A stretch of 64,000 nt of DNA from Novibacillus thermophilus (GTDB taxonomy: Bacteria > Bacillota > Bacilli > Thermoactinomycetales > Novibacillaceae), in contig NZ_CP019699.1 of NCBI RefSeq assembly GCF_002005165.1, positions 2,170,001 to 2,234,000 on the forward strand, given 5' to 3'. Positions 1-64,000 of the stretch are shown one piece after another. Under the pieces are notes generated by a model, which searched no databases, was not told the DNA's origin, and worked only from the letters and a program-made list of their open reading frames with translations. Position 1 is the stretch's first letter. Each line of letters begins with the position of its first letter. The position numbers and the translations under genes are program-made.

Positions 1-411
1 TGTGCTCGGTGTCATAGACGTGGGGGGGTGTTTCCCCACCGGGTGACGTACCATCCGTCTTGCCACGGCTCTCGCCTGCTTGGGGTGAAAGATGAGCCGA
101 TGAGCCTCCTCAAAAGTATAAGCGAGATTGAGCTCGTTCCCCTTCCGCATGCAGAAGACTGCTGCGGGTTTGGCGGGACGTTCGCTGTGAAGATGAGTGA
201 GATGTCCGGGGCGATGGTCGAAGAAAAAGCCGATCACGTGATGGAAACGGAGGCGTCTTACCTCGTCGGGACGGATATGGGATGTCTGATGAACATCGCC
301 GGACACTTGAAGCGGCGGGGCGAACGGATTAAGGCGATGCACCTTTCGGAACTGCTGTACACTGCCAGTGAGAACGGACGGACGTCCGTCGTGAAGGAGG
401 GTCAGACGTGA
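1..411 (+). CDS. lutA: LutA, lactate utilization iron-sulfur protein, C-terminal part (5' end outside window)
   Basis: Cysteine-rich subunit of the LutABC complex, which oxidizes L-lactate to pyruvate in the cytoplasm. The visible part carries the second cysteine-rich CCG-type motif (HAEDCCGFGG) and a later DMGCLMN segment, both typical of LutA and of heterodisulfide-reductase-like subunits. The gene ends with TGA at 409-411 and overlaps the GTG start of lutB by a GTGA junction, so the two are translationally coupled. The reading frame changes inside a run of seven G at 22-28: upstream of it frame 2 reads VLGVIDVGG, which matches the conserved LutA stretch before the second motif, while downstream frame 1 continues FPHRVTYHPSC. 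One extra G would restore a single frame. Identity as LutA is secure; whether the gene is really broken is open. Confidence 0.88.
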   Translation, partial: CARCHRRGGVFPHRVTYHPSCHGSRLLGVKDEPMSLLKSISEIELVPLPHAEDCCGFGGTFAVKMSEMSGAMVEEKADHVMETEASYLVGTDMGCLMNIAGHLKRRGERIKAMHLSELLYTASENGRTSVVKEGQT

Positions 412-1907
412 GTGACGAGACGACGGCTGCGACGCTGCGAGAGCGGGCATCCCAAGCGCTGTCCGACGATTTTTTGCGCCAGGCGGTCAAGTTTACCACC
501 GATCGGCTGCGCGGCAAGAAGCGGGAGAGTACGGAAGCGTTTGGCCGGTGGGAAGAGTGGCGTGAACGCGGACGGCAGATTCGGGCCCACACCATCGCGT
601 ACTTGGACTACTATCTCGACCAGTTTACGCGCAACGTGGAAGCGCTGGGGGGTCACGTTCACTTTGCGCAAGATGCAGCGGAAGCACGGGAGATCGCCCT
701 CCGCATTGCACAAGAAAAGCAGGCGAAACTGACGGTGAAGTCGAAATCGATGGTGTCGGAAGAATTGCACATCAACGACCATTTTGAAGCCCATGGCATT
801 GAATGTTTGGAGACGGACCTCGGGGAGTGGATTGTGCAGCTGGCCGACGAAACACCGTCCCACATCATTATTCCTGCTATTCACAAAAACCGCTACCAAA
901 TTAAAGACTTGTTTGAACGACAAGGCGGAGAGACGCTGTCAGAAGAGACGGAAGTGCTGGCCGGCTTTGCCCGCCGCACGCTGCGCCAAAAGTTTCAACA
1001 GGCGGAAATCGGCATGACCGGCTGCAACTTTGCCATTGCCGAAAGCGGCTCCATCGTCATTTTTAGCAACGAGGGGAACGCCCGCATGGTGACCACATTG
1101 CCGAAAACACACATCGTCACGATGGGGATGGAGCGCATATTGCCGTCCTGGGACGATCTCGAGGTGATGGCGAATTTGCTCCCCCGCAGTGCGACGGGAC
1201 AGAAGTTGACGGTTTACATGTCGGTTTTAAGCGGCACGCGGCGGGAAGGGGAAATCGACGGTCCGGAGGATTTGCACGTCATCATTTTGGACAACGGCCG
1301 TTCACATCAATTAGGAGATCCGGAATTTCAAGAAGTGCTCCACTGCATTCGCTGCGGTGCTTGTTTAAACGTGTGCCCCGTTTACCGTCAAGTTGGCGGA
1401 CATACGTACAATTCTCCGTACAGCGGTCCGATCGGCGCTGTCCTCACTCCGCTCTTGCGCCAGGACGACGGACAGGCAGAGGAGTTGCCCTACGCCTCCA
1501 GTTTGTGCGGCGCCTGTTACGACGCCTGCCCGGTGAAAATTCCCCTCCACGACATGCTCGTCCACTTGAGGCGGCGCAAGGTGGAAAAGGGGGAAACGTC
1601 CAAAGGGGAGCAGCTGGCCTTTCGCCTGTACGGCAAGGCGTTCAGTTCCGCTTCAACTTACAGCGCCGGCGGCAAAGTGGCGCGTAAACTGCAGCGGGCG
1701 ACCGTGGGAGACGGGTCGCGCATGGAGTGGGCAAGGCCCTTTACCGGACCGCTCCAAGGCTGGACGGATCACCGGCACTTGCCGGAGCCGCCGGCCCGTT
1801 CGTTCCGGGACATATGGGCAGAACTGGAAAAAGAAGGGTCGGACGTTTCGGAGGACCGTGTCAAGGATTTGCATGGGAAAGATGCAGGTGATGCCCGTGA
1901 ATCGTGA
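408..1907 (+). CDS. lutB: LutB, lactate utilization iron-sulfur protein
   Basis: Central electron-transfer subunit of the LutABC lactate oxidation complex. The 499-residue protein has an N-terminal LUD domain, recognisable from the GMTGCNFAIAESGSIV stretch, and two C-terminal 4Fe-4S clusters: CIRCGACLNVCPVY beginning at C313 and CGACYDACPVK beginning at C367. This order of LUD domain followed by two ferredoxin-type clusters is the LutB signature. The GTG start overlaps the lutA stop, and the 3' end overlaps lutC, so lutABC is one operon. No obvious defect is seen. The protein is slightly longer than the roughly 475 residues usual for the family, mostly in the C-terminal tail. Confidence 0.95.
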   Translation: MSDETTAATLRERASQALSDDFLRQAVKFTTDRLRGKKRESTEAFGRWEEWRERGRQIRAHTIAYLDYYLDQFTRNVEALGGHVHFAQDAAEAREIALRIAQEKQAKLTVKSKSMVSEELHINDHFEAHGIECLETDLGEWIVQLADETPSHIIIPAIHKNRYQIKDLFERQGGETLSEETEVLAGFARRTLRQKFQQAEIGMTGCNFAIAESGSIVIFSNEGNARMVTTLPKTHIVTMGMERILPSWDDLEVMANLLPRSATGQKLTVYMSVLSGTRREGEIDGPEDLHVIILDNGRSHQLGDPEFQEVLHCIRCGACLNVCPVYRQVGGHTYNSPYSGPIGAVLTPLLRQDDGQAEELPYASSLCGACYDACPVKIPLHDMLVHLRRRKVEKGETSKGEQLAFRLYGKAFSSASTYSAGGKVARKLQRATVGDGSRMEWARPFTGPLQGWTDHRHLPEPPARSFRDIWAELEKEGSDVSEDRVKDLHGKDAGDARES

Positions 1908-2574
1908 AGACTTTTTGCAACACATAGCCGACCGCTTGGGGCGCCCGCGCCAAACGACGCCGCCGGCCCGGGACGTGCGCGGTGTCCCTTCGTTTTACCG
2001 GGAAGAACCGTTCGGCGAAGGGGCAGTTGTGGATAAGGTGGCACGGTTTTGCGAGGAACTGTCTGCCCTCGGCGGACACGTCGATGTCGTTGATCACATC
2101 GGACAAACTCGGCACGTTTTGCAGCGCGTCGTGGCTGAGTCTCAGGTCGTCGTCACGTGGCACCGGGATGTCTATGGCGGATGGGAACTCGATTGTCTGT
2201 GGGAAAGTGAGAAGGTGTACTCCGACCCCGCTGCCCCCGACTTTATGGACATGGCGAAAAAGGCGGACATCGGGATCACCACCGTACAGTACGCCGTGGC
2301 CAATACAGGCACGATTGTCCTCTTTACGACGGACAAGCAACCGCGCTCGGTCAGCTTGCTGCCCGCGATACACGTCGCCCTCATGAAAGAGTCGCAAATT
2401 GTCTCGCGGATGGGTGAGGTGTTTGAACCGCTACAGCGTGTTCAAGGACGGGAGTTGCCGTCATCTGTTCACTTCATCACCGGGCCGAGTCGTTCGTCAG
2501 ATATCGAAAACGATCTGAGCATCGGGGTCCACGGTCCAGTTGCTGTCAGGGCCATTGTCGTGAAGGGTGTGTAA
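1891..2574 (+). CDS. lutC: LutC, lactate utilization protein (LUD domain)
   Basis: Third subunit of the lactate oxidation complex, made of a single LUD (DUF162) domain. The core motif is visible as ADIGITTVQYAVANTGTIV, followed by the PRSVSLLPAIHVALM segment typical of LutC. The frame is open from 1858, but family proteins begin close to the REDFLQHIADRLG helix. Candidate starts are ATG 1882, ATG 1891 and GTG 1897; the last has AGGTG seven bases upstream. I give 1891 as a compromise. All choices overlap the end of lutB, which fits translational coupling in a lutABC operon. No separate promoter is visible. Confidence 0.93.
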   Translation: MPVNREDFLQHIADRLGRPRQTTPPARDVRGVPSFYREEPFGEGAVVDKVARFCEELSALGGHVDVVDHIGQTRHVLQRVVAESQVVVTWHRDVYGGWELDCLWESEKVYSDPAAPDFMDMAKKADIGITTVQYAVANTGTIVLFTTDKQPRSVSLLPAIHVALMKESQIVSRMGEVFEPLQRVQGRELPSSVHFITGPSRSSDIENDLSIGVHGPVAVRAIVVKGV

Positions 2575-2693
2575 CAGTTGATGTTCATATGTTGCCTCCC
2601 GGAGAACGGCAAACATTCGGAACCGTTATCCACCATCACAAGATTTTCACGTCGCCGTTGCGGCTGAAAAAACAGGCGTCGAGGAGGGTGAAG

Positions 2694-3251
2694 ATGGGGT
2701 TTTTACGCATGACGGACATGGCCCACTTGTTCCTCGCCCAGTACGTTCAAGAGGGAGACACGGTCATTGACGCGACAGCCGGAAACGGCTACGACACCCT
2801 CTTTTTGGCGCAAAAAGTGGGGGATGCTGGTATCGTCCACGCGTTCGACGTTCAGCGTGAAGCCATTGAGAATACGCGTGAGCGTCTGAAAGACCACAAC
2901 CTCTCCCATCGCGTACGGTTACACCACACGACACACACCGACATCTCAAAGCTGAACACCCCAGTGAAAGCCGTCGTATTCAACCTCGGCTACTTGCCTG
3001 GTTCGGACAGAGAGATCGTCACGCAGGGAGCCACCACGTGTGAAGCTGTTGCCGCTGCCTTGTCCCTTCTGCAGTCAGGCGGCGCCGTCGTCATCGTCTT
3101 GTACCGCGGCCATGCTGGTGGTGAGCAGGAAGCGGCTGACGTGGAGGCGTACGTGAGTCAACTTTCCCATTCCTCGTATGTCGTCTCCAAGTACGCACAC
3201 ATCAACGCCCCGCCGACATCTCCGTACATTTTGCTGATTGTGAAAAAATAA
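2694..3251 (+). CDS. SAM-dependent methyltransferase, YtqB / rRNA methylase-like
   Basis: Small class I SAM-dependent methyltransferase of the putative rRNA methylase family typified by Bacillus YtqB. Motif I, which binds the methionine part of SAM, is seen as DATAGNGYDT near the N-terminus. An acidic residue ending the next strand (HAFDVQ) and the later NLGYLPGSD motif, used by this family in place of NPPY, follow. ATG 2694 is preferred because GAGGAGGGTG lies just upstream and the product then has about 185 residues, the usual family size. A longer frame from 2589 would add 35 residues without homology. It follows lutC by about 120 bases and may be read through from lutABC, though its role looks unrelated. 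The RNA substrate cannot be inferred. Confidence 0.85.
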   Translation: MGFLRMTDMAHLFLAQYVQEGDTVIDATAGNGYDTLFLAQKVGDAGIVHAFDVQREAIENTRERLKDHNLSHRVRLHHTTHTDISKLNTPVKAVVFNLGYLPGSDREIVTQGATTCEAVAAALSLLQSGGAVVIVLYRGHAGGEQEAADVEAYVSQLSHSSYVVSKYAHINAPPTSPYILLIVKK

Positions 3252-3344
3252 AGGTGAAAAAAACTAGAATTTTCCCCGCCGCAAAAATGTGAAGCAAATC
3301 GCAAAAAAATATATAGCTTTTATATCGCAATCAATCTGATACAA

Positions 3345-3373
3345 TTGATAGAATTTGCTTAGAATGATACTCA
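3345..3373 (+). promoter_or_regulatory. possible sigma-A promoter for the beta-galactosidase gene
   Basis: TTGATA at 3345-3350 and TACTCA at 3368-3373 are separated by 17 bases in the AT-rich spacer between the methyltransferase and the beta-galactosidase. The -10 match is poor. The rest of the 234-base spacer contains no gene that I recognise; AAGGAG lies just upstream of the ATG at 3486. Confidence 0.3.
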
Positions 3374-3473
3374 TCTTTAGGACAAAGAGGAAGGAGGGCT
3401 GTCCGTCATAGAGAGTGATGTGGTCAGTTTGCTGATGGATTCAGAAGGTTGCCTGCCAAAAAATAAAGGTTAA

Positions 3474-7489
<4,016 letters not shown>

Positions 7490-7506
7490 ACTTTAAATTT
7501 GCCTTA

Positions 7507-7545
7507 TTAACCCCCTGTGGCAGCGCATTGTCACAGGGGGGTTAA
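7507..7545. terminator. strong hairpin between convergent lacZ-like gene and aroM
   Basis: TTAACCCCCTGTG at 7507-7519 pairs with CACAGGGGGGTTAA at 7532-7545 around a 12-base loop. It sits between two converging genes, which suits a bidirectional terminator, although neither side has a clean T run. Confidence 0.6.
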
Positions 7546-7617
7546 AATTAGGGTCTTCAAGGGGATTAAGAGCGTAAAGAAAACACTTTCTCCCGTTTCA
7601 GTGTATGTGTGTAACTT

Positions 7618-8286
7618 TTACACCAACTCCGCTGCCGCTCTGGCGACAACGCTGCGTGACAAGGCAACCGGGGAATCGGCGATTCGCTTCACTCTATCTC
7701 TCATCTCTTCGCTGTACCCCATGCAATCCAACACGATTATATCCACGTTCTCCTCTTTTAAAAACCGCAGCGGCCTTCTCAAAATCGGCTTCCTCATCAT
7801 AAGGAGACGCGGCTGCAACAGCCAGGTCGAGGCCGGCTTTTTTCCATTTGTGTCGAGTTTGATCGATTTGTTCCGGTAGCGGTACAATGATACCCAGTTT
7901 GCCTTTGGGAAGTACCCCTGAGATGAAATGGTATAATATGCGTCGGGATACAACAGCGGATACCGACTGTCTAACGGAGGGAAAGAACCGGTGCACGCCA
8001 GTATGGTGGTCTTTGTTCCCGCCGCTTCCAATGCTCTTATCTTTTCCTGCAACAGTGGCAGTATCGCTTCCTCGGAAACTTTTACCGAACGCCCGTTATG
8101 CAAACGAGAAACCAGTGTGATATCCTCTTCCCCGGGCTCTAACGGTTTTCGTACAGTCTCTGAAAGTCCGTCAAGGGCTCCCATTTCGACAACGCCGATA
8201 TGCTCCGGAAGGTATGCTCGCATTTCGGGGGTCATATCGGTGCGGGGAGATTGCCCGATTGTCAAAATACCTATCTTCTCTCGCAT
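7618..8286 (-). CDS. aroM: AroM family protein with two compensating frameshifts
   Basis: AroM belongs to the Asp/Glu racemase-like superfamily; its reaction is unknown, but it is often found beside peptide transporters and DUF1177 genes, as here. The N-terminus (KIGILTIGQSPRTDM) and C-terminus (VDIIVLDCMGYSEEMRD) are clearly AroM. The middle is not: between about 7764 and 7940 the main frame encodes unrelated sequence, whereas the -1 neighbour frame encodes the expected GVLPKGKLGIIVPLPEQ and continues to ADFEKAAAVFK. One base is missing near 7940-7944 and one is extra in the T/A run at 7756-7764, so length is kept but about 60 central residues are scrambled. ATG 8286 is preferred over GTG 8313 because GAGG lies upstream. 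It faces away from the oligopeptide operon, from which insertion sequences now separate it. Confidence 0.8.
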   Translation of the reverse strand: MREKIGILTIGQSPRTDMTPEMRAYLPEHIGVVEMGALDGLSETVRKPLEPGEEDITLVSRLHNGRSVKVSEEAILPLLQEKIRALEAAGTKTTILACTGSFPPLDSRYPLLYPDAYYTISSQGYFPKANWVSLYRYRNKSIKLDTNGKKPASTWLLQPRLLMMRKPILRRPLRFLKEENVDIIVLDCMGYSEEMRDRVKRIADSPVALSRSVVARAAAELV

Positions 8287-8387
8287 GTGTAATATTTTCC
8301 TCGCTTCCGTCACAACGTAACTTATCTATCAATGGTACAACGGTTTTAAACGCTCATTGTAAAATGAAATGCAACAAAAGAAATAAA

Positions 8388-9971
8388 CCTGAATTTCGAA
8401 AGTAAAGTTGCTTGATCCAGTAATAAAGGTGCTCCAATCCTTGGTATAATGGTGTTTGAACGAACAACAAAACCCAAAGAGAGGGGCACCCGTTAGGTGA
8501 AGTCTACCACAAACATCGCCAAAATGAAAACAGAATTCACGCTAAAGAATGCAACCTCACACGCAGGGAGTAAACCCTTGCTTGCGTACCTTGAAAAAAT
8601 CAAACTGGAAGACGCTTTTCGTCAGATAGGTTGCGGGAAAGGCCGGAATACGCTTTTTCCGTTCTTCAAGATCTTGATGTACCTTTTAGTCGGATGGCTA
8701 CTGGGTTGCGAACGTATATTCCATTTCCGCTCATTGCGAGACGATTCGCTGGTACGTCGATTTTTAGGTGGACGTTGTCCCCATCACACTCTTTTGTATA
8801 AAGAACTGTGCCGCGCTGCTGTCTCCATGCCCACGATCCGTCGGGACTTGAAGGCATTAAACCTTGATCTCATCACTCCCTGCCTATCCGACGAATGCAT
8901 TCTCGACCTCGATTCCACCGTTGAGACGGTGTACGGGAATCAGGAAGGGGCCGAAGTTGGGACAAACGCTCAAAAGCCCGGACGTAAAAGCTTCCAACCA
9001 CTCATCGCCTTTGAAGGAAAGTCCCGTCTTTACCTTAATGCCGAACTGCGTTCAGGCAATACGCATTGTTCCCGCAATGCCCATACTTTCGCGAAGGAAA
9101 CCCTTCAACGTCTTCCTAAATCGTGTAAAGTCAAGTATGCCCGATTCGACAAAGGATTCGGCGGCGAAACCTTCTATAGTTTTTGGGAAGGCAAACAGAT
9201 CGGCTACGTTGGCAAACTCAAATGGACGCATCGGTTAGCCAAAGAAGTCGCCAAATGTCCTCATTGGAAACGCTATGTGGACGGAGACGTCATCATCGAA
9301 GGCCTTTGTTTAGTGTACAAAGCCACTTCTTGGAAAAAGGCTCGAATGGTGGTCGTCATCAGGAAAGCCGAACGCTACGATGGTGATCAACTCCAATTCG
9401 ACTTTCTTTGGGATTACGAAGCAATCGTGACCAATTTGGATTGGGAGCCCATCGACATTTGGCGTTTTTACAATCAGCGCGCGTGCATGGAGAACTACAT
9501 CAAAGAAGTGAAGCACGGCTTTTCGATTCACCGTATTCCGACAGATTCGTTTAAAGCCAATGAAATCGATCTGTTGCTGAAGCTGTTGGCCTACAATGTA
9601 TTCGAGCGTTTTAAGATGGACTGCTGTGAACCGGTTCATCGCCGCTATACCATTGCACGATTTCGTAAGGAGTTTTTCCATGTCCCTGGTACGATCATCT
9701 ATCGCAGTCGCCAAGTCATTCTAAAAATCGCGGCAGCCTTCCAAAATGAGTACAGTTGGCGGCGCATGGAAGAACGGGTGGTTCTCCTACAATAATGCCT
9801 ATCCAAACTTTTACATGGAAATAACCGAGCCCGCTTGTGTGGGGAGGGGGAAAGTGTATCCCAAGAACAAGAAACCCCATCGAAAGGACAAGTTTAGTTT
9901 CCACTTTTACTGTTTGTTTCCATGTGGGTAATGCTAGAAATAGCTGATGTTATCCACATTCGAAATTCGGG
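8388..9971 (+). mobile_element. IS1380-family element no. 1
   Basis: 1584-bp element with terminal inverted repeats CCTGAATTTCGAA (8388-8400) and TTCGAAATTCGGG (9959-9971), matching at 12 of 13 positions. It is flanked by a 5-bp target duplication ATAAA at 8383-8387 and 9972-9976. It contains one apparently intact transposase gene. A perfect DnaA box TTATCCACA (9950-9958) directly abuts the right repeat. Confidence 0.88.
8497..9795 (+). CDS. IS1380-family transposase no. 1
   Basis: DDE transposase of 432 residues. The first acidic motif is seen in ILDLDSTVETVYG, the second in ARFDKGFGGE, and the C-terminal YNQRACMENYIKEVKHGF carries the glutamate within the Y-x-R-x-x-x-E-N-x-I-K-E block that characterises IS1380. 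Length and motifs look intact, so the element may still be active. It starts at GTG 8497 after a GAGAGGGG ribosome binding site. The protein is clearly different from the second IS1380 transposase at 11469, so the two copies are separate arrivals and not a duplication. Confidence 0.92.
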   Translation: MKSTTNIAKMKTEFTLKNATSHAGSKPLLAYLEKIKLEDAFRQIGCGKGRNTLFPFFKILMYLLVGWLLGCERIFHFRSLRDDSLVRRFLGGRCPHHTLLYKELCRAAVSMPTIRRDLKALNLDLITPCLSDECILDLDSTVETVYGNQEGAEVGTNAQKPGRKSFQPLIAFEGKSRLYLNAELRSGNTHCSRNAHTFAKETLQRLPKSCKVKYARFDKGFGGETFYSFWEGKQIGYVGKLKWTHRLAKEVAKCPHWKRYVDGDVIIEGLCLVYKATSWKKARMVVVIRKAERYDGDQLQFDFLWDYEAIVTNLDWEPIDIWRFYNQRACMENYIKEVKHGFSIHRIPTDSFKANEIDLLLKLLAYNVFERFKMDCCEPVHRRYTIARFRKEFFHVPGTIIYRSRQVILKIAAAFQNEYSWRRMEERVVLLQ

Positions 9972-9981
9972 ATAAACAAAA

Positions 9982-10046
9982 GCCATGGTAATTCCGTTAT
10001 GATTAAGTCGACGAAAACCCTCATAACAGGAGGAATTACCGATGGC
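9982..10046 (+). promoter_or_regulatory. long hairpin that would hide the IS30 transposase ribosome binding site and start codon
   Basis: GCCATGGTAATTCC followed by GTTATGA (9982-10002) is complementary to TCATAAC (10021-10027) and GGAATTACCGATGGC (10032-10046). This gives about 21 base pairs with a 4-base bulge and a 1-base bulge. The right arm contains the AGGAGG ribosome binding site and the ATG at 10042. Transcripts entering from outside would fold this way, limiting transposase translation, as known for IS10 and IS50; a transcript starting inside the stem would escape. Confidence 0.6.
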
Positions 10047-11115
10047 TCACTCCCATGATAACACAAAGGAGCGTACCTTTTCACATCTCACGCCTTATGA
10101 CCGCGGGCGAATTAATGCCCTTCGTGGCGAAGGAAAAACCTTACAAGAAATTGCAGATGTGATTGGATGCCATAAGTCGACCATCTCTCGCGAATTGAAA
10201 CGCGGCACCGTCACACAACGGAAATCGGATCTCACGGAATATCAAACGTATTTCCCTGAAACGGGACAAGCCGTTTACGAGAAGAATCGTTCCCGTTGTG
10301 GTGCGAAGTACAAACTTATGAAAGCCACTGCATTTATCCATTTCGCCGTGAAAAAGATGCAACTGGACCATTGGTCTCCCGATGCCGTCTGCGGTTATGT
10401 GAAGGCCAATCAGTTATTTGAAGCCACGGTGTGTACCAAGACCTTGTACCATTACATTGATCTTGGCCTGCTGCCGGTGAAGAATATCGATCTCCCCCTA
10501 AAGGTCACGCGACAGACGAAAAAGAAGCGCATAAGACAGCACAAAAAGATTCTAGGAGCCAGCATTGAAGAACGACCCGCTCACATTGAGGAGCGCCAGG
10601 AATTTGGCCATTGGGAAATCGACACCGTGCTAGGAAATCGTAAGAAAGGGGCAGCCCTTCTGACATTGACTGAACGGAAGACCCGTAAAGAACACATCCT
10701 CAAGATCAGACAGAAGACCGTGGAAAGCGTCCATAACGCGGTCCAATCACTCAAAAGCCTTTACGGGGACAGGTTCTCCTCTGTCTTCAAAACCATTACC
10801 TCAGACAATGGTTCGGAATTCAGTGAACTCACACAGACAGTTCACCAAGATGGTGTAGCGGTTTATTACACGCATCCCTACACATCCTGTGAACGGGGAA
10901 CAAATGAACGTCATAACGGCCTTATCCGGCGGTTCATACCGAAAGGAAAAGCCTTGGAGGAGATCGATGACACCCTCATACACTATGTGGAGAACTGGTG
11001 TAACACGCTCCCCCGAAAAATCTTAAGATACCAGGCCCAAATGATCAGTTCGCTGAAGAAATCAAGAGGGTTGGTTAGTCCAAGCCTAGTAACGGAAGAC
11101 GGAACCTGTAACTGA
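10042..11115 (+). CDS. IS30-family transposase
   Basis: Transposase of 357 residues with the IS30 arrangement: an N-terminal helix-turn-helix (LTPYDRGRINALRGEG, then IADVIGCHKSTISRELKRG), a linker, and a C-terminal DDE integrase core. The first acidic motif is HWEIDTVLG, the second is ITSDNGSEF, and the third lies in CERGTNERHNGLIRRFIPKG. All three are present and the length is normal, so the protein looks functional. Both ends of its element are disrupted by IS1380 insertions; the right terminal repeat is physically cut, so it probably can no longer move its own element. Translation may be limited by the hairpin covering its start. Confidence 0.94.
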   Translation: MAHSHDNTKERTFSHLTPYDRGRINALRGEGKTLQEIADVIGCHKSTISRELKRGTVTQRKSDLTEYQTYFPETGQAVYEKNRSRCGAKYKLMKATAFIHFAVKKMQLDHWSPDAVCGYVKANQLFEATVCTKTLYHYIDLGLLPVKNIDLPLKVTRQTKKKRIRQHKKILGASIEERPAHIEERQEFGHWEIDTVLGNRKKGAALLTLTERKTRKEHILKIRQKTVESVHNAVQSLKSLYGDRFSSVFKTITSDNGSEFSELTQTVHQDGVAVYYTHPYTSCERGTNERHNGLIRRFIPKGKALEEIDDTLIHYVENWCNTLPRKILRYQAQMISSLKKSRGLVSPSLVTEDGTCN

Positions 11116-11304
11116 AAACCACTGGCGACGGCTTGACATGGGGCCCCGGCGGACATGACTTCTCGCGATTGGGCGATGTTGGCAAGGCAAATCGCTTGGC
11201 TAACCCAGCCTATCATGCCCGCTGCCCCATATAAAGCCTACAAAATGGGTATATCGTAACGGTTACCATATAATGGTATTAAATTTTGTTGCATTTAATA
11301 TTGC

Positions 11305-13015
11305 CCTGAATTATTCATATAGCTGAACTTAAAATATCAAAAAGCGCGTCATACCAGGCCATTAAAAGCATTCCACCTTTTCACCCAATGGGTGAAAAAT
11401 AGAAATGGAGCCCAACCTTTGGTATTGTAAAAGTGACCAAAACCAATACAAACCAAGGAGGCTCCCTTATGCATAGTGTAAACGAGCAGACCATGCATTT
11501 CAACAAAAGTGTGAAAGTCAATTTTGAAGGTGGAAACCTGACCTCAGATGCCGGTTGGTTACTGTATAAAGAATTTGATGAAAAAATCGGGCTCAGTCAA
11601 GCGATCACGGATCACCTCAATGTGAATGATCCAAACCGTCATCACATCCATTTTAACGATGACGTCATCATCCAAAAGATCTATCAGCACATTGCCGGGT
11701 ATCATGCGGATGATCATGCCGATGAATTACGTCATGAACCTGTGTTGACCACCATTTTGGGTAAAGAAGTCCTGGCTTCTCAACCGACCATTTCCCGGCT
11801 AAATCAGAAATTGGATAAGGAAACGATGAAGCAGTTGCAATCGGTCAATTCACTGATGCAAAAACGAGTCGATATCATCCAACCCAAGGAAAACATCATG
11901 ATGGATCTGGACTCGACCAACTTGGCCACCTATGGTGAACAGCATGGATCCGCCTTTAACACGCATTATCAAGCCCAGGGTTACCATCCCCTGATGATGT
12001 TTGATGGACTGACTGGAGATTGTCTCAAAGCAGAACTGCGCGCTGGTCATGTGTACACATCCCGGCAAGTCGTCCGCTTTGTCGGCCCTGAAATCAAGCG
12101 ATATCGGAAGCAAAGTCCATGGGCAACGCTATGCATACGCGGGGACAGCGGTTTTGCCATCCCGGCTCTCTATCAATTGGCGGAAACACATGATGTCCAC
12201 TATGTGATCCGCTTAAAAGCAAACAACGTGTTGAAACAAAAAGCACAGCCATTTGAAGATGAACTCTGGAAACAGTTTGATCTGAACACGACAGAAGCCA
12301 AGGTGTTTTACACATCATTTGACTACCAGGCACGTGCTTGGGATAAGCCGCGTCGTGTGGTGGTCAAGATGGAGAAACCGGAAGGTGAGCTTTTCTTCAC
12401 CTACACCTTCATCGTGACCAACATGGGGCTCTCACCCAAAAACATCGTCAAGCTTTATGCGAACCGTGGCACGATGGAAAACTTTATCAAAGAAGCCAAG
12501 AACGGCTTTGCTTTCGATCAGATGAGCAGTCCATCGTTTTACAGCAACGCCACAAAGCTGCAACTCATGGTGCTCGCCTATAACTTCAACAACTGGTTTC
12601 GTCGACTGTGTCTACCCAGAACGATGAACAAAAATCGTATCGACAACATCCGTTTGAAGTTGCTTAAGATCGCGGGAAAGCTGGTTCGTTCAGGCAGATA
12701 TCTGACATTTAAACTGTGCAGCAGTTGTCTGTATCAAAAGGCTTATTGGCAGACTTTACGAACCATCCATCACCTCCCACGGTTTGGTTGAATGAGATGA
12801 TATTAGAAAAGTCAATCTCATAGCATTCACATTGACCACAGGATCAGTGTGCCCTTTTACAGCCGATTATGAAAGCTAGCGTATGACTTCCTGCTGTTTT
12901 TCCAGTAGATTAGGTAATATATTTGAGAAAACATCTAGGGAAACCAAAAACTTACAAAAATCAGGCTTGAAACTGGTTTTTAAAACATTTGAGACGCGGT
13001 TATGAATAATTCAGG
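11305..13015 (+). mobile_element. IS1380-family element no. 2
   Basis: 1711-bp element with perfect 15-bp terminal inverted repeats, CCTGAATTATTCATA at 11305-11319 and its complement at 13001-13015. A 5-bp target duplication ATTGC is present at 11300-11304 and 13016-13020. The insertion point is inside the right terminal repeat of the IS30 element. One intact transposase gene is followed by about 220 bases of non-coding tail. Confidence 0.92.
11469..12791 (+). CDS. IS1380-family transposase no. 2
   Basis: DDE transposase of about 440 residues. The N-terminus VKVNFEGGNLTSDAGWLL and the catalytic segments MMDLDSTNLATYGEQ, IRGDSGFAIP and YANRGTMENFIKEAKNGF are standard for IS1380. ATG 11469 is chosen because AAGGAGG lies directly upstream and the preceding in-frame codons from 11433 show no family similarity. 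The gene appears complete. With exact terminal repeats and an exact target duplication, this is the youngest-looking element in the island. Confidence 0.94.
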   Translation: MHSVNEQTMHFNKSVKVNFEGGNLTSDAGWLLYKEFDEKIGLSQAITDHLNVNDPNRHHIHFNDDVIIQKIYQHIAGYHADDHADELRHEPVLTTILGKEVLASQPTISRLNQKLDKETMKQLQSVNSLMQKRVDIIQPKENIMMDLDSTNLATYGEQHGSAFNTHYQAQGYHPLMMFDGLTGDCLKAELRAGHVYTSRQVVRFVGPEIKRYRKQSPWATLCIRGDSGFAIPALYQLAETHDVHYVIRLKANNVLKQKAQPFEDELWKQFDLNTTEAKVFYTSFDYQARAWDKPRRVVVKMEKPEGELFFTYTFIVTNMGLSPKNIVKLYANRGTMENFIKEAKNGFAFDQMSSPSFYSNATKLQLMVLAYNFNNWFRRLCLPRTMNKNRIDNIRLKLLKIAGKLVRSGRYLTFKLCSSCLYQKAYWQTLRTIHHLPRFG

Positions 13016-13064
13016 ATTGCAATTTAAGCAAGGGTTTTTAAAAACTGTCAACAATGAATTTATA

Positions 13065-13093
13065 TTTACATTGGTTGTCCAGTTTGCTATAAT
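13065..13093 (+). promoter_or_regulatory. promoter of the oligopeptide transport operon
   Basis: TTTACA at 13065-13070 and TATAAT at 13088-13093 with a 17-base spacer give a near-consensus sigma-A promoter. It lies outside the IS30 end, so the island did not remove it. It would drive the genes from 13225 with a leader of about 125 bases. Confidence 0.7.
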
Positions 13094-13161
13094 ATTACTA
13101 ATAATTTCATTTAATGAATTAATGTTGCATTATATGAACCAAATAGCAAGAGGGAGGAGGC

Positions 13162-13194
13162 ATGTTAATAAAACGAACCCTTTTATATATCTAA
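13162..13194 (+). CDS. possible 10-codon leader peptide upstream of the oligopeptide operon
   Basis: ATG at 13162 is preceded by GAGGGAGGAGG, a nearly perfect ribosome binding site, and reads MLIKRTLLYI before TAA at 13192. It lies between the promoter at 13065-13093 and the binding-protein gene at 13225. Such a strong ribosome binding site with no long gene behind it suggests a short translated leader that could tune expression of the operon. No attenuator hairpin is obvious, and a chance AG-rich stretch remains possible. Confidence 0.3.
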   Translation: MLIKRTLLYI

Positions 13195-13224
13195 ATCTTA
13201 AAAAAGTGGGAAGGAGAAAATGCA

Positions 13225-14841
13225 TTGACTTCATATTTCGTTAAATATCGTGTATTGTTGTCTGTTTTACTTATTTTTTCTTTAATATTCACAGCTTGCG
13301 GAGGAGGCGGCGATACATCGTCGTCCGAAGAGAACAATGCGGAATCGACTGACAGTAACAGCGAGCCGAAAGATGGCGGCGAGCTGAGAGTGGCCCTTTC
13401 AGCCCAACCGATGACATTAGACCCCATTGCGTATACGGGTGTTTATGAATCCAACGTGATCAAAAGCATTGCCGACACACTCGTTATTTACAGCAACGAT
13501 TTGAGTGAAATCGAACCGTCTCTCGCGACCGACTGGGAAATTTCTGATGACTTAAAGACTTACACGTTTGAATTGAGAGACGACGTTTATTTTCAACCGG
13601 GTGAATATCAAGACGGGCGTCAAATGACTGCTGAAGATGTAAAATACAGCTTGGAACGCTCGGCCAAGGAATCCGCCATGAATCGGTTGCGCATGGTGGA
13701 AAAAGTGGAAGTCATTGACGATTTCAAAGTAAAAGTTCACCTAAAAGAGCCTAACTCCACTCTTCTGGCTGTATTGACCGATGCAGGTAACGTGATTGTT
13801 CCTAAAGAAGAGGTCGAAGGATGGGGAGACAAATTCGGTCAACATTTGGTAGGGACAGGCCCCTTTACACTCAGTGAGTGGAAACAAGATGATGAAATTA
13901 AGTTGTCCAGACACGAAAAATACTGGGGACCGAAACCGCATCTCGATTCCTTAGTGTGGACAGCCATTACAGATCAGAGCACGATGGCAAACGCTCTTCG
14001 TTCGGGAGACATTGATATCGCAACAGATGTCAAAGGTCAAAACCGCGCAGTCATTGAGCAGGAAGAAAATCTAACATTGCTGACAGTTCCCGGATTATCC
14101 ATTGAGTATATCGGCATGAACATGCAAGAAGGCCCGACGAAAGACATTCGTGTCAGAAAAGCGATTAATATGGCTACCGATGTTGATGCTTTGGTAAAAG
14201 GTGTCTATCAATGGGGGGGTGCCGAAGCGTCCAAATTACCGTTGCCGAAAGGTTCATGGGGATATGATGAATCATTAGAAGTAGAAGTGCCGGAATACGA
14301 CCCGGAAAAGGCGAAAGAACTGCTTGCTGAGGCCGGTTATCCGGACGGTTTCGACACGGAGCTATACGTGATCGAATCGCGTGTACCGCATGCCACCATC
14401 TTCCAGCAACAGATGAAAGAAAACTTGAACATCAACGTCGAGATCAAATCTGTTGAATGGGGAACGTTCAGTGACATTGCCTCCAAGGGAGACGCACCTT
14501 TGTATGCGATGGGTTGGACATGGTATCCGGATCCGGACTTCTTCTTGTACCAGATGTTTCACAGCGATCAAATCGGATCATTAGGAAACGGGTACGGGTA
14601 TGACAATCCTGAAGTGGACGAGCTGTTGAATCGGGCGACACAAGAAACAGCAGACCAAGATGAACGTGCACAATTGTACGCTGAGGCGTTGGAACGCATT
14701 GTTAAGGATGTTCCTCGCGTCGAACTGACTAATGTGGAAATTGCGGCTGCCATTCAAAATAAAGTAAAAGACTTCAACGTTATGGCGGACAACTCGTTCA
14801 TCATTGTCAACCCGAACAACAACGTTTGGATTGATGAATAA
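13225..14841 (+). CDS. oligopeptide ABC transporter, substrate-binding lipoprotein (SBP family 5)
   Basis: Extracellular lipid-anchored receptor that captures peptides for the importer encoded just downstream. The N-terminus is a lipoprotein signal with lipobox LIFTAC, so C25 would be lipidated, followed by a Ser/Asp/Glu-rich linker. The mature part shows the family-5 hallmarks: LRVALSAQPMTLDP at the start, EPSLATDWEIS, LVGTGPFTLSEWK, and VRKAINMATDVDALV. The 538 residues are normal for OppA/DppA. The start is TTG 13225, eight bases after AAGGAG; the nearby ATG 13220 stops after two codons. It is the first gene of a five-gene transporter operon, with an AroM gene diverging upstream beyond the insertion island. 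Confidence 0.93.
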   Translation: MTSYFVKYRVLLSVLLIFSLIFTACGGGGDTSSSEENNAESTDSNSEPKDGGELRVALSAQPMTLDPIAYTGVYESNVIKSIADTLVIYSNDLSEIEPSLATDWEISDDLKTYTFELRDDVYFQPGEYQDGRQMTAEDVKYSLERSAKESAMNRLRMVEKVEVIDDFKVKVHLKEPNSTLLAVLTDAGNVIVPKEEVEGWGDKFGQHLVGTGPFTLSEWKQDDEIKLSRHEKYWGPKPHLDSLVWTAITDQSTMANALRSGDIDIATDVKGQNRAVIEQEENLTLLTVPGLSIEYIGMNMQEGPTKDIRVRKAINMATDVDALVKGVYQWGGAEASKLPLPKGSWGYDESLEVEVPEYDPEKAKELLAEAGYPDGFDTELYVIESRVPHATIFQQQMKENLNINVEIKSVEWGTFSDIASKGDAPLYAMGWTWYPDPDFFLYQMFHSDQIGSLGNGYGYDNPEVDELLNRATQETADQDERAQLYAEALERIVKDVPRVELTNVEIAAAIQNKVKDFNVMADNSFIIVNPNNNVWIDE

Positions 14842-14876
14842 GCACATCCTCGTGAAATGGTGAGGAGGGAACCGGT

Positions 14877-15815
14877 TTGCTGAAAGTCATCGTTAAACGG
14901 ATGATAGACATGGTTCCGACTTTGTTCGTTGTGGCGACAGTTGTTTTTCTCATTACGCGCATTATTCCTGGGGACCCGGCGGCCGTTATGCTGGGTCCGC
15001 AGGCTTCTGTCGAAGCGGTGGAAGACATGCGGGAGCAACTGGGCCTTAATGAACCGATCTATCTCCAATTTTTTAATTACATTCTCGACTTGTTGCGCGG
15101 TGACCTCGGGACATCGATCTATTACAAGGAACACGTCACCTCGCTCATAATGGAGCGTTTTCCGAACACGGTCATCCTGTCAGCCTGTGCTCTCCTTATA
15201 GCCCTCGGGATCGGGATTCCCGCAGGTATTGTATCGGCAACAAAACAATACTCGGTTTACGATTATTCTCTCATGTTTTTATCTTTGGTCGGCGTATCGA
15301 TGCCGATATTCTGGCTCGGCGTCATGCTGGTTTTGCTGTTCAGTGTCAACTTAGGTTGGTTTCCCGCAACAGGTATGGGATCATTCAAACATCTCATTTT
15401 GCCAAGTATCACACTTGCCACCATTCCAATGGCTACGTTTGCCCGTATCACCCGTTCCAGCATGCTTGAAGTCGTACGGCAGGATTACATTAAAACGGCG
15501 CGCGCGAAAGGCTTGAGAGAAATCATTGTCATTTGGAAGCACGCGTTAAAAAATGCCGCCGGACCGTTATTAACAGTCATGGGCTTGCAAATATCGATGA
15601 TGCTCGGAGGTGCCGTCTTAACCGAGACCATTTTTAACTGGCCGGGGATGGGGCGCTTAATTATTGATGCGATTGAAAAACGCGACTTCATGGTCGTACA
15701 AGGAACGATCTTGTTTATTGCGATTATTTTTGTCCTGGTCAACTTGATCGTTGATTTACTTTATATGGTCATTAACCCACGTGTGAAACTGGTGAAGGAA
15801 AAAGGAGGGAGCTAG
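14877..15815 (+). CDS. oligopeptide ABC transporter permease (OppB/DppB type)
   Basis: First membrane subunit of the peptide importer. The 312-residue protein begins with the typical KRMIDMVPTLFVVATVVFLI helix and contains the GDPAAVMLGP segment, which is characteristic of DppB/OppB. The cytoplasmic EAA loop that contacts the ATPases is seen as YIKTARAKGLREIIVIWKHA. About six membrane helices are visible. The start is TTG 14877 behind GAGGAGGG. The gene lies 35 bases after the binding protein and is followed immediately by the second permease. Confidence 0.93.
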   Translation: MLKVIVKRMIDMVPTLFVVATVVFLITRIIPGDPAAVMLGPQASVEAVEDMREQLGLNEPIYLQFFNYILDLLRGDLGTSIYYKEHVTSLIMERFPNTVILSACALLIALGIGIPAGIVSATKQYSVYDYSLMFLSLVGVSMPIFWLGVMLVLLFSVNLGWFPATGMGSFKHLILPSITLATIPMATFARITRSSMLEVVRQDYIKTARAKGLREIIVIWKHALKNAAGPLLTVMGLQISMMLGGAVLTETIFNWPGMGRLIIDAIEKRDFMVVQGTILFIAIIFVLVNLIVDLLYMVINPRVKLVKEKGGS

Positions 15816-16709
15816 ATGAACGGCGCAGATGTGCAAGCTTCACCGAACGCGGCTCAGGTAACGAAGAAAAGCCGTAAGGAAAGCAGTGTATGGCGTCGAT
15901 TGTTACGCAATAAGCTGGCCGTTATCGGTTTGCTTATTATCGCCGGGATGATCATCACAGCCGTATTCGCTCCCCTCATCGCCACTCATGATCCCAACAG
16001 CATGGGAGGTTTGCCACTCTTAAAACCCGGAACGGACGGGCATCTACTCGGCACGGACAACTACGGACGCGATGTGTTCAGCCGAATTGTTTACGGAGCA
16101 CAAATCTCACTCGTTGTCGGTGTTTTGGCTGTTTGTTTGGGAGGCATCGTCGGGACGTTACTCGGTCTCACTGCCGGTTACTACGGAGGTAAGCTCGATG
16201 CAGTCATTATGCGGGCAATGGATGGTCTGTTTGCGTTCCCCTTTATCTTACTGGCTATCGCTTTAATGACGGTTATGGGGCAAGGGTTGATTAACGTTAT
16301 TATAGCGATTGGGATTGCCAACATACCCGGATTTGCGCGTATCGTACGTGGTGAGGTACTCAGTGTGAAAGAAGAAGAGTACATTGAAGTCACACGCTCC
16401 CTAGGTGCGAGAGATGACCGGATCGTGTTCGGGCACATTTTACCGAACTGCATGGCTCCGATTATTGTATACGCCACGATGAATATTGCCGGAGCGATCA
16501 TTTCCGAGGCGGCTCTCAGTTTTTTGGGCGTAGGTGTTCAACCTCCGACTGCTTCATGGGGGAGTATTTTGAAGGATGGAAAAGATTTTCTCGTCCTTTC
16601 ACCGCACATGGCCACATTTTCAGGGATGGCGATTCTATTGTCAGTCCTCGGGTTTAACTTATTCGGTGACGGATTGCGTGACGCTCTGGATCCTAAAATG
16701 AAAAACTAG
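15816..16709 (+). CDS. oligopeptide ABC transporter permease (OppC/DppC type)
   Basis: Second membrane subunit of the peptide importer, 297 residues. The N-terminal cytoplasmic tail is followed by the VWRRLLRNKLAVIGLLII helix usual in OppC, then HLLGTDNYGRDVFSR, a strongly conserved DppC motif. The EAA loop is EYIEVTRSLGARDDRIVFGH, and the C-terminal DGLRDALDPKMK ends the protein as expected. It starts at ATG 15816, directly after the stop of the first permease, with GGAGGGAG overlapping that gene's end. Confidence 0.94.
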   Translation: MNGADVQASPNAAQVTKKSRKESSVWRRLLRNKLAVIGLLIIAGMIITAVFAPLIATHDPNSMGGLPLLKPGTDGHLLGTDNYGRDVFSRIVYGAQISLVVGVLAVCLGGIVGTLLGLTAGYYGGKLDAVIMRAMDGLFAFPFILLAIALMTVMGQGLINVIIAIGIANIPGFARIVRGEVLSVKEEEYIEVTRSLGARDDRIVFGHILPNCMAPIIVYATMNIAGAIISEAALSFLGVGVQPPTASWGSILKDGKDFLVLSPHMATFSGMAILLSVLGFNLFGDGLRDALDPKMKN

Positions 16710-16738
16710 GGTGATCGAAGGAAACGAGGTGATGGGAC

Positions 16739-17758
16739 TTGGTGCACGAAGATGTTTTATTGCGTGTGAAAGATTTGGAAGTGCATTTTCGCACCTCTTC
16801 CAGTGTGGTAAAAGCGGTGGGCGGCGTCACCTTTGACGTTAAACGAGGGGAAACAATCGGGATTGTCGGAGAATCCGGTTCAGGTAAAAGTGTCACCGCA
16901 ACGTCAATACTCGGGCTTATTCCTTCTCCTCCCGGTAAAATTGTAGGAGGGAGCATTTTATACGAAGGAAAAGACCTGACAAAGTTATCGAATAAAGAAA
17001 TGCGCCGCATTCGCGGTAACGAAATTTCGATGATTTTCCAGGACCCAATGACGTCGTTAAATCCCGTTTTTAAAGTGGGTAACCAGCTCACTGAAGTCAT
17101 TAAGCTCCACCAAAAGGTGAAAAAAAAAGAAGCCGAACGGCGCGCGGTTGAAATGCTGCGATTGGTCGGCATCCCTGAACCGGAGCGGAGAATGCAGGAA
17201 TATCCCCATGAGTTTTCCGGCGGTATGCGCCAGCGTGCCATGATCGCGATCGCTCTTTCGTGTAATCCGAAATTACTCATAGCCGACGAACCGACAACCG
17301 CATTAGACGTGACCGTTCAGGCACAAATACTTGAACTGATGAAAGATCTGCAGCAAAAAATGAACACATCCATTATAATGATCACGCACGACTTGGGTGT
17401 TGTATGGGAAGTTTGTAAACGCGTCATCGTCATGTATGCCGGAAACATCGTCGAATACACGTTTGCCGATCAGCTGTACGACAATCCGCTTCACCCGTAC
17501 ACGTGGGGATTGCTGAACTCGCAAGTGACGGGAAATGCGAAAAGCAGAGGAACATTGATTTCCATCCCGGGTAACCCGCCGGATTTGCGGGAGGAAATGG
17601 TCGGTTGCCCGTTTGCCGCGCGTTGTCCGTATGCCGAAGAGAAGTGCTTTAAGGAAAAACCGCCGTTGATCGAAGTGGAACCCGGCCATTTAACGGCTTG
17701 CCACTTCCAAACGAAAAGTGCGCGCCTTGAACGGAAGGAGGGCGGTCAGAATGGGTGA
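16739..17758 (+). CDS. oligopeptide ABC transporter ATPase (OppD/DppD type)
   Basis: One of two ATPases that energise peptide import. Walker A is GESGSGKS, the signature is FSGGMRQR and Walker B is [12 protein letters not shown]; the C-terminal oligopeptide ATPase extension contains the cysteine cluster [14 protein letters not shown] seen in OppD/DppD, which may hold an iron-sulfur cluster. The 339-residue length is normal. The start is TTG 16739 or GTG 16742; GAGGTGATGGG lies a few bases upstream. Its 3' end overlaps the start of the second ATPase gene by eight bases, indicating coupled translation. Confidence 0.93.
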
Positions 17759-18728
17759 AGCCATTTTAGAGGTTCGCCATTTGAAAAAGTATTTTCCGAT
17801 AAGAAATAAAGTGTTTTCTTCCAAACCGACCGGATATGTCCGCGCGGTGGATGATGTCAGCTTTGATGTGTACCAAGGTGAGACGCTCGGAATCGTCGGT
17901 GAATCGGGCTGCGGCAAATCGACAACGGCCAGGCTCGTCAATCAATTGATCCGCCCTACGGAAGGTTCTGTCCTGTTTAAAGGTCAGGATCTCGCTTCAT
18001 TAAAGGCAAAAGAAATACGGCAAGCACGCAAATCCATTCAAATGGTTTTTCAAAATCCGTACGCTTCACTTGATCCGCGAAAAACGGTCAAACATTTGAT
18101 CATGGAACCGCTTCTGATCCACCGGGTCGGGACGAAAAAAGAACGGGAAAAGAAAGTAGATGAACTGCTGGAAGTGGTAGGGCTCGCTTCATACCACGGG
18201 GAACGCTATCCGCACGAATTCAGCGGCGGCCAGCGGCAACGTATCAATATCGCGCGCGCCCTTGCCCTCAATCCCGACTTGGTCATCTGTGACGAACCAG
18301 TATCGGCGCTCGATGTGTCCATTCAGGCACAAGTGATCAATCTGCTTAAAGATTTACAAAAGGAATTTCAGTTAACATACATGTTCATTTCCCATGATTT
18401 GGGTGTGGTGGAATACGTGAGTGACCGTATTGCGGTCATGTACCTGGGAAAAATTGTCGAACTCGGCACGTACGAAGATATTTACCAAAGGCCGCAACAC
18501 CCGTACACACGTGCTTTGCTGTCAGCTGTACCGAAGCAGAATCCGAAAGAAAATAAAGAGCGCATCGTGCTGTCGGGTGATGTGCCGAGCCCGATCAACC
18601 CGCCGTCCGGATGTCCGTTTCACACGCGCTGTCCTTTTGTCGTCGAAAAGTGCAGGACGGAACGTCCGACATTTCAAGACTACCGCAAAGGTCATACCGT
18701 TGCTTGTCATCGAATGGGAGAAATATAA
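17751..18728 (+). CDS. oligopeptide ABC transporter ATPase (OppF/DppF type)
   Basis: Second ATPase of the peptide importer. Walker A is GESGCGKST, the signature is FSGGQRQR and Walker B is [12 protein letters not shown]. The C-terminal extension has the four-cysteine pattern C[13 protein letters not shown]. ATG 17751 is preceded by GGAAGGAGGGC, so it is preferred over an upstream in-frame start at 17718 that would add 11 residues. The protein then has 325 residues, normal for OppF. It is followed within about 20 bases by the DUF1177 gene, so transporter and peptide-processing genes are probably co-transcribed. Confidence 0.93.
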
Positions 18729-18750
18729 ACAGTAGTTAGGAGATTGCACC

Positions 18751-19695
18751 ATGTCGTTAAAACACGTTTTGGAAGTCTATGATTTGTTAGACAACATCGA
18801 AGCGATTGAATCCGTGAAAAAGTACTTTTCAGGTCTTGATTCTTCTCGTGTCGAATTTCAAACCGTTCAAGGAGAAAAAGGATCGACCGACTTTGTCAAA
18901 GTTCTCATCCCCGGAAAAAACGGGAAAAGCAGTGGGGGATCGGCACCTACTTTAGGGATCATCGGCCGCCTGGGAGGGATCGGTGCACGTCCGGAACAGC
19001 TCGGGTTCGTCTCCGATGGAGACGGTGCACTCGCCTGTCTGTCCGCTGCCGCCAAGCTGGCAGACATGAGAAAGAAAGGCGATGTGTTAGAAGGAGATGT
19101 CCTGCTCACCACCCACGTGTGTCCGACTGCCCCGACTCTCCCTCACGATCCTGTTCCGTTTATGGATTCGCCGGTTGACATTGCCACAATGAACCGGTAC
19201 GAAGTGTCGGAGGAAATGGATGCGATTCTGTCGATCGATACGACAAAAGGAAACGTCGTTGTGAGCCACAACGGGTTTGCGATTACCCCGACGGTGAAAG
19301 AAGGTTACATCCTGCGCATCAGCAACGATTTACTCGAGATGATGCAGCAAACGACCGGCCGGATGCCGGTGACGTTGCCGATTACCGTTCAAGACATCAC
19401 ACCATACGGTAACGGTCTGTATCACATTAACAGTATCTTACAGCCGTGTGTGGCGACAAAGAGCCCTGTCGTCGGGGTGGCGATAACGACAGAGGTGGCG
19501 GTAGCCGGATGTGCGACCGGTGCGACACACTTGACACACGTTGAACAGGTCGTACGCTTTGTGATCGAAGTCGCTAAATTGTACGGTTTAAATAAATGTT
19601 CGTTCTATGATGCACGGGAGTTTGAATTGTTACAGAAACTGTACGGCAGTATGAATCATTTGCAAACATTGGGTCGCGAGGTGAGTTCGTCGTGA
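18751..19695 (+). CDS. DUF1177 domain protein
   Basis: Protein of 314 residues matching DUF1177, a family without an established reaction. The fold cannot be read directly, but GRLGGIGARPEQLGFVSDGDG near the N-terminus and HVCPTAPTLPHDPVPFMDSP contain conserved Asp and His residues that could bind metal or substrate. No signal peptide or membrane segment is seen, so it should be cytoplasmic. It sits between the importer ATPase and an M20 peptidase, with a GTGA overlap to the latter. AroM, M20 and aminopeptidase genes nearby suggest it processes or racemizes part of an imported peptide; that is inference from context. Confidence 0.85.
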   Translation: MSLKHVLEVYDLLDNIEAIESVKKYFSGLDSSRVEFQTVQGEKGSTDFVKVLIPGKNGKSSGGSAPTLGIIGRLGGIGARPEQLGFVSDGDGALACLSAAAKLADMRKKGDVLEGDVLLTTHVCPTAPTLPHDPVPFMDSPVDIATMNRYEVSEEMDAILSIDTTKGNVVVSHNGFAITPTVKEGYILRISNDLLEMMQQTTGRMPVTLPITVQDITPYGNGLYHINSILQPCVATKSPVVGVAITTEVAVAGCATGATHLTHVEQVVRFVIEVAKLYGLNKCSFYDAREFELLQKLYGSMNHLQTLGREVSSS

Positions 19696-20963
19696 GCGAA
19701 CAAACTGAGCGGCTGAAAGCTGCGGCTGTTCAGGCGGTCGAAGACCATCGGGAAGAACTGATTGAACTGTGCTCACGGTTATTGCAGTTCCCGAGTGAGA
19801 ATCCTCCCGGGAACTCCACACCGATCAGCCGTTACCTTGAGCGGTACTTGTCAAGAGCGGGAATCGAAACAGAATGGCATGAAGCGGGAGAAAACATGTG
19901 GAACTTAATTTCCCGCATCGGGGAACCGGGTGGCAAAACGCTTATTTACTGCGGGCACACGGATGTTGTACCGGCGGGAGACCGTTCAAAATGGGCATTC
20001 GATCCTTTTTCCGGTGAAGTAAAGGACGGGTGGCTTCACGGCCGCGGAGCCAGTGATATGAAAGGGGGGCTGGCGGGGGTTATTTTCGCCGTTTCTCTTT
20101 TGAAACGTTTAAAGATTGAGTTGCCGGGAGAACTCGTCCTCGCCATTGTTCCCGATGAGGAAACCGGCGGAGAACACGGCGTGCCGTGGCTGTTGGAGCG
20201 GGGCTTGGTTAAAGGCGACGGTTGTCTCATTGCCGAGCCGTCCTCCCCACTCAACCCGACACTCGGACAGAAAGGATCGTGCTGGTTTAAACTGACGGTG
20301 AAAGGAAAAGCGGGGCACGGAAGTCTGGCCCCGGTCTCAGGAGTCAATGCGATCGTCGATGCGATGAAAGCTGTTGAACGCATCCGCAAAGTTTGGGACT
20401 TACCTGTTCAAATCCCTGAAGAAGTGAAGCCGATTATCGAAGTGTCCAAGAAGTATGTCGATGAAAATGAAAACTCTGTAGCACGCGACATATTTGAACG
20501 TATTTCTTGTAATATCGGAACAATTGCAGGAGGAACAAAGTCGAACGTCGTGCCCGACACATGTACCGTTGAAGTAGACTGCCGTTTACCGTTTGGTGCG
20601 ACCCAAGATGATGTACTGAACTTCGTGCGTGAACAACTGGACGAATTGAATATCGATTATGAGATCGAGCCGTTCGGCTTTCAAAGCACAGCCAATTACA
20701 CTCCGCCGGAGAACCCGATTTGCCGTGCAGTGGTCGACAACATTTCTTACGTAACGGGAGATCAAGCGTACGGCGTCATGCAGTGGGCGAGCAGCGATGC
20801 ACGCCACTTCAGAGCATACGGCATCCCGGTCTTACAATACGGACCGGCCTACTTGCCGAGCATCCACAATTTTAATGAGAAAGTGCGCGTTGAAGACGTC
20901 GTGCGTTGTGCGAAAGTTTATGTAGCGGCTGCTATAGATTTCCTATGTGAACAGGAGTCTTAA
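19692..20963 (+). CDS. M20 family metallopeptidase (ArgE/DapE/carboxypeptidase type)
   Basis: Cytoplasmic two-zinc amidohydrolase of 423 residues. Metal and catalytic residues are visible: YCGHTDVVP (first His), GRGASDMKGG (bridging Asp), PDEETGGEHG (catalytic base Glu and ligand Glu), and a late HNFNEK histidine. A dimerization lid domain lies in between. Family members hydrolyse dipeptides or remove acyl groups from amino acids. Its GTG start overlaps the DUF1177 stop, so the two proteins are likely made together. With an oligopeptide importer upstream and an aminopeptidase downstream, dipeptide or N-acyl-amino-acid cleavage is the likely role; exact substrate is unknown. Confidence 0.92.
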   Translation: MSEQTERLKAAAVQAVEDHREELIELCSRLLQFPSENPPGNSTPISRYLERYLSRAGIETEWHEAGENMWNLISRIGEPGGKTLIYCGHTDVVPAGDRSKWAFDPFSGEVKDGWLHGRGASDMKGGLAGVIFAVSLLKRLKIELPGELVLAIVPDEETGGEHGVPWLLERGLVKGDGCLIAEPSSPLNPTLGQKGSCWFKLTVKGKAGHGSLAPVSGVNAIVDAMKAVERIRKVWDLPVQIPEEVKPIIEVSKKYVDENENSVARDIFERISCNIGTIAGGTKSNVVPDTCTVEVDCRLPFGATQDDVLNFVREQLDELNIDYEIEPFGFQSTANYTPPENPICRAVVDNISYVTGDQAYGVMQWASSDARHFRAYGIPVLQYGPAYLPSIHNFNEKVRVEDVVRCAKVYVAAAIDFLCEQES

Positions 20964-21022
20964 GATTTATGGCGAATAAAAATAACAAGTATTGTTCTTA
21001 AACTCAAAAGGGGAATCGCAGC

Positions 21023-21799
21023 ATGTTAAAAACAGTTGACCAATCTCTCAAAATACTGGGGTATTTTACAAAAGAAAAACCTTTATGGGGTGCGAGGGAA
21101 CTCGCAAAAGAATGCGGCATGAACCATGCGACCGTATACCGTATTCTGGCTACCCTTGAATCGAACCGGTTTTTAGTGAAGGATATAGAAACGAAGAAGT
21201 ACGCATTGGGAATTCGCTTATGGGAATTGGGCTTAGTGATGTACGACAACTTGAAGCTGTCACAATTGATACGCCCTATTTTAAAACAGTTAATGATCGA
21301 TACCGGGGAGTCTATTTTTTTGACAGGACTGGACGGGAATGAGGCCATAACCCTTGATGCGATGGAACCCGATAACAAAGTGAGGTATTCCGTTTCCATC
21401 GGCAGCAGGGTCCCGCTTTACGCGGGAGCCTCTTACCGTTCCATTCTGGCCTTTCTGCCGGAAGAAAAGATAGAAGAAGTATTGAGCGGAGAATTGAAAG
21501 CCCATACCCCAACGTCGATAACCGAACCGGAGATTCTACGTCAAAAACTTGCCGAGATTCGCGAGAACGGGTGGGCACGCAGTGAAGGAGAGTACACGAG
21601 GGACGTTACGGCAATCGCTGTTCCGCTGTTAGGGCAGAGCGGGAAAGTCGTCGGTTCCCTGACAGTGGCCGGCCCGAAGTACCGCATGACGGAAGAAGGT
21701 ATAAAACGCCATTTACACTTGTTGCAACAGGGACAAAAAGAAGTGACCGATGTGATGAAAAGGTATCAGTTAAACTTGAGCCGTTACTTCGATATATAA
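21023..21799 (+). CDS. IclR family transcriptional regulator
   Basis: DNA-binding regulator of 258 residues. The N-terminal winged helix-turn-helix (WGARELAKECGMNHATVYRIL) is followed by the IclR effector-binding domain, with the conserved GSRVPLYAGASYRSILAF and ENGWARSEGEYTRDVTAIAVP stretches. It starts at ATG 21023 behind AAAAGGGG and lies in the same direction as the transporter and peptidase genes, between M20 peptidase and aminopeptidase. It most likely controls this peptide-use operon in response to a small metabolite. No operator can be assigned with confidence. Confidence 0.93.
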   Translation: MLKTVDQSLKILGYFTKEKPLWGARELAKECGMNHATVYRILATLESNRFLVKDIETKKYALGIRLWELGLVMYDNLKLSQLIRPILKQLMIDTGESIFLTGLDGNEAITLDAMEPDNKVRYSVSIGSRVPLYAGASYRSILAFLPEEKIEEVLSGELKAHTPTSITEPEILRQKLAEIRENGWARSEGEYTRDVTAIAVPLLGQSGKVVGSLTVAGPKYRMTEEGIKRHLHLLQQGQKEVTDVMKRYQLNLSRYFDI

Positions 21800-21833
21800 A
21801 TCAAATACGTGTTCAATAAGGAAGTGTATTCAT

Positions 21834-22793
21834 TTGGGACCAATCCAAACTAACGATAACACGGAAACAGCGAAAAAACTATTGCAGGTGAATATGGCGG
21901 CGAGGCCAGGGGAATCGTTGTTAGTCGTCACAGATACGATAAAAGAAGCGATCGGGCGGTCATTTATACTGGCGGGTAGAGAACTCGGGTTGGAAAGTGT
22001 TCACGTCAACATGTCGCCGCGCCAAAAGTCTGGAGAGGAGCCGCCGCTCATCGTGAGTGAAGCCATGCGAGCAGCTGACATCATCATGTGTGTAACGGAA
22101 CATTCTTTAACACATACGAATGCCCGAAAACAAGCGGTTGCTGAAGGGGCGCGGTTGGCCACGATGCCGGGTCTGACCCTCGATATGCTGCATGAAGGTG
22201 CGATTACGGCAGATTATGATGAAGTACAATCGTTCACACAGTATGTCTCCACCTACCTGGACAAAGGGAAAGAAGTTGTCATTGAAAAAGAGGGCACTCG
22301 TCTCACATTTTCCATAGAAGGTCGTGATGCGATCAGCAGTACGGGCGTATTCAGGGAAAAATCGCAGTCCGGCAACCTGCCTTCTGGAGAAAGTTACATC
22401 GCACCGGTGGAAGGAACGGCGGAAGGGACGATCGTGATCGATCAATCGATCGCTGGGCTTGGCGTGGTGACAGACCCTGTCACTTTGACTATATCCGGGG
22501 GACGCTTGGTAAAAGCGAGTGGCGATAAGGGAGCCGAACTGTTGCAGTTGCTCGGGACTGGAGACGGGAGACTGCTGTGCGAGTTCGGCATTGGCACGAA
22601 TAAAAGCGCACGTGTGACGGGCAACGTACTCGAGGACGAGAAAGTGTACAGTACCGTACACGTCGCATTCGGCAGCAACCGCACGTTCGGTGGAACGATC
22701 GATGCCGGTGTGCACATCGACTGCGTCGTCAGCGAACCGAATGTGTGGATCGACGGGATGTTCGTGATGGACGGCGGAAGATGGATGGGTTAA
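21834..22793 (+). CDS. M29-like / leucyl aminopeptidase family protein
   Basis: Protein of 319 residues similar to the aminopeptidase T/S-like (M29-related) group often labelled leucyl aminopeptidase. Features are the N-terminal VNMAARPGESLLVVTD, a central EGTAEGTIVIDQSIAG and the C-terminal CEFGIGTNKSARVTGNVLEDEK followed by VHVAFGSNRTFGGTIDAG and VHIDCVVSEP; the Glu and His residues there match metal ligands of M29 enzymes. It lacks the long N-terminal part of classical M29 enzymes. The start is TTG 21834 with AAGGAAG upstream. As last gene of the cluster it would complete breakdown of imported peptides. Confidence 0.82.
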   Translation: MGPIQTNDNTETAKKLLQVNMAARPGESLLVVTDTIKEAIGRSFILAGRELGLESVHVNMSPRQKSGEEPPLIVSEAMRAADIIMCVTEHSLTHTNARKQAVAEGARLATMPGLTLDMLHEGAITADYDEVQSFTQYVSTYLDKGKEVVIEKEGTRLTFSIEGRDAISSTGVFREKSQSGNLPSGESYIAPVEGTAEGTIVIDQSIAGLGVVTDPVTLTISGGRLVKASGDKGAELLQLLGTGDGRLLCEFGIGTNKSARVTGNVLEDEKVYSTVHVAFGSNRTFGGTIDAGVHIDCVVSEPNVWIDGMFVMDGGRWMG

Positions 22794-22809
22794 TTTTTTG
22801 AAAAATCTA

Positions 22810-22838
22810 TTGCGAAGATGATTTTGGGCAGCTATACT
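22810..22838 (+). promoter_or_regulatory. promoter of the LacI-controlled ABC transporter locus
   Basis: TTGCGA at 22810-22815 and TATACT at 22833-22838 with a 17-base spacer. It lies just upstream of the cre-like palindrome and the two ACCGGT operators. Confidence 0.6.
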
Positions 22839-22849
22839 AAAAGAGGAAA

Positions 22850-22864
22850 GGGAAGCGCTTTCCC
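22850..22864. promoter_or_regulatory. cre-like palindrome, possible CcpA site
   Basis: GGGAAGCGCTTTCCC, inside a longer imperfect palindrome (about 22843-22868), lies about 12 bases after the -10 box. It resembles the catabolite-response element in its AAGCGCTT centre. Binding there would block early transcription. The same centre is found in the operators of the second LacI protein at 35447. Confidence 0.5.
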
Positions 22865-22875
22865 CTCTGTAAGAA

Positions 22876-22945
22876 TTAAACCGGTTTAATATAAAAAGTA
22901 AAGCTTTGTGTGTAATATTTAAACCTAATTTTTAAACCGGTTTAA
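22876..22945. promoter_or_regulatory. pair of LacI-type operators TTAAACCGGTTTAA
   Basis: The same 14-base palindrome TTAAACCGGTTTAA occurs at 22876-22889 and 22932-22945, 56 bases apart centre to centre, downstream of the promoter at 22810-22838. The geometry (even palindrome with central CG) fits LacI-family binding, and the LacI gene at 27431 in the same operon is the natural candidate. Two sites suggest DNA looping or cooperative binding. Confidence 0.75.
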
Positions 22946-22969
22946 TATTAAAAATAAGGAGGACGAAGA

Positions 22970-24304
22970 GTGAAACGATTTGCCGTGTTGTTTTTATCCA
23001 TTTTTGTGATTTTAAGCGCTTGTGCTCAGGGAGGTGAAGAGACGAACTCTGCGACATCTGAAGGACATTCCGAGCCTGTACAGGAACCAGATCGTGATTT
23101 AGTCGCAGAAGGTTTGCCTGCATTCAATGAAGAAGTTGCTTCCTTACCTGAAACGACGTTGGATGTTTGGCTTGCGGCGGATTACGCTGAAGAAGCCCCC
23201 ATACAAGATGCCATAGCAGAATTTTCTGAAGTCTATCCTCATATCAAAGTTAACACGAGAGGAATTGAGTGGGGGGAAATGATCAACCAGATTAGACTCG
23301 CAGTCACTGGGGGATCGCCGCCGGATATGGCACATCAACACGCTTTTGCGATGGGGGCTCAAGGGTTGGCGGAACCTGTTGACGATCTATGGGAGAAGTG
23401 GGGAGAAGAAGAAACGTTTGTCCCGGGCGCCATTGAAGATGTCGTTTGGAAAGGGAAAAAATACGGTGTTCCCCTTGACATCAATACGACATTTTACTTG
23501 TACAACAAAAAGTTGTTTGAAGAAAACGGAATAGGAGAGCCGCCTAACACGATGGATGAACTTTTGGAAGTTTCAAGGAAATTAACGGCAGATGACGGTT
23601 CGCGATACGGTTTTGTGAACAGTGCCAGCGCCTGGAATTTATACGGACACGTCGTTGCTGAAGGAGGAGAACTGTTAATAGAAGAAGGTGATACCCCACA
23701 AGTGAATTTAGACGGACCTATTGTGAAAGAAGTTGTGAAGAAGTATACAGAACTTTCAACGGTACATGAGGTCGCCCCCATTCCACCTGCTCAACAGCGC
23801 CAAACAGATCATCCTGTCGCCATGTTCGGAACAGGACGAGCTGCTTCGTTCGTTTCGGGACCTTTTGATCTTTCCCGTATTGAAAACGAGTTCCCTGACG
23901 TTTATGAAGATGTGGGAACAGCTGTCATACCGGGACCGGAGAAAGGTTCTACGATGGGAGGAGGCAGTTTGTTTGTACCGAAGGGCTCTGAGAACAAAGT
24001 TGCGGCTTTTGAATTGATGAAATGGTTTATTTCCGACAAGTACGCCATTCGACTGGCTGAAGAAATGGGACGTCATCCCGTTAAGACACATTTGTACGAA
24101 AATGAACTCTACCAGGACCCTTTGCTTCAACCGTTTATTGAAACGCTACAATACGCCAAACCTTATAAGTTGGAAGCATATCCCGAGGCGAACGACGCAT
24201 GGAGTCAAGCAATACGAGATATTTTTAATGGAGCTGACGTTGAAAACACACTAGATCAAGCACAAAAAACCGCCGAGCAAGCGATTGACAAATCTTCCCA
24301 CTAA
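22970..24304 (+). CDS. sugar ABC transporter substrate-binding lipoprotein (SBP family 1)
   Basis: Lipid-anchored receptor for an imported sugar or oligosaccharide. The signal ends in lipobox ILSAC, giving C18 as the modified residue. Family-1 features include TLDVWLAADYAEEAPIQDAI, an MINQIRLAVTGGSPPD stretch before a substrate-contact region, VPLDINTTFYLYNKKLF, and a late GGGSLFVPKGSENK. The GTG 22970 start follows AAGGAGG. It is the first gene behind the two ACCGGT operators, and a strong hairpin separates it from the permeases, as is usual where the binding protein must be in excess. The ligand is unknown. Confidence 0.92.
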   Translation: MKRFAVLFLSIFVILSACAQGGEETNSATSEGHSEPVQEPDRDLVAEGLPAFNEEVASLPETTLDVWLAADYAEEAPIQDAIAEFSEVYPHIKVNTRGIEWGEMINQIRLAVTGGSPPDMAHQHAFAMGAQGLAEPVDDLWEKWGEEETFVPGAIEDVVWKGKKYGVPLDINTTFYLYNKKLFEENGIGEPPNTMDELLEVSRKLTADDGSRYGFVNSASAWNLYGHVVAEGGELLIEEGDTPQVNLDGPIVKEVVKKYTELSTVHEVAPIPPAQQRQTDHPVAMFGTGRAASFVSGPFDLSRIENEFPDVYEDVGTAVIPGPEKGSTMGGGSLFVPKGSENKVAAFELMKWFISDKYAIRLAEEMGRHPVKTHLYENELYQDPLLQPFIETLQYAKPYKLEAYPEANDAWSQAIRDIFNGADVENTLDQAQKTAEQAIDKSSH

Positions 24305-24312
24305 AACAGAAT

Positions 24313-24343
24313 AAGGGGTATACTTTGGCGAAGTGTACCCCTT
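24313..24343 (+). terminator. intercistronic hairpin between binding protein and permease genes
   Basis: AAGGGGTATACTT (24313-24325) pairs with AAGTGTACCCCTT (24331-24343), thirteen pairs with one G-U, around the loop TGGCG. No long T run follows, so partial termination or 3'-end stabilisation of the binding-protein mRNA is more likely than a full stop. Confidence 0.6.
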
Positions 24344-24367
24344 TGTACTTCGTTTTGGGGTGAAAGT

Positions 24368-25288
24368 ATGTTAAAAACGGCAAATGCAACATTGTCACAC
24401 AATCGAAAGACTTTAAAATCAGACCAGAAGTGGAAAGACTATTTGACATCCTATTTGTTCCTCGTTCCTGCACTGAGCTTTTTATTCGTTTTTTCGATTG
24501 TACCTATCGTGTATTTGATTTGGCTTAGTTTACATCAGTACCAACTGCCCAATCCGCCGATTTTTTTAGGGTTGGACAATTTCCGGCAACTGATGGCCGA
24601 CCACACATTTTTAAAAAGCGTTGTCAACACATCTGTTTATACCGTGGGTTCTATGACGGTTGGGCTCAGTGCCGCGTTGTTCATGGCCGTGTTGCTCTCT
24701 CTCAAGCTAAAAGGGTTCCGTTTTTTTAAAGTTTTGTACTTCCTTCCTACCGTGACGTCTGAAGTGATTACGGCGATGATTTTCCTCTGGATTTTAGACA
24801 ACAATTTAGGCATCCTCAACTACGTTTTGCCCATCCTTGGTTTCGAAAATCCTCCGAACTGGCTGCAGGACCCTATATGGGCCATGATTGTTTTAATTCT
24901 GGTCGGAGCATGGCGCGGCGCTTCCTACAATACCCCGATTTTTCTGGCTGGTCTGGAAGGAATACCGAAAGATTATTACGAAGCGGCCGAATTAGATGGG
25001 GCTAGCGGGTGGCAGAAATTTTGGCACATCAGTATTCCTGGCATTGTTCCCATTCTGGTTTATTGCATGGTCATGTCGGTCATCGGATCTTTTCAAGTGA
25101 TCGCGATCGTCGATGTCTTGACGAATGGGGGCCCGATGGACCGCACTTTAGTGGCAATTAAACACATTTGGCAACAGGCATTCGAGTTCAACCACGTCGG
25201 ATACGGGGCTACGTTATCTCTCGTGCTTTTTCCCATTCTGTTCCTAGCGACCTGGCTCCAACTGAAGTTGTCATCACGGGGGGCTTAA
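24368..25288 (+). CDS. sugar ABC transporter permease (MalF/UgpA type)
   Basis: First membrane subunit of the sugar importer, 306 residues with about six membrane helices. The N-terminal YLTSYLFLVPALSFLFVF helix and the EAA loop DYYEAAELDGASGWQKFWHI are typical of carbohydrate permeases of the MalF/UgpA group. No ATPase gene is encoded in this locus; such transporters often share a general MsmX-type ATPase encoded elsewhere. It overlaps neither neighbour and is followed by one base and the second permease. Confidence 0.93.
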   Translation: MLKTANATLSHNRKTLKSDQKWKDYLTSYLFLVPALSFLFVFSIVPIVYLIWLSLHQYQLPNPPIFLGLDNFRQLMADHTFLKSVVNTSVYTVGSMTVGLSAALFMAVLLSLKLKGFRFFKVLYFLPTVTSEVITAMIFLWILDNNLGILNYVLPILGFENPPNWLQDPIWAMIVLILVGAWRGASYNTPIFLAGLEGIPKDYYEAAELDGASGWQKFWHISIPGIVPILVYCMVMSVIGSFQVIAIVDVLTNGGPMDRTLVAIKHIWQQAFEFNHVGYGATLSLVLFPILFLATWLQLKLSSRGA

Positions 25289-25289
25289 A

Positions 25290-26135
25290 ATGACGAAAAC
25301 AGTGAATAAGGTGCTTATATACGCACTGATGACAGTCATCTTAACGGTGTTTGTCGGACCGTATATCTGGATGTTTGCAACGTCTGTCAAAAGCCAGGCC
25401 GATGTGTACGCCTGGCCGCCAAACATTATACCGACTGACATTCACTGGGAGAACTTTGTACGCATTTGGCAAGAGACGAATCTCCCTCGAGCGTTTTTGA
25501 ATTCTGTTTTCGTATCGACGGCGGCGACGGCGATCAACGTGATTTTCTCATCGCTGGCAGCGTTTGCGTTTGCTCGCCTGGACTTTCCCGGCAAAAACAA
25601 ACTGTTCATGGTTGTGCTCGCTACCATGATGGTGCCTGCGAGCTTGATGGTGATACCGTTGTTTTCCATGATGAGAAACGTGCCGTTTGCCGGGCCTGAC
25701 GGATGGTTGAACAGTTATTTCGGTTTGATTTTGCCAGTGTCCGTAACAGGTTTTGCGATCTTTTTAATGAGGCAGTATTATCTCTCCATCCCGAAAGAAT
25801 TGGACGATCAAGCGGCTATTGACGGGTGTAACAAATTCCAAATATACTGGAAAATTATTCTCCCTTTAAGCAAACCGGTGATCGGATTAGTCGTGGTGTT
25901 TAGTTTTTTGAGCCACTGGAACGAATACTTATGGCCGTTAACGGTAGCCCGATCGGATGAAATGTACACGATCCAAATTGCGCTCGCCTCGTTTCAAACC
26001 CAATACAATGTTGAATGGCCGCTTTTGATGGCGGGTGCCACCACCGCTGCTTTACCGATGATTCTCTTGTATTTCATGTTGCAACCTCTATTTGAAGAAA
26101 GTTTGAGTGGGCTGGGGAGAGGGGTGAAAGAGTGA
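25290..26135 (+). CDS. sugar ABC transporter permease (MalG/UgpE type)
   Basis: Second membrane subunit, 281 residues, about six helices. PYIWMFATSVKSQADVYAWP near the N-terminus and the EAA loop PKELDDQAAIDGCNKFQIYW are standard for MalG-type proteins. Its stop overlaps the GTG start of the CehA/McbA-like gene (GTGA), implying coupled translation of importer and hydrolase. The substrate is not visible from the sequence. Confidence 0.93.
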   Translation: MTKTVNKVLIYALMTVILTVFVGPYIWMFATSVKSQADVYAWPPNIIPTDIHWENFVRIWQETNLPRAFLNSVFVSTAATAINVIFSSLAAFAFARLDFPGKNKLFMVVLATMMVPASLMVIPLFSMMRNVPFAGPDGWLNSYFGLILPVSVTGFAIFLMRQYYLSIPKELDDQAAIDGCNKFQIYWKIILPLSKPVIGLVVVFSFLSHWNEYLWPLTVARSDEMYTIQIALASFQTQYNVEWPLLMAGATTAALPMILLYFMLQPLFEESLSGLGRGVKE

Positions 26136-27421
26136 CAGACTCGCTCGTAGAAGTGACGTTATCGAAGAATTTGTCTTTACAGCATCAGGGGATGTATCTT
26201 TCGCTGCCGTTTGATGTGCCGGAACATGCAGAGGAAGTGTCTGTTCAACTCAACGTCGTTGGCAGCGGAGAAAACGTGGTAGACCTGGGTCTTGAGGACC
26301 CCTACGGTGTCAGAGGTTGGAGCGGCGGGGCGCGGACATCAGTTTTTGTAAGGGAAGACCGGGCGACTCCAGGGTACACTGTCGGTCCGCTTGCACCGGG
26401 CAAATGGAGTGTCATTCTGAATGCCTATCGCATTTGTTCTGACGGATGTACAGTAAACGTTTATATCAGAATCCAAAGAGAGGCCAACCGCTGGTATAAA
26501 GGAGATTTGCACCTTCATTCCCACCATAGCGACGGCGTTTATTCCATATCAGAAGTCGCTGCACACGTAAAAGAGGCGGGACTGGAGTTTATGGCTTTAA
26601 CCGACCACAATACATTCAGCCAGAACGATTCGTATCCAACGGTTGAAGACCTTGTCATCATACCGGCAGTTGAGCTTACGACGAATCGGGGACACAGTAA
26701 TTTCTACGGAGTCAAAAAGCCGTTTTCTGACTTTCGCTGTCAAACTGTGGAAGATGTGCAGCGTGTCATGAGAGAAGGAGAAGCAAACGGAGCTCTCATT
26801 TCGGTTAACCATCCCCATTGTGATAATTGTGGGTGGGATTGGGGTTTGGAACATTTTGCATTCCAGTTTGTTGAGATCTGGAACGGTGTGTGGAGTGAAG
26901 CGAACCGAAGAACACTCAACTGGTGGCAGGAACAACTGTGCCGAGGCAAGCGGATCATCGCCATCGGCGGAAGCGACAAACACGGTCCACACGAATCGAT
27001 CCGATACGGTGTTCCGACAAATTGGGTCTTGGCAAAGTCGCACAGTCCCCGTGGAATACTAGAAGGTATGCGTGAAGGGAAAGTGTGTGTGAGTGCCCAT
27101 CCAGGAGAATTGTTTGTTGATATAAACATTGATCAGACGCGGATGGGCGGTACACACTATGCGGACCAGCAGGATGAGACGCTCGATTTATGTTGTACGG
27201 TCTCTCAATTTGCGGAAGGGCTGTTGAAGATTATATCGTCAGAAGGAATATGGAAGGAAGTTGTGCTCGAGGCAAGACATTCGGAACTTCATTTCGAAGT
27301 AGATGCAAGAAAGTCCTTTTATCGTGTTGAAATTTGGGACAAAGATCAAAAACGGCCGTCACCTCTCGCAATCAGCAATCCGATATTTATTAAGACAAGG
27401 CAGTCAAGCTTATTTGAATAG
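26132..27421 (+). CDS. CehA/McbA family metallohydrolase (PHP domain)
   Basis: Protein of 429 residues with an N-terminal beta-rich part and a PHP-type metal-dependent hydrolase domain from about residue 125. Visible metal-site motifs are KGDLHLHSHHSDG, the MALTDHN element, NHPHCDNCGW and GGSDKHG. CehA/McbA proteins include carbamate hydrolases, but most members act on unknown phospho- or carboxyl-esters. There is no signal peptide, so it is cytoplasmic. Because its gene overlaps the sugar permease gene and precedes the LacI and GH38-like genes, it probably removes a substituent from the imported sugar. That substrate is inferred, not shown. Confidence 0.85.
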   Translation: MTDSLVEVTLSKNLSLQHQGMYLSLPFDVPEHAEEVSVQLNVVGSGENVVDLGLEDPYGVRGWSGGARTSVFVREDRATPGYTVGPLAPGKWSVILNAYRICSDGCTVNVYIRIQREANRWYKGDLHLHSHHSDGVYSISEVAAHVKEAGLEFMALTDHNTFSQNDSYPTVEDLVIIPAVELTTNRGHSNFYGVKKPFSDFRCQTVEDVQRVMREGEANGALISVNHPHCDNCGWDWGLEHFAFQFVEIWNGVWSEANRRTLNWWQEQLCRGKRIIAIGGSDKHGPHESIRYGVPTNWVLAKSHSPRGILEGMREGKVCVSAHPGELFVDINIDQTRMGGTHYADQQDETLDLCCTVSQFAEGLLKIISSEGIWKEVVLEARHSELHFEVDARKSFYRVEIWDKDQKRPSPLAISNPIFIKTRQSSLFE

Positions 27422-27430
27422 GGTGAAGTT

Positions 27431-28450
27431 ATGGCGAAAATTGATGATGTGGCTAAGTTGGCAAACGTGTCCAAAGGGACTGTGTCCAACGTTTTTGGAA
27501 GAAAGAGGCCGGTCAGTAAAGAAGTGAGAGAGCGCGTATTACAAGCGGCTAAACAGTTAAATTACACTCCTAACCATATTGCGCGCAGTTTAACGACGAA
27601 GCAGACGATGATCATCGGCTTGAAAATCCCGTATTCTAAACACCTGACACTCAGCAGTTTTCAACAGAACTTGATTAGCGGGGTTGTGACGGAGGCGTCG
27701 CTCTACAACTACAGAGTGCTGATCGATACATTAGCACAAGACAGTGTGGAGCTTCCCTATCTGACGACAGACCCAATTGACGGAGTGATTATTTTAGATC
27801 CAAAGCGAGAGGATGAGCGCATTGCACTTTTACACGAGCTAAATACACCTTTTGTTGTGATCGGAAAACCGCAAAACTCTAATGTAGAGAATGTCTCGTT
27901 TGTCAACAACAACAACGAAGAAATAGCTTTTGAAGTGTGTGACTTTCTCATTCAGCAAGGGCACGAAAAAATATTATTCCTCAACGCACCCGAGTGCGTG
28001 ACAGTGTCACATGACCGAAAAAGGGGTTTTTTGCGGGCGTTTCACAAAAATCGTCTGCCTTGTTCGGAGCGTGACAATGTCTTTAAGAAAGACATGTTAG
28101 AAGACCCTGGGACTTACGGTTACGAAGCAACATTAACATACTTGGTGGATCAAGAGTACACGGCTGTGATTGCTGACACTGACAAAGTCGCCCTTGGAAT
28201 TTTGCGGGCATTGAAAGAATTGGGAAAGGCGGTTCCCGATGACGTGTCCGTCATCGCTTTTAGCGATGATCCCGTCCTGTCGCAAGGTATTGATCCGCCA
28301 CTGACTGCGGTAGATTTATTTGCATCCAAACTCGGCTCTGAAGCGGTCAAACTGTTGTTTTCCATTATGACGAAACAGGATGAGGTCGAACAGAGTGTCA
28401 TTGTCCGCGCAAAGTTAAATGTGCGAAAATCAAGTGCCGTTCGAAAATAG
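27431..28450 (+). CDS. LacI family transcriptional regulator (locus repressor 1)
   Basis: Repressor of 339 residues. The LacI helix-turn-helix is MAKIDDVAKLANVSKGTVSN at residues 1-20, followed by the hinge YTPNHIARSLTTK and a periplasmic-binding-like effector domain. It lies in the operon it is likely to regulate, between the CehA/McbA-like gene and the GH38-like gene, and the two TTAAACCGGTTTAA palindromes at 22876 and 22932 are its probable operators. The effector is presumably the imported sugar or a derivative. Confidence 0.93.
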   Translation: MAKIDDVAKLANVSKGTVSNVFGRKRPVSKEVRERVLQAAKQLNYTPNHIARSLTTKQTMIIGLKIPYSKHLTLSSFQQNLISGVVTEASLYNYRVLIDTLAQDSVELPYLTTDPIDGVIILDPKREDERIALLHELNTPFVVIGKPQNSNVENVSFVNNNNEEIAFEVCDFLIQQGHEKILFLNAPECVTVSHDRKRGFLRAFHKNRLPCSERDNVFKKDMLEDPGTYGYEATLTYLVDQEYTAVIADTDKVALGILRALKELGKAVPDDVSVIAFSDDPVLSQGIDPPLTAVDLFASKLGSEAVKLLFSIMTKQDEVEQSVIVRAKLNVRKSSAVRK

Positions 28451-28476
28451 AAAAATTGGGAGTTGGAGACCGTCTT

Positions 28477-31119
28477 ATGCAGCAATTGGAAACGATATAC
28501 GTCGTATTTAAAACGCACGTCGACATTGGGTTTACTGGATTAGTCAGAGAAGTTTTACACCATTACGAAACAGAGATGATCGACGATGTAATCAAGGTAT
28601 GTGAAAACACACAAAAGTTTGGGAAAGACCATCAATACGTGTGGACGATGCCTGCGTGGCTGTTGCAGCACACGTTACAAAATATTTCTGAAAATCAGCG
28701 GGAACGGGTTGAACAATTGATAAAACAGGGTCAACTCGTGTGGCATGCACTTCCGTTTACCACACACACAGAATTTTGTGGGGTGGAAGAGTTTATCCGC
28801 GGTCTTCACTTTTCGAAACAGCTGGCAGATCGTTACGGTAAGCGAACTCCGATCTCGGCAAAAATGACGGATGTCCCTGGACATACGTGGATGCTTCCTT
28901 CCATTTTATACAAGGCGGGTGTGCGTTTTTTACACCTCGGATGTAATAGCTGTTCCACGCCTCCCGATGTACCGAGACTTTTTTACTGGGAAGGGCCTGA
29001 CGGAAATCGAATACTGACTTTCTACTCCAAAGGGGGGTATGGGACAGATCTGTTACCTCCTGACGATTGGCCGTATCCGATATGGCTTGCCTTACAGCAG
29101 ACTCATGACAATATAGGCCCCCAATCGGATGACATCGTGGAGAATGTTCTGTCTGAACTTCGACAAAAGGCACCCGGAGTAAAAGTTAAGTTCGGGACGA
29201 TGGACGACTTCGCCCACGACTTCCTGAAGCGAAAAATGACGGACATCCCAATTATTAAGAAAGACCTAGCTGATACGTGGATTCACGGTATCGGAACGTA
29301 TCCCCAGGAAGTGTCGGACATTCGCAGGTTAAGGACTGAATTGTCGTCGCTGGAGGCACTGATGTCAATAGAGCAATTGTGCAACGAGCACGGAAACCGT
29401 CATCGCAAAACCGCTTACACGGCCATCCAGAAAGCTTACGAACACGTGTTGTTGTTTGGGGAGCACACGTGGGGATTGGATATGAAGATTACTTTACTCC
29501 CGATGCGGAATGGAGAACGTGTGTACGAAAAAGACTTATTTTTACAAGATAAACAATCTGACAGCTACAAAAGGGCAGAGGCGTCCTGGGATGAGCAGCG
29601 ATCTTACGTACAGCGTGCAGAAAAAGCTATAAGGGCCCTCCGGCCGTCCACGTCGGCTGACGATCGCTTCATCGGTATTTACAATCCGCTCCCTTGGACG
29701 CGACACGGAGAAGAAGTCGTTCTGGAATGTGGGCAGAACGGTTTTTTGGCGGACCTGGAAAACGGGGAAAGATACCCGCTCGTCAGGGATGGCAAGAGTC
29801 AAAAAGCCTTCGTCAACCGAATTCCGCCCGCGGGGTGGCGAGTTTTCAAGTTTGTCCCTGGGGAGACGGCCATTTGCAGTGAAGCAAAAGAATTGGCTAA
29901 AAAAACGGATACGCAGGTGGTTTTAGAGAACCGTTGGATTACAGTGCGAATTGATCGCCGTAGTGGGGCAATTGTAAGTTTCTACGACAAGGAAAGGGAG
30001 AAGGAGTGGGTGGACGACGGGGCAAGCCTTGAGTTTGGTGACTACCAGTACAGCGTATACGGAAAAGAAGATATTTTGCGGTTCATGAAAGACTACGCTT
30101 ACGACCTCACAGATTGGTATGTTCATGACTTTGGCAAAGCCGGTTATCCCAGAATAAAAAGAAAAGTCTTCGGTGCCAAATTGAAACGCATCGACATTGA
30201 AAACAGGTGGAATCAGTGCCGCGTGATCATTACGAAAGAAGTAGCCCGGGAAAGTTACGAAGCATACGGAAACGCCAAAACGTTACACATGATTCTCTCC
30301 TTAAAAACGGATCAAAAAGGCGTAGACGTTCAATACCGGTTGTGCGATAAGCAAGAGACCCCGTTTTTGGAGGCCGGACACTTCGTGTTTCCGCTGAAGA
30401 CGCGACGCCCCCAGTATTGTCTGCAAAAAATGGGGAGTGTGATAGATCCGGTAACTGACATTCTGGAACAGGCCAATCAGCGACTGCATTGTTGTGATCA
30501 ATGGGTGGATGTACAGGACGGTGAACACGGCATCGGATTCATACCACTAGATACCCCGCTCCTTTCCATAGGGGAAGCAGGAATCCTTCAATATTCGAAG
30601 ACGTATGTCCCGGAACAATCGACACTGTTTTTCAACGCCTTTAACAACCAGTGGGGCACTAATTTTCCGCAATGGATGGGCGGGGACTATACGTTTAAAT
30701 ACCGCATTGTTTTGCACGGCGGTAATTGGAAGAAAGGAAATGTGTGGAAAGCAGCCGCTGAGACGAGACATTCTTTAACTGCTGTGCCCGTCGATCCGAA
30801 ATTGTCAGAGTCCTTTTCACATGGTCTGCTGAATCGGGACGTAGAAGGCATTGCCATTTTGGCATTTAAGCCGTCAGATGACGACGGGAATTACATTTTG
30901 CGATTTCAAGATTTGCTGGGAGAAAAGCGTTTCATTACACTCACGTTTCAAAACGCTTTACGTAAAGCCTCTGAGTGCGATTTATTGGAAAGGGAACAAG
31001 GCGATCTGCAACGCCATCTTCGTAATCTTGATCATTCACTCATTACGGAAATAAAGCCTTACGAAATCAAAACATTGAAGCTGAAATTTAGACGTTCAAA
31101 AGGGGAGGAGGAAAGTTGA
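28477..31119 (+). CDS. GH38-like glycosidase (DUF5054 type)
   Basis: Large cytoplasmic protein of about 880 residues with GH38-like catalytic features. KTHVDIGFTG near the N-terminus matches the zinc-binding H-x-D-x-G motif, MTDVPGHTWMLPSILYKAG carries an aspartate where the GH38 nucleophile lies, and GEHTWGLDM supplies a further zinc-ligand histidine. The C-terminal half is beta-rich. Database families place such proteins under DUF5054, near alpha-mannosidases, but activity is not established. ATG 28477 follows GGAGTTGGAG at a good distance; an upstream TTG at 28456 would add seven residues. The gene is 26 bases from the LacI gene and ends in an overlap with the aldo/keto reductase, so it is in the same operon. 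Confidence 0.8.
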   Translation: MQQLETIYVVFKTHVDIGFTGLVREVLHHYETEMIDDVIKVCENTQKFGKDHQYVWTMPAWLLQHTLQNISENQRERVEQLIKQGQLVWHALPFTTHTEFCGVEEFIRGLHFSKQLADRYGKRTPISAKMTDVPGHTWMLPSILYKAGVRFLHLGCNSCSTPPDVPRLFYWEGPDGNRILTFYSKGGYGTDLLPPDDWPYPIWLALQQTHDNIGPQSDDIVENVLSELRQKAPGVKVKFGTMDDFAHDFLKRKMTDIPIIKKDLADTWIHGIGTYPQEVSDIRRLRTELSSLEALMSIEQLCNEHGNRHRKTAYTAIQKAYEHVLLFGEHTWGLDMKITLLPMRNGERVYEKDLFLQDKQSDSYKRAEASWDEQRSYVQRAEKAIRALRPSTSADDRFIGIYNPLPWTRHGEEVVLECGQNGFLADLENGERYPLVRDGKSQKAFVNRIPPAGWRVFKFVPGETAICSEAKELAKKTDTQVVLENRWITVRIDRRSGAIVSFYDKEREKEWVDDGASLEFGDYQYSVYGKEDILRFMKDYAYDLTDWYVHDFGKAGYPRIKRKVFGAKLKRIDIENRWNQCRVIITKEVARESYEAYGNAKTLHMILSLKTDQKGVDVQYRLCDKQETPFLEAGHFVFPLKTRRPQYCLQKMGSVIDPVTDILEQANQRLHCCDQWVDVQDGEHGIGFIPLDTPLLSIGEAGILQYSKTYVPEQSTLFFNAFNNQWGTNFPQWMGGDYTFKYRIVLHGGNWKKGNVWKAAAETRHSLTAVPVDPKLSESFSHGLLNRDVEGIAILAFKPSDDDGNYILRFQDLLGEKRFITLTFQNALRKASECDLLEREQGDLQRHLRNLDHSLITEIKPYEIKTLKLKFRRSKGEEES

Positions 31120-32051
31120 AACACTTTCAAATATCGGGACTGGATCAGCGAGTGTCAGAGTTAATTTTGGGGACCGCAACATTTCATCCCTCCAATATTG
31201 AGGAAATGAGCGGCGTATTGGATGAATACATCCGTTTGGGCGGTAACATACTGGACACTGCCCAAAATTATGGAGCAGGAGACAGTGAAAATGCGATCGG
31301 GATGTGGTTGAACGAGCGGAAAAACCGCCAGGACATCCTCATTTTGACAAAAGGGGGTCATCCGGATGAAAACGGGCCCCGCGTGAACGCGGAAGCGATC
31401 AAGTACGACCTTTTCGGCAGTTTGCAAAGGTTGCAAACAGACTACATCGATCTGTATCTGCTGCATCGAGATGATCCTGCTGTACCAGTTGAACCGATCG
31501 TCGAAGCGCTAAATGAACATGTTGAACAAGGGTTGATAAAGGCAATCGGGGTTTCAAACTGGTCATGCGAAAGAATTCAGGAAGCCAACAATTACGCCCA
31601 CGCACATGGCCTTGTCGGATTTTCGTGCAGCAGTCCCCATTTGAGTCTGGCTGAGCCCGTGGAACCGATGTGGCCAGGCTGTGTATTTGCCGACAAAGGA
31701 ACGCGAAGCTGGCATGAAGTTACACAATTCCCTCTGTTATCGTGGTCGGCTCTTGCGGGTGGTTTTTTTACTGGGCGTTTTTCGCCAGGGAGAAGAGACC
31801 ATCCTGACATCGTGAGGGTTTACTACAGCGACGAGAACTGGGAGAGATATCGCCGCGCTGAACAATTGGCATTGAAAAAAGGGTGTCGCACTTTGCACAT
31901 CGCCCTGGCATACGTATTGCGTCAACCATTTCCGGTTGGAGGTATCATCGGTCCGCGAAGGGTGGAGGAATTACAATCCAGCTTTGAAGCAACACGCATT
32001 CCATTGAGTCCGGAAGAAATGCGTTGGCTGAATTTAGAGGAAGCGAGCTGA
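31116..32051 (+). CDS. aldo/keto reductase
   Basis: NAD(P)H-dependent oxidoreductase of 311 residues with an AKR barrel. The catalytic Asp and Tyr lie in NILDTAQNYGAGDSE, the Lys in LILTKGG, and the His in LYLLHRDDP. The nicotinamide-binding C-terminus is VGGIIGPRRVEEL. It starts at TTG 31116 behind GGGGAGGAGG and overlaps the stop of the GH38-like gene. Together with the IolE-like isomerase downstream it probably oxidizes or reduces the sugar released by the upstream hydrolases, a step related to cyclitol or keto-sugar metabolism. Confidence 0.9.
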   Translation: MKHFQISGLDQRVSELILGTATFHPSNIEEMSGVLDEYIRLGGNILDTAQNYGAGDSENAIGMWLNERKNRQDILILTKGGHPDENGPRVNAEAIKYDLFGSLQRLQTDYIDLYLLHRDDPAVPVEPIVEALNEHVEQGLIKAIGVSNWSCERIQEANNYAHAHGLVGFSCSSPHLSLAEPVEPMWPGCVFADKGTRSWHEVTQFPLLSWSALAGGFFTGRFSPGRRDHPDIVRVYYSDENWERYRRAEQLALKKGCRTLHIALAYVLRQPFPVGGIIGPRRVEELQSSFEATRIPLSPEEMRWLNLEEAS

Positions 32052-32067
32052 ACGGGAGGTATCTGCC

Positions 32068-32970
32068 GTGAACGTGAAGTTAGGTATTTCCGCGATCAAC
32101 TGGTTGAACGAAGACCGACACTTATTTAAAGATTTGTACACTGGCGAAGAAGTGCTATCTGAAATGTCAAAACTTGGCTTCGAAGGAACAGAAATGAGCC
32201 GGGCATTTCCCAGAAGTGTCCATGAATTAAAAGCATTGTTGTCAAGCAAGGGACTGTCCCTCGCTTCCGGATGGAAATCGGTATTATTCAGTGATCCGTC
32301 TCGCCGCCAAACTGAAATGAAAGCTTATCGCGAGCATGTCGATTTCTTAAAAGCGATGGGCTGTAAACACGTAGTAACTTGCGAAATCCGGAATCAGTTT
32401 ACGGGACCGGACCGATCAAAGATGGTGTCGCTATCAGATGAGGAATGGAAGTATATGGTGGATGGGCTCCATGAGGCCGGGCGTTATTGCCGGGAGAACG
32501 GGATGGAGCTCGTTTACCACTTTCACGGAGAAACGGTCGTGGAAACGCCTGAAGAGATTCATAAACTCGTCGAGATGACGGATCCGGAACACGTACACCT
32601 GTTGTATGATACGGGACATGCCTACTACGGTGGCAGTGATCCGTTAGAACTTCTCAAAACGTATTACGACAGGATCCGGTACATTCATTTAAAAGACGTT
32701 CGTCAAGACGTCCTCAATTGGACGCGCCTTTATCGTGTCAAGTTTTCCCACGCGGTAAAAAAAGGGATTTTTACCGTCCCCGGTGACGGTTGCATCGACT
32801 TTATTCCAATTTTTCAAAAATTAATCGAGCGCCAGTACGAGGGATGGCTCGTGATTGAAGCGGAACAAAACCCGCTTACAGCCAATCCCTTTGCGTATGC
32901 CTTCAAGGGAAAGCAGTATATCGAGGAGGTAATTGAAAAAGTGCGACAGCAAACAGATCTGTCAGACTAG
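32068..32970 (+). CDS. sugar phosphate isomerase/epimerase, IolE-like (AP endonuclease 2 fold)
   Basis: TIM-barrel protein of 300 residues closely resembling the IolE inosose dehydratase at 45326: both begin with GISAINWLNEDRH or IAPISWVNDD and share LYDTGHAYYGG, YIHLKDVRQDVL and FTVPGDGCIDF. Metal ligands are expected at E (YHFHGE), D (LLYDTGHA), H (YIHLKD) and E (VIEAEQ). It starts at GTG 32068 directly after the aldo/keto reductase and closes that operon. It probably acts as a dehydratase or epimerase on a keto-inositol or keto-sugar, making the locus a possible second cyclitol pathway. Confidence 0.88.
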   Translation: MNVKLGISAINWLNEDRHLFKDLYTGEEVLSEMSKLGFEGTEMSRAFPRSVHELKALLSSKGLSLASGWKSVLFSDPSRRQTEMKAYREHVDFLKAMGCKHVVTCEIRNQFTGPDRSKMVSLSDEEWKYMVDGLHEAGRYCRENGMELVYHFHGETVVETPEEIHKLVEMTDPEHVHLLYDTGHAYYGGSDPLELLKTYYDRIRYIHLKDVRQDVLNWTRLYRVKFSHAVKKGIFTVPGDGCIDFIPIFQKLIERQYEGWLVIEAEQNPLTANPFAYAFKGKQYIEEVIEKVRQQTDLSD

Positions 32971-32996
32971 AGAAGACGTGTACTCAGTTTCTTGGA

Positions 32997-33043
32997 TTGA
33001 ACTCTTTCATTTAATCGGTTTATAATCAACGTTAAGCGCTTAA
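32997..33043 (+). promoter_or_regulatory. promoter and TTAAGCGCTTAA operator of the MFS transporter
   Basis: TTGAAC at 32997-33002 and TATAAT at 33021-33026 with an 18-base spacer form a good sigma-A promoter. The perfect palindrome TTAAGCGCTTAA at 33032-33043 lies over the expected transcription start, which is a typical repressor position for a LacI-type protein. Confidence 0.75.
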
Positions 33044-33082
33044 TGTTACATTAATAAACTCAATAGGACCGGTTGAGTTTGC

Positions 33083-34306
33083 ATGAAGGGGAATGGCTTC
33101 TTGGACACGACACGTAGCAAGAATCGTATTTCGATTCGCGACCATATTGTGTTTATTTCGGTAACCTTTGTTTATTGGTTTTCCATGTACATTTACGTTC
33201 CTGTTTTGCCGACATACTTAGAATCGTTGGGGGCAACGTACACGTTCATCGGTATCGTTCTAGGCAGCTACGGCGTCATGCAAGTTCTCATTCGCCTCCC
33301 TATTGGCATTTTTTCCGACCTGATGAAGGCGCGCCGTCCTTTTATCATTCTCGGCCTTGTTACAAGTGTGTTAAGTTGTGTTGGTTTTGTTTTGTCTGAT
33401 GGATTGGGTTGGGCGCTGGGATTTCGGACGCTTTCAGGCGTTGCGGCATCCACTTGGGTGACGTTTACGGTTTTGTATTCCAACTTCTTTTCTAAAGAAG
33501 GAAGCACGCAATCTATGAGTATCATGCAATTTGTGACGGTTACGGCCCAGGTGATCAGTATGGGCGTCAGTGGCGTTCTAGTCAAACGTTGGGGGTTGGA
33601 GTTTCCGTTTTTAATTGGTGGGATTCTAGGCTTCATGGGTTTAGCCCTATCTTTTTTTATCAAGGAACCTGTCGGAGACGAAGCGAAATCCTTGATGCGC
33701 ATGAAAGATGTACCTAAGGTTGTGCGCAATCCCCTGTTGGTGAAAGTTTCCCTTCTATCCGCGTTTGCCCATTGTGTACTATTCATCACGGTTTTCGGAT
33801 ATACAACTCCCTATGCTCTAAATCTTGGTGTGGAAGAAGGCGAGCTGGGCTATATTTCGTTTGCGTTTTTAATTCCCCATGCCATTGCGTCCTTATTTTC
33901 CGGAAGGAAGATTGTCCCCGTTTTAGGTCAGTGGATGACTTTAACGATCGGATTTTTAGGGAGTGCTGTTTTTACTTGTATGATTCCGTTGGTGGATCAT
34001 TACGGATGGCTGTGTCTTACACAGTCTTTTAACGGCTTTTTTCTCGGCTTAACGTTTCCCCTTTTGCTGAGTATGGCCATCCAATCAGTTCCCCGTGAGA
34101 AACAGGCGACAGCGATGGGATTCTATCAGTCTGTCTTCGCCGCCGGAATTTTTTTAGGTCCTTTTTTGGCTGGGGTGTTGAACCATATGTTTGGCCTGAA
34201 AGGAGGGTTTTTCCTAGCCGCTACTTTAGGGTTCATAGCGGTGGGAATATCTTATGTCGAGAGAAATAATTTCAAATACAGTGTTGACAACGACGTAAAA
34301 GCGTAA
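33083..34306 (+). CDS. MFS transporter
   Basis: Major facilitator superfamily permease of 407 residues with about twelve predicted membrane helices. The first half contains YVPVLPTYLESLGA and the loop 2-3 motif GIFSDLMKARRP, which corresponds to the conserved MFS motif A. The second half repeats the pattern. It opens the inositol-type regulon under the TTAAGCGCTTAA operator at 33032, so it probably imports or exports an inositol isomer or a related cyclitol; the direction and ligand are not evident. The promoter of the following dehydrogenase gene overlaps its last codons. Confidence 0.9.
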   Translation: MKGNGFLDTTRSKNRISIRDHIVFISVTFVYWFSMYIYVPVLPTYLESLGATYTFIGIVLGSYGVMQVLIRLPIGIFSDLMKARRPFIILGLVTSVLSCVGFVLSDGLGWALGFRTLSGVAASTWVTFTVLYSNFFSKEGSTQSMSIMQFVTVTAQVISMGVSGVLVKRWGLEFPFLIGGILGFMGLALSFFIKEPVGDEAKSLMRMKDVPKVVRNPLLVKVSLLSAFAHCVLFITVFGYTTPYALNLGVEEGELGYISFAFLIPHAIASLFSGRKIVPVLGQWMTLTIGFLGSAVFTCMIPLVDHYGWLCLTQSFNGFFLGLTFPLLLSMAIQSVPREKQATAMGFYQSVFAAGIFLGPFLAGVLNHMFGLKGGFFLAATLGFIAVGISYVERNNFKYSVDNDVKA

Positions 34307-34335
34307 TACAATCTCAATTAAAGTTAAGCGCTTAA
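34284..34335 (+). promoter_or_regulatory. promoter and TTAAGCGCTTAA operator of the first inositol dehydrogenase
   Basis: TTGACA at 34284-34289 and TACAAT at 34307-34312 with a 17-base spacer give a near-consensus promoter overlapping the end of the MFS gene. The palindrome TTAAGCGCTTAA at 34324-34335 follows 12 bases after the -10 box. Confidence 0.75.
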
Positions 34336-34367
34336 CATACAAAGAAAAAGATGAAAGGTTGCCTCAT

Positions 34368-35387
34368 ATGCCGAACGAAATCCGTTGTGCAGTTCTTGGA
34401 TTGGGAAGATTAGGCTACTGGCACTCTGAGAATCTCGCTAGAAGGGTGAATGGTGCCAAGTTAGTAGCCGTGGCAGATCCTTTAGAAGGTAGAGCGAAGC
34501 AAGTTGCCCAGGCATTAGACGTTCCGAAATGGTTTGAAAACCCGGATGAAGTGTTCCGTGATCCAGAAATTGACGCAGTAGCAATTGTGACTCCAACTTC
34601 GACACATGCGGACATGATCAAAAAAGCGGCTGCTCATTCGAAACATATCTTTGTTGAGAAGCCGATTACGCAGACGTTAGAAGAAGCTGACGAAGTGATC
34701 GAAGTGATCCAGGACCATAACGTCATTTGTCAGGTTGGGTTTATGAGAAGGTTTGACCCCAATTACGTTGAAGCTAAACGAAGGATTGAAGCCGGTGATA
34801 TCGGGAAGCCCATTTATTTTAAAGGGATTACCCGAGATGGGAACACTCCGCCGCCAGACTTTATCAAAAACAGCGGAGGACTGTACTTAGATTTTTCTAT
34901 TCATGACTACGATACAGCCCGCTTCTTGTTAGGAGCTGAAGTGATATCGGTTACAGCGCTGGGCAGTGTGGTGGAGAATGATTACGTGGCGGAATTTAAC
35001 GACGTGGATCAAGCGTTGACCTATTTAACGTTTGATTCCGGAGCGGCAGCTGATATCGAAGCGAGTAGAAATGCAAAGTACGGCTACGACATCAGGGCTG
35101 AAGTTATTGGGACAGAAGGCGCTATTCAAATCGGGTCGATGCAGCACCACGATATAAAGATACTTAAAAATAACGGCAGCACCCATGATGTTTTTCCAGA
35201 CTTTCCGTCACAATTTAAAGATGCGTACTTGAATGAGATGACGGTGTTTATTGAATGCCTGAGAAACAACGAAAAGCCTGCAGTTGATGAGATTGACGGC
35301 AAAATCGCTTTAGAAATTGCTGTATCTGCCACAAAGTCTTACCAGACAGGAAGTAAGGTCCTGCTGGAACCTCTCAAACATGTTTGA
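34368..35387 (+). CDS. Gfo/Idh/MocA dehydrogenase, inositol 2-dehydrogenase-like (IolG paralogue)
   Basis: NAD-dependent oxidoreductase of 339 residues. The Rossmann motif is VLGLGRLG, the catalytic lysine is in EKP at residues 97-99, and LDFSIHDYDTARFLLG carries the Asp and His that complete the IolG active site. It is therefore likely to oxidize an inositol isomer to an inosose. ATG 34368 is preferred over TTG 34359 because GAAAGG lies at a suitable distance from the ATG and abuts the TTG. It stands alone between two operator-carrying promoters. Confidence 0.88.
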   Translation: MPNEIRCAVLGLGRLGYWHSENLARRVNGAKLVAVADPLEGRAKQVAQALDVPKWFENPDEVFRDPEIDAVAIVTPTSTHADMIKKAAAHSKHIFVEKPITQTLEEADEVIEVIQDHNVICQVGFMRRFDPNYVEAKRRIEAGDIGKPIYFKGITRDGNTPPPDFIKNSGGLYLDFSIHDYDTARFLLGAEVISVTALGSVVENDYVAEFNDVDQALTYLTFDSGAAADIEASRNAKYGYDIRAEVIGTEGAIQIGSMQHHDIKILKNNGSTHDVFPDFPSQFKDAYLNEMTVFIECLRNNEKPAVDEIDGKIALEIAVSATKSYQTGSKVLLEPLKHV

Positions 35388-35395
35388 CTGTTAAA

Positions 35396-35407
35396 TTAAG
35401 CGCTTAA
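35396..35407. promoter_or_regulatory. TTAAGCGCTTAA operator in front of the LacI gene
   Basis: Perfect 12-base palindrome 40 bases upstream of the LacI start codon. TTGACT at 35384-35389 is a possible -35 element, but no good -10 sequence at the right distance is visible. Its position suggests negative autoregulation. Confidence 0.65.
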
Positions 35408-35446
35408 TAAGGTTATTCATGTTTTTGATGAGAAGGAAGGCAAGCA

Positions 35447-36457
35447 ATGAAACCGACGATCTACGATGTGGCTAAGAAAGCGGGAGTATCAATAGCAACC
35501 GTTTCAAAAGTGATGAACAATCAGCCGGTTAGGAAAAAAACGAGAGAAAAAGTGTTAGAGGCGATGGAAGAGCTTGACTACAAGCCAAACATACTGGCAT
35601 CAGCCTTAATGGGGAAGCGGACGTCCACGATCGGGTTCTTATTACCGGATATAGCGAACCCTTTCGTGGCTGAAATGGCGCGAAGAGTAGAAGATCGCGC
35701 GCATGAAAAAGGATATAATCTCGTCATTTGTAGTACCGACTTTGATCGAGAAAAAGAAGCGCTTTACGTTTCGTTGTTAAATCAAAAAAGTGTTGACGGG
35801 TTTATTTTGGCTGGTGATTTTAAAAATGAAGACGTTCTGAAAAGTTTGCTTGAGGAACACATACCGGTAGTGCTTCTCGCCGCATCCCATCCGTCATTAT
35901 TGGTTAACAGCGTAAGAGTGGACGATTTTATCGGGGGATATGAAGTTGCTTCCCACCTGATATCGCTTGGTCACAAAAAAATAGCTGTTATTGGTGAGGA
36001 TGCGACCAGCAGTAAGGAGCGGATTCGTGGATTCAAGCAGGCTTTACAGGAAAATGAAATGAATTTACGAGACGAAATGGTTGTTATAGGTGGCTCTAGT
36101 TCGGAAGATGCGGAACTATCAGCAGCGAAATTACTGGCTGACCCAGAACCGCCGACAGCCATATTTGCTTGCAACGACATACTGTCTATGGGTGTCATTC
36201 TTGCTGCGAGAGGAAGAGATATCAGGATTCCCGATGATCTTTCCATTGTCGGGTTTGACAATACCCTTTTATCTATGAACAGTGATCCTCCATTGACCAC
36301 TGTTGAACAACCGATCCAGGATATGTGTTCTCAAGCTGTTGATTTACTTATAGAGGAGATCGAAGGCAAAAGTAAAACAAAGCAACGCATTATAATGATG
36401 CCACGTCTCATTATCCGCAATTCCACGAGCGAGTATCGAGCGGAGGATGACGCCTAA
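35447..36457 (+). CDS. LacI family transcriptional regulator (inositol-locus repressor)
   Basis: Regulator of 336 residues. The LacI-type helix-turn-helix is MKPTIYDVAKKAGVSIATVS, followed by the hinge YKPNILASALMGKR and the effector domain beginning IGFLLPDIANPFVAEM. It sits inside the regulon whose promoters carry TTAAGCGCTTAA at 33032, 34324, 35396, 36478 and 43332, so it very likely binds that palindrome, including its own promoter. Classical Bacillus iol operons use a DeoR-type IolR, so a LacI-type regulator here is a change of regulator family. The inducer is probably an inositol or inosose derivative. Confidence 0.92.
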   Translation: MKPTIYDVAKKAGVSIATVSKVMNNQPVRKKTREKVLEAMEELDYKPNILASALMGKRTSTIGFLLPDIANPFVAEMARRVEDRAHEKGYNLVICSTDFDREKEALYVSLLNQKSVDGFILAGDFKNEDVLKSLLEEHIPVVLLAASHPSLLVNSVRVDDFIGGYEVASHLISLGHKKIAVIGEDATSSKERIRGFKQALQENEMNLRDEMVVIGGSSSEDAELSAAKLLADPEPPTAIFACNDILSMGVILAARGRDIRIPDDLSIVGFDNTLLSMNSDPPLTTVEQPIQDMCSQAVDLLIEEIEGKSKTKQRIIMMPRLIIRNSTSEYRAEDDA

Positions 36458-36477
36458 ATTTAATTGTAGGCTCATTA

Positions 36478-36489
36478 TAAAGCGCTTAA
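36478..36489. promoter_or_regulatory. TAAAGCGCTTAA operator, one mismatch to the local palindrome
   Basis: The sequence differs from TTAAGCGCTTAA at one position and lies 37 bases upstream of the dehydrogenase gene at 36526. It is probably a fourth binding site of the LacI regulator at 35447. Confidence 0.6.
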
Positions 36490-36525
36490 TGAAATCGGTT
36501 CCTTATAACAAAAGGGAGTGAAACA

Positions 36526-37527
36526 ATGTCTAAGGTGAATGTTGGTATTTTGGGGGCAGGCGGGATTGCCAAAGTTCACACCTCCATCCTGAAAAAAGAC
36601 GAACGTGTAGACATTGTCGGAATAGCGGACATCGTAGAAGAGAAGGCAAAACTTTTAGCCGATGAAGTAGGAAGTGCTAAGGTCGTCAAAAGTGTTGAAG
36701 AGTTGTTTGAGCTTGGGGTTCATGCGGTGTATGTCACAACACCTAATACGTTACATGTTGAACCCGTGATAAAGTGTCTTGAAAATAACACTCATGTTTT
36801 TTCTGAGAAACCAATGGCGACGTCTTTAGCTGAAGCCAAACAAATAAAAGAAGCAGCGGCAAAATCTAAAGCTATCTACAATTTAGGTATGAATCGTCGG
36901 TACGCCCTTGTCTATAAAAAAGTAAAGGAGCTGATTTCTTCAGGCGACTTAACCCCATTTTTAGCGAATATTAAAATGAACCGCGGAGAGCTATTACATC
37001 CTCCTTGGACCGCTGATCCAAACGTAACGGGCGGATTCCTTTATGAAACGCCTTTTCACCTTATGGATTTATGTCGGTATTTATTCGGTGAAGTGCAAAC
37101 AGTTTATTGTGAAGGAAGACAAAATATGTCAGATGCAGAAATGGATACGTTTGCGATTATGCTTACATTTGAATCAGGTGCCGTTGCAAATTTTGTCACG
37201 TATGCCCATGCCGGATGGAGTTTTCCGTTTGAGGCTATTGAAGTTTACGGAAAATACTCAACGGTGTCAACCCAAGAATTGGAGAAGGTGACGTATTCCT
37301 TAGGCCTAAACCAACCGTCGCGGACTTCTGACTTCTATCAACTGTCAGTAGAAGACAAGTGGGGGTACGCAGAGGAAGATCGATTGTTCATTGATGCGAT
37401 TGTCGAAGGGACGAAGCCTCCGGTTACCGCTGAGGACGGATTTCTTTCCATTCGACTGTTGGAAGCCATTTATGAAAGCGCTAGAACCGGACAAAGAATA
37501 GACTTTCGCAATGGCGATCATGAATAA
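36526..37527 (+). CDS. Gfo/Idh/MocA family oxidoreductase
   Basis: NAD(P)-dependent sugar or cyclitol dehydrogenase of 333 residues. The N-terminal Rossmann motif is GILGAGGIAK and the catalytic lysine lies in FSEKPMATS. The active-site segment is GGFLYETPFHLMDLCRYLFG, with His in place of the IHDFD of IolG, so the substrate may differ from myo-inositol. ATG 36526 follows AAAGGGAG. It starts a run that continues with a second dehydrogenase and the ABC transporter, and it has an operator upstream. Confidence 0.88.
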   Translation: MSKVNVGILGAGGIAKVHTSILKKDERVDIVGIADIVEEKAKLLADEVGSAKVVKSVEELFELGVHAVYVTTPNTLHVEPVIKCLENNTHVFSEKPMATSLAEAKQIKEAAAKSKAIYNLGMNRRYALVYKKVKELISSGDLTPFLANIKMNRGELLHPPWTADPNVTGGFLYETPFHLMDLCRYLFGEVQTVYCEGRQNMSDAEMDTFAIMLTFESGAVANFVTYAHAGWSFPFEAIEVYGKYSTVSTQELEKVTYSLGLNQPSRTSDFYQLSVEDKWGYAEEDRLFIDAIVEGTKPPVTAEDGFLSIRLLEAIYESARTGQRIDFRNGDHE

Positions 37528-37542
37528 AGTGAGGGTGAAAGG

Positions 37543-38721
37543 ATGGCAAAGGGCAAGAAGAAAGTCCGCATCGGAATGATCGGCTACAAAATGATGGGAA
37601 AGGCGCACAGTCACGCTTACCGGGATATTCCATTTTATTTCGATACAGAGGTTGTACCTGTTTTGCAAGCGATTTCCGGACGCGACGAACAAGGTGTCAG
37701 ACGGGCAGCGGAAAAAATGGGCTGGGCTTCGGTCGAAATGGATTGGCATCATTTGGTTGAGCGCGATGATATCGATGTCATTGATATTGTATCGCCGAAC
37801 AACACCCATGCGGACATTGCAATAGCGGCAGCAAAAGCGGGCAAGCATATCATTTGTGAAAAACCGTTGGCATTGTCCGTGGAACAAGCACAACACATGC
37901 TGGACGCTGTGAATAAAGCCGGAGTCGTCCACATGGTTTGCCACAATTATCGATTCGCACCAGCGGTTCAATATGCTAAACAGTTGATACAGCAAGGGAA
38001 ATTAGGTCGAATCTATCATGTTCGGGCGACGTTCTTACAGGATTGGTTGATGGACCCCGGTTATCCGTTAGTGTGGCGACTTCGAAAAGACGTTTCCGGA
38101 TCAGGGACACTCGGTGATCTCGGGTCCCACATTATCGATCTGGCACGGTTTCTCGTCGGAGAGTTTAGTGAAGTCGCCGGAATGATGGAAACATTTATTA
38201 AGGAACGCCCGCTAGGTGATATGGACATTCACCTACAAGGCAAAGTAGAAAGTAGTGAAAAAGGAGAAGTGACCGTCGATGATGCCGCCTCTTTTCTGGC
38301 GCGCTTCGAAAACGGCGCCCTCGGTGTTTTTGAAGTTTCACGGTTTAGCCGTGGCAACCGCGCAGGAAACCGATTTGAAATTAACGGGGAAAAAGGCTCT
38401 GTGCGTTGGGATATGGAAAACATGAACAACCTTCATGTCTATTTGGAGGAAGACGATCCGGGGCTCAAAGGTTTCCGTACAGTCAACTGCACGGAGGTTG
38501 AACATCCGTATGGGAGGGTGTACTGGCCAGCCGGGCACATTATTGGCTATGAACATACGTTTATCAATTTATTGGCAGAGATGATGCGAGGTATTTCGAA
38601 GGGAATTAGTCCAAATCCCAATTTCGAAGACGGTGTTCGCAATCAGATGGTACTTGAAGCGGTTGAACGATCTGTGTGCACCGGAAAGTGGGTGAATATT
38701 TCTGATGTTTCATACAGGTAG
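37543..38721 (+). CDS. Gfo/Idh/MocA family oxidoreductase (larger type)
   Basis: Dehydrogenase of 392 residues. The Rossmann motif is IGMIGYKMMGKAHSH, the catalytic lysine is in CEKPLALS, and SGTLGDLGSHIIDLARFLVG carries the conserved Asp and His. This longer type is found among bacterial inositol and glucoside 3-dehydrogenases. It lies 15 bases after the previous dehydrogenase and is likely co-transcribed with it. It may oxidize another inositol stereoisomer such as scyllo- or chiro-inositol, which is only an inference from context. Confidence 0.87.
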   Translation: MAKGKKKVRIGMIGYKMMGKAHSHAYRDIPFYFDTEVVPVLQAISGRDEQGVRRAAEKMGWASVEMDWHHLVERDDIDVIDIVSPNNTHADIAIAAAKAGKHIICEKPLALSVEQAQHMLDAVNKAGVVHMVCHNYRFAPAVQYAKQLIQQGKLGRIYHVRATFLQDWLMDPGYPLVWRLRKDVSGSGTLGDLGSHIIDLARFLVGEFSEVAGMMETFIKERPLGDMDIHLQGKVESSEKGEVTVDDAASFLARFENGALGVFEVSRFSRGNRAGNRFEINGEKGSVRWDMENMNNLHVYLEEDDPGLKGFRTVNCTEVEHPYGRVYWPAGHIIGYEHTFINLLAEMMRGISKGISPNPNFEDGVRNQMVLEAVERSVCTGKWVNISDVSYR

Positions 38722-38832
38722 TGAAATTTACGCTCGGGGAGGGATGCCTTATAACAATCCAGAAGCGAGCATTTGTATAAACAGTCTCAAAATCCATCGA
38801 TTTAATGAAAAGAAAGGGGAGTCAACTGTAAA

Positions 38833-39819
38833 ATGAAAAAACACGTAGGATTGTTCACAATATTGTTAATCATTGGCGTTCTGGTTGCCGGATGTGGTGG
38901 AACTTCCGGAGAAGCGCAGGGGGATGCAGGACAAGGTCAGGAGACCTCTGAAAACGGTGACAAAATCGTGATCGGTGCAGCCCTTCCTGACTTTGACGAC
39001 AAGTGGTTGAGTTATTTGCAAGACGGAATTAAGGAATATGAGGAATCGCAGGAAAATGTGGAAGTTATATATGTGGATGCGATGAATGATCCCGCCCAAC
39101 AGCTGTCGCAAGTAGAAAACTTCATCCAGCAGCAAGTTGACGCGATATTAATGGTGCCAGTCGATACAGTATCTGCACCCGGAATCGTTGAACAGGCAAA
39201 CAGCGCTGACATTCCGATCGTCATCGTCAACAGGTATTTTGAAGGGGTAGAGGAAGCGACCGCTTACGTCGGTTCAGAATCAATAGAAGCGGGGAAAATG
39301 CAAATGGAAGAAGTCGCAAAGTTGCTTGATGGCAAAGGCAATATTGCTATTATGAACGGAATGATGGGCCATGAAGCTCAAATTATGAGAACGGAAGGGA
39401 ATAAGCAAGTCATTGAGGAGTATCCAGATCTGGAAATAGTACTTGAAGGAACTGCAGAATGGGATCGGGATCAAGGTATGGCGCTCATGGAAAACTGGTT
39501 ACAGAGCGGTCAGGAAATCGATGCCGTCGTTGCAAACAATGATGAGATGGCAATCGGAGCGATCATGGCACTAGAGGCGCAAGGGAAACTAGACGATGTT
39601 GTGGTCGCTGGGGTAGACGCTACGAAAGATGCTTTGGAATACGTTCAATCTGGAAAGCTGGACGTCACCGTTTTCCAGGATCCTTGGGGACAAGGGGGCG
39701 GCGGATTGGAAATCGCTGTTAAAGCTGCTAAAGGTGAAGAGGTAGAACAATTGAATTGGGTCCCTTACGAATTAGTGACAAAGGACAACGTCGAAGAGTA
39801 TGTCAAAAAATGGGAGTAA
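38833..39819 (+). CDS. sugar/cyclitol ABC transporter substrate-binding lipoprotein (RbsB-like)
   Basis: Lipid-anchored periplasmic-binding-type receptor of 328 residues; the lipobox is VLVAGC with C21 modified. The family-4 (RbsB-like) features are VIGAALPDFDDKWLSYLQDG, a QVENFIQQQVDAILMVPVD segment and DAVVANNDEMAIGAIMAL. Together with the ATPase and permease directly downstream it forms a complete ABC importer, probably for inositol, given the iol genes around it. GGGGAG lies upstream of ATG 38833. A two-part hairpin follows the gene. Confidence 0.92.
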   Translation: MKKHVGLFTILLIIGVLVAGCGGTSGEAQGDAGQGQETSENGDKIVIGAALPDFDDKWLSYLQDGIKEYEESQENVEVIYVDAMNDPAQQLSQVENFIQQQVDAILMVPVDTVSAPGIVEQANSADIPIVIVNRYFEGVEEATAYVGSESIEAGKMQMEEVAKLLDGKGNIAIMNGMMGHEAQIMRTEGNKQVIEEYPDLEIVLEGTAEWDRDQGMALMENWLQSGQEIDAVVANNDEMAIGAIMALEAQGKLDDVVVAGVDATKDALEYVQSGKLDVTVFQDPWGQGGGGLEIAVKAAKGEEVEQLNWVPYELVTKDNVEEYVKKWE

Positions 39820-39840
39820 GTTTCAGTAGTTGAAACAGAT

Positions 39841-39875
39841 GGAAGGGGCGCTGAACCAGCGGTGGTGCCCTTTCC
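39841..39875 (+). other. intercistronic hairpin after the binding-protein gene
   Basis: GGAAGGG (39841-39847) pairs with CCCTTTCC (39868-39875) with one bulge, and an inner CGCTG/CAGCG stem with loop AAC is nested inside. No T run follows. It parallels the hairpin at 24313 and may protect the binding-protein mRNA or reduce read-through. Confidence 0.45.
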
Positions 39876-39910
39876 CAAGCTGTCATTTTATCAAAAAAGA
39901 GGTCATCAAC

Positions 39911-41434
39911 ATGCGCACAGATTATATCTTGCAAATGGATAACATCACTAAAGAGTTTCCTGGTGTAAAGGCCTTGGACAATGTCCAGCTCAAAGTGAAG
40001 AAGGGAACGGTACATGCCTTAATGGGTGAAAACGGTGCAGGTAAGTCAACGCTCATGAAAATTTTAATCGGTATTTATACTCCCGATAGTGGGACGGTTA
40101 CTTTTGACGGAGAAGAGCTAACACTTTCCAACGTCAAAATGGCCCTTGACAAGGGAATTTCTATGATTCATCAAGAACTCAGCCCGGTTCCGTATATGAC
40201 GGTAGCGGAGAACATCTTTCTAGGGAGAGAGCCGAGTTACCGATTTTTGGGTTGGGTAAACAGCAAGAAACTTAAAGCACAGGCGAGGGAGTTATTTGAA
40301 AGGCTAGAAATTAACATTGACCCGAATGCGAAGATGGATGAGCTGAGTATTGCCAACATGCAAATGGTAGAGATTGCAAAGGCGATTTCCTATGATTCGA
40401 AATTAATCATCATGGATGAACCAACATCCGCGATCAGCGAAAAAGAAGTCAAACACCTGTTCAAAATTGTCCGTTCACTCAGAGAAGAGGGCGTATCGAT
40501 TATTTATATTACACACAAAATGGATGAAATATCCGAGATCACCGATGAAGTGACTGTTTTAAGGGATGGCCAGTACGTAGGCACCAAACCGAGTAGTGAT
40601 ATTACAAAAGACGAGTTAATTACGATGATGGTAGGAAGAGAATTAAAGCAAGCGTTTCATAAGGATGTCGGAGAAATAGAGGCGGTAGATGTTAGTGAAG
40701 TGGTCTTGTCGGTGAAGAATTTGACGAGAGTCGGTAAATTTCATGATGTCAGTTTTGAAGTGAGAAAAGGAGAAGTGTTAGGCCTTGCGGGTTTGATGGG
40801 AGCAGGCAGAACTGAAGTGTTGGAAAGCGTGTTCGGCATCGATCCGTACGACTCAGGAGAAGTATACGTTAAAGGGAAAAAAACAGTGATCCGCTCTCCC
40901 CACGATGCCATAAAAAATGGAATAGGTTTGCTAACCGAGGACCGGAAATTAACTGGACTGTTTCTCCCCCTCTCGGTTCAGGACAACATGATCACTGTGA
41001 ATATAGACGAGTACACAAAGGGAGGGTTCCTCGATAAAAAAAGTATTCAATCAGACTGTCTGAAACAAAAGGAGCAGCTGGCCATCAAGACGCCGAGCTT
41101 AAATCAAATGGTCGAATACTTAAGTGGCGGGAACCAGCAGAAAGTTTTAATTGCACGGTGGCTGCTTCACGATCCTGACATTTTGTTTTTGGATGAACCG
41201 ACAAGGGGAATTGACGTTGGCGCTAAATCAGAAATTTATCATCTCATTGTGGATTTAGCTAAGAAGGGAAAAGCCATTGTTCTAATTTCATCTGAAATGC
41301 CGGAACTTCTAGGTTTAAGTGATCGCATTGTGGTCATGCACGAGGGAAGAAAGATGGGTGAGTTAACTAGAGAAGAAGCGACACAGGAAAAAATTTTGCA
41401 GTTGGCATCTGGAGAAGCACTAGTCACGAATTAG
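39911..41434 (+). CDS. sugar/cyclitol ABC transporter ATPase (RbsA/MglA type, two ATPase domains)
   Basis: Fused double ATPase of 507 residues that powers the importer. Domain 1 has Walker [10 protein letters not shown] and the Walker B segment [12 protein letters not shown]; domain 2 has the degenerate Walker A region GLMGAGRTE and the signature [15 protein letters not shown] followed by [15 protein letters not shown]. This asymmetric arrangement is typical of RbsA. ATG 39911 is preferred to an upstream frame from 39830, which runs through the hairpin and has no similarity; GAGGT lies just upstream of the ATG. Confidence 0.93.
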
Positions 41435-41456
41435 AAAAAAGACTGGAGGAAGATCG

Positions 41457-42461
41457 ATGAGCAGTAAGGCGTCCATCACAAATGAACAGGAGCTGCCCAA
41501 AACGGGGGGCAGTCGCGTTAAGGAAAGGGCTTTTCAAATTTTTAGTCGATACGGCATGTTCATCATTCTAATCGGGTTGGTCATTTTAATGTCTATGCTT
41601 TCCCCTACATTTTTTACATCCGCCAATTTAATAAACATTGTAAGACAAGTATCCGTAGTGGGAATCATAGCCATCGGCGTGACATTCATTATCATTACCA
41701 AAGGCATTGATCTGTCGTCTGGCTCGGTCGTCGCTCTTGTTGGTGTAGTGGCCGCTAGCTTAGCGCAAGTAGATAAAGGCTATCCTCTCATTTTAGTTAT
41801 CGCTGGGGCACTCGGTGTAGGGCTTCTAACAGGTATTTTTAACGGGACGGTGATCGCAAAATGGAATATTGCCCCTTTTATTGTCACGTTAGGCATGATG
41901 ACAGCGGCGAGGGGGGCAGCGTTGCTTCTGAGTAACGGGAGACCGATCGGTAATTTGTCGGAGAGCTTCGCCTTTTTCGGTCAAGGGGTCATATTAGGCA
42001 TACCAGTGCCTGTCATTATCTTTGCTTTAATTGCCTTTGTGTCATATATACTTTTAAACAAAACAAAATTTGGAAAATACGTTTACGCGATCGGTGGAAA
42101 TGAGCAAGCAGCAGTCGTCGCTGGTGTCAACGTGACCAAATATAAAATACTTGTTTACAGCTATGCGAGTATACTGACCTCCATAGCAGGCATTATCTTG
42201 GCTTCACGTGTTGCTTCAGGCCAGCCGACGGCGGGGTTAATGTATGAATTGGATGCCATCGCCTCGGCAGTCATCGGTGGCACGAGCCTGTTTGGAGGAA
42301 TCGGGACAATCGGCGGTACGGTTATCGGGGCTTTGATCATTGGTGTCATACAGAATGGGCTTGACCTTTTAAACGTAAACTCGTATTGGCAACAAATCAT
42401 AAAAGGCGCCATCATCGTTACGGCAGTGTTTATTGACACCCGAAAACAGAAGAAATTGTAA
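41457..42461 (+). CDS. sugar/cyclitol ABC transporter permease (RbsC type)
   Basis: Membrane subunit of 334 residues with eight to ten predicted helices. SPTFFTSANLINIVRQVSVV, the ITKGIDLSSGSVVALVGV segment and YAIGGNEQAAVVAGVNV are classic RbsC motifs; the last includes the loop that contacts the ATPase. It lies 22 bases after the ATPase and 18 bases before the isomerase gene, so transporter and isomerase are one transcription unit. Confidence 0.93.
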   Translation: MSSKASITNEQELPKTGGSRVKERAFQIFSRYGMFIILIGLVILMSMLSPTFFTSANLINIVRQVSVVGIIAIGVTFIIITKGIDLSSGSVVALVGVVAASLAQVDKGYPLILVIAGALGVGLLTGIFNGTVIAKWNIAPFIVTLGMMTAARGAALLLSNGRPIGNLSESFAFFGQGVILGIPVPVIIFALIAFVSYILLNKTKFGKYVYAIGGNEQAAVVAGVNVTKYKILVYSYASILTSIAGIILASRVASGQPTAGLMYELDAIASAVIGGTSLFGGIGTIGGTVIGALIIGVIQNGLDLLNVNSYWQQIIKGAIIVTAVFIDTRKQKKL

Positions 42462-42479
42462 AAGATACGGGGGATTCCC

Positions 42480-43316
42480 ATGAAAATAGCATTTAACCAA
42501 GCGACAACGTTAAAAAACTCAACATTGGAACAGGACCTCAAACTTTGTGATAAATACGGCTACGATTTAATTGAAATAAGACTGGATAAGTTAAAGGATT
42601 ATTTAAAAGATAACACGGTAGAGGATCTAAGGTCCTTTTTCGATAGTCATCGGATCAAGCCATATGCGTTTAACGCATTGGAGTTCATTAGTTTCAGAGA
42701 TGAAGCCGGGTATCAACAAATGGTAGATGATTTAAAATTCCTGTGTCGTATAGGGCAAGTCATCGATTGTAAAAAAATAGTTGCGGTCCCTTCTTTTGAT
42801 GTGGGAGACTACACCAGATTACAGATAAAAGAAGAAACGGCAAGAGTACTAAACCAGCTAGCAGAAATTGCACAGCCTTATGGTGTTAAACTGGCCTTGG
42901 AATTTTGTGGGTATCCGAACTGTTCAGTCAATACGTTCGATCAAGCGTACAAAATTGTAAAAGAAGTGGACAGGGAAGATGTTGGCCTCGTTCTGGATTG
43001 TTTTCACTTTCACGCGATGAACTCAAATATTAAGGACCTCAGAAATGCAGATCCAAGTAAAATTTTCGTGTTTCATATCGATGATTGCGAAGATCTCCCA
43101 GTGGGTGCATTAAGGGATCACCACAGAGTTTGGCCGGGAGAGGGGGCGATTGACCTCGACTCTATCTTGAGTACACTGCGAGATATAGGGTACCGGGAGA
43201 TGGTGTCAATCGAATTGTTTAGACCAGAGTATTGGGACTGGGAAGCTGAACAGACAATAAAGGTCGGGAAAGTAATGACAGAGAACGTAGTGAATAAACA
43301 TTTTGGCATAGATTAA
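42480..43316 (+). CDS. sugar phosphate isomerase/epimerase (IolI/IolE-like TIM barrel)
   Basis: Xylose-isomerase-like TIM-barrel protein of 278 residues, shorter than IolE. It begins IAFNQATTLKNSTLEQD, has ALEFCGYPNCSVNTFDQA and VLDCFHFHAMNSNI as metal-site strands, and ends HRVWPGEGAIDLDSIL and VSIELFRPEYW, which match IolI-type isomerases. IolI interconverts inosose isomers, so this enzyme may feed other stereoisomers into the main pathway. It is the last gene before the iolD promoter region. Confidence 0.85.
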   Translation: MKIAFNQATTLKNSTLEQDLKLCDKYGYDLIEIRLDKLKDYLKDNTVEDLRSFFDSHRIKPYAFNALEFISFRDEAGYQQMVDDLKFLCRIGQVIDCKKIVAVPSFDVGDYTRLQIKEETARVLNQLAEIAQPYGVKLALEFCGYPNCSVNTFDQAYKIVKEVDREDVGLVLDCFHFHAMNSNIKDLRNADPSKIFVFHIDDCEDLPVGALRDHHRVWPGEGAIDLDSILSTLRDIGYREMVSIELFRPEYWDWEAEQTIKVGKVMTENVVNKHFGID

Positions 43317-43331
43317 ATTTTATTCACGATC

Positions 43332-43343
43332 TTAAGCGCTTAA
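43332..43343. promoter_or_regulatory. TTAAGCGCTTAA operator in front of iolD
   Basis: Perfect palindrome 27 bases upstream of the iolD start codon, in a 53-base gap. It is the fifth copy in the region and links the iolDEBCJA genes to the LacI regulator at 35447. No clear promoter hexamers are visible in the short gap. Confidence 0.7.
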
Positions 43344-43369
43344 CGTCAAGAGGAGGTTGAAGTGAAAAA

Positions 43370-45298
43370 ATGTTAAGGTTAACGGCGGCCCAAGCGTTAG
43401 TCAAATTTTTAAACCAGCAGTATGTCGAATTTGATGGAAAGGAAGAAAAGTTTGTAAAAGGGATCTTCACGATTTTCGGCCACGGGAACGTGTTAGGTCT
43501 CGGTCAGGCGCTGGAAGAAGACCCTGGCGATTTGAAAGTTTACCAGGGCAGAAATGAACAAGGAATGGCGCATGCGGCAATAGCATTCGCAAAGCAAAAG
43601 CACCGTAAACAAATTATGGCTTGTACGTCTTCTGTCGGCCCGGGAGCAGCCAATATGGTGACAGCAGCGGCGACGGCTTCCGCGAATAACATCCCGGTAC
43701 TGTTGATTCCCGGCGATACGTTTGCCACGAGACAACCTGACCCGGTTCTTCAGCAGATTGAACACTACCACGATTTGACGATTTCGACCAATGATGCCTT
43801 TCGGGCCGTAAGTAAATATTGGGACCGCATCAATCGGCCGGAACAACTCATGTCCGCCCTGATTCACGCTATGCGTGTTCTCACTGACCCTGCAGATACA
43901 GGTGCCGTCACCATTGCTTTTCCTCAAGATGTACAAGGGGAAGTTTACGAGTTTCCAGCGTACTTCTTCAAAAAACGCGTCCACCGGATTGAACGCCGCA
44001 AACCGACGGAGCCCGATTTGAATGATGCAGTCGCGTTAATAAAAAGGAAGAAAAAACCTATTATTATTTGCGGTGGGGGGGTTCGGTATTCTGAGGCAGC
44101 TGATGCGTTAAAGCGATTTTCTGAGAAGTTTCACATTCCCTACGGTGAAACACAAGCCGGGAAAAGCGCGATTGAAAGTTCTCATGTTTACAATCTCGGA
44201 GGGATTGGGGTCACTGGAAATTTAGCAGCCAATCGGATAGCGAAAGATGCAGATTTAGTCATCGGGGTTGGGACCCGGTACTCGGACTTTACGACTTCAT
44301 CCAAGCAACTGTTCCAACATCCAGATGTAGACTTTTTAACGATCAACGTTTCGGAGTACCACGCGTATAAACTCGATTCAGTAAAAGTTGTAGCTGACGC
44401 AAGGACAGCTCTCACAGCGTTAGAGGCTGAATTGGATAAAGCTGGGTATCGTTCTGGATATACGAATGAAATTGAATTAGCTAAAAATGCTTGGCGAACT
44501 GAGCTCAACCGGCTTCATCAAATCAGTTACGATGAAGAAGGGTTTAAGCCTGAAATCGCCGGCCATTTGGATGAAGTGCTGCCAGAATTCGCAAAACGTT
44601 TTGATTCACGCCTCACACAAACCGAGGTGATTGGGCACATAAACAAACTGATTGATGAAGATGCCATTATTGTAGGGTCCTCCGGTAGTCTCCCTGGAGA
44701 TCTACAAAGAATGTGGATATCTCGGCGACCGAATACCTATCACATGGAATACGGCTTCTCCAGCATGGGATACGAGATAACCGGGGCACTTGGTGTGAAG
44801 ATGGCCGAACCAGACAAAGAGGTCTACGCCATGGTTGGCGATGGAAGTTATTTGATGCTGCACTCTGAACTGGTCACCAGTATTCAAGAAGGTCAAAAAA
44901 TCAATGTGCTCCTTTTCGACAACGCCGGTTTTGGTTGTATTAACAACTTGCAAATGGGGAATGGCATGGGGAGCTTCGGAACCGAATTTCGCTACCGGAA
45001 TCTAGAAACTGGCCGCATGGACGGCCGTCTGATGAAAATAGACTTTGCACAAAGCGCCGCAGGCTACGGAGTCAAAACGTATAGAGCAAGTACTGTCGAA
45101 CAGTTGAAAGAAGCCATTGAAGATGCGAAAAAACAGTCAGTATCGACGTTGATCGACATAAAAGTGTTACCGAAAACGATGACTGGAGACTACGAGTCCT
45201 GGTGGCACGTCGGGGTAGCTGGCGTTTCTGACAATCCGAAAATACAGGAAGCTTACCGAAACAAAGAAGCCAATTTAAAAATGGCCAGAAAATACTAA
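43370..45298 (+). CDS. iolD: IolD, 3D-(3,5/4)-trihydroxycyclohexane-1,2-dione hydrolase (ThDP-dependent)
   Basis: Ring-opening enzyme of inositol catabolism; it hydrolyses the diketone made by IolE to 5-deoxy-D-glucuronate. The 642-residue protein has the three ThDP-enzyme domains. The N-terminal pyrimidine domain includes [18 protein letters not shown] with the catalytic Glu, and the C-terminal domain includes the [12 protein letters not shown] through [13 protein letters not shown] motif that binds ThDP and Mg. Its size and order match IolD. It starts at ATG 43370 with AGGAGG upstream and leads the operon iolDEBCJA. Confidence 0.95.
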
Positions 45299-45325
45299 TA
45301 TTTGGGAGAAGAGAGGTAATCAGCC

Positions 45326-46240
45326 GTGAATTATAGCGACAAAATCGGCATCGCCCCGATTAGCTGGGTCAATGACGACATTCCCGGTCTCGGGGACGAC
45401 TTGTACACTGCGGATCAAGTTTTAGCAGAAATGGCTTCTCTTGGGTATGTCGCTACCGAGATGGGACGCGTATTCTCACAAGATCCCGCAGGTTTCAAAG
45501 GGAAATTAGAGAAACACGGCATTCAGTTAGCTAGTAAATTTGTGGGGACGTTGTTTTCTGATGCGAATCGCTTGGAAGCGGAACTGCACTCTTTTAGTGA
45601 GTGGGTGGACTACTTGAAAGACATGGGCAGTCAGTACGTCATTGTGTGTGAAATGGGCGGGTCCATGCATTGGGATCCACGGCGTTCTTCTGACGATAGG
45701 ACAATCCAAGCGTTAAATGATCAGGAGTGGCAAACTTTAGTAGACGGTCTCCATCGGGCAGCAAAAATGTCTCGAGCCAACGGTTTGCAGTTAGTCTATC
45801 ATCCACACGCAGGTACTGTTGTAGAAACCGCCGATGAAGTGGATCGCTTGATGGCGTCAACTGATCCGGAGCTGGTGCACCTTCTGTATGATACGGGGCA
45901 CGCTCTATACGGCGGGTACGACCCCCTGGAGCAGTTGATCCAATATTATGATCGTATCCAGTACGTTCACTTGAAAAATATTCGTAAAGATGTACTGGAT
46001 CGTGTTCGCAAGGAGAACATGGACTTTCGCTCCTCAGTGCTCAGCGGTTTGTTTACCGTGCCGGGAGATGAAGAGGGCTGCATCGATTTTGTCCCTATAT
46101 TTAATGAATTAGTTAGAAGAAACTACGACGGCTGGATCGTCGTAGAAGCGGAACAAGATCCTGCCAAAGCTCATCCCTACACATATGCCAAGATGGCGAA
46201 GGAATATATTGATTCAACTTTTTCGATGGTCATGAATTAA
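45326..46240 (+). CDS. iolE: IolE, inosose dehydratase
   Basis: Cobalt- or manganese-dependent dehydratase that converts 2-keto-myo-inositol to the trihydroxycyclohexane-dione. The 304-residue TIM barrel starts IGIAPISWVNDDIPGLG, a typical IolE beginning, and has LVYHPHAGTVVET, LLYDTGHALYGG, YVHLKNIRKDVLD and VVEAEQDP, which supply the metal ligands. It lies between iolD and iolB in the usual pathway set. A paralogue occurs at 32068 in the neighbouring locus. Confidence 0.94.
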   Translation: MNYSDKIGIAPISWVNDDIPGLGDDLYTADQVLAEMASLGYVATEMGRVFSQDPAGFKGKLEKHGIQLASKFVGTLFSDANRLEAELHSFSEWVDYLKDMGSQYVIVCEMGGSMHWDPRRSSDDRTIQALNDQEWQTLVDGLHRAAKMSRANGLQLVYHPHAGTVVETADEVDRLMASTDPELVHLLYDTGHALYGGYDPLEQLIQYYDRIQYVHLKNIRKDVLDRVRKENMDFRSSVLSGLFTVPGDEEGCIDFVPIFNELVRRNYDGWIVVEAEQDPAKAHPYTYAKMAKEYIDSTFSMVMN

Positions 46241-46263
46241 CAATGGAAAGGTGGAGGAAAGCG

Positions 46264-47076
46264 ATGAGTAAATTAGTGGTTCCTAGTCGCCATCCAGATG
46301 AAACGGGAAACGTCGTCCGTGTGACCCCTGAATCGGCTGGGTGGGAATACGTCGGTTTTGAAGTTTATGCTTTGCACACGGGCCAAACCTTGAGAAAAGA
46401 GACAGGCGAACAAGAAGTGTGTATCGTCTTGTTACAAGGAAGAGCGACGGTTTCCAGCAAACATTGCAAGTGGGACGACATCGGTCAGCGGATGAACGTC
46501 TTTGAAAAAACGCCCCCCTATGCGGTGTACATTCCCGATCACGACGTGTACGAGATTGAAGCGGTGACTGATGTACAGTGTGCGATCTGTGCCGCTCCGG
46601 GAAAAGGGAACCACGAAGCGAGACTGATTGCTCCCGATGATGTCGGCGTGGAGATCAGGGGAGCCGGAAACATCGAACGACGCATCCACAACATTTTGCC
46701 GGAGCAACAGCCGGCAGATAGTTTACTCGTCGTGGAAGTGTTCACCCCAGACGGGCATTGGTCCAGCTATCCGCCGCACAAGCACGACCGAGAGAACTTG
46801 CCGCATGAATCGTACTTGGAGGAGACGTACTACCACAAAGTACATCCTGTGGGCGGCTTCGTCGTACAACGCGTGTACACGGATGACCGCTCCCTCGATG
46901 AGACGATGGTCGTCAATGACGGGGATGTCGTGCTCGTACCGAAGGGTTATCACCCGGTGTCTGTGCCACCGGGGTACGAAGGGTACTATTTAAACGTGAT
47001 GGCTGGTCCTGTGCGAACGTGGAAGTTTCATAACGACCCTGACCACGCATGGATCATGGAGACGTTTCAGAAATAG
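46264..47076 (+). CDS. iolB: IolB, 5-deoxy-glucuronate isomerase
   Basis: Cupin-fold isomerase converting 5-deoxy-D-glucuronate to 5-dehydro-2-deoxygluconate. The 270-residue protein has two cupin halves; the second carries the metal ligands in YPPHKHD, ESYLEETYYHKV, and a later HPVSVPPGYEGYYLNVMAG stretch. ATG 46264 is chosen because GGTGGAGG lies just upstream; an in-frame ATG at 46243 overlaps that ribosome binding site and adds seven residues without similarity. It follows iolE by about 20 bases. Confidence 0.94.
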   Translation: MSKLVVPSRHPDETGNVVRVTPESAGWEYVGFEVYALHTGQTLRKETGEQEVCIVLLQGRATVSSKHCKWDDIGQRMNVFEKTPPYAVYIPDHDVYEIEAVTDVQCAICAAPGKGNHEARLIAPDDVGVEIRGAGNIERRIHNILPEQQPADSLLVVEVFTPDGHWSSYPPHKHDRENLPHESYLEETYYHKVHPVGGFVVQRVYTDDRSLDETMVVNDGDVVLVPKGYHPVSVPPGYEGYYLNVMAGPVRTWKFHNDPDHAWIMETFQK

Positions 47077-47109
47077 ACAAGGTGACAACAGGGAGAAGCT
47101 GAATGGAAC

Positions 47110-47195
47110 GAGCGGTATAGGTGGAGAGTAGATGGCGTGCTTCACAACGAGAGGCCGTAGCATACCGCTCATCCCCCACTCGCACTGTGCAGTGC
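47110..47195 (+). other. structured spacer between iolB and iolC
   Basis: GAGCGGTAT (47110-47118) is the exact complement of ATACCGCTC (47162-47170), and GCACTGTGCAGTGC (47182-47195) is a separate short hairpin. The rest of the roughly 185-base gap contains no recognisable gene. No poly-T tract follows, so a terminator is unlikely; an mRNA-stability or regulatory role is possible. Confidence 0.4.
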
Positions 47196-47262
47196 TTTAC
47201 AGTGCTTCTAGAATCGCGCAACGAAAGACATGATTAAACAGTACGTTGAAAGCAGGGATAAC

Positions 47263-48285
47263 ATGCGTTTGTTACATTTTGATACCGACAAACCGATGGA
47301 TTTTATAGCAGTCGGCCGACTGTGTATTGACTTGAACGCGAATGAGATCAACCGTCCGATGGAAGAAACGGTCACATTCACTAAGTATGTCGGCGGTTCT
47401 CCCGCCAACATCACCGTCGGGATGGCACGGCTCGGGATGAAAACCGGCTTCATCGGACGCGTAGCCGATGACCAGATGGGTCGCTTCATTCGGCACTACT
47501 TGGAGGAGAATGGCATCGATACGTCATCCGTCATTACAGACGAACCTGGGAGTGTGACCGGATTAGCGTTTACCGAGATTAAAAGTCCGACGGACTGCAG
47601 CATCCTCATGTATCGGGACAATGTGGCTGATTTGAATTTATCGCCACAGGATGTGTCGGAAGACTACATCAAACAAGCAAAGTTGCTGTTGATCTCTGGC
47701 ACGGCACTGGCAGCTAGTCCGTCTCGGGAAGCGGTTTTTTTAGCTGTTGAGTACGCACGTAAGCACGGCGTCGTCGTCGTGTTTGACCTCGATTACCGTC
47801 CTTACACGTGGCAGTCAGTTGAAGAAACGGCCACCTACTATAACCTCGCAGCTGAGAAATGCGATGTCATCTTTGGCACGCGGGAAGAATTCGACATGAT
47901 GGAGCAATTTGAAGCTGATCGGTCTCACGACGATCAGGCGACGGCAAACAAATGGTTTGACTACCACGCCAAGATTGTCGTGATTAAACACGGTAAGGAC
48001 GGCTCTATCGCCTACACGAAAGACGGCCAGTCGTATACAGGGACGACGTTTCCCGCGAAGGTGATCAAAACTTTCGGGGCTGGCGACGCTTATGCATCCG
48101 CTTTTATTTATGGACTTATGCGGGGATGGGACATCCCGAAATGCATGGAGTTCGGCAGTGCGTCCGCAGCCATCGTCATTTCCAGCCACAGCTGTTCTGA
48201 CGCGATGCCGACAGCCGACGCCATCGAAGACTACATGGAAAAATGCCGCAACGGCGAAGTGGCAAGTCATGGACACATCAATTGA
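47263..48285 (+). CDS. iolC: IolC, 5-dehydro-2-deoxygluconokinase (PfkB family)
   Basis: Kinase of 340 residues that phosphorylates 5-dehydro-2-deoxygluconate. The PfkB signature 1 is GGSPANITVGMARLGMK and signature 2 is TFGAGDAYASAFIYG, including the catalytic Asp. MDFIAVGRLCIDLNANEINR is typical of IolC rather than fructokinase. ATG 47263 has AGGGA upstream, whereas an in-frame ATG at 47230 lacks a ribosome binding site and would add 11 residues. It ends 14 bases before iolJ. Confidence 0.93.
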   Translation: MRLLHFDTDKPMDFIAVGRLCIDLNANEINRPMEETVTFTKYVGGSPANITVGMARLGMKTGFIGRVADDQMGRFIRHYLEENGIDTSSVITDEPGSVTGLAFTEIKSPTDCSILMYRDNVADLNLSPQDVSEDYIKQAKLLLISGTALAASPSREAVFLAVEYARKHGVVVVFDLDYRPYTWQSVEETATYYNLAAEKCDVIFGTREEFDMMEQFEADRSHDDQATANKWFDYHAKIVVIKHGKDGSIAYTKDGQSYTGTTFPAKVIKTFGAGDAYASAFIYGLMRGWDIPKCMEFGSASAAIVISSHSCSDAMPTADAIEDYMEKCRNGEVASHGHIN

Positions 48286-48299
48286 ATCAGGAGGTTACG

Positions 48300-49133
48300 A
48301 TGCTCGTTACGTTAACAGAAGTGATCGATGGGGTGAAAGGGAAAGAATGTGCCATTCCGGCCTTTAACGTTTTTGGTTACGAGGACGCTGCCGCTGTCAT
48401 AGCGGCAGCAGAACAGTTGGGGGCGCCTGTCATCCTAGCGACGAATAAAGTTGCGATTGAACATATGCCAATTCAACACTTAGGAAAGTTGTTATGTTCG
48501 ATGGCGGAGAGTGCGAGCGTCCCCGTTTGTGTTCACCTTGACCACGGCAAAGACTACGAGACTGTAGCTGAAGCCATTATGCATGGCTACTCCTCCGTCA
48601 TGTACGACGGATCGCAGCTGCCACTCGCAGAAAATATCCGCACGACGCAAGAAATTGTAAAAATGGCGCACGCGTGTGGCATCCCAGTCGAAGCGGAAAT
48701 CGGTTCCGTCGGCTACAGCGATCCGAGTATGAATGTGAAAGCCTGCTATACAGAACCGGAGGAAGCGCGCACGTTTGCCGAGGAGACCGGCGTCGATGCA
48801 CTGGCCGTCGCAGTTGGAAGCGTGCACCGTATGGAAGAACAAACAGCTGAAATTCAGTTCGACCGATTACAAGCAATTCAAGATCTCGTTGAGACACCGC
48901 TTGTTATCCACGGTTCAACTGGCATAACTGACGAAGACGTAAAACGGTTAGTGACGTTCAACGTTGTGAAGGTGAACATTGGGACAGCAATCCGCATGGC
49001 GTTCGGCCACACGTTGAGAGAAGAGATGAACCGACAGCCGCGGCAGTTTGATCGCATCACTCTGTTTCAACGGCCGATGCAGGCTGTACAGGACGCGGCG
49101 GTGAAGAAGATGAAACTGTTAGGGCTTGGCTAG
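48300..49133 (+). CDS. iolJ: IolJ, class II 6-phospho-5-dehydro-2-deoxy-D-gluconate aldolase
   Basis: Zinc-dependent aldolase of 277 residues that splits the phosphorylated intermediate into dihydroxyacetone phosphate and malonate semialdehyde. The class II features are PVCVHLDHGKDYE with the catalytic Asp and first zinc His, EAEIGSVGY, and VIHGSTGI with a second zinc His. ATG 48300 is preceded by CAGGAGG. The family also includes fructose-bisphosphate aldolase, but position between iolC and iolA identifies it as IolJ. Confidence 0.92.
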   Translation: MLVTLTEVIDGVKGKECAIPAFNVFGYEDAAAVIAAAEQLGAPVILATNKVAIEHMPIQHLGKLLCSMAESASVPVCVHLDHGKDYETVAEAIMHGYSSVMYDGSQLPLAENIRTTQEIVKMAHACGIPVEAEIGSVGYSDPSMNVKACYTEPEEARTFAEETGVDALAVAVGSVHRMEEQTAEIQFDRLQAIQDLVETPLVIHGSTGITDEDVKRLVTFNVVKVNIGTAIRMAFGHTLREEMNRQPRQFDRITLFQRPMQAVQDAAVKKMKLLGLG

Positions 49134-49165
49134 TAGAAAAACTTGTGAGACAGGGAGTGGTTTAA

Positions 49166-50629
49166 GTGACAACAACGACGACAGACGAGAACGTTCTGAA
49201 CAACTTGATCGGCGGAACATGGAAGCCGGCGACATCCGGTCAGACGGAGGTCGTCCCGAATCCTGCCACCGGTGAAACGCTCGCCCGCGTTCCGATCTCC
49301 AACAGGGAAGATCTGGACGCAGCCGTTAAAGCAGCGAAAGAAGCGTTTCAATCATGGAGCCGGACGTCCGTTCCGAAGCGCGCCCGCATTTTATTTAAAT
49401 ATCAACAGCTGCTCGTCGACCATTGGGACGAACTGGCGAAGCTGATCACCCAGGAGAACGGTAAAAGCTATAAAGAAGCGTACGGTGAAGTGCAACGCGG
49501 CATCGAGTGCGTGGAGTTTGCCGCCGGGGCTCCGACGCTCATGATGGGGAAGCAGTTGCCAGACATCGCGACGAACATCGAATCGGGGATGTATCGCTAT
49601 CCGGTGGGAATCGTCGGAGGAATTACCCCTTTTAACTTTCCGATGATGGTACCGTGTTGGATGTTTCCCCTCGCAGTTGCCTGTGGCAATACGTTCGTGC
49701 TAAAACCGTCGGAGCGCACGCCGATTTTAGCGAACCGCTTGGCTGAGCTGTTCCAGGAAGCGGGGTTGCCGGACGGTGTTTTGAACGTCGTCCACGGCGC
49801 CCACGACGTCGTGAACGGGTTGCTGGAGCATCCTGATGTGAAGGCGATCTCTTTTGTCGGGTCCCAACCCGTAGCTGAATACGTGTATCGTACCGGAGCC
49901 GCTCACGGGAAACGGGTACAAGCACTGGCAGGAGCAAAAAACCATACGATTGTCATGCCCGATGCCGATCTCGACGCCGCGGTACAGCAGATTATCGGTG
50001 CTGCATTCGGTTCGGCAGGCGAACGGTGTATGGCGTGTTCCGTCGTCGTCGCCGTCGGGGAGATCGGGGATCGACTGCTCGACAAACTCATTCGGGCAGC
50101 AGATGAGATCGAAATCGGAAACGGCTTGGATGAAAATGTTTTCCTCGGTCCAGTTATCCGGGACTCCCATAAAGAAAGGACGATCAAGTACATTGAGACC
50201 GGAGAGAAAGAAGGCGCGTTGCTCGTGCGTGACGGACGTCGCGATGCGGCGACAAGTGAACGAGGTTATTTCGTAGGGCCGACGATATTTGACAATGTCA
50301 CACCGGAGATGAAGATCTGGCAGGACGAGATCTTCGCGCCTGTGTTGTCGTATGTCAGAGTAGACAGTTTGGAAGAGGCGATCGAGCTGGCGAACAAGTC
50401 TGATTTCGCCAACGGCGCTTGTCTGTTCACGAAAGATGGTCACAATGTGCGTACGTTCCGGGAAACGATCGATGCCGGCATGTTGGGCATCAATCTCGGA
50501 GTGCCAGCGCCCATGGCTTTCTTTCCGTTTTCCGGTTGGAAAAACTCTTTCTACGGCGACCTGCACGCGAACGGACCGGACGGTGTCGAATTTTACACGC
50601 GCAAAAAAATGGTAACGGCCCGTTGGTAG
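49166..50629 (+). CDS. iolA: IolA, (methyl)malonate-semialdehyde dehydrogenase (CoA-acylating)
   Basis: Last enzyme of the pathway, converting malonate semialdehyde with NAD and CoA to acetyl-CoA and CO2. The 487-residue protein has the ALDH fold; [13 protein letters not shown] begins it, the nucleophilic cysteine is C288 in GERCMACSV, and [20 protein letters not shown] near the C-terminus is specific for methylmalonate-semialdehyde dehydrogenases. GTG 49166 follows AGGGAG. A rho-independent terminator immediately after the gene marks the end of the iolDEBCJA operon. Confidence 0.95.
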
Positions 50630-50643
50630 GCATTTGTGGATTT

Positions 50644-50665
50644 GGGGGAGGAATCTCCCCCTTTT
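50644..50665 (+). terminator. rho-independent terminator after iolA
   Basis: GGGGGAG (50644-50650), loop GAAT, CTCCCCC (50655-50661), then TTTT (50662-50665). The stem is perfect and very GC-rich. It lies between iolA and the next dehydrogenase gene at 50692. Confidence 0.8.
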
Positions 50666-50691
50666 ACGAACTTTTGAGGGTGGTTAGATGA

Positions 50692-51705
50692 ATGAAAAAT
50701 AAAAATATTAATTGGGGGATTTTAGGTACAGCCGAAATTGCCGATTTGCATGTGGTTCCTGCGTTGAATCAGGCTAAAAATGCCACTGCTTTGGCAATTG
50801 CAAGTTCAAGTGGCAAAGCCAAATCATTTGCCGAAAAACATGGCATACCTAGAGCTTACGGATCATACGAAGAATTGTTGAGAGATCCGGAAATTGATGC
50901 CGTTTACATCCCGCTTCCAAACCATCTTCATTCCAAGTGGGTAAAAATTGCGGCTGAACATGGAAAACATATTTTGTGTGAGAAACCGGCTTCATTATCA
51001 GCAGCAGAAACAAAAGACATGATAGACGTGTGTAACCACTATAATGTTTTATTTATGGAAGCGCTCATGTACCAGTTTCACCCCCAACACCTGCGTGTCA
51101 AAGAGATGATCGCAGATGGGATGATTGGTGATGTTATCACAATGCGCTCATCTTTCACATTCATGCTCCAAAAAAAAGAAGGCAACTTTCGTTTGAATGC
51201 ACGAACTCAAGGAGGCGGAAGTCTATATGACATTGGTGTTTATTGCATCCACGCCATTCGCGCTATTCTAGGGGAGCCAACAAACGTATACTGTGAGGCC
51301 TCTTTAGATGAATCCGCGGATGCAGATTGGTCAGCAGTAGCTATTCTACAGTTTGAAAATGGAAAGAGAGCTCATTTTGACTGTGGAATGAATGCTTCCA
51401 CCCGTAACGAATATGAAATCGTTGGCACGAGAGGGACGATTCGTGTACCTAAAGCATTTATACCACAAAAGGACGGGAAAGGCATCATCGAGATAATTGA
51501 CCCCGATGGAAACATTCAGAAAGAAACGTGTATAGGAAACTACTACAAGATTGGTGTAGAAAATTTTTCAAACAGCCTTTTAGAAAATAAATCACTCGTA
51601 TATAAACCGGATAGCAGCATACACAATATGAGCGTGCTAGATGCCTGTTTCGCCTCAATCGAGAAAAATAGTACAGTGCCGGTGGTACATCTAAGAAAAC
51701 TTTAA
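50692..51705 (+). CDS. Gfo/Idh/MocA family oxidoreductase
   Basis: NAD(P)-dependent dehydrogenase of 337 residues. The Rossmann motif is WGILGTAEIADLH, the catalytic lysine is in LCEKPASLS, and GGGSLYDIGVYCIHAIRAILG carries the active-site Asp, Tyr and His. This tyrosine-containing form resembles glucose-fructose oxidoreductase or xylose dehydrogenase-like members rather than IolG. The start ATG 50692 follows GAGGGTGG. The gene lies behind the iolA terminator and is visibly richer in A and T than the iol genes before it, as is the iolG gene that follows. Confidence 0.88.
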   Translation: MKNKNINWGILGTAEIADLHVVPALNQAKNATALAIASSSGKAKSFAEKHGIPRAYGSYEELLRDPEIDAVYIPLPNHLHSKWVKIAAEHGKHILCEKPASLSAAETKDMIDVCNHYNVLFMEALMYQFHPQHLRVKEMIADGMIGDVITMRSSFTFMLQKKEGNFRLNARTQGGGSLYDIGVYCIHAIRAILGEPTNVYCEASLDESADADWSAVAILQFENGKRAHFDCGMNASTRNEYEIVGTRGTIRVPKAFIPQKDGKGIIEIIDPDGNIQKETCIGNYYKIGVENFSNSLLENKSLVYKPDSSIHNMSVLDACFASIEKNSTVPVVHLRKL

Positions 51706-51724
51706 AATATTTTGGGGTGATATA

Positions 51725-52765
51725 GTGAAAAAGACTTCCGTTGGTATTATTGGTGCAGGGAAAATTGGGAAGCTGCACATAAATAATTTGGTAACAATGA
51801 ATGAGGTGAATATTCGGGCGATTTCTGATGTGTATATTGATCAAATGTCGGACTGGGTGAATACACTAGATGTTAAGTATACAACGAAAAATTACATGGA
51901 AATTGTGAACGATCCAGATATTGACGCGATTCTTGTATGTACACCGACAAAGTTGCATTCAGAAATTGTTATTGCCGCAGCGGAAAAGAAGAAGCATATT
52001 TTTTGTGAAAAACCGATTAGCTTCAATCTCGAAGATTCATTAAAAGTATTAGATGCTGTTAAAAAAGCTGGCGTGATTATGCAAGTCGGTTTTGTAAGGC
52101 GCTTTGACCGCAACTTTAGGCAAGTGCACGAGATAGTTAAGTCCGGTAAAATCGGTACACCACATATTATTCATATTTTCTCTAGGGATCCTGAACCAGC
52201 ACCGAGGAAATATGTTCGGCACTCTGGTGGAATGCCGTTTGATATGACGATTCATGACTTTGATATGATTCGTTATTTAACACAGTTTGAAGTAGAAGAA
52301 GTATACGCCCAAGGTTCTGTACTTATCGATCCATTTTTTGAAGAGTGTAATGATGTTGACACTGCAGTATTCACGTTAAGATTCACCAATGGCGCAATCG
52401 GTGTTGTTGATAACAGCCGCCGAGCAGAATACGGCTACGATCAACGCGTCGAAGTATTCGGATCGAAAGGATCGGTCAGCATTAAAAATGACACAAATCA
52501 CACAGTGGAAGTTATAACAAAGGACGGCACTTTATCTGATAAGCCAAAATGGTTTTATCTCGAACGATACAATGACGCATTCAAAGAAGAATTACGTTCT
52601 TTCTTAAATTGTGTAACGACAGGGACAGAACCTACAGTGAGTGCTTATGACGGTCTTCAGGCGGAATTGCTCGCGCATGCAGCAACCATATCCTTACAAG
52701 AAAAACGGCCAGTGAAAATCCAAGAAGTGTTGAAACAAACAGACCTGCGCTTAAGAGATCATTAA
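51725..52765 (+). CDS. iolG: IolG, inositol 2-dehydrogenase
   Basis: NAD-dependent dehydrogenase of 346 residues that makes the first step of inositol catabolism, inositol to 2-keto-inositol. The Rossmann motif is VGIIGAGKIGKLH, the catalytic lysine is in FCEKPISFN, and MPFDMTIHDFDMIRYLTQ holds the Asp and His typical of IolG. It starts at GTG 51725 behind GGGGTG. A closely related paralogue is at 34368. It is the last metabolic gene before the second insertion-sequence island. Confidence 0.92.
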   Translation: MKKTSVGIIGAGKIGKLHINNLVTMNEVNIRAISDVYIDQMSDWVNTLDVKYTTKNYMEIVNDPDIDAILVCTPTKLHSEIVIAAAEKKKHIFCEKPISFNLEDSLKVLDAVKKAGVIMQVGFVRRFDRNFRQVHEIVKSGKIGTPHIIHIFSRDPEPAPRKYVRHSGGMPFDMTIHDFDMIRYLTQFEVEEVYAQGSVLIDPFFEECNDVDTAVFTLRFTNGAIGVVDNSRRAEYGYDQRVEVFGSKGSVSIKNDTNHTVEVITKDGTLSDKPKWFYLERYNDAFKEELRSFLNCVTTGTEPTVSAYDGLQAELLAHAATISLQEKRPVKIQEVLKQTDLRLRDH

Positions 52766-53160
52766 AAAAGGGCCTAGCCTGTCCAGCTTTTCCCACAGCT
52801 TCTCTAGTCACGTTCTTCCGCATACGGGCATGCGTCTCGCCATCCATCTGTTTTACTTTATTTTCAGGTTTTTGCGCACTTTTTGTACAGTCCACGGAAC
52901 GACTAAAGCTCCTGGACCTTTTTGAATTTGCGTAGCCTTCCATGCTCAACGTTTTGATCTGCTCGAGGTGTTTACCATCAAAAGGCCAATAATCACTTTG
53001 AGGTCTACGTGTGATCCTTTAAAAATCTGTCGGCTTTTTCCCCTTCGAAAGCTTCTTGTCGTGTTGAAAACCCGAGTTCGACAGTTGGTAGATACACAAA
53101 ACTCTGCGATCCTAGATGGCTCAAGGGATTAGGTGACTTGTGGATAACTTCGTGTAGTGT
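52766..53160. other. intergenic stretch without a recognised gene; one perfect DnaA box
   Basis: A minus-strand open stretch at about 52770-52949 reads lysine- and arginine-rich sequence without any family that I recognise and runs into iolG, so I do not call it. TGTGGATAA at 53139-53147 is the complement of a perfect DnaA box. The remainder may contain the outer end of the IS1634-type element, but no terminal repeat can be fixed. Confidence 0.4.
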
Positions 53161-54772
53161 CTACCGATTTTCAGGGGCATTCGGCGAAATATCCCATTTT
53201 TTTGGGGGTTCATCTAAATTCAGGGCTGAAACAATCACCTTTTGTTCCGGTGTTAATTCCGTTCGTTGTTGGATGGTTCCGTCTGGATGTCGGTAGGTAA
53301 TGACATGCATTTCCTGAAGTATGGATCGCACATTGCGCCACGTCTTTCCCGTTTGGTTTTCGACGACCCGAATGAGCATCAACGCCAACCAACACAACAG
53401 CACATGCGCGCGAATCCGCTCTTCTTTGCGATGGTAAACAGGACGGAGATCCAGAGACGACTTCAATGTTCTAAAAGCGACTTCCACATTCAGCAATTGC
53501 TTGTACCCTAAGGCCACGTCTTCCGTCGGCAGCATGTCGTCCGACGTTCGAAGTAAATATTTACCGTCAAGCCGTTCCATCGCTTTGATGGCCGGTCGAT
53601 CCAAACGGAGATTACCGTGTTTATCGACCTTTAGGTAACGTTTGTAGGTCGGATGACTGACCAAGCGGCAGTGCGCCTTCGTATGCGCCTCGCCGTCCAG
53701 TTCCTTGAGCCGTGACAGTTCTTCCTGCAGGTGAGCCAGATGAGTGTCCCGTTTAGCCGCATCACGCCGTGCTTCCTCAGGATTCCGGACCAGCACATAA
53801 CGTGTTCGTGCTTCGCCAACACCGACAACGACTTCTTTCACTTCGAGGTTGTCGCAAACCTTTTTAAATCGCCCCGGGCTGGATAGCGCTTGTTCCACCT
53901 CGCGTTTTCCTGAGGACAGTTTCTCACCGGCAATGTAGTGCCCTCCGGTGCGTTGCAAATACCGCAGATTGTCATCGGAGGCAAAGCCGCGATCCACAAC
54001 CGTAATGACACGGCCGAGTTTCCACCCGACGAGATCTTGTTTGACTTCCGGTATCACCGTCATATCCGACGTGTTCCCCGGTCACACCCAGCATCGGATC
54101 GGAATCCCCTCCCGCGTAACGGCAAACCCGATGACCGCCTGAGGTAAATCCGGCCGATGATCTTTGGAAAAGCCTTGCCGTCGAAACGTATCCTCATCGG
54201 ACTCTTCGGTTTCAAAATAGGTCGAGGTCGTATCAAAGAAGAGCACATCCACTTCCAGGTTTAACAAACTGGCAACCGCCTGGAACACTTCGTGTTGAAT
54301 GCTCTCTTCAGACTCCAACAGGAAATCCATCGCGCGGTATCCGTGTTGAACATTGAAGGCCGGGAGATCAGGGACGACAACGCTACGTGCGACCCAGTCT
54401 TCCACAGCTAACTTGCTACTCGGTTCAAGGGCTCGGTTTGCGACCATGGCAAACAGAGCGCGTTCCACCGGAGCACGAAAGCCTCGATCCCGAAGCCGAC
54501 GCGTGATCGCCGTGCGAATCCCAAGCTTTTGCCAGAGTTGATCCAGTAACCAAGTCCCGCCGACAGACCGACTTGAGATCAACTTAAGGGCGGGGGCAGT
54601 GTCAACACCAATTGAAAATTCCCCAAAAATAACGTTTTAAAATTCCCCAGTTACAACACTAAACACACGAAATACCTTAGTTACTTACAGCATCACCCCT
54701 TTCAGGTAGATAAGTGTTGGAGTGCTGTTGTGCTTTCCTTTCCCCCGAGGGGAAAAGGGATGGTTAGAAAAT

Positions 54773-55536
<764 letters not shown>

Positions 55537-55540
<4 letters not shown>

Positions 55541-56779
55541 GACAGGATCGCCGCCTCTTCCGCGAACTGATCGTAATCTTCAAGGGATCGTTCGCTCACT
55601 TCCGGCACCGGTGACGACACAAGGCGCGGTTGGTATTCGGCAGGCCGCCTTGTGGGATGTTGCCGGAGCCCTTTTATATGTTCAAGATGGAAGACGACTT
55701 GATGGCGGCCGCTCGCTTTCATGTGCTCCGCGATGAGTGTCCCACCTGCGTAAATCCGGATCCAGCCGTTTTTGTCATCTTGAAGAGACACGGTTTGCCC
55801 GACCCATTCAAACGGAACGGAATAACGATTCGCCTGGTACGAGACTAAACTGTCGGCGCTCACTTTGCGGCGATGGCGTTCGACGGTTTCAAACGGCACG
55901 AAGTTAAAACGTTTCAGTCCCTCTTTGCGCCAACGTTCCAGCGGGACTTCATGGGTCGTGCCGTGCACCCGCACGTTTGCCACGGTATCCATCCAGCGCC
56001 GTGCCTGTAGGTTCAGGTCGTGAAGGCCCTCGAATTCCCGCACACGCGGCCAGAAGTTATGTTTGACGTATTTCACGCCGTTTTCCACTTTCCCTTTTGT
56101 TCGGGCGCGGTAAGGTTGACAGCGTTTGAGGATGAAGCCGTGATGTGCGGCAAAGGCCGCAAACCGCTCGTTCCAAATGACTCCCCCGTTCTCATCCTGA
56201 CCGGTCACCACCGTTTTCATGTTGTCGTACAGAACCGTTCGTGTGATCCCGTTAAAATACTGCATCGCGCGTAGATGGCAACCCATGAGGGTTTCCAGTT
56301 TCTCGTCTTCCGTAAATTCGACATACAGCATCCGCGAGTAGCAGAGGACCATAACAAAAATGTAGAGCCGTTTTTTCCGACCGTGCCAGTCGACGCTGAC
56401 ACGCCCCCAATCCACTTGGGCTTGTTCGCCGGGCGGTGTTTCAAAGCGAACGGTGGCCTTTTCCCGGATGACCGGGCGAAGCGGGCGCATGAAGTCTCGT
56501 AGCAAGGTCGCGCCACCTGTGTAACCATTGGCGCGGATTTCATCGAGAATTACGGCACCGTTCAGGCATCCCTCCTCCATCCGCTGACGAATGTAGTCTT
56601 TGTACGGATCCAACTTTACTTGGCTGTTTCTTTATTCGGTGATAGCTCCGTGGGGCATCTTCCTCCAGCCAGCGCCGAATTGTTTTGCGATCGCGCCCCA
56701 GTTCATTAGCGATTTGGGTAATGTTCATCCCCTTTTGCTTCATGTCTTTGATCATAAAAAACTCCCCATTCTTGATCAT
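55537..56779 (-). pseudogene. istA: IstA, IS21 transposase, frameshifted
   Basis: DDE transposase of IS21. The N-terminal part (from 56779) has the helix-turn-helix MNITQIANELGRDRKTIRRW; the main part (up to 55537) has QAQVDWGRVSVDW with the first acidic residue, the TVLYDNMKTVV segment with the second, and KGKVENGVKYVKHNFW with the glutamate. The two parts are in different frames: one ends KKQPSK, the other continues LDPYKDYIRQR. An extra base in the AAA run (56615-56617 on the plus strand) explains this. IstA and IstB are both damaged as written, so IS21 is probably immobile, unless the indel is a sequencing error. Confidence 0.88.
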
Positions 56780-57308
56780 GGACGTTTCTCTCCTCCCGGA
56801 GAGATTGTCCGTTTTTGGTGGGGAATTTTCAACTGTTACTATTGGGGATTTTACTACCGTTATTCACAGCAGGTGGCGCATCGACCGGGGTATCACCGAG
56901 AAAGCGGTGGATACTGGCGGCAAGACGGCGAAGCCCTTCCGTGTCGAGCTTATCTTTGCGTCTGAAATGGTATAGCACCTTCGCGCGGGGTTGCCTGGTT
57001 TCGGGATGACGCTCATTGTGTGCCAATTGGACATACTGGGTTACGGATCCGTTTTTGTTTTTGCGTGAAATCGTTCGAATATACATGTCTACATTATACA
57101 ACATGTACTACAAAAAGGGAATCAAAATGAATTCTTATTTAACCACAATTTCACTACTGTTGCATAAAACTTGGCAATTACTTGATTGAATATTCAGTTA
57201 TCCATATTTCATCTAATAGGGCTAAAAAGACAAATACCGCATAAAAGGTGGTGCTGCCCATTTGGTAATATTATACAGTTAGTCCTAGAGTGACAACGAC
57301 AAACACGC

Positions 57309-58447
57309 TTATGTCGAGAGTTTTCTCTTTCGCCTCATCGAACGAAATTGGATGCGGTGAAACCATTTTTCATAGGATTTCCAAAGAAAAGATTTTAACC
57401 ATCGTTTTAATTGCAAGATGGACTGCTTCGCTTTGGTCTCCATTTGCACGAGAACAAGCAGACAGTAGGCGATGAGTGCCATGAAAATCTGGTTTTGGAT
57501 GGCTTCCTCACTCGTTCCGAAAAAGGTTTTGATTCGCACGTGTTGCTTAAGCCACTTGAAAAACAGCTCGATCGCCCAACGCGAACGATAGATGTCACCG
57601 ATTTCTTCGGCGCTCAGGTCAAAACGATTGGTCACAAGGCGAATGACATTGCCTTTCGAATCAACGGTTTCAATGAGCCGGAATACATTTTCCGTTCGTT
57701 TCTGAGGGGTACCGATGACGACCATCGAATCTGACATAATGGGGCTTTCTTCCGCGACGGAAAACGTTTCAAGGGTGCGGATCACCGCGTTTTTCTTCAG
57801 ACGCGAAGCGAAGAAAATCCCTTTATCACAATAGCGGTCAAATCTCTCGTAGTCGACATAACCGCGATCAAAAACGTACATCGCTTCTTTTTCGTCTATG
57901 AGAACCTCCAATTGGGTACGGTCGTGGATGTTAGCCGGTGTAACGATGGCCTTTTCCGGATAGACCGTTCCTTTGTCCATAAAGACAAGGCGTAAGTGTA
58001 ATTTGACACCGGCCTTCGTCTTGCGAAAAGTGGCCCATTTATAGCGGCTTAAACTTAAAGGAATGGTGCTGGAGTCAATGATTTTGACCGGTAGATCCAC
58101 CCGTTTCTTGCCTTGTTTGTGCCGATGGATTTGCTGAACGAGATGAAGAAACACATTGGCCATCAGCGATGGATCCACTTCCCTATTCTTTCGAGACAAT
58201 TGGGAAGCGCTAATCCCATCGAGTCCGAGTGCCTGCCCCAAATCTTCATCGAGTACGGCATCCGAAATTGCGCGTAAACTCTCTTCTTCCTGAAGATGTG
58301 CATACAGGAAAAGCATCAGATAAGCCTTTGTCGTGAGCTTCTTGGTGTATTGTCCTGATTGGTGGCGGCAACTTGTTTTTCAAAATGGGAAAAATTAATG
58401 GGTGCCACCCATTTACCAAATGATGAAATCAGTGTATTCTTGTCCAT
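57309..58447 (-). pseudogene. IS4-family transposase, frameshifted near the N-terminus
   Basis: DDE transposase. The main part (58316-57309, 335 residues) contains VKIIDSSTIPLSLSRYKWA with the first catalytic Asp, MYVFDRGYVDYERFD with the second, and IYRSRWAIELFFKWLKQH with the Y-x-x-R-W-x-I-E block of IS4 enzymes. The expected N-terminus starts at ATG 58447 (MDKNTLISSFGKWVAPINFS) and reads on to AATNQD; then one base is missing near 58350-58354, after which YTKKLTTKAYLMLFLYAH continues in the other frame. Terminal repeats could not be fixed. It stands next to the IS1634/IS21 nest. Confidence 0.85.
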
Positions 58448-58957
58448 AACGGTATCCTTTACGTTGGATTTGGACAGGAACCACCCTGTACATCCATTGT
58501 AAAGGATTTTTTTGTCAGTTGGACAACCGAAATGTGAACATTGAGGGTATTATGAATCATCGGATTTAATTAATGCAACACCAGTGCCACAATTTATAAG
58601 AAATAAATAGTCAAAATAACACCGAGTTATCCACAATATTTTAGTGCCTACGAGTTTGGGTTGAAGATCTCTTTATGATACCTGTGGAAAAGATCGTTAA
58701 ATTCTTGGTACATAAGGATTATTTATTACTTATCCACAGATGCTGTTTTAGTGCTTATTTTTGGTCACTACTGTCGAACCCTGGGAAAAAGTCGACGGTC
58801 AAAACTCCGATATCCATATGAAGTTGCGTAAAAAAATCGAAACAAAAGGGCAAAACATCTTTAGTATTAAACGTGTGAAATCTGTAAAATTGGAAAACAA
58901 AAAGCTTGAAACCCGAGAAATAATTAGATTTTTCGAATGACAAAAGAGGTGTCTATC
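58448..58957. other. 510-base AT-rich spacer with a DnaA-box cluster
   Basis: No gene is recognised here. It holds perfect DnaA boxes TTATCCACA at 58627-58635 and 58730-58738 and a near-match TTTTCCACA on the other strand at 58683-58691. Part of the right side must contain the promoter of the GH4 operon, but no good pair of hexamers is visible. Confidence 0.5.
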
Positions 58958-60334
58958 GTGAAATTAACTATTATTGGAGGAGGGGGCGTCAGAACTCCTC
59001 TGATGGTCAACGGTTTGATCCGCTGGCATGAAAGAGTAAACGTTGACCGTCTAGTCCTTTTTGACACAGATCCCGAGAAATTAAGCGTCATCGGCAACCT
59101 CGTCTCCCATTTAGTTCAAAAAAAGGGTTCCCCGTTTCAAGTGGAAGTCGCGACAGATTTGACTGAAGCTGTTCAGGATGCCGATTTTATCTACACAGCT
59201 ATTCGTGTGGGAGGTGATGTCAGTCGAGTAGTTGATGAAAAGATTCCGCTCAAATATGGAGTTCTTGGACAAGAAACAACAGGACCCGGCGGCTTTGCCA
59301 TGGCCTTGCGCACAATACCTGTCATGCTGGAGTATGCCAAGATAATAGAAGAGGTGAATCCTGATGCGTGGGTCGTTAATTTTACCAATCCATCGGGTTT
59401 AATCACCGAAGCGTTGCAGAAGTATACAAACATCAAAATCGTCGGAATATGTGATGCGCCATCATCGATGAAATTGGAAATCGCCAAATTTTTAAACGAG
59501 CCAGCAGACGATGTGCATATCAATTATTTTGGGCTTAACCATCTCGGGTGGATTAACCGGATAATGGTTAAGGGAGAAGATCGCCTTCCAGAAATGATAG
59601 ATCGTTACGATGCGTTTAGTCAAGGTTTTCCCCACATGTCCAGTTTTCCTAAAACATTCATTCAACAATTGCATATGTTGCCAAACGAGTATTTGTATTA
59701 CTACTATTTTCGGGAAGAAGCTGTTCAAAACATACGACAGAGTTCCCGTACAAGGGGAGAACAAATTGTAGAGCTTAACAGGTCGTTGTTAAGCCAGGTA
59801 GAAGACTGTGTCCAAAAGGGCCAGCTTCAAAAAGCCTTGGATATTTATGAAAAAATGATGAGTGAAAGAACGCGCAGTTACATGAGTAACGAAACAGGTG
59901 GTGCTAAAGGCGATCAATCTGTCACCTTTGAATCAGAAGGATATGAAGGGCTCGCGATGTCAATCATTGAGAGCATTTTGCACAATCGGAGGAAAACGCT
60001 CATCTTAAATGTTCCCAACCAAGGAGTCTTGTCAAGCTTGAAGGAAGACGACGTGGTAGAAGTTACGTGTCTGTTGGACCGTCATGGGCCGGTTCCGTTG
60101 GCTGTCGGACACATTCCGGATCGTGTACAGGGACTGATACACAGTGTTAAAGAGTACGAACGCCTAACAGTTTCTGCGGCAGTAAGCGGAAATTACGAAC
60201 AGGCTTTGCTTGCTTTGACTGTCCATCCGCTTGTTTGTTCTTACTCGTTAGCTAAAAAAATTTTAGATGATTACCTCATTGAACACAGAGCATTCCTTCC
60301 GCAGTTTAAAAAAGGGAGCGGAATACATGCATAA
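58958..60334 (+). CDS. GH4 family glycosidase (6-phospho-beta-glucosidase-like)
   Basis: NAD- and Mn-dependent glycosidase of 458 residues that cleaves glycosidic bonds by an oxidation-elimination route. LTIIGGGGVRTPLMVNGLI is the NAD-binding N-terminus; NFTNPSGLITEAL and GICDAPSSM carry the conserved Asn and metal-ligand Cys, and NHLGWI the metal-ligand His. Overall it is closest to the LicH/ChbF-type 6-phospho-beta-glucosidases. GTG 58958 is eight bases after AGAGGTG and gives the exact family N-terminus; an ATG at 58937 would add seven residues. Its last eight bases overlap the PfkB kinase gene. Confidence 0.9.
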   Translation: MKLTIIGGGGVRTPLMVNGLIRWHERVNVDRLVLFDTDPEKLSVIGNLVSHLVQKKGSPFQVEVATDLTEAVQDADFIYTAIRVGGDVSRVVDEKIPLKYGVLGQETTGPGGFAMALRTIPVMLEYAKIIEEVNPDAWVVNFTNPSGLITEALQKYTNIKIVGICDAPSSMKLEIAKFLNEPADDVHINYFGLNHLGWINRIMVKGEDRLPEMIDRYDAFSQGFPHMSSFPKTFIQQLHMLPNEYLYYYYFREEAVQNIRQSSRTRGEQIVELNRSLLSQVEDCVQKGQLQKALDIYEKMMSERTRSYMSNETGGAKGDQSVTFESEGYEGLAMSIIESILHNRRKTLILNVPNQGVLSSLKEDDVVEVTCLLDRHGPVPLAVGHIPDRVQGLIHSVKEYERLTVSAAVSGNYEQALLALTVHPLVCSYSLAKKILDDYLIEHRAFLPQFKKGSGIHA

Positions 60335-61250
60335 ATACGATGTAACAGTCATCGGGGTTGCCTGCTGTGACATCATTTTTCACGGCTTGCCATCCTTTCC
60401 AAAGTTAGGGGAAGAAATATGGACGGACGGCGTAGAGGTAACAGCAGGCGGGGCCATGAATACACCGGCGGCCCTTTCGCGGCTCGGTCTCAAGATTGCT
60501 TTAGCTACACCGATCGGCAATGATTTTTTCGGACAATTTATCTTGTCCAAAATAGAAGAAGAAAAAATTTCTACCGAATACGTTCAGCGCTTGGATGTAC
60601 CGTATCCTCAGGTTTCTGTCGCTTTAAACTACGATTGTGACCGAGCTTTTGTCTCGTATGCTGAGCAAAGCAAGACAGAACCTTATGTGAAACACCTGCG
60701 TTATGTGATTGAAGAGACGCAGTCAAAACTGATTCACTTTTATGCGTCTTCCAATCCGGAAATGACGGAACTGATGAAAAAGACTAAAAAAAGAGGCCTG
60801 AAAGTGAGTTTGGATTCAGGGTGGGATCCGGTAACCTTACGCTCGGAGCAAATTAAAGAACAAATTCGTTTGGCGGATGTATTCCTTCCCAATTTAAAGG
60901 AAGCTCAGATGATCACTGGGAAAGAAGATGCGCGCGAGGCGTTGGAAGAGTTGTCCAAAATAACTTCCACAATCGTTATAAAGTTGGGCAAGGACGGTGC
61001 CATCGGCAAATGGAACGGAAAGGTATTTGAATCAAAAGGAACGGAATTGGACCCAATTGATTCAACAGGAGCTGGGGACTGTTTCGTAGCAGGGTTCCTT
61101 TACGGATGGTTAAAAGAAATGGATTTTAAACAGTGCCTGTCCATTGCCAATTATTGCGGAGGAGCTTCTGTTAAAGCAGTAGGGGGTTATACTGGAGCAC
61201 CTACTGAAATGCAGTTACAGAAACACTTACTAAAAGTGCAAAATATCTAA
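60327..61250 (+). CDS. PfkB family carbohydrate kinase
   Basis: Sugar kinase of 307 residues. The N-terminus HKYDVTVIGVACCDIIF leads into signature 1 (GGAMNTPAALSRLGLK), and signature 2 is DSTGAGDCFVAGFLYG with the catalytic Asp. ATG 60327 overlaps the GH4 stop, so the two are coupled. A kinase next to a GH4 enzyme and an ABC importer suggests that an imported disaccharide or its product is phosphorylated inside the cell, replacing the phosphorylation that a PTS would provide. Substrate specificity within the family cannot be read from sequence. Confidence 0.9.
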   Translation: MHKYDVTVIGVACCDIIFHGLPSFPKLGEEIWTDGVEVTAGGAMNTPAALSRLGLKIALATPIGNDFFGQFILSKIEEEKISTEYVQRLDVPYPQVSVALNYDCDRAFVSYAEQSKTEPYVKHLRYVIEETQSKLIHFYASSNPEMTELMKKTKKRGLKVSLDSGWDPVTLRSEQIKEQIRLADVFLPNLKEAQMITGKEDAREALEELSKITSTIVIKLGKDGAIGKWNGKVFESKGTELDPIDSTGAGDCFVAGFLYGWLKEMDFKQCLSIANYCGGASVKAVGGYTGAPTEMQLQKHLLKVQNI

Positions 61251-61360
61251 GCAAAAAATCAAAATATCATTAGAAATGACGTGTGTTATATTGATATAAA
61301 TTTATTAGCAAGAGTCAGGCGTTCGGCTCGTGGTTTAGATAATTTGATTGGAAGGAGAGG

Positions 61361-62245
61361 ATGATGAAAGAAAAACGACTTCCGAAAGCCCTTCAAACTT
61401 TTGTAGATCCCTTTCATTTTCGAATATTTGTTGACCGCAATGAAGGAAACTGGAAGATGCCTTTTGAATGGCATGAGAAATTGGAGATTTTTTACACCAT
61501 TTCAGGTAAAGGAAAATATTTTATAGAGGATAAAGTATACACATTTGAGGCTGGCGACCTCTTTGTGATTAATAACCACGAGCTCCATAAAAGCCAGTTA
61601 ATTGACGGTCAACCGTTTGAAGCGTTAATCATTATGTTTAATCCAGACCTGGCGAAGGCCGTTCACCTTGAGGACGGTATGGATCCCCTTTCAATTTTTT
61701 ATGAACGACACAATGATCATCAGTTAAGACTTGACAAGGATTTGCAACGTCAATTTGAAAACGTATTCGACGCGATGAAAACAGAGTATGAAAGGAAACA
61801 AGGTTATTCTCAAAGAATTATCGCTTCTTTACTTCAATGGTTGCTTGTTGAATTAAAGCGGGCTTATGAAAAAAACGATCCGTTAAACAGCGTTGAACTG
61901 TACACGGGCAGCGAACTAAAAGACATTGTAGCAAACGTCCTGGACTATGTTGACATGCATTACTGTGAGGACATTAAACTTTCCCAAATAGCTGCCGAGT
62001 TGTGTGTGAGTCCTTCGTATTTGAGTAGAGAGTTTAAAAAAGAGACAGGGTTTTCATTAGTAGAATTTATATCTTCGAAGCGCATTCGCTTAGCACGGGA
62101 GTTACTCTTGAAGTCAAATTTACAAGTAACCGAAATTGCGGGAAGAGTAGGGTACAACAATGTAACGCACTTTCATTGGACATTTAAAAAAATGGTCGGC
62201 ACGAGCCCGGGAAACTTTCGGAAAATGTACAAACAAAATCGATAG
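61361..62245 (+). CDS. AraC family transcriptional regulator with cupin sensor domain
   Basis: Regulator of 294 residues. The N-terminal cupin part contains FEWHEKLEIFYTISGKGKYF and GDLFVINNHELHK, typical of sugar-sensing AraC proteins. The C-terminal part has two helix-turn-helix motifs (LSQIAAELCVSPSYLSREFK and VTEIAGRVGYNNVTHFHW) and ends GTSPGNFRKMYK. It lies between the kinase and the deacetylase gene, in the same direction, and most likely activates this locus in response to the substrate, like ChbR in the E. coli chb operon. The start ATG 61361 follows GGAAGGAGAGG. Confidence 0.92.
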   Translation: MMKEKRLPKALQTFVDPFHFRIFVDRNEGNWKMPFEWHEKLEIFYTISGKGKYFIEDKVYTFEAGDLFVINNHELHKSQLIDGQPFEALIIMFNPDLAKAVHLEDGMDPLSIFYERHNDHQLRLDKDLQRQFENVFDAMKTEYERKQGYSQRIIASLLQWLLVELKRAYEKNDPLNSVELYTGSELKDIVANVLDYVDMHYCEDIKLSQIAAELCVSPSYLSREFKKETGFSLVEFISSKRIRLARELLLKSNLQVTEIAGRVGYNNVTHFHWTFKKMVGTSPGNFRKMYKQNR

Positions 62246-62282
62246 CGATAGACCTGTTGCTAGACCTAGTAGGGAAAGGAAG

Positions 62283-62984
62283 ATGAATGTGATCGAAGGC
62301 AAAAAAGTTTTGGTCTTTACGGCTCATCCAGATGATGAAGTTGCATGCGGTGGGACAATCGCGAAATTAACGCGGAATAACAACGATGTAGTCGTCGTTA
62401 TCGCGACAAATGGGGATAAAGGAACTCATGATCCCAGTGTTTTACCTGAAGAAATCTCGAAAACGAGAAAAAGAGAAATGGATCGAGCCGCTCAAATTTT
62501 AGGTTTGGATAAAGTGATCTGGTTAGGCTTTGATGACGGGTCGCTAGAAGCTAATCGTGATTTATTGAAAGAAAGCGTTTATCGCACTATTCGCGAAGAA
62601 AAACCTCATGCGGTGATCACTTTTGATCCGTGGAAAAGATGGGATCCACATCCTGATCACCGTACGATTGGTTTTGCAGCGGTAGAAGCGGCTTATCTGG
62701 CCAACGGATGTTGGTATTATCCGGAACACTTAGAGGATGGACTTCAACCACACGATGTAGACGAAATCTATTTATTCCACAGTGATGATCCTAATTATTC
62801 AGTAGATATAAAGGACACTTTTGACGTTAAATTAAAAGCAGCCAATGCTCATGAAAGCCAGAGATTACAGTTTCCGACTTTTGGTGAAAAATATTTGAAC
62901 GGATTAAAGAACCAGGGTGTCTCAGAAGAAGATTGGTATAAAGAGAAATTTCGGAAAGTGAACGATTCAGATTTAACATTTTGA
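62283..62984 (+). CDS. PIG-L family deacetylase
   Basis: Zinc-dependent N-deacetylase of 233 residues of the LmbE/PIG-L family, whose members remove acetyl groups from N-acetylglucosamine conjugates. The catalytic and metal motif is TAHPDDEVACGGTIAKL (H15, D17, D18), and the second ligand motif is WDPHPDHRTIG. There is no signal peptide, so it is cytoplasmic. In this locus it would deacetylate an imported N-acetylated disaccharide before cleavage, the step performed by ChbG (a different family) in chitobiose use. GGAAAGGAAG precedes ATG 62283. It is 13 bases from the binding-protein gene. Confidence 0.92.
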   Translation: MNVIEGKKVLVFTAHPDDEVACGGTIAKLTRNNNDVVVVIATNGDKGTHDPSVLPEEISKTRKREMDRAAQILGLDKVIWLGFDDGSLEANRDLLKESVYRTIREEKPHAVITFDPWKRWDPHPDHRTIGFAAVEAAYLANGCWYYPEHLEDGLQPHDVDEIYLFHSDDPNYSVDIKDTFDVKLKAANAHESQRLQFPTFGEKYLNGLKNQGVSEEDWYKEKFRKVNDSDLTF

Positions 62985-62997
62985 GGAGGAGAACGTT

Positions 62998-64000
62998 ATG
63001 AATAAAAGTCGTGGTTTCTGGAATCGCTTTATAATCCTATTATGTTCATGCTTAATGGGCACTTTTCTAGTTAGTTGTTCGGGTAATTCAAAAACAGGAT
63101 CTCCTCCATCAGATGAGGAAAAAGAAGAGGTTACGATTACGTGGTCTTTTTGGGGAGATCCTTGGGAAGTCGAGATCAACAACAAAGTCAAAGAAGCCTT
63201 TGAAGAGAAGTATCCGCATATTAAAGTTGAAACCCAGCATGCGCCGTGGTCCAATTATTTTGATAGACTGCAGACGCAGTGGGCGGCAGGAGAGTCTCCA
63301 GACGTGATGTTTTTAACCAACGTCCCGAGTTACGCTTCAAAAGGAGTACTAAAAGATCTCACCGGTTTAATTGAGGACGAAGGTTTTGATGTCAATCAGT
63401 TTACTGAAGCTCAGCTAAAGAACTTTGAGTATGACGGTAAATTGTATGGTCTACCTAGAGATAATGACACGAAAGTATTCTTTTACAACAAAAAATTGTT
63501 TGATGAAGCGAATCTACCGTATCCTGAAGAAGGATGGACCTGGAATGATTTACGCGAGTATGCTAAAGCCTTGACAAAAGAAGAAAATGGTAAGGTTGTG
63601 CAATATGGCGTTGCTTTTGAACCGGCTTGGTGGCGGCTTTGGGTCACAAGTAACGGAGGAGAGATATTTGATGACCCAGTCCATCCTACAACGACCACTA
63701 TGCATGAACCTGAGGCTGTCGAAGCGATTCAGTTCTTGGCCGATTTAATGAATGAAGACAAATCCGCCCCATCTTTTGACTTGCAAAGGGATTCCTCGAA
63801 CGTTTCACATTTGTTTATGACCGGTCAGGTAGCGATGGTATTCGGAAATCACGCTTTAATTCCTAACTTTATGGAGGCTGAAGATTTAGAGTGGGATATC
63901 GTCGGCATGCCACGAGCGGAAGGGAAAGATCCGGTTAACGTGGCTGCAGGTGCCGGATATGTCATTTCCGAGAATACCGAACACCTTGAGGAAGCTTTCT
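62998..64000 (+). CDS. sugar ABC transporter substrate-binding lipoprotein, 3' end outside window
   Basis: Lipid-anchored receptor of the family-1 type. The frame is open from ATG 62998, behind GAGGAGGAG, to the window end with no stop. The signal ends in a lipobox FLVSC with C27 modified, followed by a Ser/Gly/Asp-rich linker. Mature features are ITWSFWGDPWEVEINNKVK, the QTQWAAGESPDVMFL stretch and LYGLPRDNDTKVFFYNKK, all usual for sugar-binding proteins. It follows the deacetylase gene by 13 bases. The permease genes would lie just beyond the window, giving the GH4 locus an ABC importer. Confidence 0.92.
   Translation, partial: MNKSRGFWNRFIILLCSCLMGTFLVSCSGNSKTGSPPSDEEKEEVTITWSFWGDPWEVEINNKVKEAFEEKYPHIKVETQHAPWSNYFDRLQTQWAAGESPDVMFLTNVPSYASKGVLKDLTGLIEDEGFDVNQFTEAQLKNFEYDGKLYGLPRDNDTKVFFYNKKLFDEANLPYPEEGWTWNDLREYAKALTKEENGKVVQYGVAFEPAWWRLWVTSNGGEIFDDPVHPTTTTMHEPEAVEAIQFLADLMNEDKSAPSFDLQRDSSNVSHLFMTGQVAMVFGNHALIPNFMEAEDLEWDIVGMPRAEGKDPVNVAAGAGYVISENTEHLEEAF

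Follow-up and report, generated by a model that had tools for sequence, protein, structure and literature searches.

The rightmost genes of the window, the 64,000-nucleotide stretch of Novibacillus thermophilus DNA analyzed here, probably form an operon that breaks down an N-acetylated amino-sugar disaccharide. The unphosphorylated sugar would enter through a CUT1-type ABC importer whose ATPase is encoded elsewhere, a PIG-L deacetylase would act on it ahead of cleavage, a PfkB-family kinase would phosphorylate it, presumably at O6, and a GH4 glycosidase, using NAD+ and Mn2+ in C3 oxidation and C1-C2 elimination, would split the 6-phospho-disaccharide into a hexosamine-6-phosphate, bound for NagB, and a second sugar. 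For the GH4 enzyme ChbF, the accessible text of PMC13197890 states that ChbG must first free the 2-amino group. A preliminary description of this DNA had put forward import, deacetylation, phosphorylation and GH4 cleavage, and in outline this stands, but the substrate is not established as chitobiose. N,N'-diacetylchitobiose is a tentative candidate, and so is some sugar other than those named here; an alpha-linked hexosaminide is rather doubtful, and another beta-linked disaccharide, e.g. Man-beta-1,4-GlcNAc, is unlikely.

The genes named in the preliminary description all proved real, lying on the forward strand as open reading frames with Pfam matches above the curated cut-offs. The GH4 gene (58958..60334; N and C domains 178 bits each) may start at ATG 58937 or at GTG 58958, the earlier choice. 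The PfkB kinase (60327..61250) has an open frame of 60267-61250 with a likely ATG at 60327, as judged from the bases, and its match to PF00294 (148 bits, cut-off 25.8) places it in the PfkB family; its start lies inside the GH4 gene, in an 8-nt overlap that runs across the GH4 stop. An AraC-type regulator with a cupin sensor domain follows (61361..62245; AraC_binding cupin 63 bits, HTH_18 85 bits), which had been likened to ChbR but reaches 34 bits against the ChbR cut-off of 264 (NCBIfam). The PIG-L (LmbE) deacetylase gene (62283..62984; 120 bits) lies 13 nt upstream of the ABC sugar receptor gene on the same strand (SBP_bac_1, 132 bits; 62998..64000, continuing to 64296 past the window). Permeases had been expected beyond 64000, and the sequence there (L004, genome 2226000-2245999; window coordinate = L004 coordinate + 55999) holds two BPD_transp_1 permease ORFs by Pfam, at 64414-65367 and 65292-66221 with mechanical starts. 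The operon thus has the receptor and two permeases of a CUT1 importer, a type that shares its ATPase; ORF and Pfam searches found no ATPase gene from GH4 through the second permease, whereas other parts of the genome contain four ABC ATPase candidates, none tied to this importer. Promoter and terminator scans yielded no more than shuffled sequence did.

To place the GH4 enzyme, we used the best 80 loci of a scan, chosen by likeness to its clade, together with six others (86 in all); L109, L112 and L132 (no usable GH4 ORF) and L072 (a duplicate of L054) were dropped, leaving 82 loci, of which 72 are of the 'CD' clade, nine 'CN' and one other. Since loci were picked by likeness to the clade, the frequencies given here are valid for the sampled clade and not for GH4 as a whole, and both profiles were built partly from the sampled loci themselves. 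The window enzyme belongs to GH4 by both Pfam domains, the Cys and His metal ligands and an N-terminal GG motif. The available portion of PMC13197890 gives the ChbF -1 subsite as R96, E112, T113, N150, C172, N173, H203, Y258 and R282; in the alignment the counterparts are R90, E106, T107, N144, C165, D166, H195, Y245 and R266 (458-residue numbering), so that eight of nine residues are kept. Among these, R90 and R266, aligned with Arg96 and Arg282 of the 6-phosphoglucose subsite, are conserved in 72/72 CD sequences and replaced by Thr in MelA, and this pair predicts a 6-phospho-specific enzyme. The exception is the residue after the catalytic Cys (ChbF Asn173), which is Asp in all 72 CD and Asn in all 13 CN sequences. 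This Asp, together with a tree in which the CD clade is separate from the ChbF-like CN clade (SH-aLRT 100), places the enzyme outside the ChbF-type (CN clade) 6-phospho-beta-glucosidases. The CD consensus is GG[AG]G[VMF]R, Cys-Asp, Glu-Tyr, appearing in the window as GGGGVR, CDAP and NEYL.

The Asp also counts against the exact pathway of the preliminary description, in which imported diacetylchitobiose is deacetylated to GlcN-GlcNAc, phosphorylated and cleaved by GH4 at its beta-1,4 bond, a route that we keep as a tentative possibility. In its favor, the nearest overall solved match of the GH4 enzyme is the 6-phospho-beta-glucosidase 1s6y, PTS-linked relatives carry IIA and IIB of the lactose/cellobiose type (Pfam, L074), and the PIG-L protein is closest to the archaeal diacetylchitobiose deacetylases (Dac), its best solved matches (143 bits, against 69 bits for BshB1), with 40% identity to 8bgn over 188 residues and the CE14 zinc-site motifs HPDD ... 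HPDH. The catalytic His that Dac carries at its C-terminus is missing, however: in Pch-Dac it is His259, which reaches into the neighboring subunit (PMC9779004, as far as its accessible text goes), and in the alignment the window PIG-L has no His past the aligned core; several PIG-L relatives have a C-terminal His at other positions, and the protein from L088 has one where Dac does. Also unfavorable is the genome background, which already includes a PTS-type operon (IIB-IIC-YdjC(ChbG)-IIA-GH4). Because this operon is kept, nothing has been displaced, and the earlier view that ABC transport, kinase and PIG-L 'replace' PTS and ChbG does not hold. The genome search gave no match for GH20 and a single GH18, whose protein looks by eye to carry LysM-like repeats, and this too weighs against chitobiose; it did find a Glucosamine_iso (NagB-like) gene, and a further GH4 locus has a BadF kinase. 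Receptor specificity was sought through PDB and NCBIfam matches, which gave no answer: neither gave a chitin-specific match of weight, as NgcE, with a cut-off of 400 bits, scored 26, and chitobiose in particular gains nothing from the receptor.

The surroundings of related PIG-L genes cut both ways. At one locus (L028) a PIG-L relative (48%) occurs with a GLMA_2nd protein and a receptor, and the same two genes recur at L026, as the chitobiose route would favor; the L028 receptor scores 222 bits to 1zty, named Chitin Oligosaccharide Binding Protein (top match 225), and the GLMA_2nd protein matches exo-beta-D-glucosaminidase 5gsm at E 1e-20, behind four beta-1,2-glucosyltransferase/beta-galactosidase rows (E 3e-30 or better). 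Across the 12 loci of the nearest PIG-L relatives (L025-L036, 13-19 kb each, from a 398-genome sample of the class), no GH4 or PfkB gene was found, so the window PIG-L came into the operon from another source; these mixed surroundings weaken PIG-L context as proof of chitobiose. Near the CD GH4 genes, PIG-L domains occur within 6.5 kb at 17/72 loci, a density of 21 per Mb against 2.8 per Mb beyond (p=0.012), with a non-significant difference by clusters (11/34 CD vs 0/5 CN, p=0.30). Ten of these 17 are large proteins, nine of which were placed in the tree and form a separate branch. With PIG-L at so few loci, and the large ones branching apart, deacetylation is an add-on.

Alternatively, the CD clade may consist of 6-phospho-alpha-glycosidases and the operon consume an alpha-linked N-acetylhexosaminide, which we consider somewhat doubtful. 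In GlvA an Asp is the proposed acid on an axial leaving group, and a plasmid-encoded GH4 annotated as 6-phospho-alpha-glucosidase has all nine subsite residues of the window enzyme, with the motif CDMP. Moreover, CD and CN GH4 genes occur together at five loci, as complementary specificities would predict, flanking a single transporter at L067, L074, L076 and L078 and with none seen beside them at L097. Against this, the tree sets the CD clade (SH-aLRT 100) apart from the alpha enzyme, albeit a single sequence on a long branch; GlvA-type enzymes, of which this PTS-fed example was compared, were rejected on this ground and for their other N-terminal motif, GGGSTFTPG, which the window enzyme lacks. 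The PTS partners, in turn, belong to the lactose/cellobiose type, which is known for beta-linked substrates. Clues from PTS partners, tree and subsite residues thus point to both anomers, and since GlvA and BglT accept either one given good leaving groups (PMC10628242, in the part accessible), one residue may not decide. The CD clade would also be a test of whether anomer choice in GH4 is governed by the residue that follows the catalytic Cys.

The coupling of kinase and GH4, claimed earlier for this locus, is conserved across the clade and supports prior phosphorylation of the disaccharide. A PfkB gene lies within 1.5 kb of GH4 at 56/72 CD loci and at none of the nine CN loci (Fisher p=7.8e-6), a small control in which 4/9 have a flank under 3.4 kb; domain coordinates give identical counts, and 46 of the 56 are within 172 bp. 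Clustering at 65% identity leaves 29/34 CD vs 0/5 CN (p=4.4e-4), and the pairing spans five phyla among the sampled loci. The 16 CD loci without PfkB comprise three with a PTS; eight from Streptomyces, whose flanks are almost complete and show neither PTS nor ABC genes over the stretch; L079; and four whose flanks are short (L073, L075, L113, L135). In the PTS loci (L074 by Pfam, L076 and L078 by matching gene clusters), a lactose/cellobiose-type system stands in the kinase's stead. As substrates of PfkB kinases are usually monosaccharides, and a ribokinase/YdjH entry heads the matches to solved structures, the kinase might instead act on the released monosaccharide, with GH4 cleaving a neutral sugar; this is improbable, given that both 6-phosphate-subsite arginines are kept 72/72 and that a PTS, which phosphorylates during import, replaces PfkB at three loci. 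It is equally improbable that the PIG-L deacetylase serves thiol biosynthesis or detoxification and is placed in a sugar operon by chance, for although relatives adjoin a Pyr_redox_2 and rhodanese protein (L029, L033; a gene of equal size at L034) and NCBIfam BshB1 and BshB2 matches exist, these fall below cut-off (96 vs 182.5 and 76 vs 195 bits), which rejects a bacillithiol deacetylase, PIG-L sits 13 nt ahead of the receptor, and PIG-L is enriched near CD GH4s.

Returning to disaccharide phosphorylation, we speculate that the CD enzymes are not 6-phospho-beta-glucosidases but make up a GH4 group whose distinct specificity, for an alpha-hexosaminide or the beta-manno/GlcNAc core linkage, depends on the kinase, PfkB being a disaccharide-6-kinase. 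On this reading the PIG-L of the window lineage would fit the pair to N-acetylated hexosamines. Some CD members adjoin alpha-mannosidase genes, one more reason why chitobiose is not established, and if the proposal were true, PfkB-GH4 pairs at GH38/GH92/GH125/GH29 loci could open the Man-beta-1,4-GlcNAc core of N-glycans, phosphorylation first. A stand-alone kinase with a redox GH4 would give ABC users phospho-disaccharide chemistry without a PTS, and a large gene group could be annotated via a few purified proteins.

E. coli chb shares with the window operon an AraC-type regulator and, in the proposed scheme, a GH4 acting on a 6-phospho-amino-disaccharide and deacetylation before cleavage, but uses the PTS ChbBCA, YdjC-type ChbG and a CN GH4 where the window has ABC plus PfkB, PIG-L and a CD GH4. 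The nearest published design is csnREFGHK of Streptomyces, for chitosan oligosaccharides, which clusters an ABC importer, GH4 and putative saccharide kinase (accessible parts of PMC6097792 and PMC5635096). Four Streptomyces loci (L167-L170), matched to it (SCO2657-2662) by gene order, have a BcrAD_BadFG kinase (Pfam, L168), the GH4 motif CNVA and a ROK-like first gene (by eye), and membership of the window operon in this group was rejected on its PfkB, CD GH4 and AraC genes. In the archaeal Dac-GlmA pathway, diacetylchitobiose is deacetylated at its non-reducing end by an enzyme related to the window PIG-L, whereas GlmA hydrolyses directly, with no prior phosphorylation, in what is available of PMC6566704 and PMC9779004. 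A second N-glycan locus of Cutibacterium acnes likewise joins GH4 to a sugar kinase and ABC parts, along with alpha-mannosidases; its kinase is of the ROK type, unlike the window's, and the accessible text names no PIG-L (PMC6160142). Among the matches listed from the openly licensed literature, we found no report of a PfkB-GH4-PIG-L operon and no assigned substrate for the CD clade PfkB-GH4 pair. Flanking the operon, outside the pathway and on the reverse strand, is an IS cluster (53161..58316) of two DDE_Tnp_1 ORFs, IstB and an integrase-core ORF.

All five genes claimed for the locus, encoding a GH4 enzyme, a PfkB kinase, an AraC regulator, a PIG-L deacetylase and an ABC receptor, were found by ORF and Pfam analysis in window positions 58958-64000. 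The GH4 and PfkB genes overlap by 8 bases, AraC starts 110 nt past PfkB, PIG-L lies 37 nt past AraC, and the receptor gene, 13 nt past PIG-L, ends at 64296, outside the window. Permeases, sought past 64000, were also present, as two ORFs after the receptor gene. Following a gap of 314 nt come a gene for a short-chain fatty acid transporter and, behind it, one for an M20 peptidase-family protein (window 66536-69403; 10537-13404 in L004, the own-genome continuation), a pair that is possibly a separate unit from the permeases. The best reading of the operon, which we regard as fairly probable, is import, deacetylation, phosphorylation and GH4 cleavage; chitobiose as its substrate is a rather doubtful candidate.

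The coupling of kinase and GH4 was assessed in 86 loci (the best 80 of a genome scan, five from a genome search, and L004), of which 82 were counted, the enzymes being divided by the residue after the catalytic Cys into CD (Asp, including the window enzyme) and CN (Asn, including ChbF). In this best-80-based sample, PfkB occurred within 1.5 kb of GH4 in 56/72 CD vs 0/9 CN loci (Fisher p=7.8e-6), and, after clustering at 65% identity, in 29/34 CD vs 0/5 CN clusters (p=4.4e-4). Domain coordinates gave identical counts, with 46 of these 56 sampled pairs within 172 bp. In 47 of the 56 both genes are on the same strand, and PfkB-bearing members among the sampled loci belong to Bacillota, Chloroflexota, Acidobacteriota, Actinomycetota and Pseudomonadota. 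A Sinorhizobium meliloti plasmid carries, as consecutive genes, GntR, GH4, PfkB, receptor, ATPase and two permeases. PfkB was absent from 16 of the 72 sampled CD loci, and three of these (L074, L076, L078) have PTS genes, assigned by Pfam in L074 as EIIC and lactose/cellobiose IIB and IIA, with the same gene clusters in the other two; the two systems therefore seem able to stand in for each other, in keeping with a kinase that phosphorylates the substrate of GH4. Within the stretch around GH4, neither PfkB nor PTS or ABC genes occur in eight Streptomyces CD loci that have nearly full flanks (L100, L110, L118, L120, L127, L128, L137, L140). One gene cluster is represented in all eight, and Pfam identifies its L110 member as an M64 peptidase. 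Among the matches listed in searches of the openly licensed literature, none described the CD clade or a PfkB-GH4 pathway.

The closest solved relatives of the window GH4 are 6-phospho-beta-glucosidases. Nine 6-phosphoglucose subsite residues are given for Salmonella ChbF in PMC13197890, and E. coli ChbF has the same letters at those numbers. The window enzyme shares eight of the nine, the exception being Asn173, which is Asp166 (458-residue numbering). Both arginines of this set are absent from MelA, and so the window enzyme most likely requires a phosphorylated substrate. A quick tree assigns it to a 73-row clade (SH-aLRT 100), separate from ChbF, one GH4 of the type in csn (the Streptomyces chitosan oligosaccharide cluster) and two other own-genome GH4s. 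Arg12, Arg83, Arg90, Asp166 and Arg266 are common to 72/72 CD sequences of the best-80-based sample, and position 166 is Asn in 13/13 CN sequences. As to the bond cleaved, the window subsite equals that of an annotated 6-phospho-alpha-glucosidase letter for letter and so leans towards alpha, and PTS type, read against the usual substrates of PTS families, leans with overall similarity towards beta. CD and CN genes stand together in five sampled loci (L067, L074, L076, L078, L097), which suggests complementary roles. In Fictibacillus enclensis (L067 9073-17035), PfkB-GH4(CD), an ABC importer and BadF-cluster kinase-GH4(CN) lie one after another on one strand, the single transporter being flanked by both kinase/GH4 pairs.

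The best solved matches of the window PIG-L are diacetylchitobiose deacetylases (Dac; 143 bits, 40% identity over 188 residues), with BshB1 at 69 bits, and its zinc motifs are intact in the alignment. Pch-Dac needs His259 of the neighbouring subunit, according to PMC9779004. No His was found past the aligned core in the window protein, which shares a C-terminal S-[DNQ]-L ending with eight aligned relatives, several having a His a few residues upstream. The Dac His is present in a Dac-like PIG-L of Candidatus Fermentithermobacillus carboniphilus (L088 9959-16188), adjoining a CN GH4 and a BadF-cluster kinase, with an odd CDEP GH4 besides; this combination makes it a closer candidate than the window for a literal, kinase-type chitobiose pathway.

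PIG-L domains occur within 6.5 kb of GH4 in 17/72 sampled CD loci (7 small, 10 large), at 21 per Mb vs 2.8 farther out (17 and 1 matches, p=0.012); the CD vs CN contrast by clusters was non-significant (p=0.30). The large proteins (760-1119 aa; L069, L082, L091, L092, L095, L101, L103, L105, L125, L138) come from Actinomycetota, Chloroflexota and Acidobacteriota, and nine of the ten were placed in the tree, on their own branch, shared with one own-genome PIG-L. Those tested carry CBM9 or NEW3 (CBM9 in L125 and L095). The window PIG-L had matches in 11/398 class genomes, own genome counted. In L026 and L028 these nearest relatives are accompanied by a chitin-oligosaccharide-type receptor together with a protein similar to GlmA, in L025 and L027 by a different, SBP_bac_5 receptor, and in L029 and L033 by an adjoining Pyr_redox_2/rhodanese protein; of the neighbours tested in L030, L031 and L032, one had no match, and the others were an MFS transporter, a RecJ-like protein and a histidine kinase. 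GH4 and PfkB genes were absent throughout L025-L036, which speaks against an old association between this PIG-L branch and GH4.

The preliminary description had ABC transport, kinase and PIG-L replacing PTS and ChbG. This does not hold, since the genome (one contig, 3.63 Mb) keeps two further GH4 systems and the window operon is thus one of at least three, not a substitute. The second (686.5-692.6 kb; L037 4526-10587) encodes a NamZ exo-muramidase, PTS IIB and IIC, a ChbG-like YdjC, IIA and a ChbF-like GH4, which suggests use of peptidoglycan fragments. The third (758.0-767.6 kb; L038 8002-17601), similar to csnHK, has a BadF-type kinase gene that overlaps the one for a CN-type GH4; genes for an ABC receptor and permeases lie downstream. 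The genome also has a NagB-like gene, two GH3 matches, a single GH18 match resembling a LysM protein, and no GH20 match. At about 2.427-2.448 Mb (L179 and L040), MurQ-like and NagZ-like genes, recognized by eye, precede two ABC sets and another PIG-L, probably a cell-wall recycling cluster.

Some other GH4 neighbourhoods look like N-glycan sets: DeoR, GH38, GH29 and GH2 in Streptomyces L104 (GH38 cluster also in L096, L119, L134), and GH125, GH92, GH35 and a TonB receptor in Xanthomonas L116 (same clusters in L129). A C. acnes locus described in PMC6160142 combines GH38, GH125 and GH20 with a ROK kinase and a GH4 whose activity is unknown, and is without a beta-mannosidase candidate. Upstream of the window GH4 locus, IS elements separate it from an inositol-type catabolic cluster with an ABC transporter (37543-52765; iolG above cut-off, other genes by eye). 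Because PIG-L enzymes can act on GlcNAc-inositol, the two may be linked.
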